A DNA stretch of 64,000 bases. Source: Sphingopyxis sp. LC81 (GTDB taxonomy: Bacteria; Pseudomonadota; Alphaproteobacteria; Sphingomonadales; Sphingomonadaceae). A program made the translations under genes and the position numbers. Location of the stretch: assembly GCF_000756375.1 (NCBI RefSeq), contig NZ_JNFD01000021.1, positions 1 through 64,000 of the forward strand, given 5' to 3'. The notes under the pieces are model-generated. The model worked only from the letters and a program-made list of their open reading frames with translations. It did no database searches and was not told the origin of the DNA. The stretch's first letter is position 1; the number at the start of each line of letters is the position of its first letter. Positions 1 to 64,000 of the stretch are shown here, piece by piece.

Positions 1-1
1 T

Positions 2-691
2 ATGACCACTCACGAGAACACTCGCTCCCGCCGCTCCGATATCCTCGCTCATCACCGCTCCTCGCAAAGAGCGGCTATCAGCACCCCGCAGCAGCTTCCC
101 GCAAGGCGGCCTTCAGGACACGGTTACGAAACACCGGCCGCGCTTGCCGCAACAGAATCTGCCATCACGCCTGAAGAGCAAATCGATGCTGCCCACGCTA
201 TCCTGACATCAGCACTCCGAGCAGATTTGCTGACACGAATTCTGGAGCAGACGCCCACTTTCTTTGAGCGCGTGATCGTCGATCTGCTGGTGGCGATGGG
301 CTACGGAGGCTCGCACGAGAACGCAGCTATGCGCTTAGGCAAGAGCGGCGACGGCGGTATTGATGGCATCGTTGATGAAGATCGCCTCGGTCTGGATCGC
401 ATTTATATCCAAGCCAAGCGCTATGCGAAACATGTGCCTGTCGGACGGCCGGAAATTCAGGGTTTCGTGGGCAGCCTTGTTGGCTTGGGAGCGACGAAAG
501 GTGTGTTTGTGACGACCTCCACCTTTAGCGCTCCGGCCATCGAGTTCGTGCGTGGCCTGCAACAGCGGGTAATTTTGATCGATGGTGCGAGGCTGAGCGA
601 ATTGATGGTGGAATTCGGCGTGGGCGTCAGGAGTAGTCGCATTGTCGAAGTGAAGCGGTTGGATGAAGATTTTTTCAGCGAGGATAATTAG
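2..691 (+). CDS. Mrr-like restriction endonuclease, N-terminus uncertain
   Basis: Resembles Mrr-family (type IV) nucleases, which cut modified or foreign DNA. The C-terminal Mrr catalytic domain covers about residues 80-205: a helix rich in FFERVIVDLLVAMGYGG, then GDGGIDG (D121) and YIQAKRY (Q137, K139), the D...QxK form of the PD-(D/E)XK active site. The TxEEQIDAA segment before it is also Mrr-like. The first 40 or so residues do not look like the usual winged-helix N-domain, and the frame opens at the second base of the window, so the true start may lie outside or the N-terminus may be eroded. It lies 239 bp upstream of hsdM on the same strand and probably belongs to the same defence island. 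The family call is firm; the start and activity are not. Confidence 0.75.
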   Translation: MTTHENTRSRRSDILAHHRSSQRAAISTPQQLPARRPSGHGYETPAALAATESAITPEEQIDAAHAILTSALRADLLTRILEQTPTFFERVIVDLLVAMGYGGSHENAAMRLGKSGDGGIDGIVDEDRLGLDRIYIQAKRYAKHVPVGRPEIQGFVGSLVGLGATKGVFVTTSTFSAPAIEFVRGLQQRVILIDGARLSELMVEFGVGVRSSRIVEVKRLDEDFFSEDN

Positions 692-930
692 CGGAGGGCT
701 CCGGAAAAGCGTAGAATGCTACGCCTGTTCGTCCTGCGGAAAAGCCTCGAAAGCCACGCGTGGCATCCCATTGCCGGAGACAGAAAATCGGATGCGTTTG
801 GCGCATGGCGCGGGGCTCGGCATTCCCTGTTGCCTACCGAAGCACTTCGCTTTCCCGTCAGCAGAATGCTGCAACTCGACATTGCTCGCTGGTTTCGCCA
901 GAGACAACCAGCACCGAATAGGGACACCAG
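692..930. other. gap between mrr-like gene and hsdM
   Basis: No convincing gene. Several frames stay open across it, but none has a ribosome binding site or recognisable protein. It presumably holds the promoter of the hsdM-hsdS-prrC-hsdR operon. Confidence 0.4.
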
Positions 931-2478
931 ATGACCAGCCAGCAACAGCGTGACGCATTACACCGACAAATTTGGGCCATCGCTAACGAGGTCAGGGGCG
1001 CGGTCGATGGGTGGGATTTCAAGCAATTCGTACTGGGTGCACTCTTTTATCGCTTCATCAGCGAGAACTTCACCAGCTACATTGAGGCAGGTGATGGCAG
1101 CATCAACTATGCGCGGATGGCAGACGGCGCCATTCCCCAGGAAGCGATCGTCGATGCAGTGAAGACGAAGGGGTACTTCATCTATCCCAGTCAGCTGTTC
1201 GCAAATGTCGCTGCCAGCGCCAACGCCAATGAGAGTCTAAACACTGATCTGGCTGCGATCTTCAAGGCCATTGAAGGGTCGGCGCGCGGCTATCCTTCCG
1301 AAGAAGACATCAGGGGGCTTTTTTCGGATTTCGACACCACCAGCAACCGGCTGGGCAATACGGTCAAGGAAAAGAACGACCGGCTCGCCAAGGTGCTGAA
1401 AGGCGTTGCAGGCTTGCCATTGAAGTTCGAAGAAAATCACGGCGACCTGTTCGGTGATGCCTATGAGTTTCTTATCTCCAATTATGCAGCGAATGCAGGC
1501 AAATCGGGCGGTGAATTTTTTACGCCGCAGCACGTCTCGAAGCTGATTGCGCAGCTGGCGATGCACGGACAGGCGAGCGTAAACAAGATTTACGATCCAG
1601 CCGCTGGTTCCGGCTCCCTGCTGTTGCAGGCCAAGAAGCACTTCGATGATCATATCATTGAAGATGGCTTCTTCGGTCAAGAGATCAACTACACCACCTA
1701 CAACCTAGCCCGCATGAACATGTTCTTGCACAATGTGAACTATGACAAGTTCAAAATCCAGCACGGCAACACGCTGGAAAATCCTCATTTCCTTGATGAG
1801 AAGCCGTTCGACGCCATCGTTTCGAACCCGCCTTACTCCGTCAGGTGGAAGGGATCGGATGACCCGACCCTGATCAACGATGAACGCTTCGCTGCGGCTG
1901 GCGTGCTGGCCCCCAAGTCCAAGGCTGACTTTGCATTTGTGCTGCACGCGCTGCACTACCTGTCAGCCAAGGGGCGCGCGGCCATCGTTTGCTTTCCCGG
2001 CATCTTCTATCGCGGCGGGGCGGAGCAGAAAATCCGCAAATATCTGGTCGACAGTAATGTCGTCGAGACCGTGATCGCGCTCGCGCCCAATCTTTTTTTC
2101 GGCACGACCATTGCAGTCAACATTCTGGTTCTGGCCAAGAACAAGACCGACACCAAGGTGCAGTTTATCGACGCGACACGAGAGAATGAGTTTTTCCGCA
2201 AGGGCACTAACACCAACGTCATGGAAGACCGGCACACTGACCGGATCATCGAGATTTTCGCCAGCAAGGAGAACGAGCCTCACGTTGCCGCAACGGTCGA
2301 TCAGGTTGACATCGTTGGCAAAGACTACAACCTCTCGGTCAGCGCCTACGTGGAGCCGAAAGACACGCGCGTTAAGACCAATATCGCCCAGCTCAATGCC
2401 GAGCTGAAAACCACCGTTGGGAACATTGATAGGCTGCGCACCGAGATTGATGCGATTGTCTCGGAGATCGAAGCGTGA
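931..2478 (+). CDS. hsdM: Type I restriction-modification DNA methyltransferase subunit HsdM
   Basis: N6-adenine methyltransferase subunit of a type I system; two copies join HsdS to form the modification enzyme. An N-terminal HsdM_N helical domain (about 1-150) precedes the methyltransferase fold (about 160-470). The SAM-binding motif I is DPAAGSG from D222 and the catalytic motif IV is NPPY at 299-302. At 515 residues it matches the type IC subunit (EcoR124I family, about 520). Its stop overlaps the GTG start of hsdS in a GTGA, so the two are translationally coupled. It heads the four-gene unit hsdM-hsdS-prrC-hsdR, the order of the E. coli prr locus. Base composition is lower in GC than the core genes to the right, consistent with acquisition by transfer. 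Confidence 0.96.
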
Positions 2479-3761
2479 GCGATTCGGGCTTTCTTGAGAA
2501 GCTGCTCGATGGAGCGGAGGTTAAGTGGAAGCCGCTGGAGGATGTGACGCTTCCGACAAGCAACATTAAGTGGGCCGACACTGATCAAACCTATCGGTAT
2601 ATCGATTTGACATCGGTTCACCGTGAGACAGGGACAATTTCAGAGGCCAAAGAGATAACGGCGGAAACGGCCCCTAGCCGGGCTCAAAAGCTCGTTAAAA
2701 CCGATGATCTGATTTTCGCGACGACGAGACCAGCACAGCAAAGGTTTTGCCTGATTTCCCCTGATTGGTCCGGCGAAGTTGCCAGCACGGGTTACTGTGT
2801 CCTCCGCCCAGATCAATCGAGGGTTCTACCCGGCTGGCTCCTTCACTGGATAAGTTCTTCCCAGTTTAAGGCTTATGTCGAAGAAAACCAAAGCGGTTCG
2901 GCCTATCCGGCAATTTCTGACGGAAAAGTAAAAGCTTTCGAAATCCCTATCCCCTGTCCGGACGATCCGGAGAAGTCGCTGGCGATACAGGGGGAGATTG
3001 TTCGGATTTTGGACAGGCTCACCGAGCTGACCACCGAGCTGACCACCGAGCTGACCACCGAGCTTGAAGCGCGCAAGAAGCAATACAACCACTACCGCGA
3101 CCAGCTTCTGACCTCTGAGGATGGTGAGATCGAGTGGTTGCCTATGGAGCACATCGGTGAGTTCGTCAGGGGCAAGCGGTTTACCAAGGCAGACTATCGG
3201 GATGAAGGTATCAGGGCGATCCACTACGGAGAAATCTACACGCACTATGGTGTGTTCGCCAGCGAGACGCTCTCCAAGGTGAGAGCCGACATGGCGAACT
3301 CTCTGCGCTTTGCTGAGAAGAATGATGTCGTCATGGCCGGGGTAAGCGAAACGCTCGAAGACGTTGGCAAAGCCGTTGCTTGGCTAGGTGACGACAAAGT
3401 CGCAATCCACGATGATAGCTATGCGTTTCGCCACCCAATGAATCCCAAGTATATTGTATATACTATGCAAACTGACGCGTTCCATGATCAGAAAGGTCAG
3501 TTCGTCTCAAGGGGTAAGATCAAAAGGCTTTTGATCGATGGGATGAAGAAGGTGAAATTGCCAATCCCGTTCCCAGATGATCCGCAAAAATCCCTCGCGG
3601 AGCAAGCCCGTATCGTCGCGATCCTCGACAAGTTCGACGCTCTGACCACGTCGCTCACCAAAGGTCTGTCGCGCGAAATCGAACTGCGTCGAAAGCAGTA
3701 TGAATATTACCGCGACCTTCTCCTGACCTTCCGCAAACCGGCCGAGGCCGCTGAGGCATGA
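2475..3761 (+). CDS. hsdS: Type I restriction-modification specificity subunit HsdS (type IC)
   Basis: DNA target-recognition subunit. Two recognition domains (about residues 1-175 and 210-395) are each followed by a conserved helix ending in similar words, [12 protein letters not shown] and [14 protein letters not shown], the internal symmetry expected of HsdS. In the central conserved region residues 183-198 read TELT three times and then TELE. In EcoR124I and EcoDXXI, copy number of the equivalent TAEL repeat in this place sets the length of the unspecified spacer in the bipartite target. The GTG start overlaps hsdM. The stop overlaps the prrC start in an ATGA. The recognition sequence cannot be predicted from the protein alone. 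Confidence 0.95.
3021..3065 (+). repeat. 12-bp tandem repeat in the HsdS central region
   Basis: Three perfect copies of ACCGAGCTGACC (3021-3032, 3033-3044, 3045-3056) and a partial fourth (3057-3065). Each unit encodes four residues, so gain or loss of a unit keeps the frame but lengthens or shortens the helical spacer between the two recognition domains. Confidence 0.95.
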
Positions 3762-4960
3762 GCCAGAGTCTGGAACAGATTGCGCAGGCGCTTCACGAAA
3801 CCAACAAGAAGGTTCAACTGATTTATGCCTTCAACGGGACCGGCAAAACCCGCCTCTCCCGCGCTCTGAAGGGACTGGTTTCACCCAAAATAGAGGGCGA
3901 TGAAGCGCCGCAGCCATCACGGCATAAAATCCTATACTACAACGCCTTCACGGAAGATCTTTTCTATTGGGACAACGACCTACTTGGAGATGCCGAACCC
4001 AAGCTGAGGATCCAGGCGAACAGCTTCACCGACTGGATTTTGCGCGAACAGGGGCAGGAGCCGAACATCGCGCGGAACTTCCAACGCTATACCAATGACA
4101 AGCTAACCCCACGTTTCAACGAGGAATACAAAATCGCTGGCGCTGATGGAAGAGAGGTGACCGTTCCCGCTCTGTCCGAAGTCACATTTTCAATGGCGAC
4201 GGGTGGCGATAATTCGTCTGAAAACTTTAAGATTTCCAAGGGTGAAGAAAGCAACTTCATCTGGAGTGTGTTCTACACGCTGCTTGAAACCGTGATCGAT
4301 GTCCTGCAGGAGCCGGAGGCGGAGCTGAGAAGTACCGCGGACTATGACCAGCTGCAATACATCTTCGTCGATGATCCCGTCACCTCGCTGGATGAAAATC
4401 ATCTGATTGAGCTGGCGGTCGACCTCGCTGCATTGATCAGCCGGGCGCCCGAAGGGCTGAAGTTCGTTATCACAACGCACAGTCCACTTTTTTACAACGT
4501 ATTGCATAACGAGCTGAATATGAAACAGGGGAATAAGAAGGAGGGCTGTCGGCTGCTAGAACTGCTGGAAGACGGCACCTTCAGGCTCGATGTCAAACAC
4601 GGCGATTCGAACAGGAGCTTTTCCTATCATCTGTATCTGCGCAGGGTGCTTGCAGAGGCTATCGAACAGGGCACGGTCGAGCGATTCCACTTTATGTTTC
4701 TGCGGAACATGTACGAAAAGACAGCGGCTTTTCTGGGTTATCAAAATTGGGGTGATCTGCTGAGCACCGTGCCCGGCGCTGATGCTCCGGGAGCCAAGGA
4801 AGGATACCTGAACAGGGTGATGCAATTCTCCAGCCATTCAACCCTGTCGGGAGAACAGGTTCGCGAACCGACGGGGCCGGAAAAGCAGACGGTCAAACTG
4901 CTGTTCGAAAACCTGGTTAACAACTACGGCTATTGGCAGCAGGAAGCGCAAGATGGTTGA
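3758..4960 (+). CDS. prrC: PrrC-type tRNA anticodon nuclease
   Basis: Latent ribonuclease of the PrrC family. In E. coli it is held inactive by the type IC enzyme encoded around it and, when phage T4 disables that enzyme, cuts tRNA-Lys at the anticodon. The N-terminal two thirds is an ABC-type ATPase: Walker A FNGTGKT (25-31, K30), signature SKGEES (160-165), Walker B YIFVDDP (201-207), D-loop TSLD, and H241 in TTHSP. The nuclease part keeps the residues mapped in E. coli PrrC: R316 and E320 in LRNMYEK and H360 in FSSHSTLS (family R320, E324, H356), plus D283 in HGDSN. It has 400 residues against 396 in E. coli, with a shorter N-terminus and a small insert before the active-site His. It overlaps hsdS by 4 bp and hsdR by 8 bp. 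Nothing visible suggests inactivation. Confidence 0.95.
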
Positions 4961-7900
4961 GCAGACCAAGCCAATAGCGGAATCGAAGAACTTCATCGTT
5001 CTCGACAGATACACTAGCGAGTGGACTGCTGCGGATCACTACCAAAGCGAGGCCGAACTTGAACGCGAGCTAATCGAAGACCTGCGTAGCCAGGGCTATG
5101 AGTTCCTGCCCAATCTCACCTCGCCGGAGGCCATGCTGGCCAACGTGCGGGTGCAGCTGGAAGACCTCAACAACGTCCCTTTCTCAGATGACGAGTGGGC
5201 GCGTTTTGTCCTGTCCTATCTGGACAGCCCCAGCGACGGGATCACGGACAAGACCCGCAAGGTGCACGATGACTTCATCCATGATTTTGTATTCGACGAT
5301 GGGCGCATTCAGAACATCTACCTGTTCGACAAGGGCAATATCGCGCGCAACAAGCTGCAAATCATCAAGCAGTTCGAGCAGATTGGGACGCATGCCAACC
5401 GATACGATGTGACGATCCTCGTCAACGGTTTGCCTATGGTGCAGATCGAGGTGAAGAAGCGCGGCGTGGCCATTCGCGAGGCTTTCAATCAAATTCACCG
5501 ATATAGCAAAGAGAGCTTCAACAGCGACAATTCGCTCTACAAGTTTCTCCAGCTCTTCGTGATCTCGAATGGCACAGACACACGCTATTTCGCCAACACG
5601 ACAAAGCGCAACAAGCACAGCTTCGACTTCACAATGAACTGGGCCAAGGCCGACAACGGGCTCATCAAGGACCTTAAGGACTTCACGGCTACGTTTCTGC
5701 AGAAGCACACGCTTCTTAACGTGCTGCTGCACTACTCCGTCTTCGATGTGAGCGAGACGCTGCTGGTCATGCGTCCCTACCAGATCGCCGCGACCGAGCG
5801 CATCTTGTGGAAGATCAAAAGCTCGCACAATTCGAAGTCCTGGAGAAAGCCGGAGGGCGGCGGGTATATCTGGCACACGACTGGTTCGGGCAAGACGCTG
5901 ACCAGCTTCAAAGCGGCGCGCCTGGCCACGGAGCTCGATTTCATCGACAAGGTCTTCTTCGTCGTCGATCGCAAAGATCTCGATTTCCAGACGATGAAGG
6001 AATACCAGCGGTTCTCGCCCGACAGCGTAAATGGCTCCGAGAACACGGCTGCGCTCAAGCGCAATCTGGCCAAGGACGATAACAAGATCGTCGTTACGAC
6101 CATTCAGAAGCTCAACAATCTGATGAAGAGCGAAAGCGACCTCCCGATCTATGGCAAGGAAGTTGTTTTCATTTTCGACGAATGCCACCGCAGCCAGTTT
6201 GGCGAAGCGCAAAGGAACCTGAAAAAGAAGTTCAAGCGCTTTTATCAGTTTGGGTTCACCGGCACGCCCATCTTTCCGGAAAATGCGTCAGGCGCAGAGA
6301 CGACTGCGAGCGTCTTTGGCCAAGAACTCCACTCCTATGTCATCACCGATGCGATCCGGGATGAGAAGGTCCTGAAGTTCAAGGTGGACTACAATGATGT
6401 GCGTCCGAAGTTTCGGCACATCGAGAAAGAGCAGGATGAGGCCAAGCTCAGCGCGGCTGAGAATAAACGGGCGTTGCTGCACCCCGAGCGGATACGGGAG
6501 GTTTCCCAGTACATTTTAAACAACTTCCGGCAGAAAACCCACCGGACCAAGCTCGGAAGCGGGGGGTTCAATGCGATGTTTGCGGTCAGCAGCGTGGACG
6601 CTGCAAAGCTGTATTACGAAACGCTCAACGCGCTTCAGGAAGGCAGTGAAAAGCCGCTCAAGATCGCAACGATCTTTTCGTTCGCTGCCAACGAAGAGCA
6701 GAACGCAATTGGTGAGATTCAGGATGAGAGCTTTGACGTGTCCGCGATGGCCAGCAGCGGCAAAGAGTTCCTGAACGCTGCCATCTGCGACTACAACGCG
6801 CAGTTTGGCACCAGCTTCAGCACGGACGGCAACGGCTTTCAGAACTACTATCGCGATCTCGCCAATCGGGTGAAGTCGAAGCAAGTGGATCTGCTGATAG
6901 TGGTGGGGATGTTTCTCACCGGTTTTGACGCTCCATCGCTCAACACGCTTTTCGTCGATAAAAACTTGCGCTTCCACGGCCTTATCCAAGCCTATTCGCG
7001 CACCAACCGTATATTCGATGCGACCAAAACCTTCGGCAACATCATCGCTTTTCGTGATCTTGAGCAGGCTACTATCGATGCGATCACGCTGTTTGGCGAC
7101 AGTAACACCAAAAACGTGGTATTGGAGAAGAGCTTTCGGGAGTACATGGAGGGCTTCTCGGACATAGCATCCGGTGCCGCTAGTCGGGGCTTCAAAGCCA
7201 TCTTAGCTGAGTTGCAGACGCGCTTCCCTGACCCGGCTGCGATCGTCAAAGAGGCAGACAAGAAGGAGTTCGCAAAACTCTTCGGCGAATTCCTCAGGGC
7301 TGAAAACATTCTTCAGAACTTCGATGAGTTCGTTGCTCTAAAGGCCTTCCAGAATGTGGACCAGAGCGACGCAGCCGCAGTGGAAGATTTCAAAGAGCGG
7401 CATCATCTTGATGATGAGAATGTCAAAGAGCTGGCTTCGATAACGCTTCCGGCCGAGAGGAAGGTTCAAGACTACAAGTCCGCCTATAATGATATTCGTG
7501 ACTGGCTCAGGCGCGAGAAAGCAGCAGCAGAAGCCGAAGAGTCCTCGCTCGACTGGGACGATGTGGTCTTCGAGGTTGATCTTCTGAAGTCCCAGGAAAT
7601 CAACCTAGACTACATTCTGGAGCTTATTTTCGAGAAGAATCGAAGCACAAAGGACAAAAGCGGTCTTATCGACGAAGCTCGGCGACTCATCCGATCAAGC
7701 CTGGGCAACCGAGCAAAGGAGAGCCTGATTGTCGATTTTATCAACCGCACCAATCTCGATGAAATTGAAGGTAAGGAGGGAGTCATCGAGGCATTCTTCG
7801 CATTTGCTCAAGAGGAACAGCTCCGCGAGTTCGATGAGCTTGTCACGACAGAAAATCTGAATCGAGAGGCGGCAAAGCGGTATGTCGTTAGCTCTATCAG

Positions 7901-8054
7901 ACGCGAATTCGCGACCGACAGCGGAAACGCCCTGAACGACATTTTGCCAAAGATGAGCCCATTGAACCCCGCCTATCTGACAAAAAAGAGCTCCGTCTTC
8001 CAGCGTGTGTCGGACTTTGTCGCAAAATTCAAAGGCGTTGGCGGTCAGCTGTAG
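4953..8054 (+). CDS. hsdR: Type I restriction endonuclease motor subunit HsdR
   Basis: Translocates DNA using ATP and cleaves it away from the recognition site. The nuclease site is D152 (RYDVT), E166 and K168 (IEVKK), with QIHRY at 180-184, almost at the same residue numbers as in EcoR124I. The helicase domains follow: Walker A TGSGKT (310-315, K314), DEAD-like FDECH (D409-E410), and later motifs including [11 protein letters not shown] and YSRTNR. A helical C-terminal part contacts the methyltransferase. Length is 1033 residues, very close to EcoR124I HsdR. The start overlaps the prrC stop by 8 bp, so it is probably translated by coupling. Intact in every respect visible. Confidence 0.96.
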
Positions 8055-8383
8055 CGCAACGCTGCTAAAAGCGTCCGAACTAGGAGTCGATCAAAGAAAG
8101 AGGCGACGCGAAGTTGCCGTCGCGCCGCCCATACGAGGATGATGCATCCTTCGTCCCACCATCCTGACTTGCCGGGGTCGCTAATCGTCAAGCCCGGACG
8201 GAAGTTGCCGAGCCCGATAATATCGCTTCTGACCCTCGGATTGTACGAAAGCGCCAAATCGTATGCCTTGGATATGGTTTCCTTGCCGCGCGGAATGAGC
8301 CGATAGGAGGACGGACTGCCAACTCGGGCGCGGCGGCTCTGATCGTAGCCACAGTTCGCGGTTAGGTCGCATTTCTCACGCAA
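8045..8383 (-). CDS. doubtful small ORF convergent with hsdR
   Basis: A 112-residue frame on the opposite strand that ends inside the last codons of hsdR. I recognise no family. The middle ([18 protein letters not shown]) looks protein-like, but there is no clear ribosome binding site and no partner gene. It may be a gene remnant or chance. Confidence 0.25.
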
Positions 8384-8494
8384 GTTTCGGCGTTCGATCG
8401 TTCACGCGGATAGCGCGGGTTCGCTCCACCTGTTCTGCAGAACCATCCCCGGCGACGGGCGATGTGACCTGGACCGGCGCGGCGCCCCGCGAAA

Positions 8495-8574
8495 GTGCGG
8501 CGGCGCGATTATTTCCCCAACTGCTGCGCAGTCTCCTCGCGGCCGCTTCGCTTCAAATAATCGCGCCGCTGCAC
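8495..8574. promoter_or_regulatory. 20-bp inverted repeat in the leader of the DUF736 gene
   Basis: Left arm GTGCGGCGGCGCGATTATTT (8495-8514) and right arm 8555-8574 are reverse complements with one mismatch, separated by 40 bases. They lie 110-190 bp before the DUF736 start. The stretch 8384-8683 holds no convincing gene and is dense in GC-rich self-complementary sequence, so a structured leader RNA or a protein-binding operator is plausible. Confidence 0.6.
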
Positions 8575-8683
8575 TCCTCCGCATTCGCTGCGGCCCTCAC
8601 GGGTTCGCGGGTCACCTCATGCGCCGGCCCTTGGTCCGCCTATGCCGCAGGGATGGTCCCGCGGCTTCTCAAGGAGACGACCA

Positions 8684-9007
8684 ATGGCAGCTATCGGCTT
8701 TGTAAACGGCACCATCGAACAGGGCTTCGTGGGCCAGCTGAAAACCCTTTCGATCCGCGCGGCGATCGAAATCCGGACCAACCGCTCGAAAGCGGGCGAC
8801 GTCCAGCCCGACTATCGGGTGTATTCCGAAGGCGTCGAGATCGGGGCCGGCTGGATCCGCGTCGGACAGGTATCGCGTGAGCCCTATGTGTCGCTGAGCC
8901 TCGCGGCTCCCGAGTTCGGGCCGCGCCGCCTCTATGCGAACCTCGGCCGTGCCGCCGGCCAGGATGGCGAAGATGGCTACGCGCTCATCTGGAACCCGGT
9001 CGACTGA
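8684..9007 (+). CDS. DUF736 family protein
   Basis: A 107-residue protein of the DUF736 family (pattern IGFVNGTI...GQLKTLSI...YRVYSEGVEIGAGW), small single-domain proteins of unknown biochemical role found almost only on alphaproteobacterial plasmids and integrative elements, often beside tra genes. The start at 8684 is chosen over an upstream in-frame ATG (8642) because AAGGAGA lies at 8671-8677, at the right distance, and the family begins with MAxIG. It is preceded by a long structured leader. It marks the left side of the transfer module. No catalytic motif is visible. Confidence 0.9.
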   Translation: MAAIGFVNGTIEQGFVGQLKTLSIRAAIEIRTNRSKAGDVQPDYRVYSEGVEIGAGWIRVGQVSREPYVSLSLAAPEFGPRRLYANLGRAAGQDGEDGYALIWNPVD

Positions 9008-9063
9008 GGCGGGCTTCCACCCCGCGCCGCAGATGCGGCGCGGGGCTTCGCCGTGCCCAGGAC

Positions 9064-9285
9064 CTACGGGGCATCGTTCGGGAGGTCGGCCACGGTGAAG
9101 CTGATCGGGCTGTTGTACCATGCGGTCACGTGGGACTCGCGCCAGCCGCAGCGACGCTCGCTGATCTTGATCTGAGGCGGGAAGGTGCCCGCGGCAATTT
9201 TGCGATAGAGCGTCGCCCGGCTGAGCGAGGTGCGCTTGAGTACTTCGGGAAGGCGAAGGAACCGGTCGGGGGTGTGTGATATCAT
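9064..9285 (-). CDS. AlpA-family regulator / excisionase-like protein
   Basis: A 73-residue DNA-binding protein of the AlpA/Xis class (MerR-like winged helix). The helix-turn-helix is RLPEVLKRTSLSRATLYRKI followed by GTFPPQIKI, the standard AlpA pattern. In P4-like phages and integrative elements such proteins activate integrase expression or bend DNA for excision. The start at 9285 is preferred to in-frame ATGs at 9315 and 9300 because GGAG lies 9 bases before it. The gene points away from ArdC. A 12-bp palindrome and three 10-bp direct repeats lie upstream and may be its own sites. No integrase is visible nearby. Confidence 0.85.
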   Translation of the reverse strand: MISHTPDRFLRLPEVLKRTSLSRATLYRKIAAGTFPPQIKISERRCGWRESHVTAWYNSPISFTVADLPNDAP

Positions 9286-9314
9286 GAGTGTGTTCTCCAT
9301 ATGCTGGTGGTTCA

Positions 9315-9326
9315 TACGTCGACGTA
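9315..9326. promoter_or_regulatory. 12-bp palindrome upstream of alpA-like gene
   Basis: Perfect palindrome TACGTCGACGTA about 30 bp before the chosen AlpA start. Position and symmetry suit an operator or promoter element; this is inferred from sequence alone. Confidence 0.4.
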
Positions 9327-9411
9327 AGACTATAGAAGGGGACGACCGCGCCTATCGTCAACGCCGCAGAAAACCACGCGTTCGGGCGTAGTGCGAGAGC
9401 GTAGTTCCGTG

Positions 9412-9440
9412 GGCATCCGTAGGCATCCGCAGGCATCCCA
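9412..9440. repeat. three 10-bp direct repeats upstream of alpA-like gene
   Basis: GGCATCCGTA, GGCATCCGCA and GGCATCCCA follow one another without gaps, one DNA turn each. Such phased repeats are typical of binding sites for small recombination or replication proteins. Confidence 0.5.
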
Positions 9441-9814
9441 GGGCAGCTTCGAACCACCCCGGCGCATCTTGCGATTATTATTCTCATAGTGTCCCGGACC
9501 GCACGGCCGCGTTCCCGAAAGTCGCGCCGCGACCGGCGCGGCGCTTTCCGATTCGCAGGTTTCGGACGCCTTCGGCGTCCAATCGGTCGCCGCTTGCGCG
9601 GCGGCGTTGATGATCCCCGGCAAGACGGGGGCAGGGTGGGCGTCACTCGCCTTAGCCCCGCCCGGCCGGGCCGCAACCCGCGTGCCGCGGGTCCTGCTCT
9701 TCGTTCCGGTCCTTCGGATGCAGCCCGCCCGATGATGCGGGTCTCCCTTCTCCTTCCTGCCGCCCACCCCGCCCCCTTCCGGGCCGGGGTGCGGTGGCTG
9801 GAAGGAGAAGGGTC
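9441..9814. other. GC-rich gene-free leader of ardC with hairpins
   Basis: No gene supported. It holds perfect hairpins GGACGCC-TTC-GGCGTCC (9564-9580) and ACCCGCG-TGC-CGCGGGT (9676-9692), and pyrimidine-rich runs mirrored by purine-rich runs near 9745-9811. It ends in the strong ribosome binding site GAAGGAGAAGG of ardC. Probably an untranslated leader with regulatory structure. Confidence 0.5.
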
Positions 9815-10708
9815 ATGCGTAAAGAAAGGATCGAACGGGCCAGCCTCTACAGCGAGGTCACCAACCGGATCATCGTTGAGCTCGAAGAAGGGCGGCTGCC
9901 TTGGGTGCAGCCTTGGGATAGCGCGGCGTGCGGATGCACGATGCCGCAGAACGCGGGAACCGCCCGCAAGTATAGCGGCATCAATGTCTTGATCCTGTGG
10001 GCCGAGGGCATTGCCAAGGCCTATGCCTCGCAGCGCTGGCTGACCTACCGGCAGGCCGAGGCGGCGGGTGGCAATGTTCGGCGCGGTGAGAAGGGCACCG
10101 TCATCTGTTACGCCGACCGGTTCACGCCGAAGGCCGAAGCCGAGGCGGCGCGCGGCGAGGACCGCGAGGCGCGGCAGGTGGCGTTCCTCAAACGCTTTGT
10201 CGTGTTCAACGTCGATCAGTGCGAGGGACTACCCGAAGACTTCACCGCCCCGATGGTCCGCCCCGATCCCGTGCTTGCCATTGCCGAGGCCGATGCGCTG
10301 ATTGCGGCGAGCGGTGCCCGCTTCAACATCGGCGGCGGCGAAGCCTTCTACAGCCCTAGCCATGACTTTGTGCAGGTGCCGCCGCAGTCAGCATTTCACG
10401 AACCGGTGAACTGGTATCGCACCGCGCTCCATGAGCTTGGCCATTGGACCGGCCATGGGAGCAGGCTGGGCCGCGACCAGAAGGGCGGGTTCGGTTCGGA
10501 ATCTTACGCCAAGGAGGAGCTTGTCGCCGAGATGGCGGCGGCGTTTACATGCGCATCGCTCGGCATCGCGCCGACGGTCCGGCATTCGGACTATATAGCG
10601 TCGTGGCTGTCGGTGCTGCGCGATGACGACAAGGCGATCTTTCGCGCCGCGAGTGCGGCGAGCAAGGCGAGTGATTATCTCCTCGCCTTCAAGGGAGATG
10701 ATCGGTGA
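9815..10708 (+). CDS. ardC: ArdC-like antirestriction protein (ssDNA-binding domain plus zincin)
   Basis: A 297-residue ArdC-family protein. In conjugative elements ArdC binds single-stranded DNA and protects incoming DNA from host restriction. The N-terminal DUF1738 domain (about 1-130) shows LPWVQPWD, GINVLILW and RRGEKGTVICYADRF. The C-terminal metallopeptidase-like domain has HELGH at 206-210 in ALHELGHWTGH, a zinc site, with a downstream YAKEELVAEMAA helix. The start at 9815 is supported by GAAGGAGAAGG just upstream; an earlier in-frame GTG at 9794 lacks this. Its stop overlaps the GTG start of the next gene by 4 bp. It sits close to a type I restriction system, a likely barrier it would serve against. 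Confidence 0.92.
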   Translation: MRKERIERASLYSEVTNRIIVELEEGRLPWVQPWDSAACGCTMPQNAGTARKYSGINVLILWAEGIAKAYASQRWLTYRQAEAAGGNVRRGEKGTVICYADRFTPKAEAEAARGEDREARQVAFLKRFVVFNVDQCEGLPEDFTAPMVRPDPVLAIAEADALIAASGARFNIGGGEAFYSPSHDFVQVPPQSAFHEPVNWYRTALHELGHWTGHGSRLGRDQKGGFGSESYAKEELVAEMAAAFTCASLGIAPTVRHSDYIASWLSVLRDDDKAIFRAASAASKASDYLLAFKGDDR

Positions 10709-10953
10709 GCGCGCGCATGTCGCGCGACGACCGGCTGCGCCTGTGGCGCGCCGAGCGCGCCGTTGACCGGATGGAGGAGATGGACCGCAAAATCTTCCTC
10801 GCGATCCGGGTCGAGGAACTCAGCTATCCCGCAATCGCGGAGCGTTTTGGCATCACGGTCGCCGAGGTCGAATGGCATTTTGCGGGCGCGCTTCGCGTCC
10901 TCATGATCGCCATGGACGAAAAGGATCCATGGTGGTGGCGATTCCGCCTTTAG
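10705..10953 (+). CDS. sigma-70 region-4-like helix-turn-helix protein
   Basis: An 82-residue protein with IRVEELSYPAIAERFGITVAEVEWHFAGALRVL arranged like the DNA-binding helix-turn-helix of sigma factor region 4 (family pattern L-Y-xx-IAxxxGIxxxxVExH), without sigma region 2. Such stand-alone proteins are common on sphingomonad mobile elements, and their role is not established. The GTG start overlaps the ardC stop (GTGA), so it is translated with ardC. The tryptophan-rich end (DPWWWRFRL) is notable. Confidence 0.75.
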   Translation: MSARMSRDDRLRLWRAERAVDRMEEMDRKIFLAIRVEELSYPAIAERFGITVAEVEWHFAGALRVLMIAMDEKDPWWWRFRL

Positions 10954-11013
10954 GTGGCCGCGCGAGCCGGATGGCGCTTGCCATCCGGCTCGCGCAATTA
11001 CAGGGTGAAATCA

Positions 11014-11934
11014 ATGCGTACTGACCTTGATCTTCTTCCGGCCAACAAGCAGCGTGAAATCGAGCGTGTGAAGAACATCATCTTCGAGGAGTTCGCCGAC
11101 AGCATCGCGCTAGCGACGCAGAACTGGAAGAAGAAAGGCCGCATCGAGAAGCTGATCCTCTATGGCAGCTACGCACGTGGCGGCTGGGTCGACGAGCCGC
11201 ACACCGCCAAAGGCTATCGCTCCGACTTCGACCTGCTGATCATCGTCAGCGACAAGCGCCTCACCGACAAGGTCGATTATTGGCTGAAGGTCGAGGACCG
11301 GCTCAACCGTGAGCTTGCGATCGACAAGACGCTCCACACCCCAGTGAACTTCATCGTCCACACCATGCAGGAGGTGAACGACGGCCTCGCGCACGGGCGC
11401 TATTTCTTCATGGACATCGCGAAGGACGGCATCGCGCTCTACGAGTTCGACGACAAGGAACTGCATACGCCCAAGCCGAAGACGCCGGAGCAGGCGTTGA
11501 ATATGGCGCGAGAATATTTTGAAGAATGGTTTCCGAGCGCAATGAAGCGCTTCGGGGGCGCCAATTACTATCGCGAGCAGGGTCATCTCAAGGACGCAGC
11601 GTTCGACCTACATCAGGCCGCTGAACGCCTTTATCACTGCGTTCTTCTGGTCTGCACCTTTTACACTCCGCACGTTCACAATTTGGGCTTTCTTCGCACG
11701 CAAGCCGAACGCATCGACATGCGCCTTGTCGATGCCTGGCCGCGGGAAATTAAAGCCGACCGGTCACGCTTCGAAAAGCTCAAAGAGGCTTACGTCAAGG
11801 CTCGCTACTCAAAACACTTCCGGATCACCGAAGAAGAGCTGCTCTGGCTTGGCGAGCGCGTCGAAGAACTGGGGCGTGCGGTTCATGCCATTTGTTCGGA
11901 GCGCATTGCTCTGCTAGAGCGCCAAGCGAAATAA
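11014..11934 (+). CDS. nucleotidyltransferase-HEPN fusion protein
   Basis: A 306-residue fusion. The N-terminal half is a polymerase-beta-type nucleotidyltransferase: GSYARGGW from G51 and the metal-binding pair D71, D73 in SDFDLLII. The C-terminal half (about 175-300) is a HEPN helical domain (ERLYHCVLLVCTFY...HNLGFL...RYSKHF...). Separate MNT and HEPN proteins form toxin-antitoxin pairs in which the NTase AMPylates and silences the HEPN ribonuclease; fusions are known, with less certain roles. Here an R-x3-H (RYSKH) is present rather than the usual R-x4-6-H, so nuclease activity is uncertain. The start at 11014 has only a weak ribosome binding site; GTG 11005 is possible. It stands alone downstream of the ardC/sigma-like pair. 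Confidence 0.85.
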   Translation: MRTDLDLLPANKQREIERVKNIIFEEFADSIALATQNWKKKGRIEKLILYGSYARGGWVDEPHTAKGYRSDFDLLIIVSDKRLTDKVDYWLKVEDRLNRELAIDKTLHTPVNFIVHTMQEVNDGLAHGRYFFMDIAKDGIALYEFDDKELHTPKPKTPEQALNMAREYFEEWFPSAMKRFGGANYYREQGHLKDAAFDLHQAAERLYHCVLLVCTFYTPHVHNLGFLRTQAERIDMRLVDAWPREIKADRSRFEKLKEAYVKARYSKHFRITEEELLWLGERVEELGRAVHAICSERIALLERQAK

Positions 11935-11961
11935 CTTAGCGTTCGAAGGGAAGTGCTCGAA

Positions 11962-12408
11962 ATGGAAGATTCCGAAACGCTGGTCACGCTGACCGCCGAC
12001 ATTGTTGCCGCCCATGTCAGCAACAACAGTGTCGCCATATCGGACATCCCGCTCGTGATCCGGTCGGTGCATGAAGCGCTTGCCGGTCTGGCGTCCGGCG
12101 TCGAACCCGAACCCGAGCCGCAGCAGCCTGCGGTGTCGGTTCGTGCATCGGTGAAGCCCGACTATATCGTCTGCCTCGAAGACGGCAAAAAGCTCAAGAT
12201 GATGCGCCGCCATCTGATGACGCACTATGGCATGACCCCCGAAGACTATCGCGCGAAGTGGATTTTGCCGAAGGACTATCCGATGGTCGCGCCGAATTAT
12301 GCCGAGAAGCGTCGGGTTCTCGCCAAGCAGATCGGTCTCGGAACCAAGGGGCGCGGGGGCGGCCGCAAGCCCGCAGCGCGTGGGCGCAGTGGCGCTAAGG
12401 GCAAATAG
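11962..12408 (+). CDS. Ros/MucR family transcriptional regulator
   Basis: A 148-residue zinc-finger-like repressor of the Ros/MucR family, which controls virulence, exopolysaccharide and conjugation genes in alphaproteobacteria. The DNA-binding segment is YIVCLEDGKKLKMMRRHL followed by MTHYGMTPEDYRAKW. The second zinc Cys of Ros is replaced by Asp (C-L-E-D), as in several known family members. The C-terminus is basic and Gly/Arg-rich. The start at 11962 is preferred to GTG 11953 because GAAGGGA (11946-11952) is then well spaced. Probably regulates the transfer genes next to it; that is inference. Confidence 0.9.
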   Translation: MEDSETLVTLTADIVAAHVSNNSVAISDIPLVIRSVHEALAGLASGVEPEPEPQQPAVSVRASVKPDYIVCLEDGKKLKMMRRHLMTHYGMTPEDYRAKWILPKDYPMVAPNYAEKRRVLAKQIGLGTKGRGGGRKPAARGRSGAKGK

Positions 12409-12466
12409 TCTGTAGGCAAATCTCGCTGACATCGGTGATGGGGGACTGCTTATCACACTTAAGATA

Positions 12467-12634
12467 GTGGCAGCGGCGACCATTTTCCTGTTCGCTTCGG
12501 GATGTTCGGCTCGGTCCGAGCCCGCCAAAGTTCCTGAAGTTGAACGGGGTGCGATCGACTTCGAATCGGTTGATCCGCCGCGCGCGCAGATTGGCGCCGA
12601 TGCCACGGCGACAGAAGAAGCGACGCTCGACTGA
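12467..12634 (+). CDS. small putative lipoprotein
   Basis: A short gene of about 55 residues: a hydrophobic lead (VAAATIFLFASGC) ending in a lipobox-like ASGC, then an acidic, proline-containing tail. No ATG is available in frame. GTG 12467 is used here; the hydrophobic lead extends upstream in frame (LLITLKIV), so an unusual earlier start is possible. It lies between mucR and the convergent traD. Small lipoproteins of this type often occur beside tra genes, sometimes as entry-exclusion or lysis factors, but nothing here shows a function. Confidence 0.5.
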   Translation: MAAATIFLFASGCSARSEPAKVPEVERGAIDFESVDPPRAQIGADATATEEATLD

Positions 12635-12650
12635 CCGCCAGCCGCTACAA

Positions 12651-12917
12651 TCAATTTTCCGGACCGAAGGCGCGCCGCCCCCGGCGGCGCCATAATGCTA
12701 ATTGCTGTTCGCGCTCGGCGCCGCGCAGCTTCGCGCCCGCCTCGACAAGAATGCCGAGGATCACCGCGCGATTGTCACCTGTCAGCTCGATCAGATCGGC
12801 CTTGGCGACGAGGCCGCCAAGTTCGATCAGCTGGCGCGTGCGTTCGCGGCGCTTCACCTGCCATTCCCGCGTGTCATGCCGCGCCCGCTTCGCCTGAAGG
12901 CGGTTGCTCGCCTGCAC
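12651..12917 (-). CDS. traD: conjugal transfer protein TraD (Ti type)
   Basis: An 88-residue protein ending in the TraD signature: KRRERTRQLIELGGLV, a run over DNRAVILGILVEA, then LALWRRRGRRAF. Ti-type TraD is a small accessory of the relaxosome. The frame is open to 13034 inside traC. The GTG at 12917 is taken as start because conserved sequence begins there; this leaves a 44-bp overlap with traC and no good ribosome binding site, so coupling to traC is likely. In Ti plasmids traG follows traD; here an opposite-strand lipoprotein gene and mucR follow instead. Confidence 0.8.
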   Translation of the reverse strand: MQASNRLQAKRARHDTREWQVKRRERTRQLIELGGLVAKADLIELTGDNRAVILGILVEAGAKLRGAEREQQLALWRRRGRRAFGPEN

Positions 12918-13197
12918 TGTTCGCCGTGCCGCCGCCCGCGTTGCCGACAGCGCCTTTGCGAGCGCGGGCGCGGCCGCCGCGAAAGAAGGTCGCGCCGCTT
13001 TTGCGCCACGCCTCCTTTCGCGAGGTTTCGGCACCGACTGCGTCGAGCAGCGCGCCTGCTAGCTGCTCGATCGATAGCGCATCGGCGCCGGTCGCGGCGA
13101 CCAGTTCGCCGAGCTGGCTCTGCTTCTTCGTCTTAAGCGTCTTTGCCTTGTCGGTGAGGGCCTGGAGTTCGGCATCGAAATCACGCGGTTTACGCAT
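12874..13197 (-). CDS. traC: conjugal transfer protein TraC (Ti type)
   Basis: A 107-residue TraC-like relaxosome accessory protein: MRKPRDFDAELQALTDKA, KQSQLGELVAATGADALSIEQLAGALL and AWRKSGATFF are the conserved parts, followed by an Ala/Gly-rich tail. In Ti-type transfer systems it helps process oriT with TraA. The start at 13197 is fixed by a good ribosome binding site (GGAAGGA) just before it. It diverges from traA, and the predicted oriT lies in the space between, exactly as in Ti plasmids. Confidence 0.85.
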   Translation of the reverse strand: MRKPRDFDAELQALTDKAKTLKTKKQSQLGELVAATGADALSIEQLAGALLDAVGAETSRKEAWRKSGATFFRGGRARARKGAVGNAGGGTANSAGEQPPSGEAGAA

Positions 13198-13312
13198 CGT
13201 CTGTCCTTCCATGTTCGAGGGTCGGACGATCCAGCTATGCCGAATCTCAAAGCCCGGCAAGGTGCTGAAATCTAACGAGATGCTGTGATCCCGAGCGCGA
13301 TGAAATCGTGTG

Positions 13313-13340
13313 AGGGCGCGCTTATACGTCGTGCCGACGT
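13313..13340 (-). other. oriT: predicted origin of transfer (oriT, Q-type)
   Basis: Read on the minus strand this is an inverted repeat ACGTCG-GCA-CGACGT followed by ATAAGCGCGCCCT. The oriT sites of Ti plasmids and RSF1010 have the same plan: a short inverted repeat, then an AT-rich step and a GCGCCCT-type core containing nic. It sits in the traC-traA divergent space, the standard position, 30 bp before the TraA start. Nicking at the GCGCCC core by TraA is inferred. Confidence 0.75.
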
Positions 13341-13369
13341 GCTCGTTTTGCCCTAAATGGATAGCCCTC

Positions 13370-16342
13370 ATGGCGATCTATCATTTCTCGGCAAAAGTGA
13401 TTTCCCGCGCCGCCGGCAGCAGCGCGGTCGCCGCCGCGGCCTATCGGTCGGCCGATCGGCTGCACGACGAACGGCTCGGCCGTGCCCACGACTTCTCGAA
13501 CAAGGCGGGCGTGGTTCATAGCGAAGTCCTGCTCCCCGAAGGAGCGGACGAACGCTGGCAGGACCGCGAGCAGCTCTGGAATGATGTCGAGGCGGCCGAG
13601 CTTCGCAAGGACGCGCAACTCGCGCGCGAGATCGAGTTCGCGATCCCGCGCGAGATGACCGAGAGCCAAGGGATCGAGCTCGCCCGCGACTTTGTGTCAC
13701 GCGAGTTCGTCGATCGCGGAATGATCGCCGATTTGAATGTCCATTGGGACATCGGCGCCGATGGGCTGGCGAAGCCGCACGCACATGTCATGCTGACGAT
13801 GCGCGAGATCCGCGTCGGCGAAGATGGAATCGCCGGGTTCGGCGCCAAGGTGCGCGACTGGAACCGCACCCAACTATTGACCCACTGGCGCGAGGCTTGG
13901 GCGGAGCATGTCAACGAACGGCTTGCCGCGCTCGACATCGATGCGCGCGTCGATCATCGGTCCCTCGAAGCGCAGGGTATCGACCTTGAACCGCAGCACA
14001 AGATTGGCCCGGCGGCCTCGCGCATGGCGGCCGAGGGGCTGGACGCCGATCGGCATGGCGAGCATCTCGAGATCGCCCGGTCGAACGGCGACAAGATCAT
14101 CGCCAATCCATCGATCGCGCTCGACGCGATCACGCACCGGCAGGCCACGTTCACGAACCGCGATCTTGCGACGTTCGTGCACCGGCACAGCGATGGCAGG
14201 GAGCAGTTCGATGCGGTGATGGGCGCGGTGAAAGCATCGCCCGAGCTGGTCGCGCTCGGCAAGGACGGCCGCGGCGAACACCGCTTCACATCGCGCAGCA
14301 TGATCGACACCGAACAGCGCCTCAAACGCGCGACCGCGACGCTCGACATGCGGCGCAATCATGCAGTGCCCGACCGCCAGCGCGACTGGGCGCTTGCGCT
14401 TGCTGCCGAGCGGGGCCTAGACCTCTCCGTCGAGCAGCGCGGCGCGCTCGAACATATCACCAATTCGCGCGGGATCAGCAATGTGATCGGCTATGCCGGG
14501 ACGGGCAAGAGCGCGATGCTCGGTGTCGCACGCGAAGCTTGGGAAGCCGCGGGCTATCAGGTGCAGGGCGCCGCGCTGTCGGGCATTGCCGCCGAAGGGC
14601 TTGAGCAGGGCTCGGGCATCGGCTCGCGCACGCTCGCCAGTCTCGAACATCAGTGGGCCAATGATCGCGAGCGCCTCACCGACAAACATGTCCTCGTCAT
14701 CGACGAAGCCGGCATGGTCGGGACCCGCCAGCTTGAACGCGTCGTGTCGGAAGCCGAGCGACAGGGGGCGAAGGTGGTGCTGGTCGGCGATCCGCAACAG
14801 CTACAGGCGATCGAGGCGGGCGCTGCATTCCGGTCTGTCGCCGAACGCCATGGCGCCGTCGAGATCATGGATATCCGCCGGCAGCAGGAGGACTGGCAGC
14901 GCGAAGCAACTCGCGAGCTTGCCAGCGGGCGCACCGGCGAGGCGATCGGGCGTTACGCGGAGGCTGGCTTTGTGCATGCATCCGAAACGCGCGAAGCGGC
15001 ACGCGCCGAGCTGGTTGATGCCTGGGATCGTGATCGCCAGCATTACCCCGATGTCAGTCGGATCATCCTGACCCACACCAACGACGAAGTGCGGGAGCTT
15101 AATGAGGAGGTGCGGGAGCGTCTGAAAACCGACGGGGCACTTGGCAGAGAGGTGGCGATCACCGTCGAACGCGGCGAGCGAATGTTCGCCGAGAATGACC
15201 GTGTGATGTTCCTGCGGAACGAGCGGAGCATCGGCGTGAAGAACGGCTCGCTCGGCACCGTGCAGAATGTCGACCGGATGCGCATGGCCGTGATGCTCGA
15301 CGACGGGCGCAGCGTGGCGTTCGACCTGAAGGACTATGCACATGTCGATCATGGCTATGCCGCGACGATCCACAAGGCGCAGGGCATGACGGTCGACCGG
15401 GTGCAGGTGCTCGCGACGCCGGGGGTAGACAGCCACTCGACCTATGTCGCGCTGTCCAGGCATCGCGAGCAGGTGGATTTATACTACGGACGCGATGATT
15501 TTGCGAGCCAGAGCAAGCTGGTTCGCGCCGCCTCGCGCGAACGCGGCAAGGATATGGCGAGCGATTATCGTGCGCCTGTACCCGCGAAGGCAGCGGAGCC
15601 GAAGCGCGGCATGTTCGACGGGCTGGATCTGTCGGTCTCGCGCGCCGAGCCTCGGAAAGCGGTGCCCGAGGTCAAGCGGACGGTCAGGCTCGCGGATGTT
15701 CGCGTGAATGCCCGTGCGCTCGATCCGTTGCGGACGCCGTCATCCCTCGAGAAGGCGGTCGAGCGTTTTGCGCGCGTGACGAAGGAGATCGTCGACGTCC
15801 GGCGCGCCGGCGGCAAGGAACTGCCGCACGAGATCGACGCCTATCGCAAGGCGCGGGCCGAGCTCGATGCACTGCGTCCCGGTGGCGCGAGCGATCTGCG
15901 CGAAGCGTTCGGGAAGAGTTACCAGCTGACGAAGGCCGCCGCGGAGGGGCGGACCGCCGGCGCGATCGCGGCGATGGATAGACAGGAAGCGGAGCGCGCG
16001 GCCGAGCGCGTGGTGGCCGAACGCGCGGCGCGCGATCGTGCGCGGCTGGCGGTCCAGGCGAAGCAGCTCGCCGCCGAGACCGAGAAACGCGCCGAGCTGT
16101 TCGTCGCCTCATGGAAGAAAGAAAGCGCGCGGGCGAAGGACGCGCCGACCTTTGCGGCGCGGGATGCAGCGCGCGCCAGCCTATCCGACATGGCGAAGAG
16201 CCTTCATCGCGACCCGCAGCTCGAGTCGCTGCTCCGGAACCGCCGCGCCGAACTGGGGCTGACATCGCGTGCGACAGGAAATTTGTCTCACGACCTCCAG
16301 CAGTGGCTCGGCCGCTCGCGCGGGATCGGAATATCGATGTAG
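13370..16342 (+). CDS. traA: Ti-type conjugative relaxase/helicase TraA
   Basis: A 990-residue relaxase that nicks oriT and unwinds the transferred strand. The N-terminal MobA/MobL domain (about 1-220) has catalytic Tyr Y25 (AYRSADRL) and the metal-binding HAH at 137-139 (KPHAHVML). The RecD-like helicase follows: Walker A GYAGTGKS (374-381, K380), Walker B VIDEAGM (D445-E446), VGDPQQLQAI, and late motifs including HKAQGMTVDRV. A charged helical C-terminus completes it. The start at 13370 matches the conserved MAIYHFSAK opening of the family although no strong ribosome binding site precedes it. The length is somewhat below the 1100 or so of Ti TraA but no domain is missing. Confidence 0.95.
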   Translation: MAIYHFSAKVISRAAGSSAVAAAAYRSADRLHDERLGRAHDFSNKAGVVHSEVLLPEGADERWQDREQLWNDVEAAELRKDAQLAREIEFAIPREMTESQGIELARDFVSREFVDRGMIADLNVHWDIGADGLAKPHAHVMLTMREIRVGEDGIAGFGAKVRDWNRTQLLTHWREAWAEHVNERLAALDIDARVDHRSLEAQGIDLEPQHKIGPAASRMAAEGLDADRHGEHLEIARSNGDKIIANPSIALDAITHRQATFTNRDLATFVHRHSDGREQFDAVMGAVKASPELVALGKDGRGEHRFTSRSMIDTEQRLKRATATLDMRRNHAVPDRQRDWALALAAERGLDLSVEQRGALEHITNSRGISNVIGYAGTGKSAMLGVAREAWEAAGYQVQGAALSGIAAEGLEQGSGIGSRTLASLEHQWANDRERLTDKHVLVIDEAGMVGTRQLERVVSEAERQGAKVVLVGDPQQLQAIEAGAAFRSVAERHGAVEIMDIRRQQEDWQREATRELASGRTGEAIGRYAEAGFVHASETREAARAELVDAWDRDRQHYPDVSRIILTHTNDEVRELNEEVRERLKTDGALGREVAITVERGERMFAENDRVMFLRNERSIGVKNGSLGTVQNVDRMRMAVMLDDGRSVAFDLKDYAHVDHGYAATIHKAQGMTVDRVQVLATPGVDSHSTYVALSRHREQVDLYYGRDDFASQSKLVRAASRERGKDMASDYRAPVPAKAAEPKRGMFDGLDLSVSRAEPRKAVPEVKRTVRLADVRVNARALDPLRTPSSLEKAVERFARVTKEIVDVRRAGGKELPHEIDAYRKARAELDALRPGGASDLREAFGKSYQLTKAAAEGRTAGAIAAMDRQEAERAAERVVAERAARDRARLAVQAKQLAAETEKRAELFVASWKKESARAKDAPTFAARDAARASLSDMAKSLHRDPQLESLLRNRRAELGLTSRATGNLSHDLQQWLGRSRGIGISM

Positions 16343-16351
16343 GCGGTTGCC

Positions 16352-16813
16352 ATGACAGTAAAACGCACCCGCTCACCCGCGCCCTCCAACAATGCCGCCG
16401 AAGCTTTCGACGAGCTGCGCAAGGAAGTGTCCCTCCTGCACGCGGCGATCGAAGGCCTCACGGCCGCAAAGGACAAGCTGCCCGACTACTCGCCCACGCT
16501 TCGCAAGATCGAGGCGCGCCTCGACAACATCGATCAGCATGTCGAAAGCATCCGCGACAAGCCGGCGATGCGCCTCACGCCGCTGACCCTTGCGGCCGAA
16601 AGCCATGAAGCATCGCGAGCCTATGGCGCCGAAGATCGCAAATCCGTCGGCGAGGCACGCGCGGAGCTGGCGCGGTCGCTCGGGCGCGTCGAGGGTATGA
16701 TAAAGCAGCGCCGATCGACCCACGAGCAGGATTGGTGGGTGACCTGGGCAGGGACAGGCGGATTGCTGTTGGGGGCGTTCCTGACTCTCGTCTCCATCGC
16801 AGCCTGGACGTAG
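16352..16813 (+). CDS. DUF6118-like membrane-anchored protein, apparently shortened
   Basis: A 153-residue protein directly after traA (9-bp gap), the usual place of DUF6118 proteins in sphingomonad elements. The N-terminal part is coiled-coil-like (FDELRKEVSLLHAAIEGL, LRKIEARLDNIDQHVESI). A single membrane segment (TGGLLLGAFLTLVSIA) is followed at once by the stop, where relatives as I recall them carry about 80 more residues. Shortening at the element boundary is therefore likely. Role unknown. Confidence 0.6.
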   Translation: MTVKRTRSPAPSNNAAEAFDELRKEVSLLHAAIEGLTAAKDKLPDYSPTLRKIEARLDNIDQHVESIRDKPAMRLTPLTLAAESHEASRAYGAEDRKSVGEARAELARSLGRVEGMIKQRRSTHEQDWWVTWAGTGGLLLGAFLTLVSIAAWT

Positions 16814-17039
16814 CCAGTCGGCGACCGACGCACCGCAGCTTTACGCCGGATCCAAGCCGTTTGACCTCGGTTTTGCCGCGCTTGGAAGTGGACATTCAAA
16901 TGATGACTGGGTCCGGGACATTCCAGCCAATCGGCACCGCAAAAAAGAATGTCTAGTTACGCCGATACCGCCCATTCAAAGATCCCTTCGACACAGTACC
17001 CCTTCATCGACTATCGTTGACAATGGAGAATGACCAAAA

Positions 17040-17663
17040 ATGGCGAGGCGCGGGAGAGAGCAACATCCGTGGACGAACCAGCCTGGCAGGCTGGTCATTC
17101 ATGATAACCCCTACGACATTCTTGCGAAGCTGAATTGGGAGGCGAATGAGTTCGAGCTCAAACGCTCCGATCCCGAAAAGCCGATAGACGTCGATGGCAT
17201 GGTCTATCTGCTGCAAGACGCGTGCATCTCAACTTCATCACTGGTCGAATGGCTTGAGAAAGCCGCGCACGCCGATGCGCGCAATCAAGGAAGGCAAATT
17301 GACAAAGCGCTCTTCGAAAAGGAGGTTTTGACCTGGCTACCGGATGTTGCGCTGGCGAGGGCGGTCGCCAACACGTTCAAGCATGCGACCTACCGAGACG
17401 AAGGATGGGGTGACGCCGAAGTCAGGCTGGAAGTTCTCTTCTCGACCGAGCAGCTTGAACGGCTGAAGGTTGCGGAAGGCACCGAGGGCTTTGCAGCTGT
17501 CTATGAGGAGGAGGCAGCCGAAGCAGATTTCGCGCTTACGTTCGTGCGTAATCACGACAAGCACCAGCTTGCTGCCAGCGATTTTGTGGTTGGTCTTGCC
17601 CATGGGGGGCTTCGCCTTCTCGACCACACGTTCCAGGAGTTCAATCGCTTCTTCGCCAGATAG
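17040..17663 (+). CDS. unrecognised protein (207 aa)
   Basis: I do not recognise this family. The sequence looks like a real soluble protein: no signal peptide, balanced composition, acidic (several EEE runs near 155-160), predicted mostly helical, with DVDGMVYLLQDACISTSSLVEWLEKA in the middle and GLAHGGLRLLDHTFQEF near the end. GGAG lies about 12 bases before the ATG. It lies after a 226-bp gene-free gap that ends the transfer module and 158 bp before the overlapping pair at 17822-19466, in the same direction, so it could belong to the same cargo unit. Confidence 0.65.
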   Translation: MARRGREQHPWTNQPGRLVIHDNPYDILAKLNWEANEFELKRSDPEKPIDVDGMVYLLQDACISTSSLVEWLEKAAHADARNQGRQIDKALFEKEVLTWLPDVALARAVANTFKHATYRDEGWGDAEVRLEVLFSTEQLERLKVAEGTEGFAAVYEEEAAEADFALTFVRNHDKHQLAASDFVVGLAHGGLRLLDHTFQEFNRFFAR

Positions 17664-17821
17664 ACGTGACGGCAAGCGCGGGCGAAGGAATGCGGCGCCT
17701 TCGCCGGAGGTGATGCTTGGTGGCTTACCCTGGTCAGCAGTCCGAGCCGCTTCCAGGCATCGCATATTCTCGGTCGAAGTCTTGTTGCCGGGAGGGCGCT
17801 TTACTCGCTATCCTAGGGACG

Positions 17822-18226
17822 ATGCCAAGACCGAAACAAATGCCTCTACGCGCCGCTCTCACTATGGAGCAGATCGAGAAGGCAAGCTACGTCGGCAGTC
17901 CCGAGCACAAGGTGAAGCGATTCTGGGGCGGATTGCCGCAGGCATGGATCGGTCCCGATGGCGTGGCAAAGCGGCCCAAGAAGCAGAAGACCAATATTTG
18001 CCACCGGACAACCGCTAAAGAGCGGGATGAAGCGAGCGGCTGGGTGCAGGCAGCGCTGAGTGCGGGACAGCTCCGCTTTTGTGACGGTGATGGGACTTTT
18101 CCGAAACATATCTGGTATCGAGACAAGGAAGGGCAGTTCTGGTTCGGATTCGCTGTCAATCAGACGGCAGGAACCTATAAGGGCTGGCCCATTACTGAGG
18201 CTGAGAAACGTGAAGCATTCGATTGA
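17822..18226 (+). CDS. unrecognised small protein, first of an overlapping pair
   Basis: A 134-residue soluble protein of no function known to me. Conserved-looking parts are EKASYVGSPEHKVKRFWGG, a basic patch RPKKQKTNIC, and an aromatic C-terminal half (FPKHIWYRDKEGQFWFGFAV, TYKGWPI). The start at 17822 (with AGGGA before it) fits better than an upstream in-frame ATG. The downstream gene starts 17 bp inside its end, so the two are almost certainly co-translated. Basic patch and aromatic strands would suit nucleic-acid or partner binding, but that is speculation. Confidence 0.6.
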   Translation: MPRPKQMPLRAALTMEQIEKASYVGSPEHKVKRFWGGLPQAWIGPDGVAKRPKKQKTNICHRTTAKERDEASGWVQAALSAGQLRFCDGDGTFPKHIWYRDKEGQFWFGFAVNQTAGTYKGWPITEAEKREAFD

Positions 18227-19466
18227 ATGGCTGGACGATGCAGAGAATGCCGTGCCCGAGGAGCGGGCGACGGTTGGAGATCTGCGTCTTTGGCTCAACG
18301 GGCAGAATGTCACCACCCATATCAGCGGCAGCGATCTTGATGACCACGTCACGGTCGCGCTGTTCGGGTTGGTCAACGGTTTGGTGCATGACTGGTGGAC
18401 GATCTTCGGATCGCGCGACCGAGAGTTTTCGCTGCGCCGCTATCGCACCGGCTACCTATTGCCCGATGTCCGCTTTTATTTCGACGGAGCCGCCTTTGAG
18501 GTGAGTGCGCATGAATGCGCCTATGTCGATCCAGATCTCCGCTTCCTGAGCGGGACGCAGGAGGTCCTCAGCCGCGCGGATGGTGAAGCCTGGCTGGGTG
18601 GGCTGATTACCGAAACGCTAGCGCGATTGAAGGATCGCGGCCTGCCAACGAGCAGCGCGGCGATCCGGTGGGAGCGGGTCCAGTCCTCGCGCCGCTCCCG
18701 GGAGCGGCACTTCTGCGAGGCGGCCGGGAGTCTCGGCCTCGATCCTTATAATATCGCCGACAAGCTCGCCGGATTTATCGAAAGCGCAGAATCGGTCTTT
18801 GACGATGAGCCGCTTATAGAGTTTGTTTGCGACGCCGCGAATGTCGATCAGACCCGCCTCATCGGCTGGGTGGACAGGATGATGCGGATCAAGGGGCATC
18901 AATACCGGCTCTCCGACCTACGCCCGATTGTCGACCAACTCGCCAGGAACGCGCAGCCGCACGCGAACGGGCAGGCTTGGGCAATGGGATATCGACGCGC
19001 TCGCGCGATGCGCCGCGCGCTCAACCTCAGACCGTCCCAAGCATTTGCTAGCTTCAACGAGTTGGCCGAGAAGCTTGGGTCGAAGAACTTTACGCTCGCG
19101 CCCAAGGTCGACGGGATCAATGCCCTGCGGCGCGAAGGCCCACACGGAATTAATGTCCACATCCGGAATCACGGCGAGCGCGATTTCGCACCGTCTATGC
19201 ACCTCTTTGCACTGGCTCGAGCGGTCGGCGACGCCGCCTGTTTTACGTCTGAGGAAGCTGCGCCGATCAACAGCCTACAAAATGCCTATCGTCAGGCAGC
19301 CGGTCGCGCTTTCGCCGCCGAATTCCTCGCGCCAATCGACGAGATTCAGTCGATGCGGGCGGACGACAAGGACCAATATACGATCGCCAGCACCTTCAGC
19401 GTGGCTCCGCAGGTCGTCTATCACCAGCTTGAGAATGAAAAGCGCATCGCCCAAGCCTGCACCTGA
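18210..19466 (+). CDS. ImmA/IrrE-like protein without HExxH, second of an overlapping pair
   Basis: A 418-residue protein. The first 130 residues look beta-rich (TVGDLRLWLNGQNVTTHI, FYFDGAAFEVSAHE). A helical middle (about 130-260) follows. The C-terminal 110 residues resemble the end of ImmA/IrrE proteins (NAYRQAAGRAFAAEFLAPIDEI, then FSVAPQVVYHQLEN). At the place of the zinc HExxH stands FALARAVGD (333-341), so it should lack protease activity. The GTG start at 18210 is supported by GAGG at 18197-18200 and by the overlap with the preceding gene. ImmA-like domains commonly control element induction or work in toxin-antitoxin and defence modules; a two-gene module is my inference. Confidence 0.6.
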   Translation: MKHSIEWLDDAENAVPEERATVGDLRLWLNGQNVTTHISGSDLDDHVTVALFGLVNGLVHDWWTIFGSRDREFSLRRYRTGYLLPDVRFYFDGAAFEVSAHECAYVDPDLRFLSGTQEVLSRADGEAWLGGLITETLARLKDRGLPTSSAAIRWERVQSSRRSRERHFCEAAGSLGLDPYNIADKLAGFIESAESVFDDEPLIEFVCDAANVDQTRLIGWVDRMMRIKGHQYRLSDLRPIVDQLARNAQPHANGQAWAMGYRRARAMRRALNLRPSQAFASFNELAEKLGSKNFTLAPKVDGINALRREGPHGINVHIRNHGERDFAPSMHLFALARAVGDAACFTSEEAAPINSLQNAYRQAAGRAFAAEFLAPIDEIQSMRADDKDQYTIASTFSVAPQVVYHQLENEKRIAQACT

Positions 19467-20130
19467 GCAGTAGACCTCACGCATCGATTGCGGGCATCCC
19501 GCCTAAATTGCCTCGATTCGCGGCCCGGAACCTCGCTGAGGTATCTTGGTGTGTCGGGGACTGCCGGGCCGTATCACCGTTGCACTGGCTGGTTTTGGCG
19601 AAAGCGGACCTCCCCACAGCCCCATTGGAAAGGTGTGAGTTGGTCGGCAGGCGACGGGCACGGACGGCGACTATCACCATATCTCAACTCCGAACCTGAC
19701 ATTCACCTATCGGCCAGAATTGCCGAAAATATTGCACCCAGAAAAGATGTTGCTCAGGACGAATCGTTGGTGTTTAAGACGGCTCAGAATCCCTCTTTAA
19801 GGGTCGAACCGGAGCCATAAAATGGCTCTGGGGCCACCTTCGGGGCTTAAATTTGATCGGAATCGGATAATTTTTTTCCGTTTCAATTCATAATCTTAGA
19901 GGCGGGTTTCCCGCTACCCGCTCCACCGATAGCATAGCTGCCGATACACACGATTTGGGGATTTTTCCGGCCGCCTTTTTGCGCCGGTCAGGCCCCGGAA
20001 CCCGCGGCAACATGCCGACGTTATCCATCTGCCTGAACCGATGCACAGCCGGACAGAATCGCGTTGTTTGCGCGGCGTCGCTCGGCTTGGACCGGCCGGG
20101 TGGGGGGCATTAACGATCAGGAGAATTCCT
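19467..20130. other. gene-free stretch at the right edge of the accessory region
   Basis: No convincing gene. It becomes AT-richer near 19690-19900, holds a hairpin GAGCCAT-AAA-ATGGCTC around 19813-19829 and a GCGGG-TTT-CCCGC hairpin near 19904-19916, and then returns to high GC. An EcfG-type promoter for the following lipoprotein gene lies at its end. Likely the scarred boundary between island and core. Confidence 0.5.
19997..20022 (+). promoter_or_regulatory. predicted EcfG (general stress) promoter
   Basis: GGAAC (19997-20001), 17-base spacer, CGTT (20019-20022): an exact match to the alphaproteobacterial EcfG consensus GGAAC-N16/17-CGTT. It lies 109 bp before the lipoprotein start at 20131. 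Confidence 0.55.
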
Positions 20131-20430
20131 ATGTCCCCGTCTCTGAAAAAACTAGCACCCGTGGTGGTGATTTTGGCCGGATCCCTGGGTTTGGGCGGCT
20201 GTGCGACCAAAGGCTTCGTGCGCGAGCAGGTCGCCGTGGTGAGCCAGCGCGTCGATGCGCTCGAAGCGCAATTGCAGGCGACCGACGCCACCGCGAAGCA
20301 GGCATTGACCGAAGCGCAGGCCGCATCGGGGCAGGCGCAGAATAATGGCCAGCGCCTCGATCAGCTGAGCGGCCGCGTCGATGGCATCGAACAGCGCATG
20401 CAGGCGCAGCAGAAGCGGCCGCGCAATTGA
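20131..20430 (+). CDS. small coiled-coil lipoprotein
   Basis: A 99-residue lipoprotein: signal peptide with lipobox LGGC (mature Cys near residue 24), then a heptad-patterned helix (REQVAVVSQRVDALEAQL, QNNGQRLDQLSGRVDGIEQRM), similar in plan to Lpp/OprI-like outer-membrane lipoproteins that form coiled-coil trimers. The start at 20131 follows GGAG in CAGGAGAATTCCT. It is probably stress-induced, because an EcfG-type promoter lies upstream. The similarity is of architecture; I cannot name the family. Confidence 0.75.
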   Translation: MSPSLKKLAPVVVILAGSLGLGGCATKGFVREQVAVVSQRVDALEAQLQATDATAKQALTEAQAASGQAQNNGQRLDQLSGRVDGIEQRMQAQQKRPRN

Positions 20431-20466
20431 CGCGACACGGCGGAAATTGTTGAGATCGTGATTTTC

Positions 20467-20494
20467 GGCGCCGTCGCCCGCGGGCGACGGCGCC
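20467..20494. terminator. perfect 28-bp palindrome between lipoprotein and transpeptidase-like genes
   Basis: The left half GGCGCCGTCGCCCG (20467-20480) is exactly the reverse complement of the right half (20481-20494). As RNA it gives a very stable hairpin 37 bp after the lipoprotein stop. There is no T-run, so it may be a factor-dependent terminator or a processing/stability element. Confidence 0.5.
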
Positions 20495-20516
20495 CACTAT
20501 TCGAGTGCATCGACCT

Positions 20517-21266
20517 ATGATCAAAACCTTCGTGGCGCTCGCGGGATTTGCGCTGACCGTTCCGGTGTCCGCAGGATCGGCGGCGCCGGCCAGCGAGGCC
20601 GAAGCTGCGGATGCCGCAACGCGTTCGGAGGCAGCGACGCGGGTCGCCGACTGGATTGCCGCCTCGGGCGACAATGGCGGCTTGCCCTACATCATCATCG
20701 ACAAGCCCGCGGCCTCGCTGTTCCTGTTCGATGCCGAAGGGAAATTCCTCGGCCGGGCGCCGGTCCTGATTGGCGTTGCGCTCGGCGACGAGGCCACCCC
20801 CGGGATCGGATCGAAGGATCTCGCCGAGATCGGCCCCGCCGAGCGAACCACGCCTGCCGGGCGCTTCCTCGCGAAATTCGGGATGGCGGCGGGGCGGCAG
20901 AGGGTGCTCTGGGTCGATTATGCCACCTCGGTGGCGCTCCACCCGATCCCGAAGGGCAGCCAGAAGGAGCGCCGCCGGCAGCGGATGCTGTCGCCCGGCA
21001 TCGACGACAACCGCATCACCTTCGGATGCATCAACGTCCCGCTATCGTTTCATAACAAGAGCGTTCGCCCACTCTTCCAGAAGAAAGGCGGATATGTCTA
21101 TGTGTTGCCCGACACCAAGCCGCTCGAGGCGGTCTTTCCGCGCCTGCACGCCCAGCCGCGCCCCGGTGCCCCGACAGATTATCCGGCCGGTTCGACGCCG
21201 AGCAACTCGACCGTGAACAGCAAGGTCGCGCCGCCGGGGATCGGGCCCTTGCCGACGGGGCCGTAG
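20517..21266 (+). CDS. L,D-transpeptidase-like (YkuD) secreted protein
   Basis: A 249-residue protein with a signal peptide (MIKTFVALAGFALTVPVSA) and a YkuD-type domain (about 60-205): YIIIDKPAASLFLFDAEG, TTPAGRF, VALHPIP, and the active-site-like ITFGCINVP with C171. L,D-transpeptidases make 3-3 peptidoglycan cross-links or attach lipoproteins. The motif here is TFGCIN rather than the common S/T-HGCIR. The C-terminal 29 codons overlap the end of the convergent FKBP gene, so the last part (PAGSTPSNSTVNSKVAPP...) is probably an unconserved read-on. The ATG at 20517 is preferred; ribosome binding is weak. Confidence 0.75.
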   Translation: MIKTFVALAGFALTVPVSAGSAAPASEAEAADAATRSEAATRVADWIAASGDNGGLPYIIIDKPAASLFLFDAEGKFLGRAPVLIGVALGDEATPGIGSKDLAEIGPAERTTPAGRFLAKFGMAAGRQRVLWVDYATSVALHPIPKGSQKERRRQRMLSPGIDDNRITFGCINVPLSFHNKSVRPLFQKKGGYVYVLPDTKPLEAVFPRLHAQPRPGAPTDYPAGSTPSNSTVNSKVAPPGIGPLPTGP

Positions 21267-21682
21267 GCGAGCTGCCAGGGGATCGCGAATTCGACCTTGT
21301 CGCCGACGCCCATCAACTGCACGCCTTCCTGCCAGCCGTCGATGACACGATTCAATGGAAAGCTCGTCGGTTCGCCGCGCCGGACCGAGCTGTCGAATTC
21401 GCGGCCGTCGGCGAAGGTGCCGACATAATGAACGGTGACATTATCGGCCGGGCCGGGGTGCGCGCCGCTGCCATCGCCCGCGATCCTGCGCCAGCGCAGT
21501 CCGCTGGGTGTCATGCGCCAGCCGTCGGCGCCGTGACGCTCGGCGAGTGCCGCCATCTGCTTGTTGAGATAGGCCGTGCCCTGGGTGGACGGGGTTTCGG
21601 CCGGCTGGGCGGAGGCGGCCGCCGGAATGCAGCAGCCCAATGCGGCCGCCGCGAGCAGCCGGTTCAAAGACGGTAGATACAT
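21179..21682 (-). CDS. FKBP-type peptidyl-prolyl cis-trans isomerase, secreted
   Basis: A 167-residue periplasmic foldase. Signal peptide (LLAAAALGCCIPAAASAQ), then an FKBP domain (about 75-165): VTVHYVGTFADGREFDSS, FPLNRVIDGWQEGVQLM, and the closing AIPWQLAYG...IPGGATLLFTVELL. The start at 21682 follows GAGGGAG and is preferred to an upstream ATG (21709). The 3' end overlaps the convergent transpeptidase-like gene by 88 bp. A related but distinct FKBP lies at 54629. Confidence 0.92.
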   Translation of the reverse strand: MYLPSLNRLLAAAALGCCIPAAASAQPAETPSTQGTAYLNKQMAALAERHGADGWRMTPSGLRWRRIAGDGSGAHPGPADNVTVHYVGTFADGREFDSSVRRGEPTSFPLNRVIDGWQEGVQLMGVGDKVEFAIPWQLAYGPVGKGPIPGGATLLFTVELLGVEPAG

Positions 21683-21767
21683 GAAAACTCCCTCGATCGT
21701 TGCACGCATAAACGCATCGCGGGCCGAATAGGCAAGAGCCTATTGGTCGGAAGGTGCGGGAGCGGCA

Positions 21768-21792
21768 GGAACCTTCGTCGGCATTCGTCGTT
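21768..21792 (+). promoter_or_regulatory. predicted EcfG (general stress) promoter
   Basis: GGAAC (21768-21772), 16-base spacer, CGTT (21789-21792), an exact consensus match. It lies 130 bp before the DUF1328 gene, a type of gene often placed in the alphaproteobacterial general stress regulon. Confidence 0.65.
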
Positions 21793-21921
21793 TCACCTTC
21801 GTACACATCAATCAGAGACTTGAGGCGCGGCCACCGGCTGTTTCGTCATTCGAAAAACCCGTTTCGCGGGCTTTCGAAACCGGTGCCGTGTGTCCTGCTC
21901 TGCAATCGAAGGAGACGTCGG

Positions 21922-22095
21922 ATGTTCAAATGGGCTTTGATCTTTGCAGTGATCGCGCTGGTCGCGGCCGTGCTCGGCTTTGGCGGCGTTGCAGGCACCG
22001 CGGCGGGGATCGCCAAGATCCTGTTCTTCGTCGGCCTTGCGCTCGTTGTCCTGTTCCTGATCCTCGGATCGGCCGCGGCGCGAAAGATCACGTAA
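21922..22095 (+). CDS. DUF1328 family small membrane protein
   Basis: A 57-residue protein made of two membrane helices ([19 protein letters not shown] and [18 protein letters not shown]), the DUF1328/UPF0391 family (E. coli YtjA). Function is not established; relatives are often stress-induced. The start is fixed by AAGGAGA at 21909-21915. An EcfG-type promoter lies upstream, which fits this picture. Confidence 0.9.
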
Positions 22096-22202
22096 AAAAA
22101 TTGAACGCCGCGGGAACCAAATCGGACCTGCGGCGTTTCACTCATCTACTAGATCGAAAGAGAAGGTAGAATCTGGTTCCTGTCTTCGGACGGAACCTAG
22201 GG

Positions 22203-22230
22203 AGCCCCGCCGCAGAAATGCGACGGGGCT
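22203..22230. terminator. hairpin between DUF1328 and DUF885 genes
   Basis: AGCCCCG and CGGGGCT arms with an inner CGCA-GAAA-TGCG extension. It lies between the ends of two convergent genes and could stop transcription from both sides. A second inverted repeat (AACGCCGC ... GCGGCGTT) lies just before it near 22103-22138. Confidence 0.6.
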
Positions 22231-22239
22231 TACCTGTTT

Positions 22240-24057
22240 CTAGGCCGGAAATGCCGCGCGAACGCGGCGTTCGAGCACCGCGAGCGGGATGCGCCCGGCG
22301 CCCAGCACCACGTCGTGGAAACGCTTGATGTCATAGCCCGGCCGCCGCGATACCTCGTCGCGCACGCGGCTGATCGCGATCTGGCCTACCTTGTAGGCGC
22401 AGGCCTGTCCCGGATAGACGATATAGCGGTCGATCTCGGTGCGCGATGCGCTGGGCGAGTTCGACGAATTCTCGACCATATAATCGATCGCCTGTTCGCG
22501 GCTCCACCCCATCGCATGGATGCCCGTGTCGACGACGAGGCGCGAAGCGCGAAACGCGTAAGAGGCGAGATAGCCGATCTTGCCGAGCGGATCGTCTTCA
22601 TACATGCCGAGTTCGTCGGCGACCTGTTCGGCGTAGAGGCCCCAGCCTTCGCCATAGGCGGTGACCGACGCCGCCTGCCGATAGAGCGGCAGTTCGGCGT
22701 CTTCATATTTCAACGCACCCTCGAACAGATGCCCCGGCGCGCCCTCGTGATAGGCGAGGGTCGGCAGGGTGTAGCGCGGCCATTCGGCGGTATCGCGCAG
22801 GTTGATGAAAAAGATGCCGGGGCGCGAGCCATCGGGGGTTCCCGCCTGCGCCGACCCGCCCGGTGCACCGATCTCGATTTCGGGTGGGACGCGGCGGATT
22901 TCATAGGGGGCCTTGGGAAGGCGGCTGAACACCTGGGGTAGGCGCCCGCGAATCTTGACGAGCAGGCCGTTGAGATAGGCGAGCATCTCGGCGCGGCCGG
23001 TGTCGTCATTGGCGAACAACTGGCCCTCGGCCTTGCCGAGCGCGTTCAGCCGGTCGCGGATGCTGCCGTCCTTATAGCCCTGCGCTTTCAGCAGCACATC
23101 CATCCGCGATGTCAGGTCGGCGACCTGCTCGCGGCCGATGCGATGGATTTCGGCGGCGCTGAGGCTGGTCGTCGTATGCTGCGCGAGCGTCGCGGCGTAA
23201 TAGGCCGCGCCATCGGGAAGGCGCGCGACGCCGGCATCGGTGCCGGCACGCGGGAGCAACGCGGTCAGCGTGTCGATCTGGCGGGAGAGCGCGGCGCGGA
23301 TCGGACCCTCGAACACCTTCGCGGCGCTCTCGCCATAGCCCGAAAGACCCAGCGCGGCGCTGCGTTTGGCGATCGAGGCGACAAGCGTTTTGCCGCCGAC
23401 GTCGCCATCGCGGAGGCGTGCGAGTTGTTGCAGCGCCTGGTCGAGGATGAAGCGCGGTGCGACGACGCCCATTGCGGCATTCGCCTTTACGATTTCGGTG
23501 TCCGCGTCGAGCAGCGCCGGGATCGTTTGAAGCCGCGTCATATAGGCGTCGGCGTCGGCCTTGGTCGTCACGGGATGCTGGCTGTCGAGGAAGGTGCTGA
23601 CCCCAGTGTAGAATCCGCCGAGCTGGGTGACGCCATAAGGGCCGGGGCGGTGGCCGAAGCCGCCCGTATGATAGGTGAAACGGGCAAGCCGCTGGCGCGT
23701 GACGAGGTCGAATTCGGCGCTGTCATGCGCGATGCGCGCGGCATCGCCGAGCGTCTCGCCCTTGATCGCGCGCACCGCGGCAAGGTCGCTGTCGATCTGG
23801 CGCGCTCGCGCGGCGCGCGCGGCGGGCGACCAGTCGGGGAATTGCGCGCGGAGGGCGGCGCGGACGCCGGTGTCGATACCGAGCGACGTGGCGCGGGTCG
23901 GGTCGTCGCGCAGGCCTTGCTCGAATTGCGCGGAGAGCAGCGCGTCGAGACGGGCGTCGCCGCTTTCTTTTGCGGTGGCGGGGCCCGCGACGCTGGCGAC
24001 GGCGAGGCCGCCAATCCCGGCGAGGACGGTCCGTCGATCGGGCACAATGTCGGTCAT
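22240..24057 (-). CDS. DUF885 family putative metallopeptidase, exported
   Basis: A 605-residue DUF885 protein. A twin-arginine-like signal (DRRTVLAGIGGLAVASVAGPATA) suggests Tat export. The zinc-type motif HEGAPGH is in the C-terminal third, with the conserved YGEGWGLYAE shortly after and NLRDTAEWPRYTLPTLA before it; this matches the family's HExxH-like HEGxPGH. DUF885 proteins are thought to be carboxypeptidase-like metalloenzymes, most without known substrates. It stands alone, convergent with the DUF1328 gene. Confidence 0.9.
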   Translation of the reverse strand: MTDIVPDRRTVLAGIGGLAVASVAGPATAKESGDARLDALLSAQFEQGLRDDPTRATSLGIDTGVRAALRAQFPDWSPAARAARARQIDSDLAAVRAIKGETLGDAARIAHDSAEFDLVTRQRLARFTYHTGGFGHRPGPYGVTQLGGFYTGVSTFLDSQHPVTTKADADAYMTRLQTIPALLDADTEIVKANAAMGVVAPRFILDQALQQLARLRDGDVGGKTLVASIAKRSAALGLSGYGESAAKVFEGPIRAALSRQIDTLTALLPRAGTDAGVARLPDGAAYYAATLAQHTTTSLSAAEIHRIGREQVADLTSRMDVLLKAQGYKDGSIRDRLNALGKAEGQLFANDDTGRAEMLAYLNGLLVKIRGRLPQVFSRLPKAPYEIRRVPPEIEIGAPGGSAQAGTPDGSRPGIFFINLRDTAEWPRYTLPTLAYHEGAPGHLFEGALKYEDAELPLYRQAASVTAYGEGWGLYAEQVADELGMYEDDPLGKIGYLASYAFRASRLVVDTGIHAMGWSREQAIDYMVENSSNSPSASRTEIDRYIVYPGQACAYKVGQIAISRVRDEVSRRPGYDIKRFHDVVLGAGRIPLAVLERRVRAAFPA

Positions 24058-24270
24058 GCGATTCTCCCCTGTTCGTTTCGCCGAGCGTAGGAGCGCGCCG
24101 TTATCGGCGCAACATGCTGACGCAATTGCGAAACTTTTGGCCGCTGCATCGTCGGCCGATCGGCTGACTCGTCGGCCTTTCGCGATGAACAGCCATTAAA
24201 ACGCATCCATCGCCCGGAAGGTGCGTTGGTCGGTTTCGGTCGGGATACCCCCGGGTGGATGGAGAATGAC

Positions 24271-24498
24271 ATGAGCATACTCAAAAAGGCGGCAATCTCT
24301 TTTGCGGCGTTATCGGTGATCGCGGCGCCTGTTGCGGCGTCGGCGGCGGGCGCGGCCCGCGCAGCTTCGGCGGCCGGAGGTGAAAGCGAACTCGAAGGCA
24401 ATTCGAGCTGGATCATCGGGCTTGTCGGCCTGCTCGTCGGCATCGGCGCGATCATCCTGGTCGCCGACAAGGACGAGGATTCCCCCGTAAGCCCATAG
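24271..24498 (+). CDS. small exported protein with one membrane segment, unknown
   Basis: A 75-residue protein: signal peptide (MSILKKAAISFAALSVIAAPVAASA), a short linker rich in Ala/Gly, then a hydrophobic segment (SWIIGLVGLLVGIGAIILVA) and an acidic tail (DKDEDSPVSP). The ATG at 24271 follows GGAGAATGAC. I do not recognise a named family; similar short proteins are frequent in sphingomonads. Confidence 0.7.
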   Translation: MSILKKAAISFAALSVIAAPVAASAAGAARAASAAGGESELEGNSSWIIGLVGLLVGIGAIILVADKDEDSPVSP

Positions 24499-24674
24499 GG
24501 TCATATTCGCGCGAGGGCAGCCGGACCGGCTCGGGCTGCCCTTTTGCAACGTTCTATCGCTCTGCCGCGCGGCATGAACGGCCGACCTGTTCGGCCGCGC
24601 GGTGCCATTGCCAGCCGGTCGCTGATTGCTGATTGGCGGACCCGTTAGGGACGGGCGGTGGAGATTCGGCAGCG

Positions 24675-25619
24675 ATGGCAAGGGGATATAGGGCGGCGGC
24701 GTTGGGCGTGGCGCTGCTTGGGGGATGTAGCGGTGCGGCTACAGGACATGCCGACGGCAAGACAGCCGCGGCGCAGGTCGTTCAGGAAGGGCAGGGGAAG
24801 CCCTATGCCCTGCTGGGCAGCGAGGTCTGGGACGTGCCTGACCCGGTTTCGGGCCGCGTTTATCAGGTCTTCGTCAGCCTTCCTTCCTCTTATGCAAAAG
24901 ATCCACAGCGTGCCTATCCGGTGCTCTACGTCACCGACGCCGATTATGCCTTTCCGGTCGTCCGGCAGATTGCGCGGCGATTGAACGTCGAGGGCCCGAA
25001 GGTGCAGGAGTTCATTCTGGTCGGATTGTCCTATGCCAAGGGCGACGATCCGGTGCAGAGCCGGCGGCGTGACTATACCCCGACCGCCGAAGGGCCGAGC
25101 GACGCGCCGGCCGGCGCGGTCCACGGCGGGGGCGCCGCGTACCAGACCTTTTTGCGCGATCAGGCCCTGCCTTTTGTTGCGCGCCGCTATCGAACCGATC
25201 CCCGGCAAAAGCTGTTTCTCGGCCATTCCTACGGTGCCCTTCTGGGGACACAGATATTGTTCACCGAACCCGAAATGTTCAGCGGCTATATCCTGGGAAG
25301 CCCGTCGCTTTGGTACGGCAAGCGGCATATGTTCGCGCTGGAAAAGGCCTATGCGGCAGCACACCGCGACATGCCGGCGAAAGTCTATGTCTATACCGGC
25401 GAATATGAAGCGGCGCGCGCCGCCGATCCGCGCTTCAACAAGCGCGTGGATATGGTTGGGGACAGCGATGCGCTGGTCGAAACGCTGAAACGACGCGCCT
25501 ATCCGGGGCTGCAAATCCGGGCGGACGTGCTGAATGACGAAGATCATGTGTCGGTGGCGCCGCGCGGCTTCACCAAGGGGATGACTTATCTGCTCCCGGT
25601 GCCGCTTGCCGCCGAATGA
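24675..25619 (+). CDS. alpha/beta hydrolase (esterase D/IroE-like), putative lipoprotein
   Basis: A 314-residue esterase-fold protein. The N-terminus looks like a lipoprotein signal (GVALLGGC). The body has the putative-esterase pattern: YQVFVSLPSSY...YPVLYVTDADYAF, EFILVGLSYAKGDD, the nucleophile elbow GHSYG (S185), GSPSLWYG, and a late NDEDHVSVAPRGF with the likely catalytic His. Proteins of this type hydrolyse esters, including siderophore trilactones (IroE, Fes); the substrate here is unknown. The start at 24675 gives the lipoprotein signal; an earlier ATG (24633) is less likely. Confidence 0.82.
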   Translation: MARGYRAAALGVALLGGCSGAATGHADGKTAAAQVVQEGQGKPYALLGSEVWDVPDPVSGRVYQVFVSLPSSYAKDPQRAYPVLYVTDADYAFPVVRQIARRLNVEGPKVQEFILVGLSYAKGDDPVQSRRRDYTPTAEGPSDAPAGAVHGGGAAYQTFLRDQALPFVARRYRTDPRQKLFLGHSYGALLGTQILFTEPEMFSGYILGSPSLWYGKRHMFALEKAYAAAHRDMPAKVYVYTGEYEAARAADPRFNKRVDMVGDSDALVETLKRRAYPGLQIRADVLNDEDHVSVAPRGFTKGMTYLLPVPLAAE

Positions 25620-25753
25620 ACGGCGCGCCGGTTTTGCGACAATTTGCGACAATTTTCCGTCGATCCGGCACGTCGCTGGGACAAACCGCGCCTAGAACGG
25701 CTTCATCGGGTTCCGGCTCATTCCCGGAAAGGCCCCATGAAGGAGTTCGTTAC

Positions 25754-26347
25754 GTGAACAAGAAAATCTCGCTCTTTACGCTCGCCGCCGCATTGGTGGC
25801 CGTGCCCGTTCTCGCCGCGCCCGGCGCCGACGGCAATGCCGTGCAGACGCGCGCCGACGCGCAGGCCCGGGCCACGCAGATGTTCGCCAAAATGGATGCG
25901 AACAAGGATGGCAAGCTCGACGCCACCGACCGCGCCGCACAGCGTGCCGAGCGGCAGGCCAAGCGGTTCGCCAGCCTCGACGCCGACGGCAATGGCAGCA
26001 TCAGCAAGGCCGAATGGGACAAGCATGGCGCCGATCGTGCCGCCAAGCGCGCCGAACGCGGTGAAAAGCGTGCCGAAGCCGGTGAGGCCGGCGAAGGCAA
26101 GCGTCACCACGGCATGCGCGGCGGTCATGGCAAGCGCGGTGGCCATCACGGCATGATGATGGGCAAGGCCGACACCGACGGCGACAAGGCGATCAGCCAG
26201 GCCGAGTTCCAGACCGCGGCGATGGCGCGCTTCGACGCCGCCGACGCGAACAAGGACGGTCAGGTCACCGCCGAAGAACGTCAGGCCCAGCGCGGCGCAT
26301 GGCGCGCCAAGCGTGGTGCCGCTCCGGCCGCTCCAGCGAACCAGTAA
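25754..26347 (+). CDS. secreted EF-hand protein
   Basis: A 197-residue exported protein with four EF-hand loops: DANKDGKLDATD, DADGNGSISKAE, DTDGDKAISQAE and DANKDGQVTAEE, so calcium binding is likely. A charged linker rich in Arg/Lys/Glu and a His/Gly-rich stretch (KRHHGMRGGHGKRGGHHGMMMG), which could bind other metals, separate the two pairs. The start is GTG 25754, well spaced from GGAG at 25742, giving the signal MNKKISLFTLAAALVAVPVLA. It precedes a two-component pair by 139 bp. Confidence 0.88.
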   Translation: MNKKISLFTLAAALVAVPVLAAPGADGNAVQTRADAQARATQMFAKMDANKDGKLDATDRAAQRAERQAKRFASLDADGNGSISKAEWDKHGADRAAKRAERGEKRAEAGEAGEGKRHHGMRGGHGKRGGHHGMMMGKADTDGDKAISQAEFQTAAMARFDAADANKDGQVTAEERQAQRGAWRAKRGAAPAAPANQ

Positions 26348-26430
26348 GCATTTGGCAGGGGCCCGGCGGCAAGCGTAGAGCCTTCCTCCCCTCCCCGGCA
26401 TTGCCTTTGTTGCCGGTCCCTGTCAGCTAT

Positions 26431-26459
26431 CGCCCACCGGCCCCCGTGGCCGGTGGGCG
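26431..26459. terminator. 12-bp stem hairpin before the response regulator gene
   Basis: Perfect arms CGCCCACCGGCC and GGCCGGTGGGCG around a 5-base loop, 84 bp after the EF-hand gene stop and 27 bp before the regulator start. Probably terminates the EF-hand transcript. Confidence 0.6.
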
Positions 26460-26486
26460 AACCAGCATCTTCTTAACGGAAATCCG

Positions 26487-27221
26487 ATGACCGACAGCGA
26501 AACGCCGCGCATCCTGCTGATCGACGACGAGCCGTCGATCCGCGAGCCGCTGGGCGAATATTTGACCGCGCAGGGATTCGCGGTGACCGATGTCGCGAGC
26601 GCTGCTGAGGCGCGATCGGTGCTGCGTGCGCAGGGCGTCGATCTGGTCGTCAGCGACATCATGATGCCCGGCGAGGACGGCCTGTCGCTGACCCGCCATT
26701 TGCGCGAGACGAGCAGCATCCCCGTCATCCTGCTGACCGCGCGCGCCGAGGATACCGAGCGGATCATCGGGCTGGAAATCGGCGCCGACGACTATGTCGT
26801 CAAACCCTTCAACCCGCGCGAACTCGTCGCGCGCATCCGCACCGTATTGCGCCGGACGCAACAGGGCGGGCGCGCGCTCGATCCGGGCGGCACCTATTAT
26901 GCCTTTGGCGACTGGGTGCTGCGCGAAGTCGAGCGCGTGCTGGTCGATGGCGAGGGCAATGAGGTCGCGCTGTCGTCGGGCGAATATCATTTGCTCCACG
27001 CGCTCGTGCGCCATCCGCGGCAGGTGATGAGCCGCGACCGCCTGCTCGACATGGTCCGCGGGCGCGAGGCCGATATTTTCGACCGCGCGATCGACAATCT
27101 GGTCAGCCGGCTGCGCAAGAAGATCGAGGTCGACGCCGCGCACCCGCAGATCGTCAAGACGGTGTGGGGCGGCGGTTATACGCTGGCGTGCGAGGTCAAG
27201 CGGATGGGCCCGGCGGCGTGA
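26487..27221 (+). CDS. OmpR-family response regulator
   Basis: A 244-residue regulator. The receiver domain (1-120) has D14-D15, the phosphoacceptor D57 (VVSDIMMP), T84 and K106 (VVKPFNP). The winged-helix domain (about 140-235) has LSSGEYHLLHALVRHP and RAIDNLVSRLRKKIE...IVKTVWGGGYTL. It overlaps the kinase gene by 4 bp (GTGA), so the pair is coupled. Target genes are unknown. Confidence 0.95.
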   Translation: MTDSETPRILLIDDEPSIREPLGEYLTAQGFAVTDVASAAEARSVLRAQGVDLVVSDIMMPGEDGLSLTRHLRETSSIPVILLTARAEDTERIIGLEIGADDYVVKPFNPRELVARIRTVLRRTQQGGRALDPGGTYYAFGDWVLREVERVLVDGEGNEVALSSGEYHLLHALVRHPRQVMSRDRLLDMVRGREADIFDRAIDNLVSRLRKKIEVDAAHPQIVKTVWGGGYTLACEVKRMGPAA

Positions 27222-28573
27222 AACTGCGCCTGTGGCCCAAAAGCCTTGTCGGCCAGCTCGTCTTTGCGGTCGCGGTGATGCTGTTCGTCGCGCAGGCGAT
27301 CAATTTCGTGCTGCTGTCGCGCGGGATGCGGCAACAGACGCTGGCGCACGGCGGCGGCATGGCCGTCGCGCGGATCATCGATGCGATCGAGCGCGACCGG
27401 CGTGGCGACTTCCGGCCGCCGCGCAACGAACGCGAGCGGCACGAGGCGCGCGAGCGGGCGCAGAAACTGGTGATCTCCGATCATCTCCCCCCGATGCCCG
27501 TCGGCGCCGTCCGGGTGCCCGACCTTGCCGCCTATGTCGAAGGCCTGCTCGGCGAGACCAATATTCCTGCCGCCATGGTCGACGCGTGGGCGCTCCCGCC
27601 GCGCGAACGGCAGCGGCTGCGCCGGCCCGCCTTTCCCGACCGTGCCGTCATCGTCGTTGCGAAGGTCGACGGGCGCTATTTTGCGGTGCGCACGCGGATC
27701 GCGGCGGGGGGCAACCGCTTGCAGGGCTTCCTCGTGTGGCAGACGCTGTCGCTCTATCTGTTGTTGCTCGTGCCGATCATGCTGATCGCCTGGCGCGCGG
27801 CGCGGCCGCTGCGCGACCTGACGCGCGCGGCGCGCGCCAATCCGGCGCTGCGCGATGCCGAGCCGCTCGAGGAAGAAGGGCCGTCGGACGTGCGCGACCT
27901 GATCGCCGCCTTCAACGCCTATCGCGGCCGTATTTCGGCGATGCTGTCGGACAAGGACCGGATGCTCGGCGCTGTCGGCCACGATCTGCGCACCCCGCTT
28001 GCCAGCCTGCGGGTGCGCGTCGAGCAGGTCGAGGACGAGACGCTGCGCGACAAGATGATCGCGAGCATCGAGGAAATGACGGCGATGCTGAGCGACATTT
28101 TGGCGCTGGCGCGGTCGGGCGCGGGAACCGAGGCGCAGGAGCGTATCCCGCTGCGCGAATTGATCGGCGAACTCGCGGCTGACTATCAGGAGCGCGGCAA
28201 GGATGTCGAACTCGGCGATATTGCCGACGCCGCCGTGCTGGCGCGGCCGATGCTGCTCAAACGCGCGCTGCGCAACCTAGCCGACAATGCGGTGGCTTAT
28301 GGCGTTCGGGCGCGACTGTCGGTTGTGACCGACGGAGCATTGGCGCGGATTATCGTGTCGGATGACGGCCCCGGTCTGACCGACGAGCAGATCAAGACGC
28401 TGATCGAACCCTTCGCGCGCGGCGAACAATCGCGCAACCGCGCGACTGGCGGCGCCGGGCTGGGGCTGTCGATCGCACGCGATATCGCCGAGGGCGAGGG
28501 CGGGGCGCTGGCGCTATCGAACCGCGCCGGCGGTGGGCTCGATGCGGTGATTACGCTGCCGGTTCAGGCGTAG
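27218..28573 (+). CDS. EnvZ-type sensor histidine kinase
   Basis: A 451-residue membrane kinase. A first membrane helix (QLVFAVAVMLFVAQAINFVLL), a periplasmic loop of about 140 residues, a second helix (LSLYLLLLVPIMLIAW), a HAMP-like linker (AARPLRDLTRAARA), the H-box GHDLRTPLASLR with H255, and the ATPase domain with N-box NLADNAVAYG, DDGPGL and GGAGLGLSIA. The GTG start at 27218 overlaps the regulator. Its stop overlaps the convergent thioesterase by 10 bp. Confidence 0.94.
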   Translation: MKLRLWPKSLVGQLVFAVAVMLFVAQAINFVLLSRGMRQQTLAHGGGMAVARIIDAIERDRRGDFRPPRNERERHEARERAQKLVISDHLPPMPVGAVRVPDLAAYVEGLLGETNIPAAMVDAWALPPRERQRLRRPAFPDRAVIVVAKVDGRYFAVRTRIAAGGNRLQGFLVWQTLSLYLLLLVPIMLIAWRAARPLRDLTRAARANPALRDAEPLEEEGPSDVRDLIAAFNAYRGRISAMLSDKDRMLGAVGHDLRTPLASLRVRVEQVEDETLRDKMIASIEEMTAMLSDILALARSGAGTEAQERIPLRELIGELAADYQERGKDVELGDIADAAVLARPMLLKRALRNLADNAVAYGVRARLSVVTDGALARIIVSDDGPGLTDEQIKTLIEPFARGEQSRNRATGGAGLGLSIARDIAEGEGGALALSNRAGGGLDAVITLPVQA

Positions 28574-29364
28574 ATCGCGATCGCCTGGCTGCCGCTGAGG
28601 ATCGGCTCACCGGCGCGGTTCCACAGCATCATGTCCTGCACCGACAACCCGTGGCGCGCATAGCCCGTTTTCGCCGACAACAGCCACCAGCCGTCGTCGG
28701 TCGTCGGGGTGCCGGTGAGCATGTTGACCGTCCAGTTCATCGAGCTGATCGGCCCGAACTCGCTGAACAGCGCCATTGCCGCGGGGGGCAGGGCGTCGCC
28801 CATCGCGAGCAACGCGACCGCCGGATGGCACGCCGGTTCCTCGACGAAGCGGACCCAAGTCAGATATTCGCCGACCTCGCTTTTCCAACCGAAGCGTGGA
28901 CCGGTCGTTGGGCGCATGTCGAAATGGCGCGTGAAGGGCGGCCGCGCGTGATGATCGGGCACCGGCGCCAGCGTCTCGGGATCGGGCGCGGCGGGCACCG
29001 ACAGACGATCATGGTCGAGGTGGCTCTTGCGGTCGCCCGAGAAAGCGAAGACCGCGGCGGTGCCGAAGCCCTGATCGCTCGACACGCCGGCGTCGATGAA
29101 CAGCGACGATTTCGACTGGCGCAGCACGCGCGTTTCGACCGTGCAGTCGCCGCCGACCGGGCCGACGAAGCTGATTTGAGCATAGCGCAGCGGCGTGTCG
29201 GTGGGATGGAGCGCCATCGTGCCCGCGAGCGCGACCGCCGAGCTGATCCCGCCATAGGCGGTGCGCCCCTGCATCCATCCTTCATCGATATGCGCCTTGG
29301 CCACGCCGTCTTCGGTGCGCAGCGTCGAAAGCAGCGCGTCGAGCGCGCTGGGAGAGGTTGTCAT
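28564..29364 (-). CDS. acyl-CoA thioesterase family protein (TesB-like double hotdog)
   Basis: A 266-residue protein with the double-hotdog pattern of TesB-like thioesterases: QGRTAYGGISSAVALAGTMALHP, TVETRVLRQSKSSLFIDAGV, and a second half ending in LSVQDMMLWNRAGEPILSGSQAIAIYA. It would hydrolyse acyl-CoA. It follows the saccharopine-dehydrogenase-like gene by 7 bp and is probably cotranscribed with it, suggesting work on the same lipid or acyl substrate. Confidence 0.85.
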   Translation of the reverse strand: MTTSPSALDALLSTLRTEDGVAKAHIDEGWMQGRTAYGGISSAVALAGTMALHPTDTPLRYAQISFVGPVGGDCTVETRVLRQSKSSLFIDAGVSSDQGFGTAAVFAFSGDRKSHLDHDRLSVPAAPDPETLAPVPDHHARPPFTRHFDMRPTTGPRFGWKSEVGEYLTWVRFVEEPACHPAVALLAMGDALPPAAMALFSEFGPISSMNWTVNMLTGTPTTDDGWWLLSAKTGYARHGLSVQDMMLWNRAGEPILSGSQAIAIYA

Positions 29365-29371
29365 TGTTGTC

Positions 29372-30544
29372 TTATTCCTCGATCTGGAACGTCAGTCCGG
29401 CATTGGCGGTCAGCCGCTCGATCAGCGCATCGCCGAGCAGCGCGCCCGGGGTCCAGACGCCGCCTTTGCCCTTGTTCGCGAGCAGCGCGATTCCCGTTTC
29501 GGCGAGCATCTTCGATGTCGAGCCATAGCCGGGGTCGCGGTCGCCCTGGACGCTTGCGCGGACCGTGGTGCCGTCGGGATATTCGCCGATGAAGAGGATG
29601 TCGTAAAAGCCGTTCTCGCGCTCTTCCTTGCTCGGGCCTTCGCCGGGCTGGAGCGTCGACTCGCCGAACGGATTCGCCTTCGCCATCGCTTCGGCCATCG
29701 CTTTCCCGGCGTCGCCGATCGTCGTCATCACCATCTCGTCGTACACAAGATCTTCGCCCCACGGATGGCCGAGCAGGAAATTGGTGCGGTGGACATTCTT
29801 GGTGTTGATCGGCGCCATCACGAAGGGCGCGGTCCAGGTGCCCGTCGCGCTGTCATATTCGGGGATCAGCCCGGTTGGCTGCGACGGGCCTTCGAAACCC
29901 GGCGTTAGTGCGAAACTCGACCGCAGCAGCAGCGCGAGCGAGGGCTTTTTCGCGATGGCTTTGAGCGTTTCGGTGAGGCTGGCGATCGTGCCGCCCGACG
30001 CACCGCCCGCCATCTTGCGCACACGGCCCTTGACGCGCGGCGCGGGCTTGCCGTGGCGTTTGACGGCTTCAGCCTGCAGGAAATGGACGCCGAGGTCGAA
30101 CGGAATGCTGTCGAAACCGCAGCTGAAGGTGATGCGCGCGCCCGATGCCTTGGCCGCGTCCTGATGCGCGTCGATCATCTCGCGCATCCAGCCGGGTTCG
30201 CCGCAAAGGTCGGCGTAGGCGGTGCCCGCCTTGACGCACGCGGCGACGAGTTCGCCCCCGTAAAGCTGGTACGGGCCGACGGTGGTCAGGATGACCTCGG
30301 CGCGCGCCGCCATCGCATCGAGACTGGCGGGATCGCTCGCATCGGCGACGACGAGCGGCGTGTCCTTCGGCGCGCCGATCAGATCGCGGACCTCGGCGAG
30401 CTTGTCGACGCTGCGCCCCGCCATCGCCCATTTCGGCGCGTCCTTGCGGCCCGCATAATGGGCGCCGAGATATTCGGCGACGAGGCGCCCGGTGAAGCCG
30501 GTCGCGCCATAGACGATGATGTCGAACTCGCGGGTCCCCGCCAT
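29372..30544 (-). CDS. saccharopine dehydrogenase-like / trans-acting enoyl reductase family protein
   Basis: A 390-residue NAD(P)-binding protein. The Rossmann motif YGATGFTGRLVAEYL is at the N-terminus, then YGGELVAACVKAGTAYADLCGEPGWM and GARITFSCGFDSIPFDLG, all typical of the family that includes mycobacterial trans-acting enoyl reductase. It likely reduces a lipid or acyl intermediate. The ATG at 30544 is preferred to one six bases earlier, because the AGGGAG box abuts the first ATG and is correctly spaced from the second. It forms a two-gene operon with the thioesterase. Confidence 0.85.
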   Translation of the reverse strand: MAGTREFDIIVYGATGFTGRLVAEYLGAHYAGRKDAPKWAMAGRSVDKLAEVRDLIGAPKDTPLVVADASDPASLDAMAARAEVILTTVGPYQLYGGELVAACVKAGTAYADLCGEPGWMREMIDAHQDAAKASGARITFSCGFDSIPFDLGVHFLQAEAVKRHGKPAPRVKGRVRKMAGGASGGTIASLTETLKAIAKKPSLALLLRSSFALTPGFEGPSQPTGLIPEYDSATGTWTAPFVMAPINTKNVHRTNFLLGHPWGEDLVYDEMVMTTIGDAGKAMAEAMAKANPFGESTLQPGEGPSKEERENGFYDILFIGEYPDGTTVRASVQGDRDPGYGSTSKMLAETGIALLANKGKGGVWTPGALLGDALIERLTANAGLTFQIEE

Positions 30545-30615
30545 GGCCATTCTCCCTTTACGTAAACGTTAAGTGGAGGCTAGCGCAGGCGATGAAGCTT
30601 GCCAAGCGCGAAGGT

Positions 30616-31128
30616 CTAGCGGCGCCAGAAGGGGCGTTTTTCCACCGCTACGGGCGTCCCGATCGCCTCGGCGCGGCCCTCGGCGCGTGCGGCGCGCAGT
30701 TCGGCTTCGCTCGCATGCTGCTCGGCCCGATGCGTGGCCAGCTCGTCGCGGCGGCGCTGGCGCAGCGCGTCGTAGCTCCAGCGCGTGTGGCCATAGCCGA
30801 AGAGGCAGAGCAGCCCGCCCGCGATCGCGAGGTTCTTCATCGCCGCCATCGCCTGCACCGGGTCGGTGAACTCGCGGTGGAAGAACAGGATGGTGGCGAG
30901 GACGAAGCCCGCGAGCAGGATCGACACGAGGCGCACGGCGATGCCGAGCGCGATGCAGATGCCCGCGATGAGTTCGAAGAGGCCGACCGGGATGGCGAGC
31001 CCGCCGGGCAGGCCCGAGGTCGCGATCATCGCGGTGGTGTCGGACACATGGATCAGCTTGTTGATCCCCGACACGATGAAAATCAGGGCAATGAACAGGC
31101 GGCCGATGAAGACGGCGATCATGGACAT
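30616..31128 (-). CDS. DoxX family membrane protein
   Basis: A 170-residue DoxX-type protein with four membrane helices: FIGRLFIALIFIVSGINKL, IPVGLFELIAGICIALGIA, VSILLAGFVLATILFF and NLAIAGGLLCLFGYG. An unusual charged C-terminal tail rich in Arg/Glu/Ala (QRRRDELATHRAEQHASE...) follows. DoxX proteins are linked to redox and oxidative-stress functions; the exact role is unknown. Three in-frame ATGs open the gene; the second (31128) is best spaced from GGAAGGA. Confidence 0.88.
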   Translation of the reverse strand: MSMIAVFIGRLFIALIFIVSGINKLIHVSDTTAMIATSGLPGGLAIPVGLFELIAGICIALGIAVRLVSILLAGFVLATILFFHREFTDPVQAMAAMKNLAIAGGLLCLFGYGHTRWSYDALRQRRRDELATHRAEQHASEAELRAARAEGRAEAIGTPVAVEKRPFWRR

Positions 31129-31199
31129 GGGCATTCCTTCCCTAGCGCGCCCCGTCCGCTTGTGCAGACAGGACGCGTGGGGAGGCGATGGGTTCCGGC

Positions 31200-31370
31200 C
31201 TAGCGCGGGGTGAAGGCCAGTTCGGCGACCTCACAGTCGCTGCAATCGATGGTGCGGAGGGTGGCGGCGCCCGGCCCGGCGGGCAGGTCGATATCGGCGA
31301 GCTTGACGACTTGCCAGCCGGCGCTCGCCGGAATGGCGACGCCGCATTCGTCAATGCCGACGCGGCCGCC
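31200..31370 (-). pseudogene. C-terminal remnant of an exported or carbohydrate-binding protein
   Basis: Between in-frame stops, this 56-codon frame reads like the end of a real protein (GGRVGIDECGVAIPASAGWQ, VVKLADIDLPAGPGAATLR, IDCSDCEVAEFALTFTPR) but has no ATG or GTG start. The W..VKLADIDLPAG..TLR pattern resembles a CBM6-like beta-sandwich of glycoside hydrolases. It is cut off upstream by a REP-like element at 31371-31400, so most of the gene was probably lost there. Confidence 0.45.
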
Positions 31371-31400
31371 CTAGATTGCTTCGCTACACTCGCGATGACG
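31371..31400. repeat. REP-like repeat fragment
   Basis: CTAGATTGCTTCGCTACACT followed by CGCGATGACG. The core GATTGCTTCGCTxCxCTCGCxATGACG is a dispersed repeat known to me from sphingomonad genomes. It sits at the break point of the gene remnant. Confidence 0.45.
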
Positions 31401-31411
31401 CGTGTTGAAAT

Positions 31412-31966
31412 TCAAAGCTTGGGCAGCGTGACGCCCTTTTGCCCCATATATTTGCCCGCGCGGTCGGCGTAGCTCGTCTCGCACGGCTCGTTGCCCTGCA
31501 GGAACAGGAACTGGCACGCGCCTTCGTTGGCGTAAATCTTGGCGGGCAGGGGGGTGGTGTTCGAAAATTCGAGCGTCACATGGCCTTCCCAGCCGGGCTC
31601 GAGCGGGGTGACGTTCACGATGATGCCGCAGCGCGCATAGGTCGACTTGCCGAGGCAGATGACGAGGATGTCGCGCGGGATGCGGAAATATTCGACCGTG
31701 CGGGCGAGCGCAAAGCTGTTCGGCGGGATGATGCAGACGTCGGTTTCGCGGTCGACGAAATTCTTGGGGTCGAATTCCTTGGGGTCGACCGTGGTCGAAT
31801 CAATGTTGGTGAAAATCTTGAACTCGGGCGCGACGCGCGCGTCATAGCCGTAGGAGGAGAGGCCGTAGCTGATGCAGCCGTCGCGGCGCTGCGCCTCGAC
31901 AAACGGTTCGATCATGCCCTGCGTTTGGGCGGCTTCGCGAATCCAGCGGTCGGAAAGAATGGCCAT
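31412..31966 (-). CDS. dcd: dCTP deaminase
   Basis: A 184-residue dCTP deaminase, converting dCTP to dUTP for dTTP synthesis. Conserved parts: [86 protein letters not shown], and [14 protein letters not shown]. The GKSTYARCG active-site region is intact and the length is that of the family. It is the last gene of a four-gene run (UPF0262, GH25, cytidine deaminase, dcd), 39 bp after the cytidine deaminase. Confidence 0.97.
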
Positions 31967-32005
31967 GCGTGTCTCTTGTCGGTCCTTCGGGGGTTGCGCA
32001 AGCGG

Positions 32006-32455
32006 TCAGTCGATGAGGCCCAAATCCTTGGGACCAAAGGCCGCCGGGAGCAACTCGCTGAGCTTGTACGTCTGCACCGCGCTGCCGTCGCCCGAGGCGC
32101 AATGGACGAGGATGTCGATCTTCGACCGCTCGGCGGCTTCGTTGAGGATCTGGCGGCAGCGGCCGCACGGATTGACCGGGTCGCTGCCGGTGAGCGCGTC
32201 GCCATCGGGGCGGCCGCCGACGATTGCGACCTCGGCGAGTTCGCTGATCCAGCCTTCGTTGGCGATTTTTGCCACCGCGGCGGTCTCGGCGCAGAGGGTC
32301 AGGCCATAGCTCGCATTCTCGACGTTCGCGCCGGTGACGACATCGCCGTTCTTGAGCAGCAGCGCGGCGCCGACGTGGAAGCCCGAATAGGGCGCGTAGG
32401 CGCGGCTCGCGGCGTCGCGCGCGGCGTCGATCAGGGCGTCGCGGGTCTCGGTCAT
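32006..32455 (-). CDS. cdd: cytidine deaminase
   Basis: A 149-residue zinc enzyme of pyrimidine salvage (cytidine to uridine). Zinc ligands and catalytic Glu are C55 and E57 (LCAETAAV) and C97/C100 (PCGRC). Substrate parts NVENASYG and RAYAPYSGFHVGAAL are conserved. The start at 32455 overlaps the stop of the GH25 gene in an ATGA. The upstream region in this frame stays open but belongs to GH25 in another frame. Confidence 0.96.
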   Translation of the reverse strand: MTETRDALIDAARDAASRAYAPYSGFHVGAALLLKNGDVVTGANVENASYGLTLCAETAAVAKIANEGWISELAEVAIVGGRPDGDALTGSDPVNPCGRCRQILNEAAERSKIDILVHCASGDGSAVQTYKLSELLPAAFGPKDLGLID

Positions 32456-33207
32456 CGCATCTCTCCTTGCGGGCGCAGCGCGTTCCAGCCGACGGTGCCC
32501 TCGGCGCCCGACAGGCGGACATAGTCGTTCGCCTGCCACATCGCCCATGGGTGCGCGCCATAATCGGGTTCGAAGAAATCGCGGCGCAGCCAGATGGTGC
32601 GGGCGATGCCCTGCGTCACCTTGTAATCGCTCTCGAACGCCGGGCCGGGGGCGATCACGCTCTGCTTGCCCATATGCGCCTCGATCTGCGCGAGAAAGGT
32701 GGCGAGTTCGGACAAGAGCAGCGCGCGCGTCGGGCGGTCGGGGCAGCGGTCGTCGTAATCGAGCCAGACGACCGCGGGGAGGGCGTCGGCGCGGCGCGGG
32801 ACGTGGCGGATGAAATTGGCGGCCTGATCGGTCGCGAGTTGGCAGAGGCTGTAGCGGTGGATCGCGCCCACCTGCACCCCGGCTTCGCGCGCACCCGTCA
32901 TGTTGCGCGCGAATTTCGGGTCGACCGCCGCCGAACCGTCGGTTCCCATGATATAGGCGAAATCGGCGCCCGCGGCCTTGATCGACCCCCAACGGACATC
33001 GCCGTTGCCCCCGTCGATCGTCACGCCCTGCGTCGGGTAAAGCGCGCGGTCGGGGGTCCAGCGCGCGGCCCACCACAAGGCGAGGCCCGCGGCGAGGAGC
33101 AGGAGCACCATCGCGGCGCCGATCCGGCGCAGCAGGCGCGCGGTCGCGGTCCGCCACGCGGCCAGCGTTCCGTTCGCCTTTCCGCCCCTGATTGCCCCCG
33201 TCGCCAT
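32452..33207 (-). CDS. GH25-like lysozyme, membrane-anchored
   Basis: A 251-residue protein: one N-terminal membrane helix (IGAAMVLLLLAAGLALWWAA), then a GH25-like TIM-barrel domain (GVTIDGGNGDVRWGSIKAAGADFAYIMGT, NMTGAREAGVQVGAIHRYS, VVWLDYDD, WMWQANDY-like end WAMWQANDYVRLSG). GH25 enzymes cut peptidoglycan; the usual DVSxHNG opening is altered to TIDGGNG and the LDVE strand to LDYDD, so it is a divergent member and activity is uncertain. It is translationally coupled to cdd. Confidence 0.75.
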   Translation of the reverse strand: MATGAIRGGKANGTLAAWRTATARLLRRIGAAMVLLLLAAGLALWWAARWTPDRALYPTQGVTIDGGNGDVRWGSIKAAGADFAYIMGTDGSAAVDPKFARNMTGAREAGVQVGAIHRYSLCQLATDQAANFIRHVPRRADALPAVVWLDYDDRCPDRPTRALLLSELATFLAQIEAHMGKQSVIAPGPAFESDYKVTQGIARTIWLRRDFFEPDYGAHPWAMWQANDYVRLSGAEGTVGWNALRPQGEMR

Positions 33208-33209
33208 CC

Positions 33210-33707
33210 CTAGCCCTTGATGTGCAGCACGCAGATCAGCGTGAACAGCCGCCTTGCCGTGTCGAAATCGACCGCGATCTTGCCGTCGAGCCGGTCCATC
33301 AGCATTTCGGCCGCCTCGTTGTGCAGGCCGCGCCGCGCCATGTCGACGGTCTCGATCTGCTGCGCGGTTGAGGTCTTGATCGCCTGATAATAAGAGTCGC
33401 AGATCGCGAAATAGTCGCGGATCGGGCGGCGGAAACGGCCGAGGCCGAGGATGATCGCCTCGAGCGGCGAACCATCTTCGCGCGAGATTTCAAAGATCAG
33501 GCGGCCATCCTCGACACGCAGCATCAAGCGGTAGGGACCGGCATAGCCGTCGGGATGGCCGCGCTGCGGCACGAATTTATTGTCCTCGATCAAGTCGAAG
33601 ATCGCGACGCGGCGTTCCTGCTCGACGTCGGGATTGCGCCAGACGATCGACCCCTCGTCGAGTTCGACCGAAATGATCCGTTGTTTCGAGGGGTCCGCGT
33701 CGCTCAT
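33210..33707 (-). CDS. UPF0262 family protein
   Basis: A 165-residue member of UPF0262, conserved almost only in alphaproteobacteria, of unknown function. Typical parts: ERRVAIFDLIEDNKFVP, GPYRLMLRVEDGRLIFEI, FRRPIRDYFAICDSYYQAI and LFTLICVLHIKG. It heads the run to GH25 (2-bp gap), cdd and dcd and diverges from dnaB. Confidence 0.93.
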   Translation of the reverse strand: MSDADPSKQRIISVELDEGSIVWRNPDVEQERRVAIFDLIEDNKFVPQRGHPDGYAGPYRLMLRVEDGRLIFEISREDGSPLEAIILGLGRFRRPIRDYFAICDSYYQAIKTSTAQQIETVDMARRGLHNEAAEMLMDRLDGKIAVDFDTARRLFTLICVLHIKG

Positions 33708-33822
33708 GCTGTCCGTGCTTCTACTTGGCCGGAGGCGAAGGGCAAGCCGACTTATTCACAGCATTCCACAGTTATGATAGGCTGGGTGACATCGCCGGTT
33801 GCGCCGCCTCGGGCACCGGCCC

Positions 33823-35346
33823 ATGAAGATTGCGATGCCCGAACTAGCCCTTATCCCGACCGCCGTCGCCAGTGGTGACGCGCGCCAAATGCCGCGTAAT
33901 ATCGAGGCCGAGGCCGCGTTTCTCGGCGCGATCCTGATCGACAACCGAGTCGTCGAGGATCTGCCCGTTGCGCTCAATCCCGAGCATTTCTTCGAGCCGC
34001 TCCACGGCCGCATTTTCCAGCAGACGATGGCGCTGATCGAGCGCAACAGCATCGCGACCCCGGTGACGCTGAAGCCCTATTTCGAGGCCGACGAGGCGAT
34101 GAAGGCGGTCGGCGGCGTCGGTTATCTCGCGCAGCTCACCGGCAGCGGGGCGGGCCTGATCGGTGCGCGCGATTTTGCGCGGCAGATTTTCGACCTTGCG
34201 CTGCTCCGCGAACTCGCGGGCGTCGGGCGCACGCTCGTCGACAATGCGCTCGACACCAGCGAACGTGTCGATCCGCAAGCGCAGATCGAGGAAGCCGAAA
34301 CCGCGCTTTATCGCGTCGCGGGCGGCGAGGCCGAGATGGGGTCGGTCAAGAATTTCAGCCAGGCGAGCCTCGTGGCGCTGCAGGCGGCCGAGCGCGCGCT
34401 CAATTCGGGCGGCCATCTGTCGGGGATCACCACCGGCATCGCCAGCATGAACGCCAAGATCGGCGGCATGCACAATTCGGACTTGATGATCCTCGCGGGG
34501 CGTCCGGGCATGGGCAAGACCTCGCTCGCGACCAATATCGCGTATAACGCCGCCGAACGCTTTCGCCGCGACGAGGACGACGGCATCCCGCCCGAAAAGA
34601 ATATGGGCGCGAAGGTTGCCTTTTTCAGCCTCGAAATGTCGGCCGACCAGCTCGCGACCCGCGTGCTCGCCGAACAGTCGGGGGTGTCGGGCGAGGCGCT
34701 GCGTATGGGCAAGATTAGCAAGGAGCAGTTCCAGCAGCTGAGCCGCGCGGCGCAGCAGCTCCAGACCTTGCCGCTGTTCATCGACGATACGCCGGGCCTG
34801 ACGATCGCGGGGCTGCGCACGCGTGCGCGGCGCCTCCAGCGGCGCCACGGCATCGGCTTCATCATCGTCGACTATCTCCAGCTGCTGCAGGGCTCGTCGA
34901 AAAGCGGCGACAATCGTGTGCAGGAAATTTCGGAAATTTCGCGTGGTTTGAAGACGCTGGCAAAGGAACTTCATGTGCCGGTGATGGCGCTGTCGCAGCT
35001 CAGCCGTCAGGTCGAAAGCCGCGAGGACAAGCGGCCGCAGCTGTCCGACCTTCGTGAATCGGGCTCGATCGAGCAGGACGCCGACATGGTGCTCTTCGTG
35101 TTCCGCGAGGATTATTATGTCGCGGCGAAGGAACCCAAGCGTCCGGTTGAAGGCGACGATGTGAAGATCCACGCGCAGCATGAGGAATGGGCGGCCGAGA
35201 TGGAACGCGTCTTCGGCCTTGCCGAAGTGATCGTCGCGAAATCCCGCCACGGCTCGACGGGCAAGATCCGCATGCACTTCGAGGCGAAGACGACGAAGTT
35301 CAGCGACCTTGCCGACGACAGCATGGCGTTCGAGGATTATGAGTGA
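33823..35346 (+). CDS. dnaB: replicative DNA helicase DnaB
   Basis: The hexameric fork helicase. The N-terminal domain (NIEAEAAFLGAILIDNRVVEDLP) is joined to a RecA-like motor: Walker A GRPGMGKTS (K232), FFSLEMSADQLATRVLAEQSGV, Walker B FIIVDYLQLL, SQLSRQVESREDKRP, and the arginine-finger region AKSRHGSTGKIRMHF. It has 507 residues from the start used. The ATG at 33823 and one at 33835 are both possible; neither has a good ribosome binding site. No intein is present. Confidence 0.95.
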   Translation: MKIAMPELALIPTAVASGDARQMPRNIEAEAAFLGAILIDNRVVEDLPVALNPEHFFEPLHGRIFQQTMALIERNSIATPVTLKPYFEADEAMKAVGGVGYLAQLTGSGAGLIGARDFARQIFDLALLRELAGVGRTLVDNALDTSERVDPQAQIEEAETALYRVAGGEAEMGSVKNFSQASLVALQAAERALNSGGHLSGITTGIASMNAKIGGMHNSDLMILAGRPGMGKTSLATNIAYNAAERFRRDEDDGIPPEKNMGAKVAFFSLEMSADQLATRVLAEQSGVSGEALRMGKISKEQFQQLSRAAQQLQTLPLFIDDTPGLTIAGLRTRARRLQRRHGIGFIIVDYLQLLQGSSKSGDNRVQEISEISRGLKTLAKELHVPVMALSQLSRQVESREDKRPQLSDLRESGSIEQDADMVLFVFREDYYVAAKEPKRPVEGDDVKIHAQHEEWAAEMERVFGLAEVIVAKSRHGSTGKIRMHFEAKTTKFSDLADDSMAFEDYE

Positions 35347-35380
35347 GGCGACGGCCTAGCTCGCCATCTCGGCAAATTTT

Positions 35381-35455
35381 CGTCATCCCAGCGAACGCTG
35401 GGATCGCTTGCGGTCTTTGGCAACGATAGCGGTCCCAGCTTTCGCTGGGACGACG
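35381..35455. repeat. pair of REP-like palindromes after dnaB
   Basis: Two inverted elements: CGTCATCCCAGCGAACGCTG from 35381 with the palindrome CCCAGCG-AA-CGCTGGG, and TCCCAGC-TTTC-GCTGGGA at 35433-35450, each flanked by GTCAT or GACGACG. The second is nearly the same as elements at 35776 and 44988. The pair could also terminate dnaB transcription. Confidence 0.75.
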
Positions 35456-35462
35456 GGTTTGG

Positions 35463-35753
35463 CTAGATCAAGGCCGCGGCCAGATCATCCCAATCTGGAT
35501 TGCTTGCTTCGATCAGCTCGATTTTCCATTGCCGCTTCCAGGCTTTCATCGCTTTTTCGCGCGCGATCGCTTCGCCAATGGTCGAAAACTCCTCGACGAG
35601 CACCAATCGCGTCAGTCCATATTTGCGGCAGAAGGCCGAGCCCTGTCCCGTTTTATGCTGGTAGATGCGAGCTGGCAGGTCGGCGGTTACGCCGATGTAT
35701 AGAACGCCGCCCGGCTTGTTGGTCATGATGTATATCCAGCCGAGCTTGCTCAT
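35463..35753 (-). CDS. GIY-YIG domain nuclease, small
   Basis: A 96-residue single-domain GIY-YIG protein (UvrC/URI-like). Motifs: GWIYIMTNKPGGVLYIGVT carries the paired tyrosines, then RIYQHKTG with the catalytic Arg-like position, KYGLTRLVLVEEF, and the Glu/Lys helix AIAREKAMKAWKRQWKIELI. Function of these stand-alone proteins is not settled. REP-like palindromes lie within 30 bp on both sides. Confidence 0.9.
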   Translation of the reverse strand: MSKLGWIYIMTNKPGGVLYIGVTADLPARIYQHKTGQGSAFCRKYGLTRLVLVEEFSTIGEAIAREKAMKAWKRQWKIELIEASNPDWDDLAAALI

Positions 35754-35775
35754 GCCGATAGGCTAGCATCAGGAC

Positions 35776-35806
35776 GCCAGCGATCCCAGCTTTCGCTGGG
35801 ATGACG
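35776..35806. repeat. REP-like palindrome
   Basis: GCCAGCGATCCCAGC followed by TTTC and GCTGGGATGACG: a 7-bp stem TCCCAGC/GCTGGGA with the same flanks as the elements at 35433 and 44988. It lies between the GIY-YIG gene start and the cysH stop. Confidence 0.75.
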
Positions 35807-35811
35807 AATAT

Positions 35812-36615
35812 TTAGAACGCCGGGTCGTTCGCGGGATCGTCGTCCAGCGGAGTGACTTCGGTGTGGATGCCGCATTCGGTCTTGTCCCAGCCGCGCCAGC
35901 GGCCCGAGCGCGGGTCTTCGCCCGGCTTGACCTTTGACGTGCACGGTGAGCAGCCGATCGAGGGATAGCCCTCGGCCTCGAGCGGGTGGCGCGGCAGGTC
36001 GTGCGCTTCGAAATAGGCGTCGAGCTGTTCGCGCGTCCAGTTGGCGAGCGGGTTGAATTTCAGGCGGCCGGTGCTGCCGTCGAGCTCGAAGCGCGCCAGA
36101 CCCTGCCGCGTCGACGACTGGAAACCCTTGCGGCCGGTGATCGAAGTGTCGAAATCGGTCAGCGCCTTTTCGAGCGGCTTGACCTTGCGGATTTCGCAGC
36201 AGCCGTCGGGGTCGTACGACCAGCGCAGCTCGGTCGCGTCCTTCGCGGCGAGATCCTCGGCGTCGGGCGTCAGGTTGACGATATTGAGCCCTAGCTTCGC
36301 GGCCAGCTCGTCGCGATAGGCGAGCGTTTCGGGGAAATGCTTGCCGGTGTCGAGGAACAGCACGGGCATGTCGGGCGCGACGCGCGTCACGAGGTGGAGC
36401 AGCACCGCGCTTTCGGCGCCGAAGCTCGAGACGATTCCGGTCTCGCCCAGCAGCCCCGCGCCGATCACGCTCGCGACCACTTCGGCGGCGTCCTGGCCGC
36501 GGAAGAGGTTGTTGAGGCGAATGACGTCGGCCTGCGTGAAGCGCGGCGCGACGTCGATCCGGTCGCGGGTACGGTCTTCGCTGCCTTTGCGCGGAGAGGT
36601 TTTCACGTCAGCCAT
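35812..36615 (-). CDS. cysH: assimilatory APS/PAPS reductase CysH
   Basis: A 267-residue adenylyl-sulfate reductase that gives sulfite. It has the PP-loop-like SSFGAESAVLLHL, LDTGKHFPETLAYRD, and STRQGLARFE. Cys pairs CC (GCCEIRKVKPL) and CSPC (SIGCSPCT), the ligands of a [4Fe-4S] cluster, and the catalytic Cys in KTECGIH point to APS rather than PAPS as substrate. It overlaps DUF934 by 8 bp and is the last gene of the sulfur operon. Confidence 0.95.
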   Translation of the reverse strand: MADVKTSPRKGSEDRTRDRIDVAPRFTQADVIRLNNLFRGQDAAEVVASVIGAGLLGETGIVSSFGAESAVLLHLVTRVAPDMPVLFLDTGKHFPETLAYRDELAAKLGLNIVNLTPDAEDLAAKDATELRWSYDPDGCCEIRKVKPLEKALTDFDTSITGRKGFQSSTRQGLARFELDGSTGRLKFNPLANWTREQLDAYFEAHDLPRHPLEAEGYPSIGCSPCTSKVKPGEDPRSGRWRGWDKTECGIHTEVTPLDDDPANDPAF

Positions 36616-37021
36616 GCCTCAGCTTCCAGATCGGCACCGCGCCGTCGGCGGCACCCTGATAATGTTCGGGCCAGCGCGCCAGCGCCGCCTCCACATCGGC
36701 CGGGTTGAGCGCCTTTTCGGGCGCGAACGTGTCGAAGCCGCAGCGCTTCAAATAGGCGATCTGGTCGACGAGCACGTCGCCTTGCGCGCGCAGTTCACCC
36801 GCGTACCCGGCCTCACGCAAGATACGCGCCGACGAATAGCCGCGGCCGTCGCGGAACTTCGGGAAGGCGACCTCGATCAGCGCGAGCCGGTCGAGATGCG
36901 GGATCAGCGCGCGCGCGTCCTCATCGGGTTCGAGCCGCACGGCTGTCGCGTTCGACTGCGACAGGAAGGCATCGAGGGTGACCGCGGGCTCTTCGCCGTC
37001 GCTGTGAATATGCTCAACCAT
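36608..37021 (-). CDS. DUF934 family protein (sulfite-reduction associated)
   Basis: A 137-residue DUF934 protein. Conserved parts: LIEVAFPKFRDGRGYSSARILRE and ELRAQGDVLVDQIAYLKRCGFD. DUF934 genes are nearly always placed between sulfite reductase and cysH in proteobacteria; the biochemical role is unknown. The start at 37021 overlaps the sulfite reductase stop by 8 bp, and its own stop overlaps cysH by 8 bp, so all three are coupled. Confidence 0.92.
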   Translation of the reverse strand: MVEHIHSDGEEPAVTLDAFLSQSNATAVRLEPDEDARALIPHLDRLALIEVAFPKFRDGRGYSSARILREAGYAGELRAQGDVLVDQIAYLKRCGFDTFAPEKALNPADVEAALARWPEHYQGAADGAVPIWKLRHG

Positions 37022-38645
37022 AGATCGCCTCCTTGAAGGGGGCCATGCCGACGCGGCGGAAGGTGTCGACGAAACGCTCGCCCTCTGTCCGTTCGGCGAG
37101 ATATTTGTCGGTGACGCGTTCGATCGCATCGACGACGCCGTCCTCGTCGAAACCGGGGCCGGTGATCGTGCCGAGGCTGACGTCCTCCGCACCCGAGCCG
37201 CCGAGCGACAGCTGGTAATTTTCGGTGCCCTTGCGGTCGACGCCGAGGATGCCGATGTGGCCGGCGTGGTGATGCCCGCACGCGTTGATGCAGCCCGAAA
37301 TCTTAAGCTTGAGCTCGCCCAGTTCCTTCTGGCGGCCAAGATCCGAAAAACGCGTCGCGATCTTCTGCGCGACCGGGATCGAGCGCGCGTTGGCGAGGCT
37401 GCAATAATCGAGCCCGGGGCAGGCGATGATGTCGCTGATCAGGTCGAGGTTCGGCGTCGCGAGCCCCGCGGCGTCGAGCGCCTGCCACACCGCGTAAAGA
37501 TCGGCCTTGCGGACGTGCGGCAGCACGATGTTCTGCGCATGGGTGACGCGGAGCTCATCATGGCTGTATTTTTCGGCGAGGTCGGCCATCAGGTCGATCT
37601 GAGCCGACGACGCATCGCCAGGGATGCCGCCGATCGGCTTCAGGCTGATGTTGACGATCGCATGGCCCGAAACCTTGTGCGCGGCGACATTCTGGTCGAC
37701 CCAGACGGCGAAGTCGGGGTCGCTGCGGTCGATCGCGTCGGGGGCCGAGGCGTCGAGCGGCGGCGGCGCGAACTGCGCGGCGATGCGGTCGAATTCGGCC
37801 TTCGGCGGATCGATGCCGAGCGACTTCACATGCTTGAACTCTTCCTCGACCTGGCGGCGATATTCGTCGGCGCCGAGTTCGTGGATCAGGATCTTGATGC
37901 GCGCCTTGTAGATATTGTCGCGGCGGCCGTAGCGGTTGTAGACGCGCAGGCACGCCTCGGCGTAACTCAGCATGTCGTCGAGTGGCACAAAATCCTTGAT
38001 CAGCGGCGCGATCATCGGGGTGCGGCCCATGCCGCCGCCGACGTAGAAAGCGGCGCCGTGCTGCCCGTCCTTTTCGACGATCTGGATGCCGATGTCGTGG
38101 AGGCGCATCGCGGCGCGATCCTCGTCGGCCGCGATCACCGCGATCTTGAACTTGCGCGGCAAATAGCTGAATTCGGGGTGGAAGCTCGACCATTGGCGGA
38201 GCAGTTCGGCCCACGGACGCGGATCGGTGATCTCGTCGGCGGCGGCGCCGGCCCACTGGTCCGAGCTGATGTTGCGGATGCAATTGCCGCTCGTCTGGAT
38301 CGCGTGCATCTCGACCGACGCCAGATCTTCGAGGATCGCGGGCGCATCCTCCAGCTTGATCCAGTTATACTGGATATTCTGGCGCGTGGTGAAATGGCCG
38401 TAATCGCGGTCATACTTGCGCGCGATGTGCGCGAGCATGCGCATCTGGCGGCTGTCGAGCGTCCCGTACGGCACCGCGACGCGCAGCATATAGGCGTGAA
38501 GCTGGAGATAGAGGCCGTTCATCAGCCGGAGCGGCTTGAACTGGTCCTCGGTGATTTCGCCCGCGAGGCGGCGGCGCACCTGGTCGCTGAATTCGGCGAC
38601 ACGCGCTTCGACCATCGCATGGTCATATTCGTCATATTTATACAT
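37014..38645 (-). CDS. cysI: nitrite/sulfite reductase, siroheme hemoprotein (CysI-like)
   Basis: A 543-residue siroheme/[4Fe-4S] reductase; in this operon sulfite to sulfide is the likely reaction. The N-terminal ferredoxin-like half has YGHFTTRQNIQYNWI and QTSGNCIRNISSD. The cluster/siroheme Cys are in ACPGLDYCSLANARS and KISGCINACGHHHAGHIGILG. It is a one-chain NirA/CysI-type protein. The start is 1 bp after the DUF2849 stop. Substrate assignment rests on the neighbours. Confidence 0.93.
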   Translation of the reverse strand: MYKYDEYDHAMVEARVAEFSDQVRRRLAGEITEDQFKPLRLMNGLYLQLHAYMLRVAVPYGTLDSRQMRMLAHIARKYDRDYGHFTTRQNIQYNWIKLEDAPAILEDLASVEMHAIQTSGNCIRNISSDQWAGAAADEITDPRPWAELLRQWSSFHPEFSYLPRKFKIAVIAADEDRAAMRLHDIGIQIVEKDGQHGAAFYVGGGMGRTPMIAPLIKDFVPLDDMLSYAEACLRVYNRYGRRDNIYKARIKILIHELGADEYRRQVEEEFKHVKSLGIDPPKAEFDRIAAQFAPPPLDASAPDAIDRSDPDFAVWVDQNVAAHKVSGHAIVNISLKPIGGIPGDASSAQIDLMADLAEKYSHDELRVTHAQNIVLPHVRKADLYAVWQALDAAGLATPNLDLISDIIACPGLDYCSLANARSIPVAQKIATRFSDLGRQKELGELKLKISGCINACGHHHAGHIGILGVDRKGTENYQLSLGGSGAEDVSLGTITGPGFDEDGVVDAIERVTDKYLAERTEGERFVDTFRRVGMAPFKEAIYG

Positions 38646-38646
38646 G

Positions 38647-38943
38647 TCAGATCACCCAGTCGCCGGCCGCGGGATCGGCGGGTTTCAGTGTCAGGTCGGG
38701 GCGCACGGTGGGGCCGAGCGCACGGATGCGGTCCTTGATGTGCGCGGGGCGCGGGCCGTCGGGGGTCTGTTCACCCGCGATGATATAGGGGGCGTTGACG
38801 CGGCGCGCGCCTTCCTCGGCGGCAAGGATCGCCTCGCCAGCCTCGCCGACGTCGGCGGCGTCCTCGATATGCAGCGACCAGTCGGCGCCGGTCCACCAGG
38901 TGACAAATCCTGTTTTCAGGTCATTGCCCGTGAGCAGCTTCAT
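38647..38943 (-). CDS. DUF2849 family protein
   Basis: A 98-residue DUF2849 protein (MKLLTGNDLKTGFVTWWTG, DWSLHIEDA, NAPYIIAGEQTPDGPRPAHIKDRIRALGPT). Found in alphaproteobacteria inside the same sulfur operon, between cobA and cysI; role unknown. It overlaps cobA by 4 bp (ATGA). Confidence 0.92.
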   Translation of the reverse strand: MKLLTGNDLKTGFVTWWTGADWSLHIEDAADVGEAGEAILAAEEGARRVNAPYIIAGEQTPDGPRPAHIKDRIRALGPTVRPDLTLKPADPAAGDWVI

Positions 38944-39728
38944 GTGAAATCCCTTATTTGAGCGGCGACGCCCGGCGCTCCGAGGCAGTCGAGCGCATCG
39001 GCGCGCGCCGCGACCTTGCCGACGATAATCAGCGCGGGGCTTTTGACTTTCTCGCGTGCGACGAGGTCGCCGAGATCGGTGAGCAGCGAGCGAAGAACCC
39101 GGGCTTCGGCGGTGGTGCCGCGTTCGATGACCGCGACGGGCAGGCCCGGCGAAACGCCGTCGGCGATCAGCTTGTCGGCAATGGCCGAAGCAGTAGCGAG
39201 GCCCATGTAAATGACGAGCGTGCGGCCGTGCCCCGCGAGGCCCGACCAGTCCTGCTCGGTCAGATCCTTGCACTGGCCCGCGACGAAGCTGACTGCGCTG
39301 GCGTCCTCGCGGTGGGTGAGGGGGAGGCCCGCCTGCGCGGCGCAGCCCGCGGCGGCGGTGATGCCGGGGACGGTTTCGACCGCGACGCCGGCTTGGCGCG
39401 CGGCGTCGAGTTCTTCGCCGCCGCGGCCGAAAATGAAGGGGTCGCCGCCCTTGAGGCGCACGACCTGCTTGCCGGCGAGGGTCTCGCGGACGAGCAGTTC
39501 GTTGATCAGCTCCTGCTTCATCGTGTGGCGGCTGCGCTGCTTGGCGACGCTGATCCGCTCCACATGCGAGGGAATCAGCGCGAGCACGCCTTCGCCGACG
39601 AGCCCGTCATGGACGACGAGATCGGCCGACTCCAGCAGCCGCGCGGCGCGCAGCGTCAGCAGGTCGGGGTCGCCGGGACCGGCGCCGACGAGCCAGAGCT
39701 TGCCTGCAGGAGGGAGAGTCTTTTCCAT
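38940..39728 (-). CDS. cobA: uroporphyrinogen-III C-methyltransferase (siroheme pathway)
   Basis: A 262-residue SUMT that methylates uroporphyrinogen III, the first step to siroheme, the cofactor of the sulfite reductase next to it. Motifs: VGAGPGDPDLLTLRAARLL, DGLV, KQRSRHTMKQ, VVRLKGGDPFIFGRGGEE, VPGITAAAGCAAQAGLPLTHR and VIYMGL. The CysG dehydrogenase/ferrochelatase domain is absent, so those steps must be encoded elsewhere. First gene of the cobA-DUF2849-cysI-DUF934-cysH operon. Confidence 0.94.
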   Translation of the reverse strand: MEKTLPPAGKLWLVGAGPGDPDLLTLRAARLLESADLVVHDGLVGEGVLALIPSHVERISVAKQRSRHTMKQELINELLVRETLAGKQVVRLKGGDPFIFGRGGEELDAARQAGVAVETVPGITAAAGCAAQAGLPLTHREDASAVSFVAGQCKDLTEQDWSGLAGHGRTLVIYMGLATASAIADKLIADGVSPGLPVAVIERGTTAEARVLRSLLTDLGDLVAREKVKSPALIIVGKVAARADALDCLGAPGVAAQIRDFT

Positions 39729-39805
39729 GCACCGTAGATGGTCGCGCGTCGCCTACATGGCAAAGCAGGCTTTTTTGACACCGGTGAAGGTAAAATTGGG
39801 GTGGT

Positions 39806-41251
39806 CTAATTGTAGTTCTTGAGCACCAGCTGCGAGCCCTCAGGATCGCGCAAACCGACGCCGATCGAGGCGCGCATCGTATCGCTTTCGGCCGATGCCA
39901 CCGGATAGGCGCAATAGTCGGCGGCGTAGAAGGCGCTCGGCCGGTGATTGCCCGACAGGCCGATCCCGCCAAAGGGCGCGGCGGACGATGCGCCATTGGT
40001 CGGCCGGTTCCAGTTGATCACCCCGGCGCGCGCATTGGCCCAGAATTGGTCGTAAAGCTGCGGCGTGCCGCCGATCAGCGACGCCGACAGACCGAAGGCG
40101 GTGTTGTTCGCTTCGGCGATCGCGGCCTCGAAACTGTCGACGCGGACGACCTGGAGCAGCGGCCCGAACAGCTCGATATCGGGGCGCTCGGGCATGGCGG
40201 TGACGTCGATGATGCCGGGGGTCAGGAAGGGGCGGCCCGCGACGGGGCGCGTCATGTGGCGGATCACCTTGCCGCCGTTCGACATCAGGATCAGGAAGCT
40301 TTCGGTCAGGCCGTCGGCGGCTTCGTTGTCGATCACGGGGCCCATATAGGGGGCGGGATCGGCGTGCGGATGATCGACGATCAACCGGTTCGCGAGGCCG
40401 CAAACCTCCTCGATCAGCTTGTCGGCAAGGCTGTCGCGGACGATCAGACGGCGCGCGTTGCTGCACCGCTGCCCGGCGCTGAGGAAGGCCGACTGGACGA
40501 CGATGATCGCGGCGGTGCGGATGTCGGCGGTGTCCCACACGACGATCGGATTGTTGCCGCCCATTTCGAGCGCGAGCATCTTGCCCGGCTGGCCCGCGAA
40601 CTGGCGATTGAGCGCGAGGCCGGTGCGCGCCGAGCCGGTGAAGAGCAGCCCGTCGATACCCGCATGCCCCGCGAGCGCCTTGCCCGTTTCGGGGCCGCCG
40701 ACGATCAGGCGGAGCACCTCTTGCGGCACGCCCGCGCTGTGGAACAGCTGGGCGAGCTTCGCGCCGACCGCGGGTGTCTTTTCGGATGGTTTGAACAGTA
40801 CCGAATTGCCGGCGATCAGCGCGGGGACGATATGGCCGTTCGGCAGGTGGGCGGGAAAATTATAGGGGCCGAGTACCGCGAGCGCGCCGTGTGGTTTGTG
40901 CCGCACCGCGTTGCGCAGCCCCATCGCGCCCTCGATACGGCGATTGGGGGTGCGCTCGGCATAGGCTTTGACCGAAATATCGACCTTGTTACAGACTGAT
41001 TCGACCTCGGTGCGCGCTTCCCACAAAGGCTTGCCGGTTTCGCGCGCGATCAGGTCGGCGAACGCCTCGCCCTCGGCCTTCACGCGGTCGACGAAGCGGC
41101 GCAGCGTTTCGGTGCGGAAGGACACGGGTTTTGCGGCCCATTCGGGCCAGGCGCGGCGCGCGATCGCGACCTCGTCGTCGATGTTGCTGACCGGACCGCG
41201 CCAAAGCTCTTCGCCGGTTGCGGGTTCGAAGGAAAGCAGGGTCTCGCTCAT
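39806..41251 (-). CDS. astD: succinylglutamate-semialdehyde dehydrogenase-like aldehyde dehydrogenase
   Basis: A 481-residue NAD-dependent aldehyde dehydrogenase of the AstD type (arginine succinyltransferase pathway, fourth step). SFEPATGEELWRGPV opens the protein; LGPYNFPAHLPNGHI, GGPETGKALAGH, FTGSARTGLALNRQ, LEMGGNNPIVV with the general base Glu, and the nucleophile C263 in SAGQRCSNARR are all in place. The frame continues upstream, but conserved sequence begins at 41251. No other ast genes are next to it, so the physiological substrate is not certain. Confidence 0.85.
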   Translation of the reverse strand: MSETLLSFEPATGEELWRGPVSNIDDEVAIARRAWPEWAAKPVSFRTETLRRFVDRVKAEGEAFADLIARETGKPLWEARTEVESVCNKVDISVKAYAERTPNRRIEGAMGLRNAVRHKPHGALAVLGPYNFPAHLPNGHIVPALIAGNSVLFKPSEKTPAVGAKLAQLFHSAGVPQEVLRLIVGGPETGKALAGHAGIDGLLFTGSARTGLALNRQFAGQPGKMLALEMGGNNPIVVWDTADIRTAAIIVVQSAFLSAGQRCSNARRLIVRDSLADKLIEEVCGLANRLIVDHPHADPAPYMGPVIDNEAADGLTESFLILMSNGGKVIRHMTRPVAGRPFLTPGIIDVTAMPERPDIELFGPLLQVVRVDSFEAAIAEANNTAFGLSASLIGGTPQLYDQFWANARAGVINWNRPTNGASSAAPFGGIGLSGNHRPSAFYAADYCAYPVASAESDTMRASIGVGLRDPEGSQLVLKNYN

Positions 41252-41406
41252 GGTCGCTCGGCTCTTATCGGCGAAAGGGGGTGGCGGCAACCTGTGGCGG
41301 CGTATGCGACGGATTGCTTGCACCGCGCGGCGTCGTTGGCGATAGACGCTCGCATGAGTCCCGGCTGACGGGACGAGCCAACGCCGAACTAAGGGGACGT
41401 GCCATA

Positions 41407-42300
41407 TTGGCCCAGCAGGACAGCCACCGCGACTGGTCGGACCATTATTGGTGGTCATCCGACGGCGTCCGGCTGCACGCGCGCGTCTATGCCGGGCCCG
41501 AGGGCAGCGAAAGCGCGCCGCCGATCCTGTGCATGCCGGGCCTTGCACGCAATGTCCGCGATTTCGAGGATCTCGCGCCGCATGTCGCGCAATATCGCAA
41601 GGTCATCGTGATCGAATTCCGCGGGCGCGGCGAAAGCGCCTTTGCCAAGGATCCGATGACTTATGTCCCGCTGACCTATGTGCAGGACGTCGTGGCGATG
41701 CTGGATGAGCTGGCGATCGAGCGTTTCGCGGCGATCGGCACCTCGCTCGGCGGGCTGGTCGCGATGCTGCTCGCGGCGGCGCTGCCGGGGCGGATCGTCG
41801 GCGCGGTGCTGAACGATGTCGGCCCCGAACTCCAGACCGCGGGGCTGGAGCGAATTCGCGACTATATCGGTGCGGGCGGCAGCCAGCCGACGTGGATGCA
41901 CGCGGCGCGCGCGTTCGCCGAACTCAATGGCGCGGTCTATCCCGGGTATGAAATCCACGACTGGCTGCGGCTGACCAAGCGGACGCACCGGCTGACCGCC
42001 GAGGGCCGCATCGTCACCGACTATGACAAGCAGATCGCGGCGCCGCTGCGCGCGCCCGGCGGCGGCGATGCCGCGATGGACCTGTGGCCGGTGTACCGCG
42101 CGCTGGGCGATGTTCCGCTGCTGATCCTGCGCGGCGAATTGTCGGACATCCTCGCACGCTCGGCGGGCGAGAAGATGGTCGCCGAGCTTCCGCGCGCGCG
42201 GCTGGTCGAGGTGCCCGGGGTCGGGCATGCGCCGACGATGGACGAGCCCGCGGCGCGGGCCGCGATCGATGCCTGGGCGGCGGAATTGCCCGCCGCGTGA
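41407..42300 (+). CDS. alpha/beta hydrolase
   Basis: A 297-residue alpha/beta-hydrolase-fold protein. ILCMPGLARNVRDFEDLAPHVA holds the oxyanion-hole strand, GRGES the next turn, GTSLGG the nucleophile elbow (S113), LILRGELSDILA the acid region, and VPGVGHAPTMDEPAA the catalytic His. No ATG fits; TTG 41407 preceded by AAGGGGA (41391-41397) is the best start. The stop overlaps the glycosyltransferase start by 4 bp. Substrate unknown. Confidence 0.82.
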   Translation: MAQQDSHRDWSDHYWWSSDGVRLHARVYAGPEGSESAPPILCMPGLARNVRDFEDLAPHVAQYRKVIVIEFRGRGESAFAKDPMTYVPLTYVQDVVAMLDELAIERFAAIGTSLGGLVAMLLAAALPGRIVGAVLNDVGPELQTAGLERIRDYIGAGGSQPTWMHAARAFAELNGAVYPGYEIHDWLRLTKRTHRLTAEGRIVTDYDKQIAAPLRAPGGGDAAMDLWPVYRALGDVPLLILRGELSDILARSAGEKMVAELPRARLVEVPGVGHAPTMDEPAARAAIDAWAAELPAA

Positions 42301-43439
42301 CCGGCAACCGTCCCGTTCGTCTGCTCCATCTCCATTCGAGCTTCTCGCTCGGCGGGAAGGAGGCGCGCGCCGTCCGGTTGATGAATTTGATGGGACGGCG
42401 CGCGCGTCATACCATCCTGTCGGCGGTGCCAGAGGCGATGGGCGCGCGCGATGCGATCGATCCGGACATCGATGTCGCATTTCCGACCGATGCGCCGCCG
42501 CTGTTCGGCAAGCCCGGACCCGCCCGCTACCGCGACTTGGCGCGCTACATGCAGCAGTTCGACCTCGTGCTCAGCTATAATTGGGGGGCGATGGACGGCG
42601 TGATGGCGCACCGCATTTTTGCGCCTTTTCGCGGGCTTCCGCCGCTGATCCATCATGAAGACGGCTTCAACGAGGATGAGAGCGTTCGGCGCAACTGGAA
42701 GCGGAACGGCTTTCGCAGGTTGGCACTGCCGACCGCCGAGGCATTGGTCGTGCCCTCGGCACTGCTCGAGCGGATCGCCGCGGACGAGTGGGGCGCACGG
42801 CGGCGCACGCGGCTGATCCGCAACGGGATCGACGTCGCGGCCTATGCCGCCAAGCCGTCGGTCGCGATTCCGGGGGTGGAACGGCGCGACGGCGAGGTGG
42901 TGATCGGCACCGTCGCCGGGCTGCGCAAGGTCAAGGATCTGCCGCGGCTCGTCCGCGCTGTCGCGACGCTGCCCGCAAATGTCCGGCTGGTCATCGTCGG
43001 CGAGGGGCCCGAACGCGCGGCGATTGTCGCCGAAGCGGCGGCTTGCGGGATCGGCGAGCGGCTGGTGATGCCGGGCTTCATGGCCGAACCCGCGCGTTGG
43101 ATCGGCCATTTCGATATGCTGGCGCTGTCGTCGCAAAGCGAACAGGCTCCGATCGCGGTGATCGAGGCGATGGCGGCGGGGCTGCCGGTGGTCAGCCCCG
43201 ATGTCGGCGATGTTGCGGCGATGGTGTCTGACGAAAACCGCCATTTCATTGCCGCGGATGAGGCTGGGTTCCGCGCGGCGATGGCCGAACTCGCGGGCGC
43301 CGCGCCGCTCCGGGCGCAGGCTGGCGCGGCGAACCGGCGCATCGCTGCCGAACGCTTCGACGAAACAACCATGGTCGCCGCCTATGAAAATCTCTATGGT
43401 CGGGCGCTTGCAGGGCGCCGCCTTTTCTCCGGGGATTAG
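42297..43439 (+). CDS. glycosyltransferase family 4
   Basis: A 380-residue GT-B glycosyltransferase: N-terminal LLHLHSSFSLGGKEARAVRLMN, then in the GT4 domain IGTVAGLRKVKDLPRLVRA, LVIVGEGPERAAI and the E-x7-E-like SEQAPIAVIEAMAAGLPVVSPDVGD. It transfers a sugar from an activated donor, probably for a surface glycan or glycolipid. GTG start in a 4-bp overlap with the hydrolase gene, so the two are coupled; a shared pathway is possible but unproved. Confidence 0.88.
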   Translation: MTGNRPVRLLHLHSSFSLGGKEARAVRLMNLMGRRARHTILSAVPEAMGARDAIDPDIDVAFPTDAPPLFGKPGPARYRDLARYMQQFDLVLSYNWGAMDGVMAHRIFAPFRGLPPLIHHEDGFNEDESVRRNWKRNGFRRLALPTAEALVVPSALLERIAADEWGARRRTRLIRNGIDVAAYAAKPSVAIPGVERRDGEVVIGTVAGLRKVKDLPRLVRAVATLPANVRLVIVGEGPERAAIVAEAAACGIGERLVMPGFMAEPARWIGHFDMLALSSQSEQAPIAVIEAMAAGLPVVSPDVGDVAAMVSDENRHFIAADEAGFRAAMAELAGAAPLRAQAGAANRRIAAERFDETTMVAAYENLYGRALAGRRLFSGD

Positions 43440-43538
43440 GCGGCGCGCCCATTGACTTTCACGGCCGGGTTCCGCTTACGGAAACGGCCAAGGGGGCCGG
43501 TACGCGGGACGCGACCGGTGGAGAGAAAGAGATTTAGA

Positions 43539-44942
43539 ATGTTCAAAGGTTTGAAGCCCATCCTTTACGGCGGACGTGAAGTCTGGCCGCTGGTCGAGGG
43601 TGGAAAAGGTGTTTCGGCGACCAACCATATGTCGAGCGGCGCATGGGCCGCTGCCGGCGGGATCGGCACCGTGTCGGCGGTCAACGCCGACAGCTATGAC
43701 GCCGAAGGCAAGATCATTCCGCAGGTTTACAACGCGCTGACCCGGCGCGAGCGTCACGAAGAGCTGATCCAGTACGGCATCGAAGGCGCTGTGGCGCAGG
43801 TGGAACGCGCGTATGAGTTGTCGGGCGGCAACGGCGCGATCAACATCAATGTGCTCTGGGAAATGGGCGGCGCGCAGCAGATCCTCGAGGGCGTGCTCGC
43901 ACGGACCAAGGGCAAGATCGCCGGCGTCACCTGCGGCGCGGGCATGCCATACAAGCTCAGCGAAATCGCCGAGCGGCACAATGTCATGTACCTGCCGATC
44001 ATCAGCTCGGCGCGCGCCTTTCGCGCGCTATGGAAGCGCGCTTATCACAAGGTTCCGCACCTTTTGGGCGCGGTGGTTTATGAAGACCCGTGGCTCGCGG
44101 GTGGTCACAACGGCCTGTCGAACGCCGAAGATCCGCTGGTGCCCCAGGATCCCTATCCGCGCGTCAAGGCGCTGCGCGATGTGATGCGCGCCGAGGGGAT
44201 CGCGGACAGCGTGCCGATCGTGATGGCGGGCGGCGTCTGGTATCTGCGCGACTGGGATGACTGGATCGACAATCCCGAACTCGGCCAGATCGTCTTCCAG
44301 TTCGGCACCCGGCCGCTGCTGACCGAGGAAAGCCCGATCCCGCAGCAGTGGAAGGACCGCCTCCGCACGCTCGACGACGGCGACGTGCTGCTCCACCGCT
44401 TCTCGCCGACGGGCTTTTATTCGAGCGCGGTGCGCACGCCCTTCCTGCGCGACCTCGAAGCGCGCTCCGAACGCCAGATTCCCTATTCGAAGCAGGAAGC
44501 CGGCGATCATATCGTCCAGCTCGACGTCGGGGTGAAGGGCAAGAATTTCTGGGTCACCCCGCACGATCGGGCGAGGGCACGCGACTGGGTCGCCGAAGGC
44601 TATACCGAGGCGCTGAAGACCCCCGACAACACCGTCGTCTTCGTCACCGAAGAATCGAAAGCGATGATCCGCAAGGATCAGACCGACTGCATGGGCTGCC
44701 TGTCGCACTGCGGCTTTTCGTCGTGGAAGGATCATGACGATTACACCACCGGCTACCTCGCCGACCCGCGCAGCTTCTGCATCCAGAAGACGCTCCAGGA
44801 CATCGCGCACGGCGGCGATCCCGAAGAAAATCTGATGTTTGCGGGCCATGCCGCATTCAATTTCAAGACCGATCCCTTTTATTCGAACAACTTCACCCCG
44901 ACGGTGAAGCAGCTCGTCGACCGGATTTTGACGGGGGATTAA
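43539..44942 (+). CDS. nitronate monooxygenase (2-nitropropane dioxygenase) family protein
   Basis: A 467-residue FMN-type TIM-barrel protein: GGREVWPLVEGGKGVSATNHMSSGAWAAAGGIGT at the N-terminus, IAGVTCGAGMPYKL, VPIVMAGGVWYLRDW and GQIVFQFGTRPLLTEE. It is longer than common nitronate monooxygenases because of a C-terminal part with Cys pairs (DCMGCLSHCGFSSW) that could bind iron or zinc. The start at 43539 follows GGAGAG. The real substrate may not be a nitronate. Confidence 0.82.
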   Translation: MFKGLKPILYGGREVWPLVEGGKGVSATNHMSSGAWAAAGGIGTVSAVNADSYDAEGKIIPQVYNALTRRERHEELIQYGIEGAVAQVERAYELSGGNGAININVLWEMGGAQQILEGVLARTKGKIAGVTCGAGMPYKLSEIAERHNVMYLPIISSARAFRALWKRAYHKVPHLLGAVVYEDPWLAGGHNGLSNAEDPLVPQDPYPRVKALRDVMRAEGIADSVPIVMAGGVWYLRDWDDWIDNPELGQIVFQFGTRPLLTEESPIPQQWKDRLRTLDDGDVLLHRFSPTGFYSSAVRTPFLRDLEARSERQIPYSKQEAGDHIVQLDVGVKGKNFWVTPHDRARARDWVAEGYTEALKTPDNTVVFVTEESKAMIRKDQTDCMGCLSHCGFSSWKDHDDYTTGYLADPRSFCIQKTLQDIAHGGDPEENLMFAGHAAFNFKTDPFYSNNFTPTVKQLVDRILTGD

Positions 44943-44987
44943 AAGCGTCGCCTCCGCGAATGCGGGGCCGCTATCGTGTCTTCAGGC

Positions 44988-45020
44988 CGCCAGCGATCCC
45001 GGCTTTCGCCGGGATGACGG
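44988..45020. repeat. REP-like palindrome
   Basis: CGCCAGCGATCCCGGC then TTTC and GCCGGGATGACGG: the same element as at 35776 with A/T pairs in the stem changed to G/C pairs on both sides (compensated). It lies between two convergent gene ends. Confidence 0.75.
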
Positions 45021-45024
45021 GTTG

Positions 45025-46023
45025 TTACGCCCACCCTTCCAGCACCTGGTCGGGCGGGCGGTGGCCGTCGCACCAGGCGCGGATGTTGGCGATGACCTTT
45101 TCGCCCGAGGCTTCGCGGCCCTCGATCGTCGCCGAGCCGAGGTGCGGAAGCAGCACGACATTCTGGAGCGCGAGCAGAGCGGGGTCCACCGCGGGCTCGT
45201 GCGTATAAACGTCGAGCCCGGCACCCGCGATGCGGCCGGTCTGGAGCGCCGCGACCAGCGCCTTTTCGTCGACGATGTCGCCGCGCGCGGTGTTGATCAG
45301 GTAAGCCGTGGGCTTCATCGCGCCGATCCGCGCGGCGTTGACCATCTCGTGCGTTTCGGCGGTGTGCGGGCAGTGGATCGTCACGACGTCGCTGATCCTG
45401 AGCAGTGTATCGACGCTGGCGTGATAGCTTGCGCCGAGTTCTTCCTCGATCGCTTCGGGCAGGCGGCGGCGGTTGTGATAATGGATCGACAGGCCGAACG
45501 CGCGCGCGCGGCGCGCGACCGCGAGGCCGATGCGCCCCATACCGATGATGCCGAGCAATTTGCCACCAACCCGGTGGCCGAGCATCGCGCTCGGCGCCCA
45601 GCCCGCCCATTGGCCCGAGCGCATCAGTTTCTCACCCTCGGCAAGACGGCGCGGGACGCTGAGGATCAGCGCCATCGTCATATCGGCGGTGTCCTCGGTA
45701 AAGACGCCCGGCGTGTTCGACACCATGATGCCCTTCGCGCGCGCGGCGGCAAGATCGATATGGTCGACCCCGGCGCCGAAATTGGCGATCAGTTTCAGCC
45801 GGTCGCCCGCGGCGTTGATGATATCGGCGTCGATCTCGTCCGTCACGGTCGGCACGAAGACGTCGCAGTCGGCAACCGCGGCCTTCAATTCGTCCCGCGT
45901 AAAAGCCTCGTCGCGCGCCGACAGCGACACGTCGAACAATTCGGCCATGCGGCCTTCGACGTGCGGCATCAACTGGCGGGTGACGATAACGCGCGGGCGT
46001 TTCGGACGGGATGAATCGGGCAT
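45025..46023 (-). CDS. D-2-hydroxyacid dehydrogenase (glyoxylate/hydroxypyruvate reductase-like)
   Basis: A 332-residue NAD(P)-dependent dehydrogenase. The Rossmann motif is in LLGIIGMGRIGLAVARRARAFG. Substrate and catalytic parts: IANFGAGVDHIDLAAARAKGI, INTARGDIVDEKAL with catalytic Arg, AGAGLDVYTHEP with Glu, and LLPHLGSATIEGR with His. The ATG at 46023 (MPDSSRPKRPRVIVTRQ) is preferred to one 12 codons earlier. Substrate within the family is not decided by sequence. Confidence 0.92.
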   Translation of the reverse strand: MPDSSRPKRPRVIVTRQLMPHVEGRMAELFDVSLSARDEAFTRDELKAAVADCDVFVPTVTDEIDADIINAAGDRLKLIANFGAGVDHIDLAAARAKGIMVSNTPGVFTEDTADMTMALILSVPRRLAEGEKLMRSGQWAGWAPSAMLGHRVGGKLLGIIGMGRIGLAVARRARAFGLSIHYHNRRRLPEAIEEELGASYHASVDTLLRISDVVTIHCPHTAETHEMVNAARIGAMKPTAYLINTARGDIVDEKALVAALQTGRIAGAGLDVYTHEPAVDPALLALQNVVLLPHLGSATIEGREASGEKVIANIRAWCDGHRPPDQVLEGWA

Positions 46024-46148
46024 GGCCGCCGATAGAGCGCGCCGATGCGAAGGGGTCAAGCGGAAGTCGCGCGGATATCTGTGGACGGTGGACCGTTTGC
46101 GACGCGCGACCGGTTGATAATGCCCGCCGATTTTGACAAGGGTCGGTT

Positions 46149-46610
46149 ATGACCAGCCGTAAATTTGCGATGATATTGCTCAGCCTTGCCATGGTGGGAC
46201 CGGCGTCGGCGCAATCCGATCCTGTCCCGCTGCCCTATTGGGCGTCGATCAGCGTCGACGAGGCGCGCATGCGCAAAGGGCCGTCGCCCGACGTCCCGGT
46301 GATCTGGGAGTATCGGCGCAAAGACCTGCCGGTCAAAGTCGTCGCGCGCTTTGAAACCTGGCGCAAGATCGAGGATCCCGACGGGACGCAGGGCTGGATG
46401 GCGGCGCGTTTGCTCAGCCGCACGCGCACCGCGATCGTCACCGGAGAAATCCGCCCGCTGCGTGAAGACGCCAGCGTTTCGGCCGGGGTCGCCTATCGCG
46501 CCGAACCTGGCGTAGTCGGCCGCATCACCGACTGCAAGGACGGCTGGTGCCTGTTCGACGTCAAGGGCCGCAAGGGCTGGATCCAGACCGACCATATCTG
46601 GGGCGACTGA
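46149..46610 (+). CDS. secreted protein with two bacterial SH3 domains
   Basis: A 153-residue exported protein. After the signal peptide (MILLSLAMVGPASAQ) come two SH3-like repeats: EARMRKGPSPDVPVIWEYRRKDLPVKVV...GTQGWMAARLL (about 38-95) and GEIRPLREDASVSAGVAYRAEPGVVGRI...GRKGWIQTDHIWG (about 100-150). Such domains bind cell-wall peptides or partner enzymes. ATG at 46149; convergent with the RcnB-like gene. Confidence 0.9.
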   Translation: MTSRKFAMILLSLAMVGPASAQSDPVPLPYWASISVDEARMRKGPSPDVPVIWEYRRKDLPVKVVARFETWRKIEDPDGTQGWMAARLLSRTRTAIVTGEIRPLREDASVSAGVAYRAEPGVVGRITDCKDGWCLFDVKGRKGWIQTDHIWGD

Positions 46611-46624
46611 TCGCCACGGAAAAA

Positions 46625-46650
46625 GGGCCGGACGGTTTCCCGCCCGGCCC
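46625..46650. terminator. bidirectional hairpin terminator
   Basis: GGGCCGG (46625-46631) pairs with CCGGCCC (46644-46650), preceded by an A-run and centred between the stops of the convergent SH3 and RcnB-like genes. Confidence 0.7.
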
Positions 46651-46666
46651 CTTCATGCTTTAAAGC

Positions 46667-47134
46667 TTAGCGCCGCCAATTGAAGTGGTTGCGATAGACC
46701 TTCACCACCCGGCCGTTGCGCTCGTTGACGAGCAGCAGGTCGTTATAGTGACGCACATAGGTCAGGTTGCGACCCGCGCGCGGCACGCCCCAGCGGTTGT
46801 CCCAGCTCGGGCGATAGGCCGGCGCGTAATAGTTCGGGCGCAGGGTCGAACCGATGCGGAACTGCTGGTAGCGGAAGGGGGCGCGATAGTTCGAATAGCG
46901 GCGATCCTGGCGCCAGTCGCGACGGTCTTCGCGCAGTTCCTGGCGCGCGTCGCGATATTCGCGGCGTTCCTCGCGGATATCGTCGCGGTCGCCGTAACGC
47001 TGGGCGTGGCGCAATTCGCGCTGCTCTTCGCGGACGTCGCGGCGATCTTCGCGGATCTCGCGCGTCTGCGCCTGCGCCATCGCGGGGACCATCATCGCGG
47101 CGATCAGGCCGGCGGTGAGAAATTTGCTCTTCAT
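46667..47134 (-). CDS. RcnB family periplasmic protein
   Basis: A 155-residue exported protein: signal peptide (MKSKFLTAGLIAAMMVPAMAQAQ), a very charged helix of Arg/Asp/Glu repeats (REDRRDVREEQRELRHAQR...), then a short C-terminal RcnB domain (NDLLLVNERNGRVVKVYRNHFNW). E. coli RcnB helps nickel/cobalt homeostasis; family members elsewhere have unknown roles. The start at 47134 follows AAGGA and gives a clean signal peptide. Confidence 0.85.
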   Translation of the reverse strand: MKSKFLTAGLIAAMMVPAMAQAQTREIREDRRDVREEQRELRHAQRYGDRDDIREERREYRDARQELREDRRDWRQDRRYSNYRAPFRYQQFRIGSTLRPNYYAPAYRPSWDNRWGVPRAGRNLTYVRHYNDLLLVNERNGRVVKVYRNHFNWRR

Positions 47135-47278
47135 TGTGCCATTCCTTTTCAGTCGGTCAGGGGGAGGGGATCTGCCCGATGACAAACATGGAATAGGCGA
47201 GCGCGTTTGAACGGAGCCGGAATGCACCGTTTATTTTCAGGACATTAGTGTCGCAAATTGTCGCGCCAATACGACCAA

Positions 47279-47304
47279 ACGGCGCCGTCTTGCGACGGCG
47301 CCGT
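47279..47304 (-). terminator. hairpin terminator after the thiolase gene
   Basis: Perfect 11-bp arms ACGGCGCCGTC and GACGGCGCCGT around TTGC, 24 bp after the thiolase stop on the minus strand and followed there by TTTGGT. Confidence 0.65.
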
Positions 47305-47327
47305 GCAACTTTTCGCGATGGTCGGTT

Positions 47328-48515
47328 TTAGACCAGTTCGACCGCGACCGCGGTCGCTTCGCCGCCGCCGATGCAGAGGCTGGCGATGCCGCGCGTCTTG
47401 CCGTGGCGCTGGAGCGCCGCGATCAGCGTCGTGATGATGCGCGTGCCGCTGGCACCGATCGGGTGGCCGAGCGCGGTCGCGCCGCCGTGGACGTTGATCT
47501 TGTCGTGCGGGATGCCGAGGTCGTGCATCGCGAACATCGCGACACAGGCAAAGGCTTCGTTGACCTCGAACAGGTCGACGTCGCCGATCGACCAGCCCGT
47601 CTTGGCGAGCAGCTTGTTGATCGCGCCGACGGGGGCGACCGTGAAATCCTTCGGCTCCTGCGCGTGCGCGGCGTGCGCGACGAGGCGGGCGACGGGCTTC
47701 GCGCCCTTGGCGTCGGCGACCGACTGGCGGGTGAGAACAACCGCGGCGGCGCCGTCCGAAATCGACGAGCTGGTCGCCGCGGTGATCGTGCCATCCTTGG
47801 CAAAGGCGGGCTTCAGCGTCGGGATCTTGTCGGGCATGCCCTTGCCGGGGGCTTCGTCGGTGTCGACGATCACGTCGCCCTTGCGGCCCGAAATCGTGAC
47901 GGGGGCGATCTCACTGGCGAAGGCGCCGTCGGCGATCGCGGCCTTGGCGCGGCTCAGCGATTCGATCGAATAATCGTCCTGCGCCTGACGCGAGAGCTGG
48001 TACGCATCGGCGGTGTCCTGAGCAAAGGTGCCCATCGCGCGGCCGGCTTCATAGGCGTCTTCCAGACCGTCGAGGAACATATGGTCATAGGCGGTGTCAT
48101 GGCCGATGCGCGCGCCCGAACGGTGCTTCTTGAGCAGGTAGGGTGCGTTGGTCATCGATTCCATGCCGCCTGCGACGACCATGTCGATGCTGCCCGCGGC
48201 GAGCGCTTCGGCGCCCATGATCACGGTCTGCATGCCCGAACCGCACACCTTGTTGACGGTCGTAGCCTGCACCGATTTGGGCAGGCCCGCCTTGATCGCG
48301 GCCTGACGGGCCGGCGCCTGGCCGAGCCCGGCGGGAAGTACGCAGCCCATATAGATGCGCTCGATATCGTCGCCCTTGACGCCCGCGCGCTCGACCGCCG
48401 CCTTCACCGCGGTCGCGCCGAGATCGGTCGCGCTCGCGTCCGAAAGGCTACCCTGCATGCTGCCCATCGGGGTGCGGGCGTAGGAGAGGAAAACGACGGG
48501 ATCGGTGGCGGTCAT
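47328..48515 (-). CDS. acetyl-CoA C-acyltransferase (thiolase)
   Basis: A 395-residue thiolase that forms or cleaves acetoacetyl-CoA or 3-ketoacyl-CoA. C91 in NKVCGSGMQ is the acyl-enzyme nucleophile; VNVHGGATALGHPIGASG-like (NVHGGATALGHPIGASG) holds the catalytic His; LCIGGGEATA the second Cys. Start at 48515 (MTATDPVVFLSYARTPMGSM). No hydroxybutyrate or beta-oxidation genes are adjacent, so biosynthetic versus degradative use is open. Confidence 0.94.
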   Translation of the reverse strand: MTATDPVVFLSYARTPMGSMQGSLSDASATDLGATAVKAAVERAGVKGDDIERIYMGCVLPAGLGQAPARQAAIKAGLPKSVQATTVNKVCGSGMQTVIMGAEALAAGSIDMVVAGGMESMTNAPYLLKKHRSGARIGHDTAYDHMFLDGLEDAYEAGRAMGTFAQDTADAYQLSRQAQDDYSIESLSRAKAAIADGAFASEIAPVTISGRKGDVIVDTDEAPGKGMPDKIPTLKPAFAKDGTITAATSSSISDGAAAVVLTRQSVADAKGAKPVARLVAHAAHAQEPKDFTVAPVGAINKLLAKTGWSIGDVDLFEVNEAFACVAMFAMHDLGIPHDKINVHGGATALGHPIGASGTRIITTLIAALQRHGKTRGIASLCIGGGEATAVAVELV

Positions 48516-48672
48516 GGCGAAAGACTCCGTGGGGAAAGATACGTCGGCGGGTCGCTTAGCGGTTTTGCTGCACTTGCGAAAGAGGCAGGGAAGAGATGGT
48601 TGGCCGGTTTCATCTTGCAACCCGCCGCGCGGCATGATCAAACACCGCCGGCAAGAGATGGGGAGACGGGTC

Positions 48673-50124
48673 ATGGCTACTGCGATCAAGGATGTTGCGG
48701 GCGAAACGGCGCGGATGCACGAGGTGCTCGCGGCGCAGAAGGCGAGCTTTACCGCCGCGATGCCCGAAAGCCTGAGCGTCCGCGCCGACCGCATCGACCG
48801 CGCGATCACGCTGCTCGTCGACAATAAAGAGGATTTCGCCAAGGCGGTGAGCGAGGATTTCGGGCATCGCAGCCGCGAACAGACGCTGATGACCGACATC
48901 ATGCCCTCGGTCAGCGCCTTGAAGCATGCGAAAAAGCATATGGCGAGCTGGTCGAAGGGCGAGAAGCGCAAGCCCACCTTTCCGCTCGGCATGCTCGGCG
49001 CGAAGGCCGAGGTTGTCTATCAGCCGAAGGGCGTCGTCGGCATCGTCGCCCCGTGGAATTTTCCGGTCGGCATGGTCTTCGTGCCGATGGCCGGGGTGCT
49101 CGCGGCGGGCAACCGTGCGATGATCAAGCCGTCGGAGTTCACCGAAAATGTCTCGGCGCTGATGGCGCGGTTGGTCCCCGATTATTTCGACCCGAGCGAA
49201 ATGGCGGTGTTCACGGGCGATTCCGAGGTTGGCGTGGCCTTCTCGAAACTCGCCTTCGACCATATGATCTTCACCGGCGCGACCAGCGTCGGGCGCCACA
49301 TCATGCGCGCCGCGGCGGATAATCTGGTGCCCGTCACGCTCGAACTCGGCGGCAAGTCGCCGACCTTTATCGGGCGCAGCGCGAACAAGGACCTCGTCGG
49401 GCAGCGCGTCGCGCTCGGCAAGATGATGAACGCGGGGCAGATCTGCCTCGCGCCCGATTATCTGCTCGTCGCCGAGGATCAGGAAGGCGATGTGATCGAC
49501 AGCGTCACCAAGGGCGCGACCGCGCTGTATCCGACGCTGCTCGCCAACGACGATTACACGTCGGTGGTGAACACGCGCAATTACGACCGGCTGCAGAGCT
49601 ATCTGGCCGATGCGCGCGAGAAGGGCGCCGAGGTGATCGAGGTCAATCCGGGCGGCGAGGATTTCGCGAGCTCGAACGGGCACAAGATGCCGCTCCATAT
49701 CGTGCGCAACCCGACTGACGACATGAAGGTGATGCAGGAGGAAATCTTCGGTCCGATCCTGCCGGTGAAGACGTACAAGCATATCGACGACGCGATCGAT
49801 TATGTGAACGCGAACGACCGCCCGCTCGGCCTCTATTATTTCGGGCAGGACAAGAGTGAGGAGGACCGCGTGCTGACGCGGACGATCTCGGGCGGCGTGA
49901 CGGTCAACGACGTCCTGTTCCACAATGCGATGGAGGATCTGCCCTTCGGCGGCGTTGGCCCGTCGGGGATGGGCAATTATCACGGGGTCGATGGTTTCCG
50001 CACCTTCAGCCATGCGCGCGCCGTCTATCGCCAGCCGAAGCTCGACGTCGCGGGGCTCGCGGGCTTCAAGCCGCCCTATGGCAAGGCGACCGCGAAGACG
50101 CTGGCGAAAGAGCTCAAGAAATAG
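48673..50124 (+). CDS. coniferyl-aldehyde-dehydrogenase-type aldehyde dehydrogenase
   Basis: A 483-residue NAD-dependent aldehyde dehydrogenase. GVVGIVAPWNFPVGMVFVPM, FTGATSVGRHIMRAAA, VTLELGGKSPTFI (E224) and NAGQICLAPDYLL (C258) are the standard motifs. The variant C-terminus (ENLPFGG replaced by MEDLPFGGVGPSGMGNYHG, then FSHARAVYRQP) matches coniferyl aldehyde dehydrogenases and long-chain ALDH3-like enzymes. ATG 48673 follows GGGGAGACGGG. Substrate range uncertain. Confidence 0.88.
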   Translation: MATAIKDVAGETARMHEVLAAQKASFTAAMPESLSVRADRIDRAITLLVDNKEDFAKAVSEDFGHRSREQTLMTDIMPSVSALKHAKKHMASWSKGEKRKPTFPLGMLGAKAEVVYQPKGVVGIVAPWNFPVGMVFVPMAGVLAAGNRAMIKPSEFTENVSALMARLVPDYFDPSEMAVFTGDSEVGVAFSKLAFDHMIFTGATSVGRHIMRAAADNLVPVTLELGGKSPTFIGRSANKDLVGQRVALGKMMNAGQICLAPDYLLVAEDQEGDVIDSVTKGATALYPTLLANDDYTSVVNTRNYDRLQSYLADAREKGAEVIEVNPGGEDFASSNGHKMPLHIVRNPTDDMKVMQEEIFGPILPVKTYKHIDDAIDYVNANDRPLGLYYFGQDKSEEDRVLTRTISGGVTVNDVLFHNAMEDLPFGGVGPSGMGNYHGVDGFRTFSHARAVYRQPKLDVAGLAGFKPPYGKATAKTLAKELKK

Positions 50125-50132
50125 CTTGGCAA

Positions 50133-50153
50133 GATAGGGCCTCCGGCCCTATC
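50133..50153 (+). terminator. hairpin terminator after the aldehyde dehydrogenase gene
   Basis: GATAGGGCC and GGCCCTATC, a perfect 9-bp stem with a TCC loop, beginning 8 bp after the stop and ending 18 bp before the tRNA. Confidence 0.75.
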
Positions 50154-50171
50154 GGGGCCACCGTCCACGGG

Positions 50172-50256
50172 GCCCCTGTGGTGAAATTGGTAGACGCGCC
50201 GCACTCAAAATGCGGTTCCGCAAGGAGTGCTGGTTCGAGTCCGGCCAGGGGCACCA
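50172..50256 (+). tRNA. tRNA-Leu (anticodon CAA)
   Basis: The 85-nt gene folds as a class II tRNA: acceptor GCCCCTG/CAGGGGC, D-arm region GTGGTGAAATTGGTAGACGC, anticodon stem CCGCA/TGCGG with loop CTCAAAA (CAA at positions 34-36), a variable arm, the T-arm with GGTTCGAGTCC, and an encoded CCA end. The large variable arm and the sequence are those of tRNA-Leu. Confidence 0.97.
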
Positions 50257-50505
50257 TTCCCGGTCAAAACTGGGCACCACCCGCCGGGGTGGCGGTCACC
50301 CCGAACGCTCGTAAGCCATTGAGTAAGCCGAACTCTGTCTTGGGATGCCGCCGACCTGATCGTCAAGATCGGCCCGGGCATTCGCACGCTGGTTGATGCC
50401 GCAACCGTCCAATAGGATAAGGTTGCGCGACGGAAAGAGTCGGTCTGCGATTGTCCTCATTGCCTCGAACCGATCGAGATTCTACTAGGCGGGCACGGAG
50501 ACCCG
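50257..50505. other. gap between tRNA-Leu and the sigma factor gene
   Basis: No gene supported. It contains a short hairpin GGGGTG-GCGG-TCACCCC near 50285-50301 and then presumably the promoter of the FecI-type sigma operon. No integrase or attachment repeat of the tRNA 3' end was found. Confidence 0.4.
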
Positions 50506-50991
50506 ATGCGCGACGAATGGCAAGGCAAGAATTTCTGGACGCGCGTTCTCCGCAAGATTTCGCGGCGGCGGGGCCGCGAGGAGGCGGAGGATGCGCTTCA
50601 ATCGGCGTATGAGCGCCTGCTGAGCCAGCCGCCTGCGCAGAAGGTCGAGAATGTCGAAGCGTTCCTCGTCCACGTCGCGGGCAATATCGCGATCGACGCG
50701 CACCGGCGCAAAAACTTTCAGTCCGACCGGCCTTTCGAAGAGATTTTCGACAGTATACCCGATTCGGCGCCGTTGCAGGATGAGGTAATCGAGGCGCGCG
50801 TTCGTCTCCGTCATGTGGAGCAGGGGCTTCAGCAACTGACTCCACGCACGCGAGAGGTTTTTTTGATGCACCGCCTGGACGGCTTTAAATATCGCGAGAT
50901 CGCCGAACGGCTGGAGATCAGCCAGAGCGCGGTCGAGAAGCATATCGCCAAGGCCGTGCTGTTCCTGGCCGAGTGGACGCGCGACCGATGA
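50506..50991 (+). CDS. ECF sigma factor, FecI type
   Basis: A 161-residue extracytoplasmic sigma factor. Region 2 (EEAEDALQSAYERLLSQ...FLVHVAGNIAIDAHRRK) and region 4 (LQQLTPRTREVFLMHRLDGFKYREIAERLEISQSAVEKHIAKAVLFL) are both complete. The ATGA overlap with a FecR gene and the STN-type receptor after it make it a cell-surface signalling sigma that likely switches on this receptor when a ligand is bound. Confidence 0.93.
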   Translation: MRDEWQGKNFWTRVLRKISRRRGREEAEDALQSAYERLLSQPPAQKVENVEAFLVHVAGNIAIDAHRRKNFQSDRPFEEIFDSIPDSAPLQDEVIEARVRLRHVEQGLQQLTPRTREVFLMHRLDGFKYREIAERLEISQSAVEKHIAKAVLFLAEWTRDR

Positions 50992-51965
50992 GCGCCGACG
51001 CTTTTTCTCCGTCGGATGCCGATACCGAGGCGGCGGTATGGCTGGCGCGGCTCCATGCCGACACGCGCGACCCCGCCGACGATCTGGCGTTTCGGCGCTG
51101 GATCGAGGCAAGCTCCGCCAATGCGGAGGCATTCCGGCACGCCACCGCGATCTGGGATGCGGTGGGCGGGGTGTCGCCCGCGCGCTTTCGGACCGGCGAT
51201 GCGCAGGATCGCCGGCTCAGCCGCCGCGCCGTGCTTGCCGGAGGGGGAGCGCTGGCGTTTGCGGGAATAGGGCTGGGGGGCTGGCAGCAGGCGCAGGCGG
51301 GGGTTTACCAGACCGATCTGGGCGAACAGAAGCATGTCGCGCTCGAGGACGGGTCGCTCGTTTTCCTCGACACCGATACGAAGCTGAAGCTGAATTTCAA
51401 CAGCAAGCGGCGCGAGGTGACGCTCCACCGCGGCCGCGCCAATTTCCGCGTCGCGCACGATCCGGTGCGCCCCTTCATCGTCGATGCGGGCGGCCAGCGC
51501 GTGATCGCGCCGCGCGCCGTGTTCGACGTGCGCCGCGATGCGGAGCGGGTGTCGGTGGTCCTGATCGACGGTTCGGCGGCGGTCCAGAACGGCAGCGGCA
51601 GCATGACCCGGGCGGGTGGGCAGTTGCGCGCGGGCGAGAGGCTGGTGATCGGTCCTAGCCAGCCGGGGCAGATCGACATGCCCGACATGGCGCAGCAACT
51701 CGCGTGGCAGAACGGCCAGATGGTTGCCGACAATCAGAGCCTTGGCGCGATGGCCGCCGAGATGAACCGCTATTCGCGCGCCAAGCTGGTCATCGCCGAT
51801 CCGCGCGCGGCGAGCCTGCGGGTCAGCGGCGTGTACCGGGTTGGCGATAATGCGGCCTTTGCACGCTCGGTGAGCCAGCTCCTGCCCGTCGGCGTGCGCG
51901 CCAATGACGGCGATCTGGAAATTTTTTCGCTGCCCGCACAATCGGTTGCGCCCAATTCAATTTGA
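50988..51965 (+). CDS. FecR-family anti-sigma regulator
   Basis: A 325-residue FecR protein. An N-terminal cytoplasmic DUF4880-like part (AVWLARLHADTRDPADDLAFRRWIEAS) binds sigma; a single membrane segment (VLAGGGALAFAGIGLGGW, preceded by SRR) follows; then the periplasmic FecR domain (GEQKHVALEDGSLVFLDTDTKLKL..., GRANFRVAHDPVRPFIVDAGG) and a C-terminal STN-like part (MNRYSRAKLVIADPRAASLRVSGVY). It relays the receptor signal to the sigma factor. Coupled by ATGA to the sigma gene. Confidence 0.93.
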   Translation: MSADAFSPSDADTEAAVWLARLHADTRDPADDLAFRRWIEASSANAEAFRHATAIWDAVGGVSPARFRTGDAQDRRLSRRAVLAGGGALAFAGIGLGGWQQAQAGVYQTDLGEQKHVALEDGSLVFLDTDTKLKLNFNSKRREVTLHRGRANFRVAHDPVRPFIVDAGGQRVIAPRAVFDVRRDAERVSVVLIDGSAAVQNGSGSMTRAGGQLRAGERLVIGPSQPGQIDMPDMAQQLAWQNGQMVADNQSLGAMAAEMNRYSRAKLVIADPRAASLRVSGVYRVGDNAAFARSVSQLLPVGVRANDGDLEIFSLPAQSVAPNSI

Positions 51966-52015
51966 TGGGTGAGGTAAATCGGCGGCTCGTTCGTCCCCCT
52001 TTCAAGAGGATCGGC

Positions 52016-54568
52016 ATGACGCCGTTCCCATATTGGGGGGAATCGATGGCACGGACGGTAGCACGCAGTCTTCAGGTGGCGCTGGCAACGGGGGCGGCGA
52101 TCGTCGCGCTCACGGCGGCGCCCGCAACCGCGCAGGCGCGCGCCAATATCCGGGTTCCCAGCCAGCCGCTCGAACAGTCGTTGAAGCAGGTCGCGGCGCA
52201 GTCGCGCACCAATATCCTGTTCACCCCCGATGCGGTCGCGGGCCTGCGCGGCCGTTCGGTCGACGGCGTGATGACCGCGGAGGGCGCGGTGCGCAAATTG
52301 GTCGCGGGCACCGCGCTCGAAGTCGTTTCGGATGGCAATGGCGGCTTGATCGTGCGTCGTCGCGGCGCCGCGAAGCGGACGCCGGCGATGACGGGCAGCA
52401 GCCGTTTTGTACCCGCGTCGGCGGTCCCCGCCGCGAGCGCCGAGGCCGAACCGAGCGACGGCGACGTCATCATCGTCACCGCGAACAAGCGCGAGGAGGA
52501 TGTGCGCAAGGTCGCGGGTTCGGTGACCGCGGTGACGGGCAAGCAGCTCGATGAACAGGGCGCGCAAAGCTATGCCGATTACCTGACCAAGCTGCCCGGC
52601 GTTCAGTTCAACGCGGCCATTCCCGGCTATTCCTCGATCTCGATCCGCGGCGTTTCGTCGACGACGTCGATCGACGTCGGGCAGGGCACGACGGGCATCT
52701 ATATCAACGAAGTGCCGCTGACCGAGCCCTTCAACAGCGCGGGCATCCCCGATGTCGACACGTTCGACGTCGATCGGGTCGAGGTGCTGCGCGGGCCGCA
52801 GGGGACCTTGTTCGGATCGGCGACGCTGGGCGGCGCGATCAACTATGTCGCGGCACGCGCGCGGCTCGACCGGGTCGAGGGGCGCGTCGAAGCCGGCGCG
52901 TCGATCACCGACAGCTCGGATGATCTGAGCTGGTCGGGCAAGGCGATGATCAACCTGCCGATCGTGACCGACAAGCTGGCGGTCCGCGCGGTCGGCACCT
53001 TTCGGCGCAGCGCGGGCTATCTCGACAATATCGGCGTTTCGAAGAAGGATTCGAACGCGATGGACAGCTATGGCGGTCGTGTTTCGGTCGAGTGGCAGCC
53101 CGTCGAAGGCGTCGATATTTCGGCGCTCAGCCTCTACTTCAAGGGCAAATATGACGACGCTTTTGTCGCGCTTCCCGGGCTGGGCGATCTGAAGCGCAAC
53201 ACGGTGATGCTCGAACCCTTCCGCTCGACCGCCGAAGTGCACAGCCTGCGCGGCGATTTCGACCTGGGTTTTGCGACGCTGACCGTGAACGGCGCCCATA
53301 TGGTCAAGAAGACCCGGAACGTCACCGACTTCACGCTCAACTTCCGCGGACTGTTCGGCAATATTCCGACCCAGATCCCGCTCATTGCCGAACGGCGTGC
53401 CAATGGCGACCTGATCGAGGCGCGGCTGACGTCCGAAAGTGGCGGCGATTTCGAATGGCTGGTCGGCGCGAGCCTCAATAATATCAAGATCGCCCTGCCG
53501 AGCTATTCGGAGTTTGACGGCGCCGCGGCGCTGGTCGAAACGCTCTACGCCGGTCGTTTCGGGGCGGGCGTCGGGGCTTTGGCGGCACCGGGCGGTCGCT
53601 TCACCGACTATAATCTGCGCGTCAACGGCACCGAAAAGGCGCTGTTCGGCGAAGCGACCTGGCGCTTTGCCCCCGCGTTGAAGCTGGCCGCGGGCGGGCG
53701 CTATTTCGACACCAAGGTCAAAAACCAATCGCGCCAGACGGGCCTGCTCAACCTGCTCTCGACGGGTGGGCAGCTTGTCAGTGCACCCGCGCCGGTGACG
53801 CAGCAGGCGGACGGCTTCAACCCCAAGGTGTCGCTGACGTTCGAGCCGAATGACGATCTGCTCGTCTATGGCCTCGTCTCAAAGGGTTTCCGTTTTGGCG
53901 GCCCCAATGCGATCCCGACCAATCCGCTTTTCCCGTCGCCCGCCGATTTCGGTTCGGACAAGCTGGCCAATTACGAGCTCGGCCTGCGCGCATCGTCGCC
54001 CGACAAGAATTTCCTGCTCGACGCGACCGTCTATTATATCGACTGGAAGGACATCCAGCTGCTCATCGTGCGCGGCGACAACCTCGCCTATGCCGACAAT
54101 GTCGGGCGGGCGCGCAACATCGGTGCCGACGTCGCGCTGACGTGGCGGCCGAGCCGCGCGATCACGCTCAACTCGACATTGGGTTATCTCGACGCCGAGC
54201 TGCGCGACAATGTGCGGGCAGGGGGCGTGAACGTCCCGGCGGGTGCGCGGTTGCCCGGCGCGTCGCGCTGGCGCGTTTCGAACAGCGTGACGTGGCGCGG
54301 CGCGAGCGATCTCGAGCCGCTGGCGATCCTGTCGCATCGCTATGTTTCCGAGGCGCCGAGCAACCTTGCGGGCACGCTGACGCAGGGCGGCTATAGCATA
54401 TTCGATCTGCGCGGAAGCGTTCGCTACCACGGCGTCCGGGTCGAAGCGTTCGTCGAGAATATCGGGAACAAGCGCGGGGTGACCGTCCAGGAAACCGGAC
54501 GCGCGGGTCTGCGCGAATATTATGTACGTCCGCGCACCGCGGGCGTCCGGCTGACCTACGACTTCTGA
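52016..54568 (+). CDS. TonB-dependent outer-membrane receptor with STN signalling domain
   Basis: An 850-residue receptor. Signal peptide, then an STN domain (about 45-105: IRVPSQPLEQSLKQVAAQSRTNILFTPDAVAGLRG...), a TonB-box-like stretch (DVIIVTANKREEDVRKVAGSVTAVTG), a plug with VLRGPQGTLFGSATLGGAINYV, and a 22-strand barrel ending in the aromatic GVRLTYDF. The STN domain contacts FecR. ATG 52016 (after AAGAGGA) or 52046 (after GGGGGGAA) are both possible. The following FKBP and prolyl oligopeptidase genes suggest a proline-containing peptide ligand; the ligand is unknown. Confidence 0.93.
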   Translation: MTPFPYWGESMARTVARSLQVALATGAAIVALTAAPATAQARANIRVPSQPLEQSLKQVAAQSRTNILFTPDAVAGLRGRSVDGVMTAEGAVRKLVAGTALEVVSDGNGGLIVRRRGAAKRTPAMTGSSRFVPASAVPAASAEAEPSDGDVIIVTANKREEDVRKVAGSVTAVTGKQLDEQGAQSYADYLTKLPGVQFNAAIPGYSSISIRGVSSTTSIDVGQGTTGIYINEVPLTEPFNSAGIPDVDTFDVDRVEVLRGPQGTLFGSATLGGAINYVAARARLDRVEGRVEAGASITDSSDDLSWSGKAMINLPIVTDKLAVRAVGTFRRSAGYLDNIGVSKKDSNAMDSYGGRVSVEWQPVEGVDISALSLYFKGKYDDAFVALPGLGDLKRNTVMLEPFRSTAEVHSLRGDFDLGFATLTVNGAHMVKKTRNVTDFTLNFRGLFGNIPTQIPLIAERRANGDLIEARLTSESGGDFEWLVGASLNNIKIALPSYSEFDGAAALVETLYAGRFGAGVGALAAPGGRFTDYNLRVNGTEKALFGEATWRFAPALKLAAGGRYFDTKVKNQSRQTGLLNLLSTGGQLVSAPAPVTQQADGFNPKVSLTFEPNDDLLVYGLVSKGFRFGGPNAIPTNPLFPSPADFGSDKLANYELGLRASSPDKNFLLDATVYYIDWKDIQLLIVRGDNLAYADNVGRARNIGADVALTWRPSRAITLNSTLGYLDAELRDNVRAGGVNVPAGARLPGASRWRVSNSVTWRGASDLEPLAILSHRYVSEAPSNLAGTLTQGGYSIFDLRGSVRYHGVRVEAFVENIGNKRGVTVQETGRAGLREYYVRPRTAGVRLTYDF

Positions 54569-54586
54569 TTCCGTTTCCGAGCGGGG

Positions 54587-54604
54587 CGGGGGCGCGTGCC
54601 CCCG
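54587..54604 (+). terminator. hairpin between receptor and FKBP genes
   Basis: CGGGGGC-GCGT-GCCCCCG, a 7-bp stem 19 bp after the receptor stop. No T-run, so it may only attenuate or process the transcript. Confidence 0.45.
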
Positions 54605-54628
54605 TCCCTTCACCCAGAAGGATAGTTC

Positions 54629-55120
54629 ATGCCGAAACTAATGCTTGCTCCCGCCCTGATCGCGCTCGCCGCGATCGCGCTTCCCACCGCCGCATCCGCG
54701 AAGACGCCCGATGCCAACGCCGTCTATCTTCAGAAGAACGCCAAAAAGAAGGGCGTCGTCGCGCTGCCCGGACTGCAATATGAAATATTGAAATCGGGTC
54801 CCGCCGATGGCGTCCCGCCCAAGCTTTCGGACGATGTGACCGTCCATTACGAAGGCAAGCTGGTCGACGGCACGATATTCGATTCCTCTTTTGCCAAGGG
54901 CGAGCCGGTGACCTTTCCGCTGCGCCCGCTGATCCCCGGATGGGGCACCGCGCTGCGCCTGATGCGGCCGGGCGACGAGTGGATCATCAGCGTCCCCGCC
55001 GAAATGGCTTATGGCGCCGCGGGTGTCGGTCCGATCCCCGGGGGCAGCGTGCTGATCTTTCGCATCCAGCTGATCAGCCACAAGCCGACACCGAAACCCG
55101 CGCCGTCCCCCGCAAACTGA
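54629..55120 (+). CDS. FKBP-type peptidyl-prolyl isomerase, secreted
   Basis: A 163-residue periplasmic FKBP. Signal peptide (LMLAPALIALAAIALPTAASA), then VTVHYEGKLVDGTIFDSSF, FPLRPLIPGWGTALRLM, VPAEMAYGAAGVGPIPGGSVLIFRIQLI. It is related in plan to the FKBP at 21179 but the linker and active-site loop differ. Between an outer-membrane receptor and a prolyl oligopeptidase it may isomerise X-Pro bonds of the imported peptide or fold the receptor. Confidence 0.92.
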   Translation: MPKLMLAPALIALAAIALPTAASAKTPDANAVYLQKNAKKKGVVALPGLQYEILKSGPADGVPPKLSDDVTVHYEGKLVDGTIFDSSFAKGEPVTFPLRPLIPGWGTALRLMRPGDEWIISVPAEMAYGAAGVGPIPGGSVLIFRIQLISHKPTPKPAPSPAN

Positions 55121-55137
55121 CCGACAAGCGAGAACCC

Positions 55138-57288
55138 ATGAACCGTCTTCGCCCGTATCGCGCCTCGATTGCCGCAATCGCCGCGGCGCTGATCGCCACC
55201 GCTTCGCCCGCGCACGCCGACGAGCTGGAATGGCTCGAAAAGCATGATGACCCCAAAGCATTGGGCTGGGCGCGCGAGAAGACGGCAGAGGCCAAGGCGG
55301 CGTTGATGGCGCTGCCCGGTTATCAGGGCATCCTCACCGAGTTGCAGACGGTGCTCAAGGCGAATGCCCCGATCGCCGACATGGCGTTGATGGGGCCGCG
55401 CGCGGTTCGGCTGTTCCGCGACGCCGCCCATCCCAAGGGGCTGCTCCAGATTGCCGATCGCGGCAAGGACGGCAGCCCCGGCGCGTGGCGCACGGTGCTC
55501 GACGTCGCGGCCTATGGCAAGGCGGCGGGCAAGCCCTATGCGCTCAATTGGGGTTACGGCTCGTCCTGTCTGCCGCCCGCTTATGACCGCTGCCTGCTCG
55601 GCTTTTCGGACGGGGGGTCGGACGAGCTCGCGCTGCGCGAATTCGACATGCAGACGGGTGATTTCGTTGCAGGCGGCTTTTCCACGCCCGCGGCGCGCGC
55701 GCAATTCGCGTGGCTCGACCGGGACAATGTGGTGATCGCGCACACGATCGGCGCCAGCCCCAAGACCGCGGCGGGCTGGGGGGCGGCGGCGCGATTGTGG
55801 AAGCGCGGGGCGGATGTGGCGAGCGCGCCGGTGATCTTCACCGCGCCCGCGACCGATGCGACGCTGCAATTCACGCGGCAGGGGAGCGCGGCGCGCGCGA
55901 TCATGACACGCGTGATCGACTATTCGACCTTCGAGATCCATTCGGTCGACGCGGCGGGGAGGGTGACCAAGCTGCCGCTTCCCGCAAAGCTCAAGCCCTT
56001 CGGGCCGCTGGGCGGGACCGATCGTCATGCGCTGTTCCAGCTTACCGAGCCTGCCACGATCAACGGGCGGAGCTATCCGGGCGAAAGCGTGATGGCGTAT
56101 GATTTCGCGGCCGACGTGAAGGATGCCGATCGCATCCAGCTCGTCTATGCGCCCGCCGAAGGTGAGGTGATCTCCTTCTTCAGCGGCTATGCGTCGAGCA
56201 AGTCGCGCGTGTTCCTGCCCGTCCAGAAATCGCTCAAGACCATAATCAAGGCGGCGTCGTTCGGCGCGAAGGGGTGGAGCGTCACGTCCGTCGTCGCCGG
56301 CGAGGCGGGGATCGACCTGGGTGTCGCGAGCGCCAATGCCGCCGACGAGGATATCATCATCCGCCGCACCGGCTTTCTTGTTCCCACTTCGCTTGAGTTC
56401 CGTCCGGCAAAAGGCGCATCGCGCATCCTTGAACAGGGCCAGCATGCCTTTGACGAGAGCCGCTACACCGTCGAGGTGAAGTCGGCGCGGTCGAAGGATG
56501 GAACCCCCGTCGACTATTATCTTGTGCGCCCCAACGCCCCCGTGCGGGCGGGAGCAGTGCCGACGCTTATCACTGGCTATGGCGCGTTCGGGATCACGCT
56601 GACGCCGTCCTATCTGGGACGCGCGTTCGGCGGGCAGGCGCTCAAGCTCTGGTTCGATCGCGGCGGGGCGCTCGCGCTTCCCGCGATCCGCGGCGGCGGC
56701 GAGCGGGGCCAGGCATGGCACCAGGCCGCAATCCGCGAGAAGCGGCAAGTGTCCTATGACGATTTCATCGCGGTGACCGAGGATCTGGTGAAATCGGGTT
56801 TCACCCAGCCCAAACATATCGGTGTGTTCGGGAGTTCGAATGGCGGCCTGCTCTCGGCGGTCGTCGCGACGCAGCGCCCCGATCTTTATGCCGCCGCGAT
56901 CAGCGACGTACCGCTCGCCGACATGCTGCGCTATCCGAAGATCGCGATGGGCGCGGCGTGGATGGACGAATATGGCGACCCGTCCAAGCCCGACGTGGCC
57001 GAAAAGCTCCGCGCCTATTCGCCCGTCCATAATGTGAAGCCCGGCGTCACCTATCCGCCCTTCCTGGTCACCGTATCGACCACCGACAATCGCGTCGGGC
57101 CCGGGCACGCGCGCAAGCTCGCCGCGCGGCTCATGGAAACCCCCGGACAGACATGGTTGCTGGAAGATGAAGAGGGCGGGCACGGGGTCAGCGATCCGCT
57201 CGCGCGGCCCGACATCATGGCGATGCGGATGACGTTCCTGATCGACTATCTGATGGGCGACGACATTCCATCAGAGCGAGAGAAGTAG
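55138..57288 (+). CDS. prolyl oligopeptidase family serine peptidase (S9A), secreted
   Basis: A 716-residue peptidase with signal peptide (ASIAAIAAALIATASPAHA). The N-terminal propeller (about 25-440) opens with EWLEKHDDPKALGWAREK, the S9A pattern. The hydrolase domain has PTLITGYGAFGITLTP, RGGGERGQAWHQAA, the nucleophile in GSSNGG (S567), D650 in TTDNRVGPGH and H682 in EEGGHGVSDP: a full Ser-Asp-His triad. It cuts short peptides after proline. The ATG at 55138 is 17 bp after the FKBP stop, in the same operon. Lasso-peptide isopeptidases are distant relatives in similar loci, but this one looks like the S9A branch. Confidence 0.92.
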   Translation: MNRLRPYRASIAAIAAALIATASPAHADELEWLEKHDDPKALGWAREKTAEAKAALMALPGYQGILTELQTVLKANAPIADMALMGPRAVRLFRDAAHPKGLLQIADRGKDGSPGAWRTVLDVAAYGKAAGKPYALNWGYGSSCLPPAYDRCLLGFSDGGSDELALREFDMQTGDFVAGGFSTPAARAQFAWLDRDNVVIAHTIGASPKTAAGWGAAARLWKRGADVASAPVIFTAPATDATLQFTRQGSAARAIMTRVIDYSTFEIHSVDAAGRVTKLPLPAKLKPFGPLGGTDRHALFQLTEPATINGRSYPGESVMAYDFAADVKDADRIQLVYAPAEGEVISFFSGYASSKSRVFLPVQKSLKTIIKAASFGAKGWSVTSVVAGEAGIDLGVASANAADEDIIIRRTGFLVPTSLEFRPAKGASRILEQGQHAFDESRYTVEVKSARSKDGTPVDYYLVRPNAPVRAGAVPTLITGYGAFGITLTPSYLGRAFGGQALKLWFDRGGALALPAIRGGGERGQAWHQAAIREKRQVSYDDFIAVTEDLVKSGFTQPKHIGVFGSSNGGLLSAVVATQRPDLYAAAISDVPLADMLRYPKIAMGAAWMDEYGDPSKPDVAEKLRAYSPVHNVKPGVTYPPFLVTVSTTDNRVGPGHARKLAARLMETPGQTWLLEDEEGGHGVSDPLARPDIMAMRMTFLIDYLMGDDIPSEREK

Positions 57289-57387
57289 GCCTATGGCCGC
57301 TTTTCGGCGAAGGGGCCGCCGCCCGCGGCACGCTTCGCGCCGGTCGTGACGGACGAGGTCGAACAGCGGCGCGCCGCCACCTGAATT

Positions 57388-58557
57388 TCAGCTTCGCGCC
57401 GACAGCCATCGGCTCGCCGCGAGCGCCAGAAAGCCGACGACCAGCCCCCAGAAGGCCGATCCGAGCCCGAACAGCGTCAGCCCCGATCCGGTGGCGAGGA
57501 AGGTCAGGATCGCGGGGTCGCGGTCGGATTTTGCCGCCATCATCGCCTCCATCGCGCCGAGCAGCGCGGGGATTAGCGCCACGCCGGTCAGCGCTGCGAT
57601 GACGGTGGACGGCAGCGCGAGAAAGAGGCGCACGAGCAGCGGTGAGAAGATGGCGAGCAGCAGGTAGAAGCCCGCGTAGAGCATCCCGACGGTCCACCGC
57701 TTCGCACGGTCGGGGTGCGCCTCCTCGGCGGTGCAGATCGCCGCGGTGATCGCCGCGAGGTTCAGGCCATGCGCGCCGAAGGGCGCCGCCGCGAGCCAGG
57801 CGAGGGCACTGCCGACGATCAGCGGGCGCGGCGGCGGCGTATAACCCGCGCTGCGCAGCACGACGAGGCCGGGCAGGTTCTGCGATACCAGGGTCACGAG
57901 GAACAGCGGCACGCCGACGCTGAGGATCGCGCGCGCGTCGAAGGCGGGAACCACGGGCAAAAGTGTGCCGAGGGTCGCGCCGGGCGGCAGCGGCCCGATA
58001 TCGCCGCGCAGCAGCGTCAGCGCCATGCCCGCCGCGAGCGCGAGGAGCAGCGCGTAGAGCGGCAGCCGCTGGCGCGCGATAACGAAGACCGCGACGAGCA
58101 AGGCGACAAGCAACGGGTCGGTGGCCCCGAGCCCGAACAGCCTGAGGCAGAAGGGCAGGAGCACCCCCGCGAGCATCGCCGAGGCGATCGACGCGGGGAT
58201 GCGCTCGGCGAGCCGCCCGAGCAGCGGGACGATGCCGAGCAGGATCATCATCAGCGCCGCCGACAGGAAGATGCCGATCGCGACGGGCCACGACAGGCCG
58301 GGCGCTGCGGCGGCGAGCAACGCCGCGCCGGGGGTCGACCAGGCGAGCACGACGGGCATGCGCAGCCGCAACGACAGCGCCGCGCCCGCGACCGCGATGC
58401 CGAGGCATAACGCGGTGACCGCCGACCCCGTCTGGTCGCCCGAGGCACCGAGGTTGCGCATCGCCTGGACGACGAGCGCGATCGTTCCGCCAAAGCCGAC
58501 GAGCGCGGCGATCAGCGCCGAGGACCAGGCCGGGACAGGGGGCAGGCTACGCAGCAT
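57388..58557 (-). CDS. BenE-type benzoate/H+ symporter family transporter
   Basis: A 389-residue membrane protein with 11-12 hydrophobic helices. Family parts: SSALIAALVGFGGTIALVVQAM, LAWSTPGAALLA, RIPASIASAMLAGVLLPFCL, LVTLVSQNLPGLVVLRSAGY and PFGAHGLNLAAITAAICTAEEAHPD. BenE proteins carry benzoate or related compounds. It is alone, so the substrate is not confirmed. Confidence 0.92.
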   Translation of the reverse strand: MLRSLPPVPAWSSALIAALVGFGGTIALVVQAMRNLGASGDQTGSAVTALCLGIAVAGAALSLRLRMPVVLAWSTPGAALLAAAAPGLSWPVAIGIFLSAALMMILLGIVPLLGRLAERIPASIASAMLAGVLLPFCLRLFGLGATDPLLVALLVAVFVIARQRLPLYALLLALAAGMALTLLRGDIGPLPPGATLGTLLPVVPAFDARAILSVGVPLFLVTLVSQNLPGLVVLRSAGYTPPPRPLIVGSALAWLAAAPFGAHGLNLAAITAAICTAEEAHPDRAKRWTVGMLYAGFYLLLAIFSPLLVRLFLALPSTVIAALTGVALIPALLGAMEAMMAAKSDRDPAILTFLATGSGLTLFGLGSAFWGLVVGFLALAASRWLSARS

Positions 58558-58587
58558 CGTTTCGGTTCTCTGGTTAGTCGGGGTGGT

Positions 58588-61575
58588 TCAGGCCGATGCC
58601 GCCGCGGCATTGTCGCGGTCGGGGGCGAGCTGGCGGCTATAGAGCCAGCCGATCCCGATCAGGCTGAACCCGAGCGCGACGAACGAGCCGATCCGCGCGA
58701 GTCCTTCGAGCCCCGAGGCGTCGAAGAGGAAGACCTTGCCCGCCGCGCCGATCATCAGCACCAGCGATGCGATGCGCCAGTCGTGGCGCTTGGCCCGGAT
58801 GCCCCACAGGAGGAAGCCGAGCGCGAGCGCGAGGAGGAGGATCGAGCGCAGGATATTTTCGGCCTCGGTGACGCCGGGCTGGGCGAGCAGCGCGCCGTGG
58901 AACAGCTGTCGAAGCGTCGCCCACGCAAAGCCCAGGGCGAGCAGCATCGTCGCGATCTGGATCGCGCGGTCGAGCTGTGCCGGTGCCTTGGCGAACAGCG
59001 TGGGCATCCGCGTCAGCCCCAGCCACGGCAGCAGGAAGAGCGGGATGAGCAGGTTGACGAGCGGCCAGCCGCCGACCGCCTGCGCCGACCACAGGGGATT
59101 GTGCAGGATCAGGCCATAGAAGAGCGCGTGCACGGTGCCTGCGATGATCAGCGGACGCGCGATGCCGATCAGACCACGCGCCATCGCGAACCAGCCCGCG
59201 CCGATCAGCAGCGCTTCCCAGATCAGCCGCTGAAGGATGCCCGTCGTGACGAAGTCCCCGCCCGTCGCCGCGGCGAAGCCGATGCGATAGAGCGAATGGA
59301 CGGCGACGCCGCCGACTATGGCGGCGAGGCTGAGCGCCGCGATCCACAGCCAACGGGGGAGCGCGTCGCGGACCAGCCAGACGGGTATCGCGAACAGCAA
59401 TGCGGGAAGCAGCAGCCGCAACAGCAACGGCTCGATCGTGAGCAGCGTGTCATCGAATTGCATCGGCATACCGACGAGCGAAAGCGATGCTTTTGTCGAC
59501 CAGATGACCATCGGGAGCGCCGCCCACGCAAGGCTGAGCGCGGCGAGACTGGCCGCCGCGCCGTCGACGCGGCTGAAGGGGACGCGCCGTGCGGCAAGAA
59601 GCACCGCCGCTCCGCCCAGCGCCGGAACGAGCATCAGCGCGTTCGCCGGGAGGAGCTGCGCGAAGGCGCCGTAGGCGAACAATGCCGTAGCAATCTGGCC
59701 GAGCCGGCGCACGATGGCGCCTTCGCCGCGGACCGCGAACAGGAGCGCGGCGAAGGCCAGGCCGCCCCAGCGGATAAGCGCAATGGTGTCTGCGCCATTT
59801 GCACCCTCGACCAGCCGCGGCAGCTCGACCAAGGCACGCGGCGTAGCGACCAGCGCGACTAATGCGGCGCCGACGAAGCCCGCTGCCACGCGTTCGATGC
59901 GCGGATCGAGCGCGGCCTTGCCAAAGAAGAACAGCGCGGCTGCAACCGTCGCGATACCAAGCGGCGCCAGCCAAGCGGGAATGACGAGGAGAATGGCGAG
60001 CGCTAGCAGCGCGCCCGCCGTCGCCGCGAGCCATGCGACGCGGCCGTCGCTTGTCCGCCCCTCGACCTTCCAGCCGCGTGCGATACCGGTCGCGGCGAGC
60101 AGCGCGCCGCCCAGCGCCACTAGCGCGAGCGACCCGTCGGCGATGCCCCAGAAATGCCATTTCGTCAGCGGCGCGGCGGCGAGCGCGATCACGCAAAGTT
60201 CGAGCGTCGGGCGCAGCTTTCCGGGGATCGCCCACATCCGCATAAGGAGCGGCAGGGCGTGGATGATCAGGAGCGGCAGTCCGATCAGGCCGAACCAGAA
60301 GGGCGTCGGATCGGGCCAGGCGGCCAGCAGCGCCAACGAGAGCAGCAGGCTGATCGCCGGAACGATCGCGAAGCCGCGCTCGCGCCAGGCGAGCCATTGC
60401 CCCGCGGCGGCGATCAGCGCGAACAGCCCCCAGTGGAGCGGCGCGAAGCCGCCATAACCGACGAGCAGCGCGAGTTGGAGCGCGCCGACGATCGCGGACG
60501 CGGCGCGCAGCAGCGTCGAGCGCGGTCCGTCGAACGCCATCATCGGCAGCGCGATCGCGAGGAGCAGGACGAAACCGCCGATCGAGAGCGCCCCGACGAC
60601 ATCGAGCGCCGCGCTCGCGAGGACCATCCACAGCCCCCAGCCGATCCCGCCGATCAGCGCCGCGAGCGCGAGCCACGGCCAGCGCCGCGCGCGCGCAACA
60701 CCGGCGAGCCCGGCGATCGTCAGCGCGAGATAGACCGCGAGCAAAGGCACATTGGGTTCGACCGCCCCGACCATCGCGGGCGCCGCCAGCCCGCCCGCGA
60801 GGCCGAGCAACGCACTCGGCGGACCGAAGCGGAGCGACAGACCGAGCGCCGCGGCGGTGACGAGCGCGAGCGCGAGGAATGCGAGCAGCGGCCCGATCAG
60901 CTGATAGACGTTTGCCGCGACCATGATCGCGGCATAGAGCGTCGCGATACCCGCGCCCGAAAGGGCTTGGGGCACGCGGACGTCGCGCAGTTTTTCCTCG
61001 TTGCGCCATGCATATTCGGCGCCGCCGATTAGCCCGAGGCCGAACAACAGCCCGGCGACGATCTGCACACCGGGCGTGAAGATGCGTGCAAAGAAGCCGG
61101 CATCGATTGCATAGCGGACGATCAACACGCCGGCGATCGCGAGCGTGAGCCCGCCGGCCCAGATCGGCAGCGTCTTCCCGAACAGATTTTCGAACCGCGA
61201 TGCGAGACTGGCGGGCGGTCCGGCCGGAACGGGTGCCTTTGGCGGTTTCGGCGCAGGCGCCGCGGCGACGGCGGGCAAAGGCGGCGCGCTTATGGTGTCA
61301 GGCGCCTCGATGGGATCGGCTGATCGCGCGGGGACCGGCGCTGCATCGGCAGCGACGACGGGCTGGCGCTGCACTGGAACGGCGGCTTCGCCGACGACTG
61401 CCGCGATCCCGGCATCCGCGTCCCCGGTCACGGGCGGTGCAGCCCCGCGCTGCAGCGCGCCGATCCGCTTGGCCGCTTCCAGCAGCGTCGCCTCGGCCCG
61501 TTTCAACCGGCCGCGGGTGTCCATCAACAGGATGAACAGGATGATGATGGCCAGAAACGCAAGGAAGTCGAACAC
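58588..61575 (-). CDS. DUF2339 very large polytopic membrane protein
   Basis: A 995-residue DUF2339 protein. A first helix (FLAFLAIIILFILLM), a coiled coil (RGRLKRAEATLLEAAKRIGAL), a proline/alanine linker (about 50-125), then more than 20 membrane helices to the end, beginning SLASRFENLFGKTLPIWAGGLTLAIAGVLIVRYAIDAGFF, which is the family's signature. Function unknown. It is adjacent to BenE (30-bp gap) with no obvious partner. Confidence 0.92.
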   Translation of the reverse strand: MFDFLAFLAIIILFILLMDTRGRLKRAEATLLEAAKRIGALQRGAAPPVTGDADAGIAAVVGEAAVPVQRQPVVAADAAPVPARSADPIEAPDTISAPPLPAVAAAPAPKPPKAPVPAGPPASLASRFENLFGKTLPIWAGGLTLAIAGVLIVRYAIDAGFFARIFTPGVQIVAGLLFGLGLIGGAEYAWRNEEKLRDVRVPQALSGAGIATLYAAIMVAANVYQLIGPLLAFLALALVTAAALGLSLRFGPPSALLGLAGGLAAPAMVGAVEPNVPLLAVYLALTIAGLAGVARARRWPWLALAALIGGIGWGLWMVLASAALDVVGALSIGGFVLLLAIALPMMAFDGPRSTLLRAASAIVGALQLALLVGYGGFAPLHWGLFALIAAAGQWLAWRERGFAIVPAISLLLSLALLAAWPDPTPFWFGLIGLPLLIIHALPLLMRMWAIPGKLRPTLELCVIALAAAPLTKWHFWGIADGSLALVALGGALLAATGIARGWKVEGRTSDGRVAWLAATAGALLALAILLVIPAWLAPLGIATVAAALFFFGKAALDPRIERVAAGFVGAALVALVATPRALVELPRLVEGANGADTIALIRWGGLAFAALLFAVRGEGAIVRRLGQIATALFAYGAFAQLLPANALMLVPALGGAAVLLAARRVPFSRVDGAAASLAALSLAWAALPMVIWSTKASLSLVGMPMQFDDTLLTIEPLLLRLLLPALLFAIPVWLVRDALPRWLWIAALSLAAIVGGVAVHSLYRIGFAAATGGDFVTTGILQRLIWEALLIGAGWFAMARGLIGIARPLIIAGTVHALFYGLILHNPLWSAQAVGGWPLVNLLIPLFLLPWLGLTRMPTLFAKAPAQLDRAIQIATMLLALGFAWATLRQLFHGALLAQPGVTEAENILRSILLLALALGFLLWGIRAKRHDWRIASLVLMIGAAGKVFLFDASGLEGLARIGSFVALGFSLIGIGWLYSRQLAPDRDNAAAASA

Positions 61576-61793
61576 GTTGATCCCTTCAGCCTGCGTTCCT
61601 AGCAGGCAGCGGAAGCAATTTCGATCTGTTTGGCAGCGTAAATGACTTTGCGCATCTCAAGGCAGGCGATGTCACCGGCCCGATACGGCAATCGATCGGT
61701 CAACCCGCGTTCGACCAGGTCGACAGGATGACCTCATGCCGGAATTCGCCCGAGGCCGATCGCGACCGGAACGGCCGCGCCCGACAGCGTCAA
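61576..61793. other. gap between DUF2339 gene and secreted-protein gene
   Basis: No gene or clear hairpin seen. It contains the promoter region of the DUF2339 gene (read leftward). Confidence 0.4.
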
Positions 61794-62393
61794 TCAGTAA
61801 ACCACGTTCCAGCCCTGGGACCCGGCGAATTGATTGGCGTAGCCCCAGCATAGCAGGCCCGGCCGTTCCGCCGAGGCACCTCCCTTGGTGAGCCGGTAAA
61901 GGAGCTGGCGGCAGCGAAAGCCGCCGACGGGCTCTTCGCTGACGATGGTCAGCGACCCCTGCGATTCGGCGCCCTTCCAGCGATGGACATGGCCGATCGC
62001 GAACTCGCCCAATATATGCTTCGATCCATTATAGGGACGCGGTGTTTCGTCGCGCGGAAAGACCGGCCAGCCATCATAGGAATAGCCGCCTTCGCAGCTG
62101 GTGCAGCGCACCTTTCCGAAGTCGTCATAGGCCTTCTTCACGGCGGCGAAGCCTTCGGGATCGGGCAGTTCGCTTGGATATGCAATCTTGGGCGACGATG
62201 CCTTTTTGGCAGGCGTAGGCGCCGTGGCTTTCCCCCCTGACGGCGTATCCGCGGGCGTCGTTTCATCGGCGACCTGTTTTGGCGCCTCGACGATGCGGTC
62301 GGCAATCCGCTTGAGGAAGCCTTGGCCGAGGGTCGGCGTGGGCAATGCCAGGAGAAGCGCGGCACAGCCGGCCACCGGGATCAGGGTTCGCAT
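61794..62393 (-). CDS. secreted protein of unknown function
   Basis: A 199-residue exported protein. Signal peptide (IPVAGCAALLLALPTPTLG), a Thr/Ala/Pro-rich linker (about 40-70), and a C-terminal domain with CTSCEGGYSYDGW, an FAIGHVHRWKG segment and a late Cys-containing GLLCWGYANQFAG. I do not recognise the family. The CxxC could bind metal or form a disulphide. Confidence 0.75.
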   Translation of the reverse strand: MRTLIPVAGCAALLLALPTPTLGQGFLKRIADRIVEAPKQVADETTPADTPSGGKATAPTPAKKASSPKIAYPSELPDPEGFAAVKKAYDDFGKVRCTSCEGGYSYDGWPVFPRDETPRPYNGSKHILGEFAIGHVHRWKGAESQGSLTIVSEEPVGGFRCRQLLYRLTKGGASAERPGLLCWGYANQFAGSQGWNVVY

Positions 62394-62479
62394 GACATTT
62401 CCTCATTTTCTGGGTGAGCGCCCGGAAGGCAGGGGCGCCGGGGAACGGCTGGTATCGGCCGGTTTTTGGTGAGCGTGGC

Positions 62480-62516
62480 GGAGTGCCGGGGAAGGGGGCG
62501 ATCCCGCCGGCACTCC
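62480..62516 (-). terminator. hairpin terminator after the repeat protein gene
   Basis: GGAGTGCCGG and CCGGCACTCC, 10-bp arms, 14 bp beyond the repeat protein stop on the minus strand. Confidence 0.6.
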
Positions 62517-62529
62517 TTTACCGACGCGA

Positions 62530-62739
62530 TCAGCCTTCGGGCTTCGCTTCGGCTTTCGCGCGGGCTTCGGGTTTCGCTTCGGCCTTGGCGCGCGCCTCGG
62601 GCTTCGCTTCGGCTTTCGCACGCGCCTCGGGCTTGGCCTCGGCCTTGGCGTGCGCTTCGGGCTTGGCTTCGGCCTTGGCCAGCGCGGGCATCGGCAGGCC
62701 GAGCGCGATCGCGGCGGCGAGGAAGGGGAGTTTGCTCAT
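62530..62739 (-). CDS. secreted low-complexity repeat protein (10-residue repeats)
   Basis: A 69-residue protein: signal peptide (MSKLPFLAAAIALGLPMPALA), then about five copies of AKAEAKPEAR and a short end. The mature part is only Lys, Ala, Glu, Pro, Arg and one His, so it should be an extended charged rod, perhaps a spacer or wall- or polyanion-binding tail. GGAG is 8 bases before the ATG. The DNA is a run of 30-bp repeats with frames open on both strands, so copy number may vary between strains. Confidence 0.65.
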   Translation of the reverse strand: MSKLPFLAAAIALGLPMPALAKAEAKPEAHAKAEAKPEARAKAEAKPEARAKAEAKPEARAKAEAKPEG

Positions 62740-62957
62740 GTTATGACTCCATAGTCGGTGAAGGTGGAGCAGAGGGACCGGCCCCGCGCTGGACGAGGCG
62801 CGGGACAGGCCGGTCGTCTCTGCTCGCGGCTCGATGCCGCAACCGTCACGCTATGGGCGTGTGGATGCCGGCGCTCCGCGCTTGCTTCGAAACCGGATCG
62901 CCGTGCGACCTGGCCGCTGCCGCGTCGACCAAAGTGGACGCCGGCGCGATGAAAACG
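62740..62957. other. gap with long imperfect hairpin upstream of the repeat protein gene
   Basis: No gene. GCAGAG-GGACCGGCC near 62768-62783 can pair with GGCCGGTC-GTCTCTGC near 62808-62823 around a GC-rich inner arm, giving a long leader or terminator-like structure between the repeat protein and the LytTR regulator. Confidence 0.4.
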
Positions 62958-63704
62958 TCAGGACAGGCCGAGCCGGTCGAGCACGGCGCGGACATAGCTC
63001 GGCCCGACCTGCACGATCGCGCCATCCTCCATTTCGAGCGCGATGAGCCCTTTGCCGAGCCGCTGCACGGCTTTCACCAGTGCGGGCCGGATGAAGGTCG
63101 ACCGATGCACGCGCATCAGTTGCTGCGGATCGAACAGCTGCTCCAGCGCGGTCATCGAAATGCGGTGGATGTAGCTGCGCGTCGAGGTGTGGAGCAGCAC
63201 ATAGTCGCGCGCGGCCTCGACCCATTCGATCTGGGCGATGGGCAGGCGGAGGTTGCCGCTGGCGACCTGGACCCAGATCGCCTCTTCGCGCGTTTCGACC
63301 AGCGGGGCGCTCGCAATCCGGTCGACCGCATCGCGCATCGCCCGCCGCCGCCGCGCGCGCTCGACCGCCTGCCGCAGCCGGTCGAAACGCACCGGCTTTA
63401 GAAGATAGTCGGCGGCATCGACCTCGAACGCGTCGGGCGCATATTGTTCGAAGGCGGTGACGAAGATGATTTCGGGGCGCGGATCGGCGACCAGGTCGGC
63501 GGCGACGCGGATGCCGCTCTTTTGCGGCATCGAGATGTCGAGCATCACGAGGTCGGGCCTGAGCGTCGCGATCCGCGCTTCGGCCTCGTCACCGGTCGAA
63601 GCCGTCCCCACGACCTCGACATCGTCGATGTCGCCGAACAGCGTTTCGAGGCGCCGGAGCGCCAGCGGCTCGTCGTCGACGAGCAGGACGTGAAGCGCGC
63701 TCAT
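62958..63704 (-). CDS. LytTR-family response regulator
   Basis: A 248-residue regulator. Receiver domain with D10/D11, phosphoacceptor D56 (VMLDISMP) and K-containing YLLKPVRFD. The LytTR DNA-binding domain (about 145-245) has WVEAARDYVLLHTSTRSYIHRISMTALEQLF and MRVHRSTFIRPALVKAVQRLGKGL. It overlaps the kinase gene by 4 bp (ATGA), so the pair is coupled. Confidence 0.95.
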   Translation of the reverse strand: MSALHVLLVDDEPLALRRLETLFGDIDDVEVVGTASTGDEAEARIATLRPDLVMLDISMPQKSGIRVAADLVADPRPEIIFVTAFEQYAPDAFEVDAADYLLKPVRFDRLRQAVERARRRRAMRDAVDRIASAPLVETREEAIWVQVASGNLRLPIAQIEWVEAARDYVLLHTSTRSYIHRISMTALEQLFDPQQLMRVHRSTFIRPALVKAVQRLGKGLIALEMEDGAIVQVGPSYVRAVLDRLGLS

Positions 63705-64000
63705 GCCGCGAGCTCGTCGCTGCGCCGTTCGAGCGGCAGGCGCGCGATTGCGAGGAAACCGCGTTCGCGTTTCAGCGTTTCGAGGCTGCCCCTGGTGCCA
63801 TAGAGCGTCTCGAGCCGCTGGCGGACATTGGCGATGCCCACGCCCGTGCCCGGCCGTGCGTCCTTTTCCTGCCCGGCGCCATCATCCTCGACCGAGACGA
63901 GCAGCATATCGTCGTCGCTCGACGCTTCGACCCTGATCGTCACGGGGACCGCGGACGGCGCGAGCGCATATTTGATCGCATTTTCGATCAGCGGCTGGAG
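63701..64000 (-). CDS. LytS/YehU-like sensor histidine kinase, C-terminal part
   Basis: The frame runs off the right end of the window. The visible 99 residues are the ATPase domain of a LytS-type kinase: LQPLIENAIKYAL (N-box), VEDDGAGQ, GTGVGIANVRQRLETLYG. The rest, with membrane helices and His-kinase box, lies outside. It pairs with the LytTR regulator next to it. Confidence 0.93.
   Translation of the reverse strand, partial: LQPLIENAIKYALAPSAVPVTIRVEASSDDDMLLVSVEDDGAGQEKDARPGTGVGIANVRQRLETLYGTRGSLETLKRERGFLAIARLPLERRSDELAA

Follow-up and report, generated by a model that had tools for sequence, protein, structure and literature searches.

Gene content and organization of the operon

The window, by which we mean the whole 64,000-nucleotide stretch of Sphingopyxis sp. 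LC81 DNA that was analysed, carries near its left edge four open reading frames lying in succession on the forward (+) strand. The first, hsdM (931..2478), codes for a type IC DNA methyltransferase subunit of 515 aa with NPPY at residue 299 and matched the NCBIfam model TIGR00497 (6.6e-182). It is followed by hsdS (2475..3761), a GTG-initiated frame for a type I specificity subunit of 428 aa, in which Pfam Methylase_S was matched over two specificity-domain stretches (1.3e-16), and by prrC (3758..4960), which codes for an anticodon nuclease of 400 aa and gave a full-length family match to PADLOC PDLC02360 (1.1e-138, residues 3-398). The last frame, hsdR (4953..8054), codes for a restriction/translocase subunit of 1033 aa of EcoR124 type, with matches to TIGR00348 (NCBIfam, 1.1e-201) and EcoR124_C (Pfam, 2.1e-65); residues 1-1032 could be aligned to the solved EcoR124 HsdR structure (PDB 2w00, 1746 bits), and the enzyme is assigned to type IC on this basis. 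HsdR has QIEVK at 164, GSGKT at 311 and DECH at 409, which together with the HsdM NPPY we take to be the motifs expected of such subunits. Neighbouring frames overlap by 4 bp (hsdM/hsdS), 4 bp (hsdS/prrC) and 8 bp (prrC/hsdR). A sequence-only reading of this DNA had described this order and these overlaps as the arrangement of the E. coli prr locus, and both the open frames and the family matches agree. As judged from its sequence, the operon is an intact type IC restriction-modification (R-M) enzyme of the EcoR124/EcoprrI kind accompanied by a full-length PrrC. Upstream of hsdM, window positions 2-691 code for an Mrr-type restriction endonuclease domain (Pfam, 1e-33) that is possibly truncated by the contig edge, and relatives of this gene were present at 2/80 PrrC loci.

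The hsdS gene contains four tandem 12-bp units (ACCGAGCTGACC, the last being a variant) at 3021..3068 (+), identified from the DNA and its translation, that code for 16 residues. These units resemble the type IC spacer repeat, the TAEL repeat of EcoR124, which is reported to be a spacer-length element in EcoR124 and to occur in three copies in EcoDXXI and EcoprrI (PMC3874165). A TAEL/TELT run was seen by eye, and not counted, upstream of prrC in many PrrC-linked loci, where up to five pattern matches per locus were displayed over all frames; among the matches listed there was none for L026, L029, L045, L054 and L077. The window system is comparable to EcoR124I/II, both in an HsdR alignable over its full length and in the tandem 12-bp spacer repeat of hsdS, although EcoR124I is described as being without an anticodon nuclease (PMC3014915). 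Positions 2539-2942, in the first half of hsdS, were the sole part of the operon whose DNA failed to align with the close copy in genome G120, a pattern that an exchange of the first target-recognition domain would produce.

Conservation of the PrrC nuclease

The predicted PrrC protein (3758..4960, +) is composed of an ABC-ATPase in its N-terminal two thirds and a nuclease in its C-terminal third. The Walker A motif YAFNGTGKT (residues 23-31; 3824..3850, +) includes K30, which was lysine in 82/82 aligned sequences, and the nuclease triad of R316 (4703..4705, +), E320 (4715..4717, +) and H360 (4835..4837, +), equivalent to E. coli R320, E324 and H356, was invariant in the same 82/82. D283 (4604..4606, +) was aspartate in 81/82 and corresponds to E. 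coli D287, a residue described as contacting the modified wobble base (PMC3014915). Alignment to the 396-aa PrrC of an E. coli plasmid (55.3% identity) placed D283, R316, E320 and H360 all on their counterparts and bore out the earlier proposal that the ATPase motifs and these four residues had been kept. RloC, a relative of PrrC, similarly combines an ABC-ATPase with an Arg-x3-Glu...His nuclease triad (PMC2610378), but differs in having a zinc-hook/coiled-coil insert and in being rarely linked to R-M genes; the window PrrC, just 400 aa long, possesses the ABC-ATPase motifs and lacks the RloC-type coiled-coil insert.

In the predicted structure of PrrC, D283 and H360 fall in stretches with pLDDT <50, so the modelled geometry of the active site is of low confidence. 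Foldseek searches with this model gave PtuA/Septu, retron complexes, Rad50 and SMC heads among the 50 matches listed, with TM-scores of 0.22-0.34 by query length, which would support the ABC-ATPase fold of PrrC and nothing further. Sequence and profile searches of the PDB found no PrrC; four weak profile matches (E 0.09 to 0.84) corresponded to two CCR4-NOT entries and to 5da9/5dac (Rad50) and were not used. At L019, L025, L030, L045, L064, L068 and L081 the PrrC match begins at residue 18, after a differing N-terminal stretch.

Linkage and distribution of PrrC operons

Gene linkage was surveyed in the best 80 of 497 PrrC loci found. All four genes were present on one strand in hsdM-hsdS-prrC-hsdR order at 73 of these 80 loci, with HsdM detected in 75/80, HsdS in 79/80 and HsdR in 78/80, and at the seven exceptions, which had one or two genes missing, a contig end lay within ~1.3 kb of prrC or hsdS, on the side where the absent gene would be expected. 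The 8-bp prrC/hsdR overlap was kept in 31/73 four-gene loci; the gap between the two genes did not exceed 60 bp in 53 of the 73, while 4 others had up to 600 bp and the remaining 16 had more than 600 bp. Judging by these loci, the gene arrangement of the window is the usual one for PrrC.

At E 1e-40, PrrC was found in 1/80 genomes of the genus, namely the window's own, and in 5/296 genomes at the level of the order: the window's genome, G120, G066, G265 and G358. G120 was the most similar (PrrC 81%, HsdM 89% and HsdR 86% identical), G066 had a PrrC of 50% identity, and the PrrC sequences of G265 and G358 were ~30% identical. The latter two showed the order hsdR-hsdS-prrC-hsdM with a type I enzyme, its HsdR and HsdM being just 33-40% identical to those of the window and with the hsdS of G358 assigned by position alone. 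In a profile search of 99 genomes, 12 matched PrrC at E 0.001, of which the window's genome and G066 had a near full-length PrrC; the other matches listed were partial, lay inside frames of 761-916 aa and were left uncounted as PrrC. PrrC relatives occurred in 113/72,556 plasmid records, mostly from Klebsiella or Escherichia, and phage records gave no PrrC relative at E 1e-5. The operon has a GC content of 53.3%, against 65.4% for positions 8054-64000.

Short PrrC relatives of 366-369 aa and ~30% identity were observed at the distant loci L143 (7512-8612) and L144 (7407-8516), in type I operons with the order hsdR-hsdS-prrC-hsdM and with the same gene list as PrrC170; inspection by eye showed the L144 protein to differ around the wobble-base aspartate. 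PrrC170 of Klebsiella quasipneumoniae is, like the window PrrC, encoded inside a type I R-M operon (PMC11555353). It is reported to block T1 and T7, to target tRNA-Lys and to be 35% identical to EcoPrrC, while its genes are listed in that source as HsdR, HsdS, PrrC and HsdM, an order that resembles the distant L143/L144 variant and not the window operon (PMC11555353).

Lysine tRNAs of the host

The host genome encodes one tRNA-Lys(UUU) and one tRNA-Lys(CUU) among 42 tRNAs found. An initial pattern match proved to be tRNA-Asn and not tRNA-Lys, and an Rfam tRNA search was used instead; of its 42 matches, 30 and then 11 of the other 12 were examined with ARAGORN, and the one left over is a tRNA-Leu located in the window itself. 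In the host tRNA-Lys(UUU), the anticodon loop (CTTTTAA) and the three loop-proximal stem pairs are those of an E. coli tRNA-Lys. The stem as a whole is stronger than in E. coli, with C28-G42 in place of U28-A42 and A27-U43, the outermost pair, in place of G27-U43. It has been reported that a stable anticodon stem is inhibitory and that most anticodon changes yield very poor substrates (PMC3014915). By this comparison the stem pairs of the host tRNA-Lys(UUU) would be unfavourable for the action of an E. coli-like PrrC.

Lysine codon usage was counted in 22 of 34 script-picked open reading frames from position 22240 onwards, those taken for genes, and AAA made up 80/326 lysine codons in these 22 chromosomal frames of the window. 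The second tRNA-Lys (CUU) means that cleavage of tRNA-Lys(UUU) only might arrest translation partially, and a PrrC that left the CUU tRNA uncut would cause arrest mainly at AAA codons. To our knowledge E. coli is a host in which tRNA-Lys is UUU only.

These numbers bear on the possibility of a working R-M system paired with a PrrC that lacks activity, or has too little effect, in this host; tRNA-Lys(CUU) might for example sustain translation, or PrrC might have become uncoupled from the enzyme. The presence of both tRNA-Lys genes and the share of AAA among lysine codons speak for an ineffective nuclease. Against it, the PrrC frame, the triad and the ATPase motifs are all kept, the closest relatives likewise have an open prrC (77-81% identity), and a partial loss of AAA decoding should already slow translation. 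We consider an inactive or ineffective PrrC improbable, and a nuclease that acts as in E. coli is the reading preferred here.

The mobile-element backbone and the position of ardC

The operon adjoins a mobile element. The right-hand junction between the two lies at 8055..8092, where homology to the G120 operon ends at 8062 and homology to the element backbone starts at 8092/8093, limits that show the R-M operon to be joined within ~40 bp to a conserved backbone. An antirestriction gene, ardC (9794..10708, +), identified by Pfam and by DNA match to genus-mates, starts 1.74 kb beyond hsdR, and a TraA/MobA-type relaxase-helicase gene is found at 13310..16342 (+). Between these two genes, a HEPN/nucleotidyltransferase protein encoded at 10954-11934 (Polbeta 2.4e-06 and HEPN 8.3e-08 in Pfam; HalB at 0.0012, under the cut-off) may come from a further defence gene carried by the element. 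A small frame at 9064-9315 appears AlpA-like by eye and had no NCBIfam match. The left junction of the operon falls outside the contig, which begins at window position 1. In G120 (locus L142), the sequence just 5' of hsdM matched the relaxase in its helicase part alone, at 27-34% identity.

A DNA search with positions 8100-13300 gave some match in 71/79 related genomes, many of them partial. The best backbone matches, in G040, G027 (at two places) and G036, covered 8100-11903 at 81-82% identity with ardC included. Ten stretches from nine genomes, chosen for high-scoring matches that extended to the left end of the query, were taken for comparison out of many more matches; they stop near 9710, and ardC was assigned in these copies by the DNA match, where it extends that far. 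Homology to the window started at 8092 or 8093 in 10/10 stretches, and in 10/10 a match to a ParB-like protein ended 136-167 bp before this point, with a tyrosine integrase (94-100% identity) upstream in 3/10 and a weak relative of it (28%) in one more. The shared backbone order (from window position 8092 on; L151-L160) is a ParB-like gene upstream, followed by ArdC, the HEPN gene and the relaxase. In the window the hsd operon stands upstream of 8092, where these copies have the ParB-like gene. The nine backbone-bearing genomes gave no PrrC at E 1e-40. A ParB-like relative (54% identical) is located elsewhere in the window's genome, on C14, and in one backbone copy, L157, a PADLOC match to ZacC (1041 bits) lies upstream of the ParB-like gene. 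Among plasmid records matching the flank, 6/9 came from Blastomonas, Sphingomonas, Sphingopyxis, Novosphingobium or Sphingobium, in keeping with the earlier description of the copy as a sphingomonad one. By this comparison ardC appears to belong to the mobile-element backbone and not to the R-M system, and the operon is cargo beside a mobilizable backbone that carries ardC.

The earlier reading had taken the adjacency of ArdC as a sign of antirestriction-triggered suicide, in which the ArdC of the element itself, or of an incoming related element, would inactivate the type IC enzyme and free PrrC, the two genes forming an antirestriction sensor pair. Published work lends this some plausibility, as ArdC of R388 is reported to counteract HsdRMS in recipient cells and to be required in the recipient, not in the donor (PMC7213743), and two RloC genes in two genomes were linked to ArdC, with release in the manner of PrrC being suggested in 2008 (PMC2610378). 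At L144 an ArdC relative is also present ~0.3 kb 5' of hsdR. A tblastn search with the window ArdC (E 1e-5) nevertheless found an ArdC relative in the examined flanks of 0/80 PrrC loci, these flanks covering 7 kb or more on the downstream side of prrC in 60/80 and more than 5 kb upstream in 68/80, and of the distant loci L144 alone had both genes, so that no conserved ardC-prrC pairing was seen. Moreover, ardC sits in the backbone of genus-mates that lack prrC, with the operon abutting that backbone at 8092, and an element whose own ArdC freed its own PrrC would be expected to poison a newly entered host. Little evidence therefore points to ArdC as the trigger, and we regard suicide triggered in this way as very doubtful. 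An ArdC link may exist in some lineages, because L144 has an ArdC relative near its hsdR. The type IC operon, the intact PrrC and, by homology, its nature as a latent tRNA-Lys anticodon nuclease are what we retain of the earlier proposal, and a specific link to ArdC is not supported. By DNA search, several genus-mates have sister elements that include ardC. A very unlikely reading is that the operon would act as an exclusion device between related elements, the ArdC of an incoming sister inactivating the resident enzyme, freeing PrrC and aborting the recipient, in which case arrest in a host with UUU and CUU tRNAs would act mainly on AAA-rich transcripts.

Proposed mechanism and relation to known systems

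The hsdM-hsdS-prrC-hsdR operon of the window is very probably an intact type IC R-M system gained by horizontal transfer that would work as prr does in E. coli. For this copy we observed directly the open frames and their order, the conservation of motifs and of linkage, the operon/backbone junction and a suitable host tRNA. Latency, the trigger, tRNA cleavage and phage defence are carried over from work in E. coli and Klebsiella, and the following steps would be expected by that analogy. HsdM, HsdS and HsdR would assemble into the restriction enzyme, to which PrrC would bind and stay latent. A phage product, in E. coli the Stp of T4, would inactivate the enzyme and unmask PrrC with NTP hydrolysis. 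PrrC would then cut tRNA-Lys(UUU) 5' of the wobble base, and translation would stop in the infected cell. Release by some antirestriction factor is likely, again by analogy with T4 Stp.

The E. coli prr system (EcoprrI), which has the same gene order and has been characterised (PMC3014915), shares with the window operon the length of PrrC (400 vs 396 aa), the triad, the D287 equivalent, the ABC motifs, the type IC class and TAEL-like repeats. The differences are the divergence from the E. coli plasmid PrrC, short indels between the motifs, and the second tRNA-Lys(CUU) of the window's host. In the SXT/R391-type element ICEValA056-2 of Vibrio alginolyticus, prrABCD similarly represents a prr-type R-M system with a putative anticodon nuclease in a variable hotspot, although this element belongs to another family and its PrrD is reportedly without similarity to the PrrD of E. 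coli CTr5X (PMC4857294). With this prr operon already in print as cargo of an SXT/R391-type element (PMC4857294), there is a published precedent for prr operons being carried by mobile elements. PrrC-type complexes have also been predicted to be widespread (PMC9296519). Among the matches listed in a search of the open-access literature for PrrC with Sphingomonas or alphaproteobacteria, no title concerned a sphingomonad PrrC; both 'prrC' and 'Sphingomonas' appear in the text of an estuary community study (PMC4322608).

In summary, PrrC as a family, its operon, its mechanism and its carriage as element cargo have all been published before. What the window adds is an undamaged example of a textbook suicide defence in a high-GC host. 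Its sharply placed junction with an element backbone marks off the system (four genes) from its vehicle (ardC and relaxase). Because this host has two lysine tRNAs, it could serve for asking whether PrrC is selective for AAA decoding, which is impossible where tRNA-Lys is UUU only.
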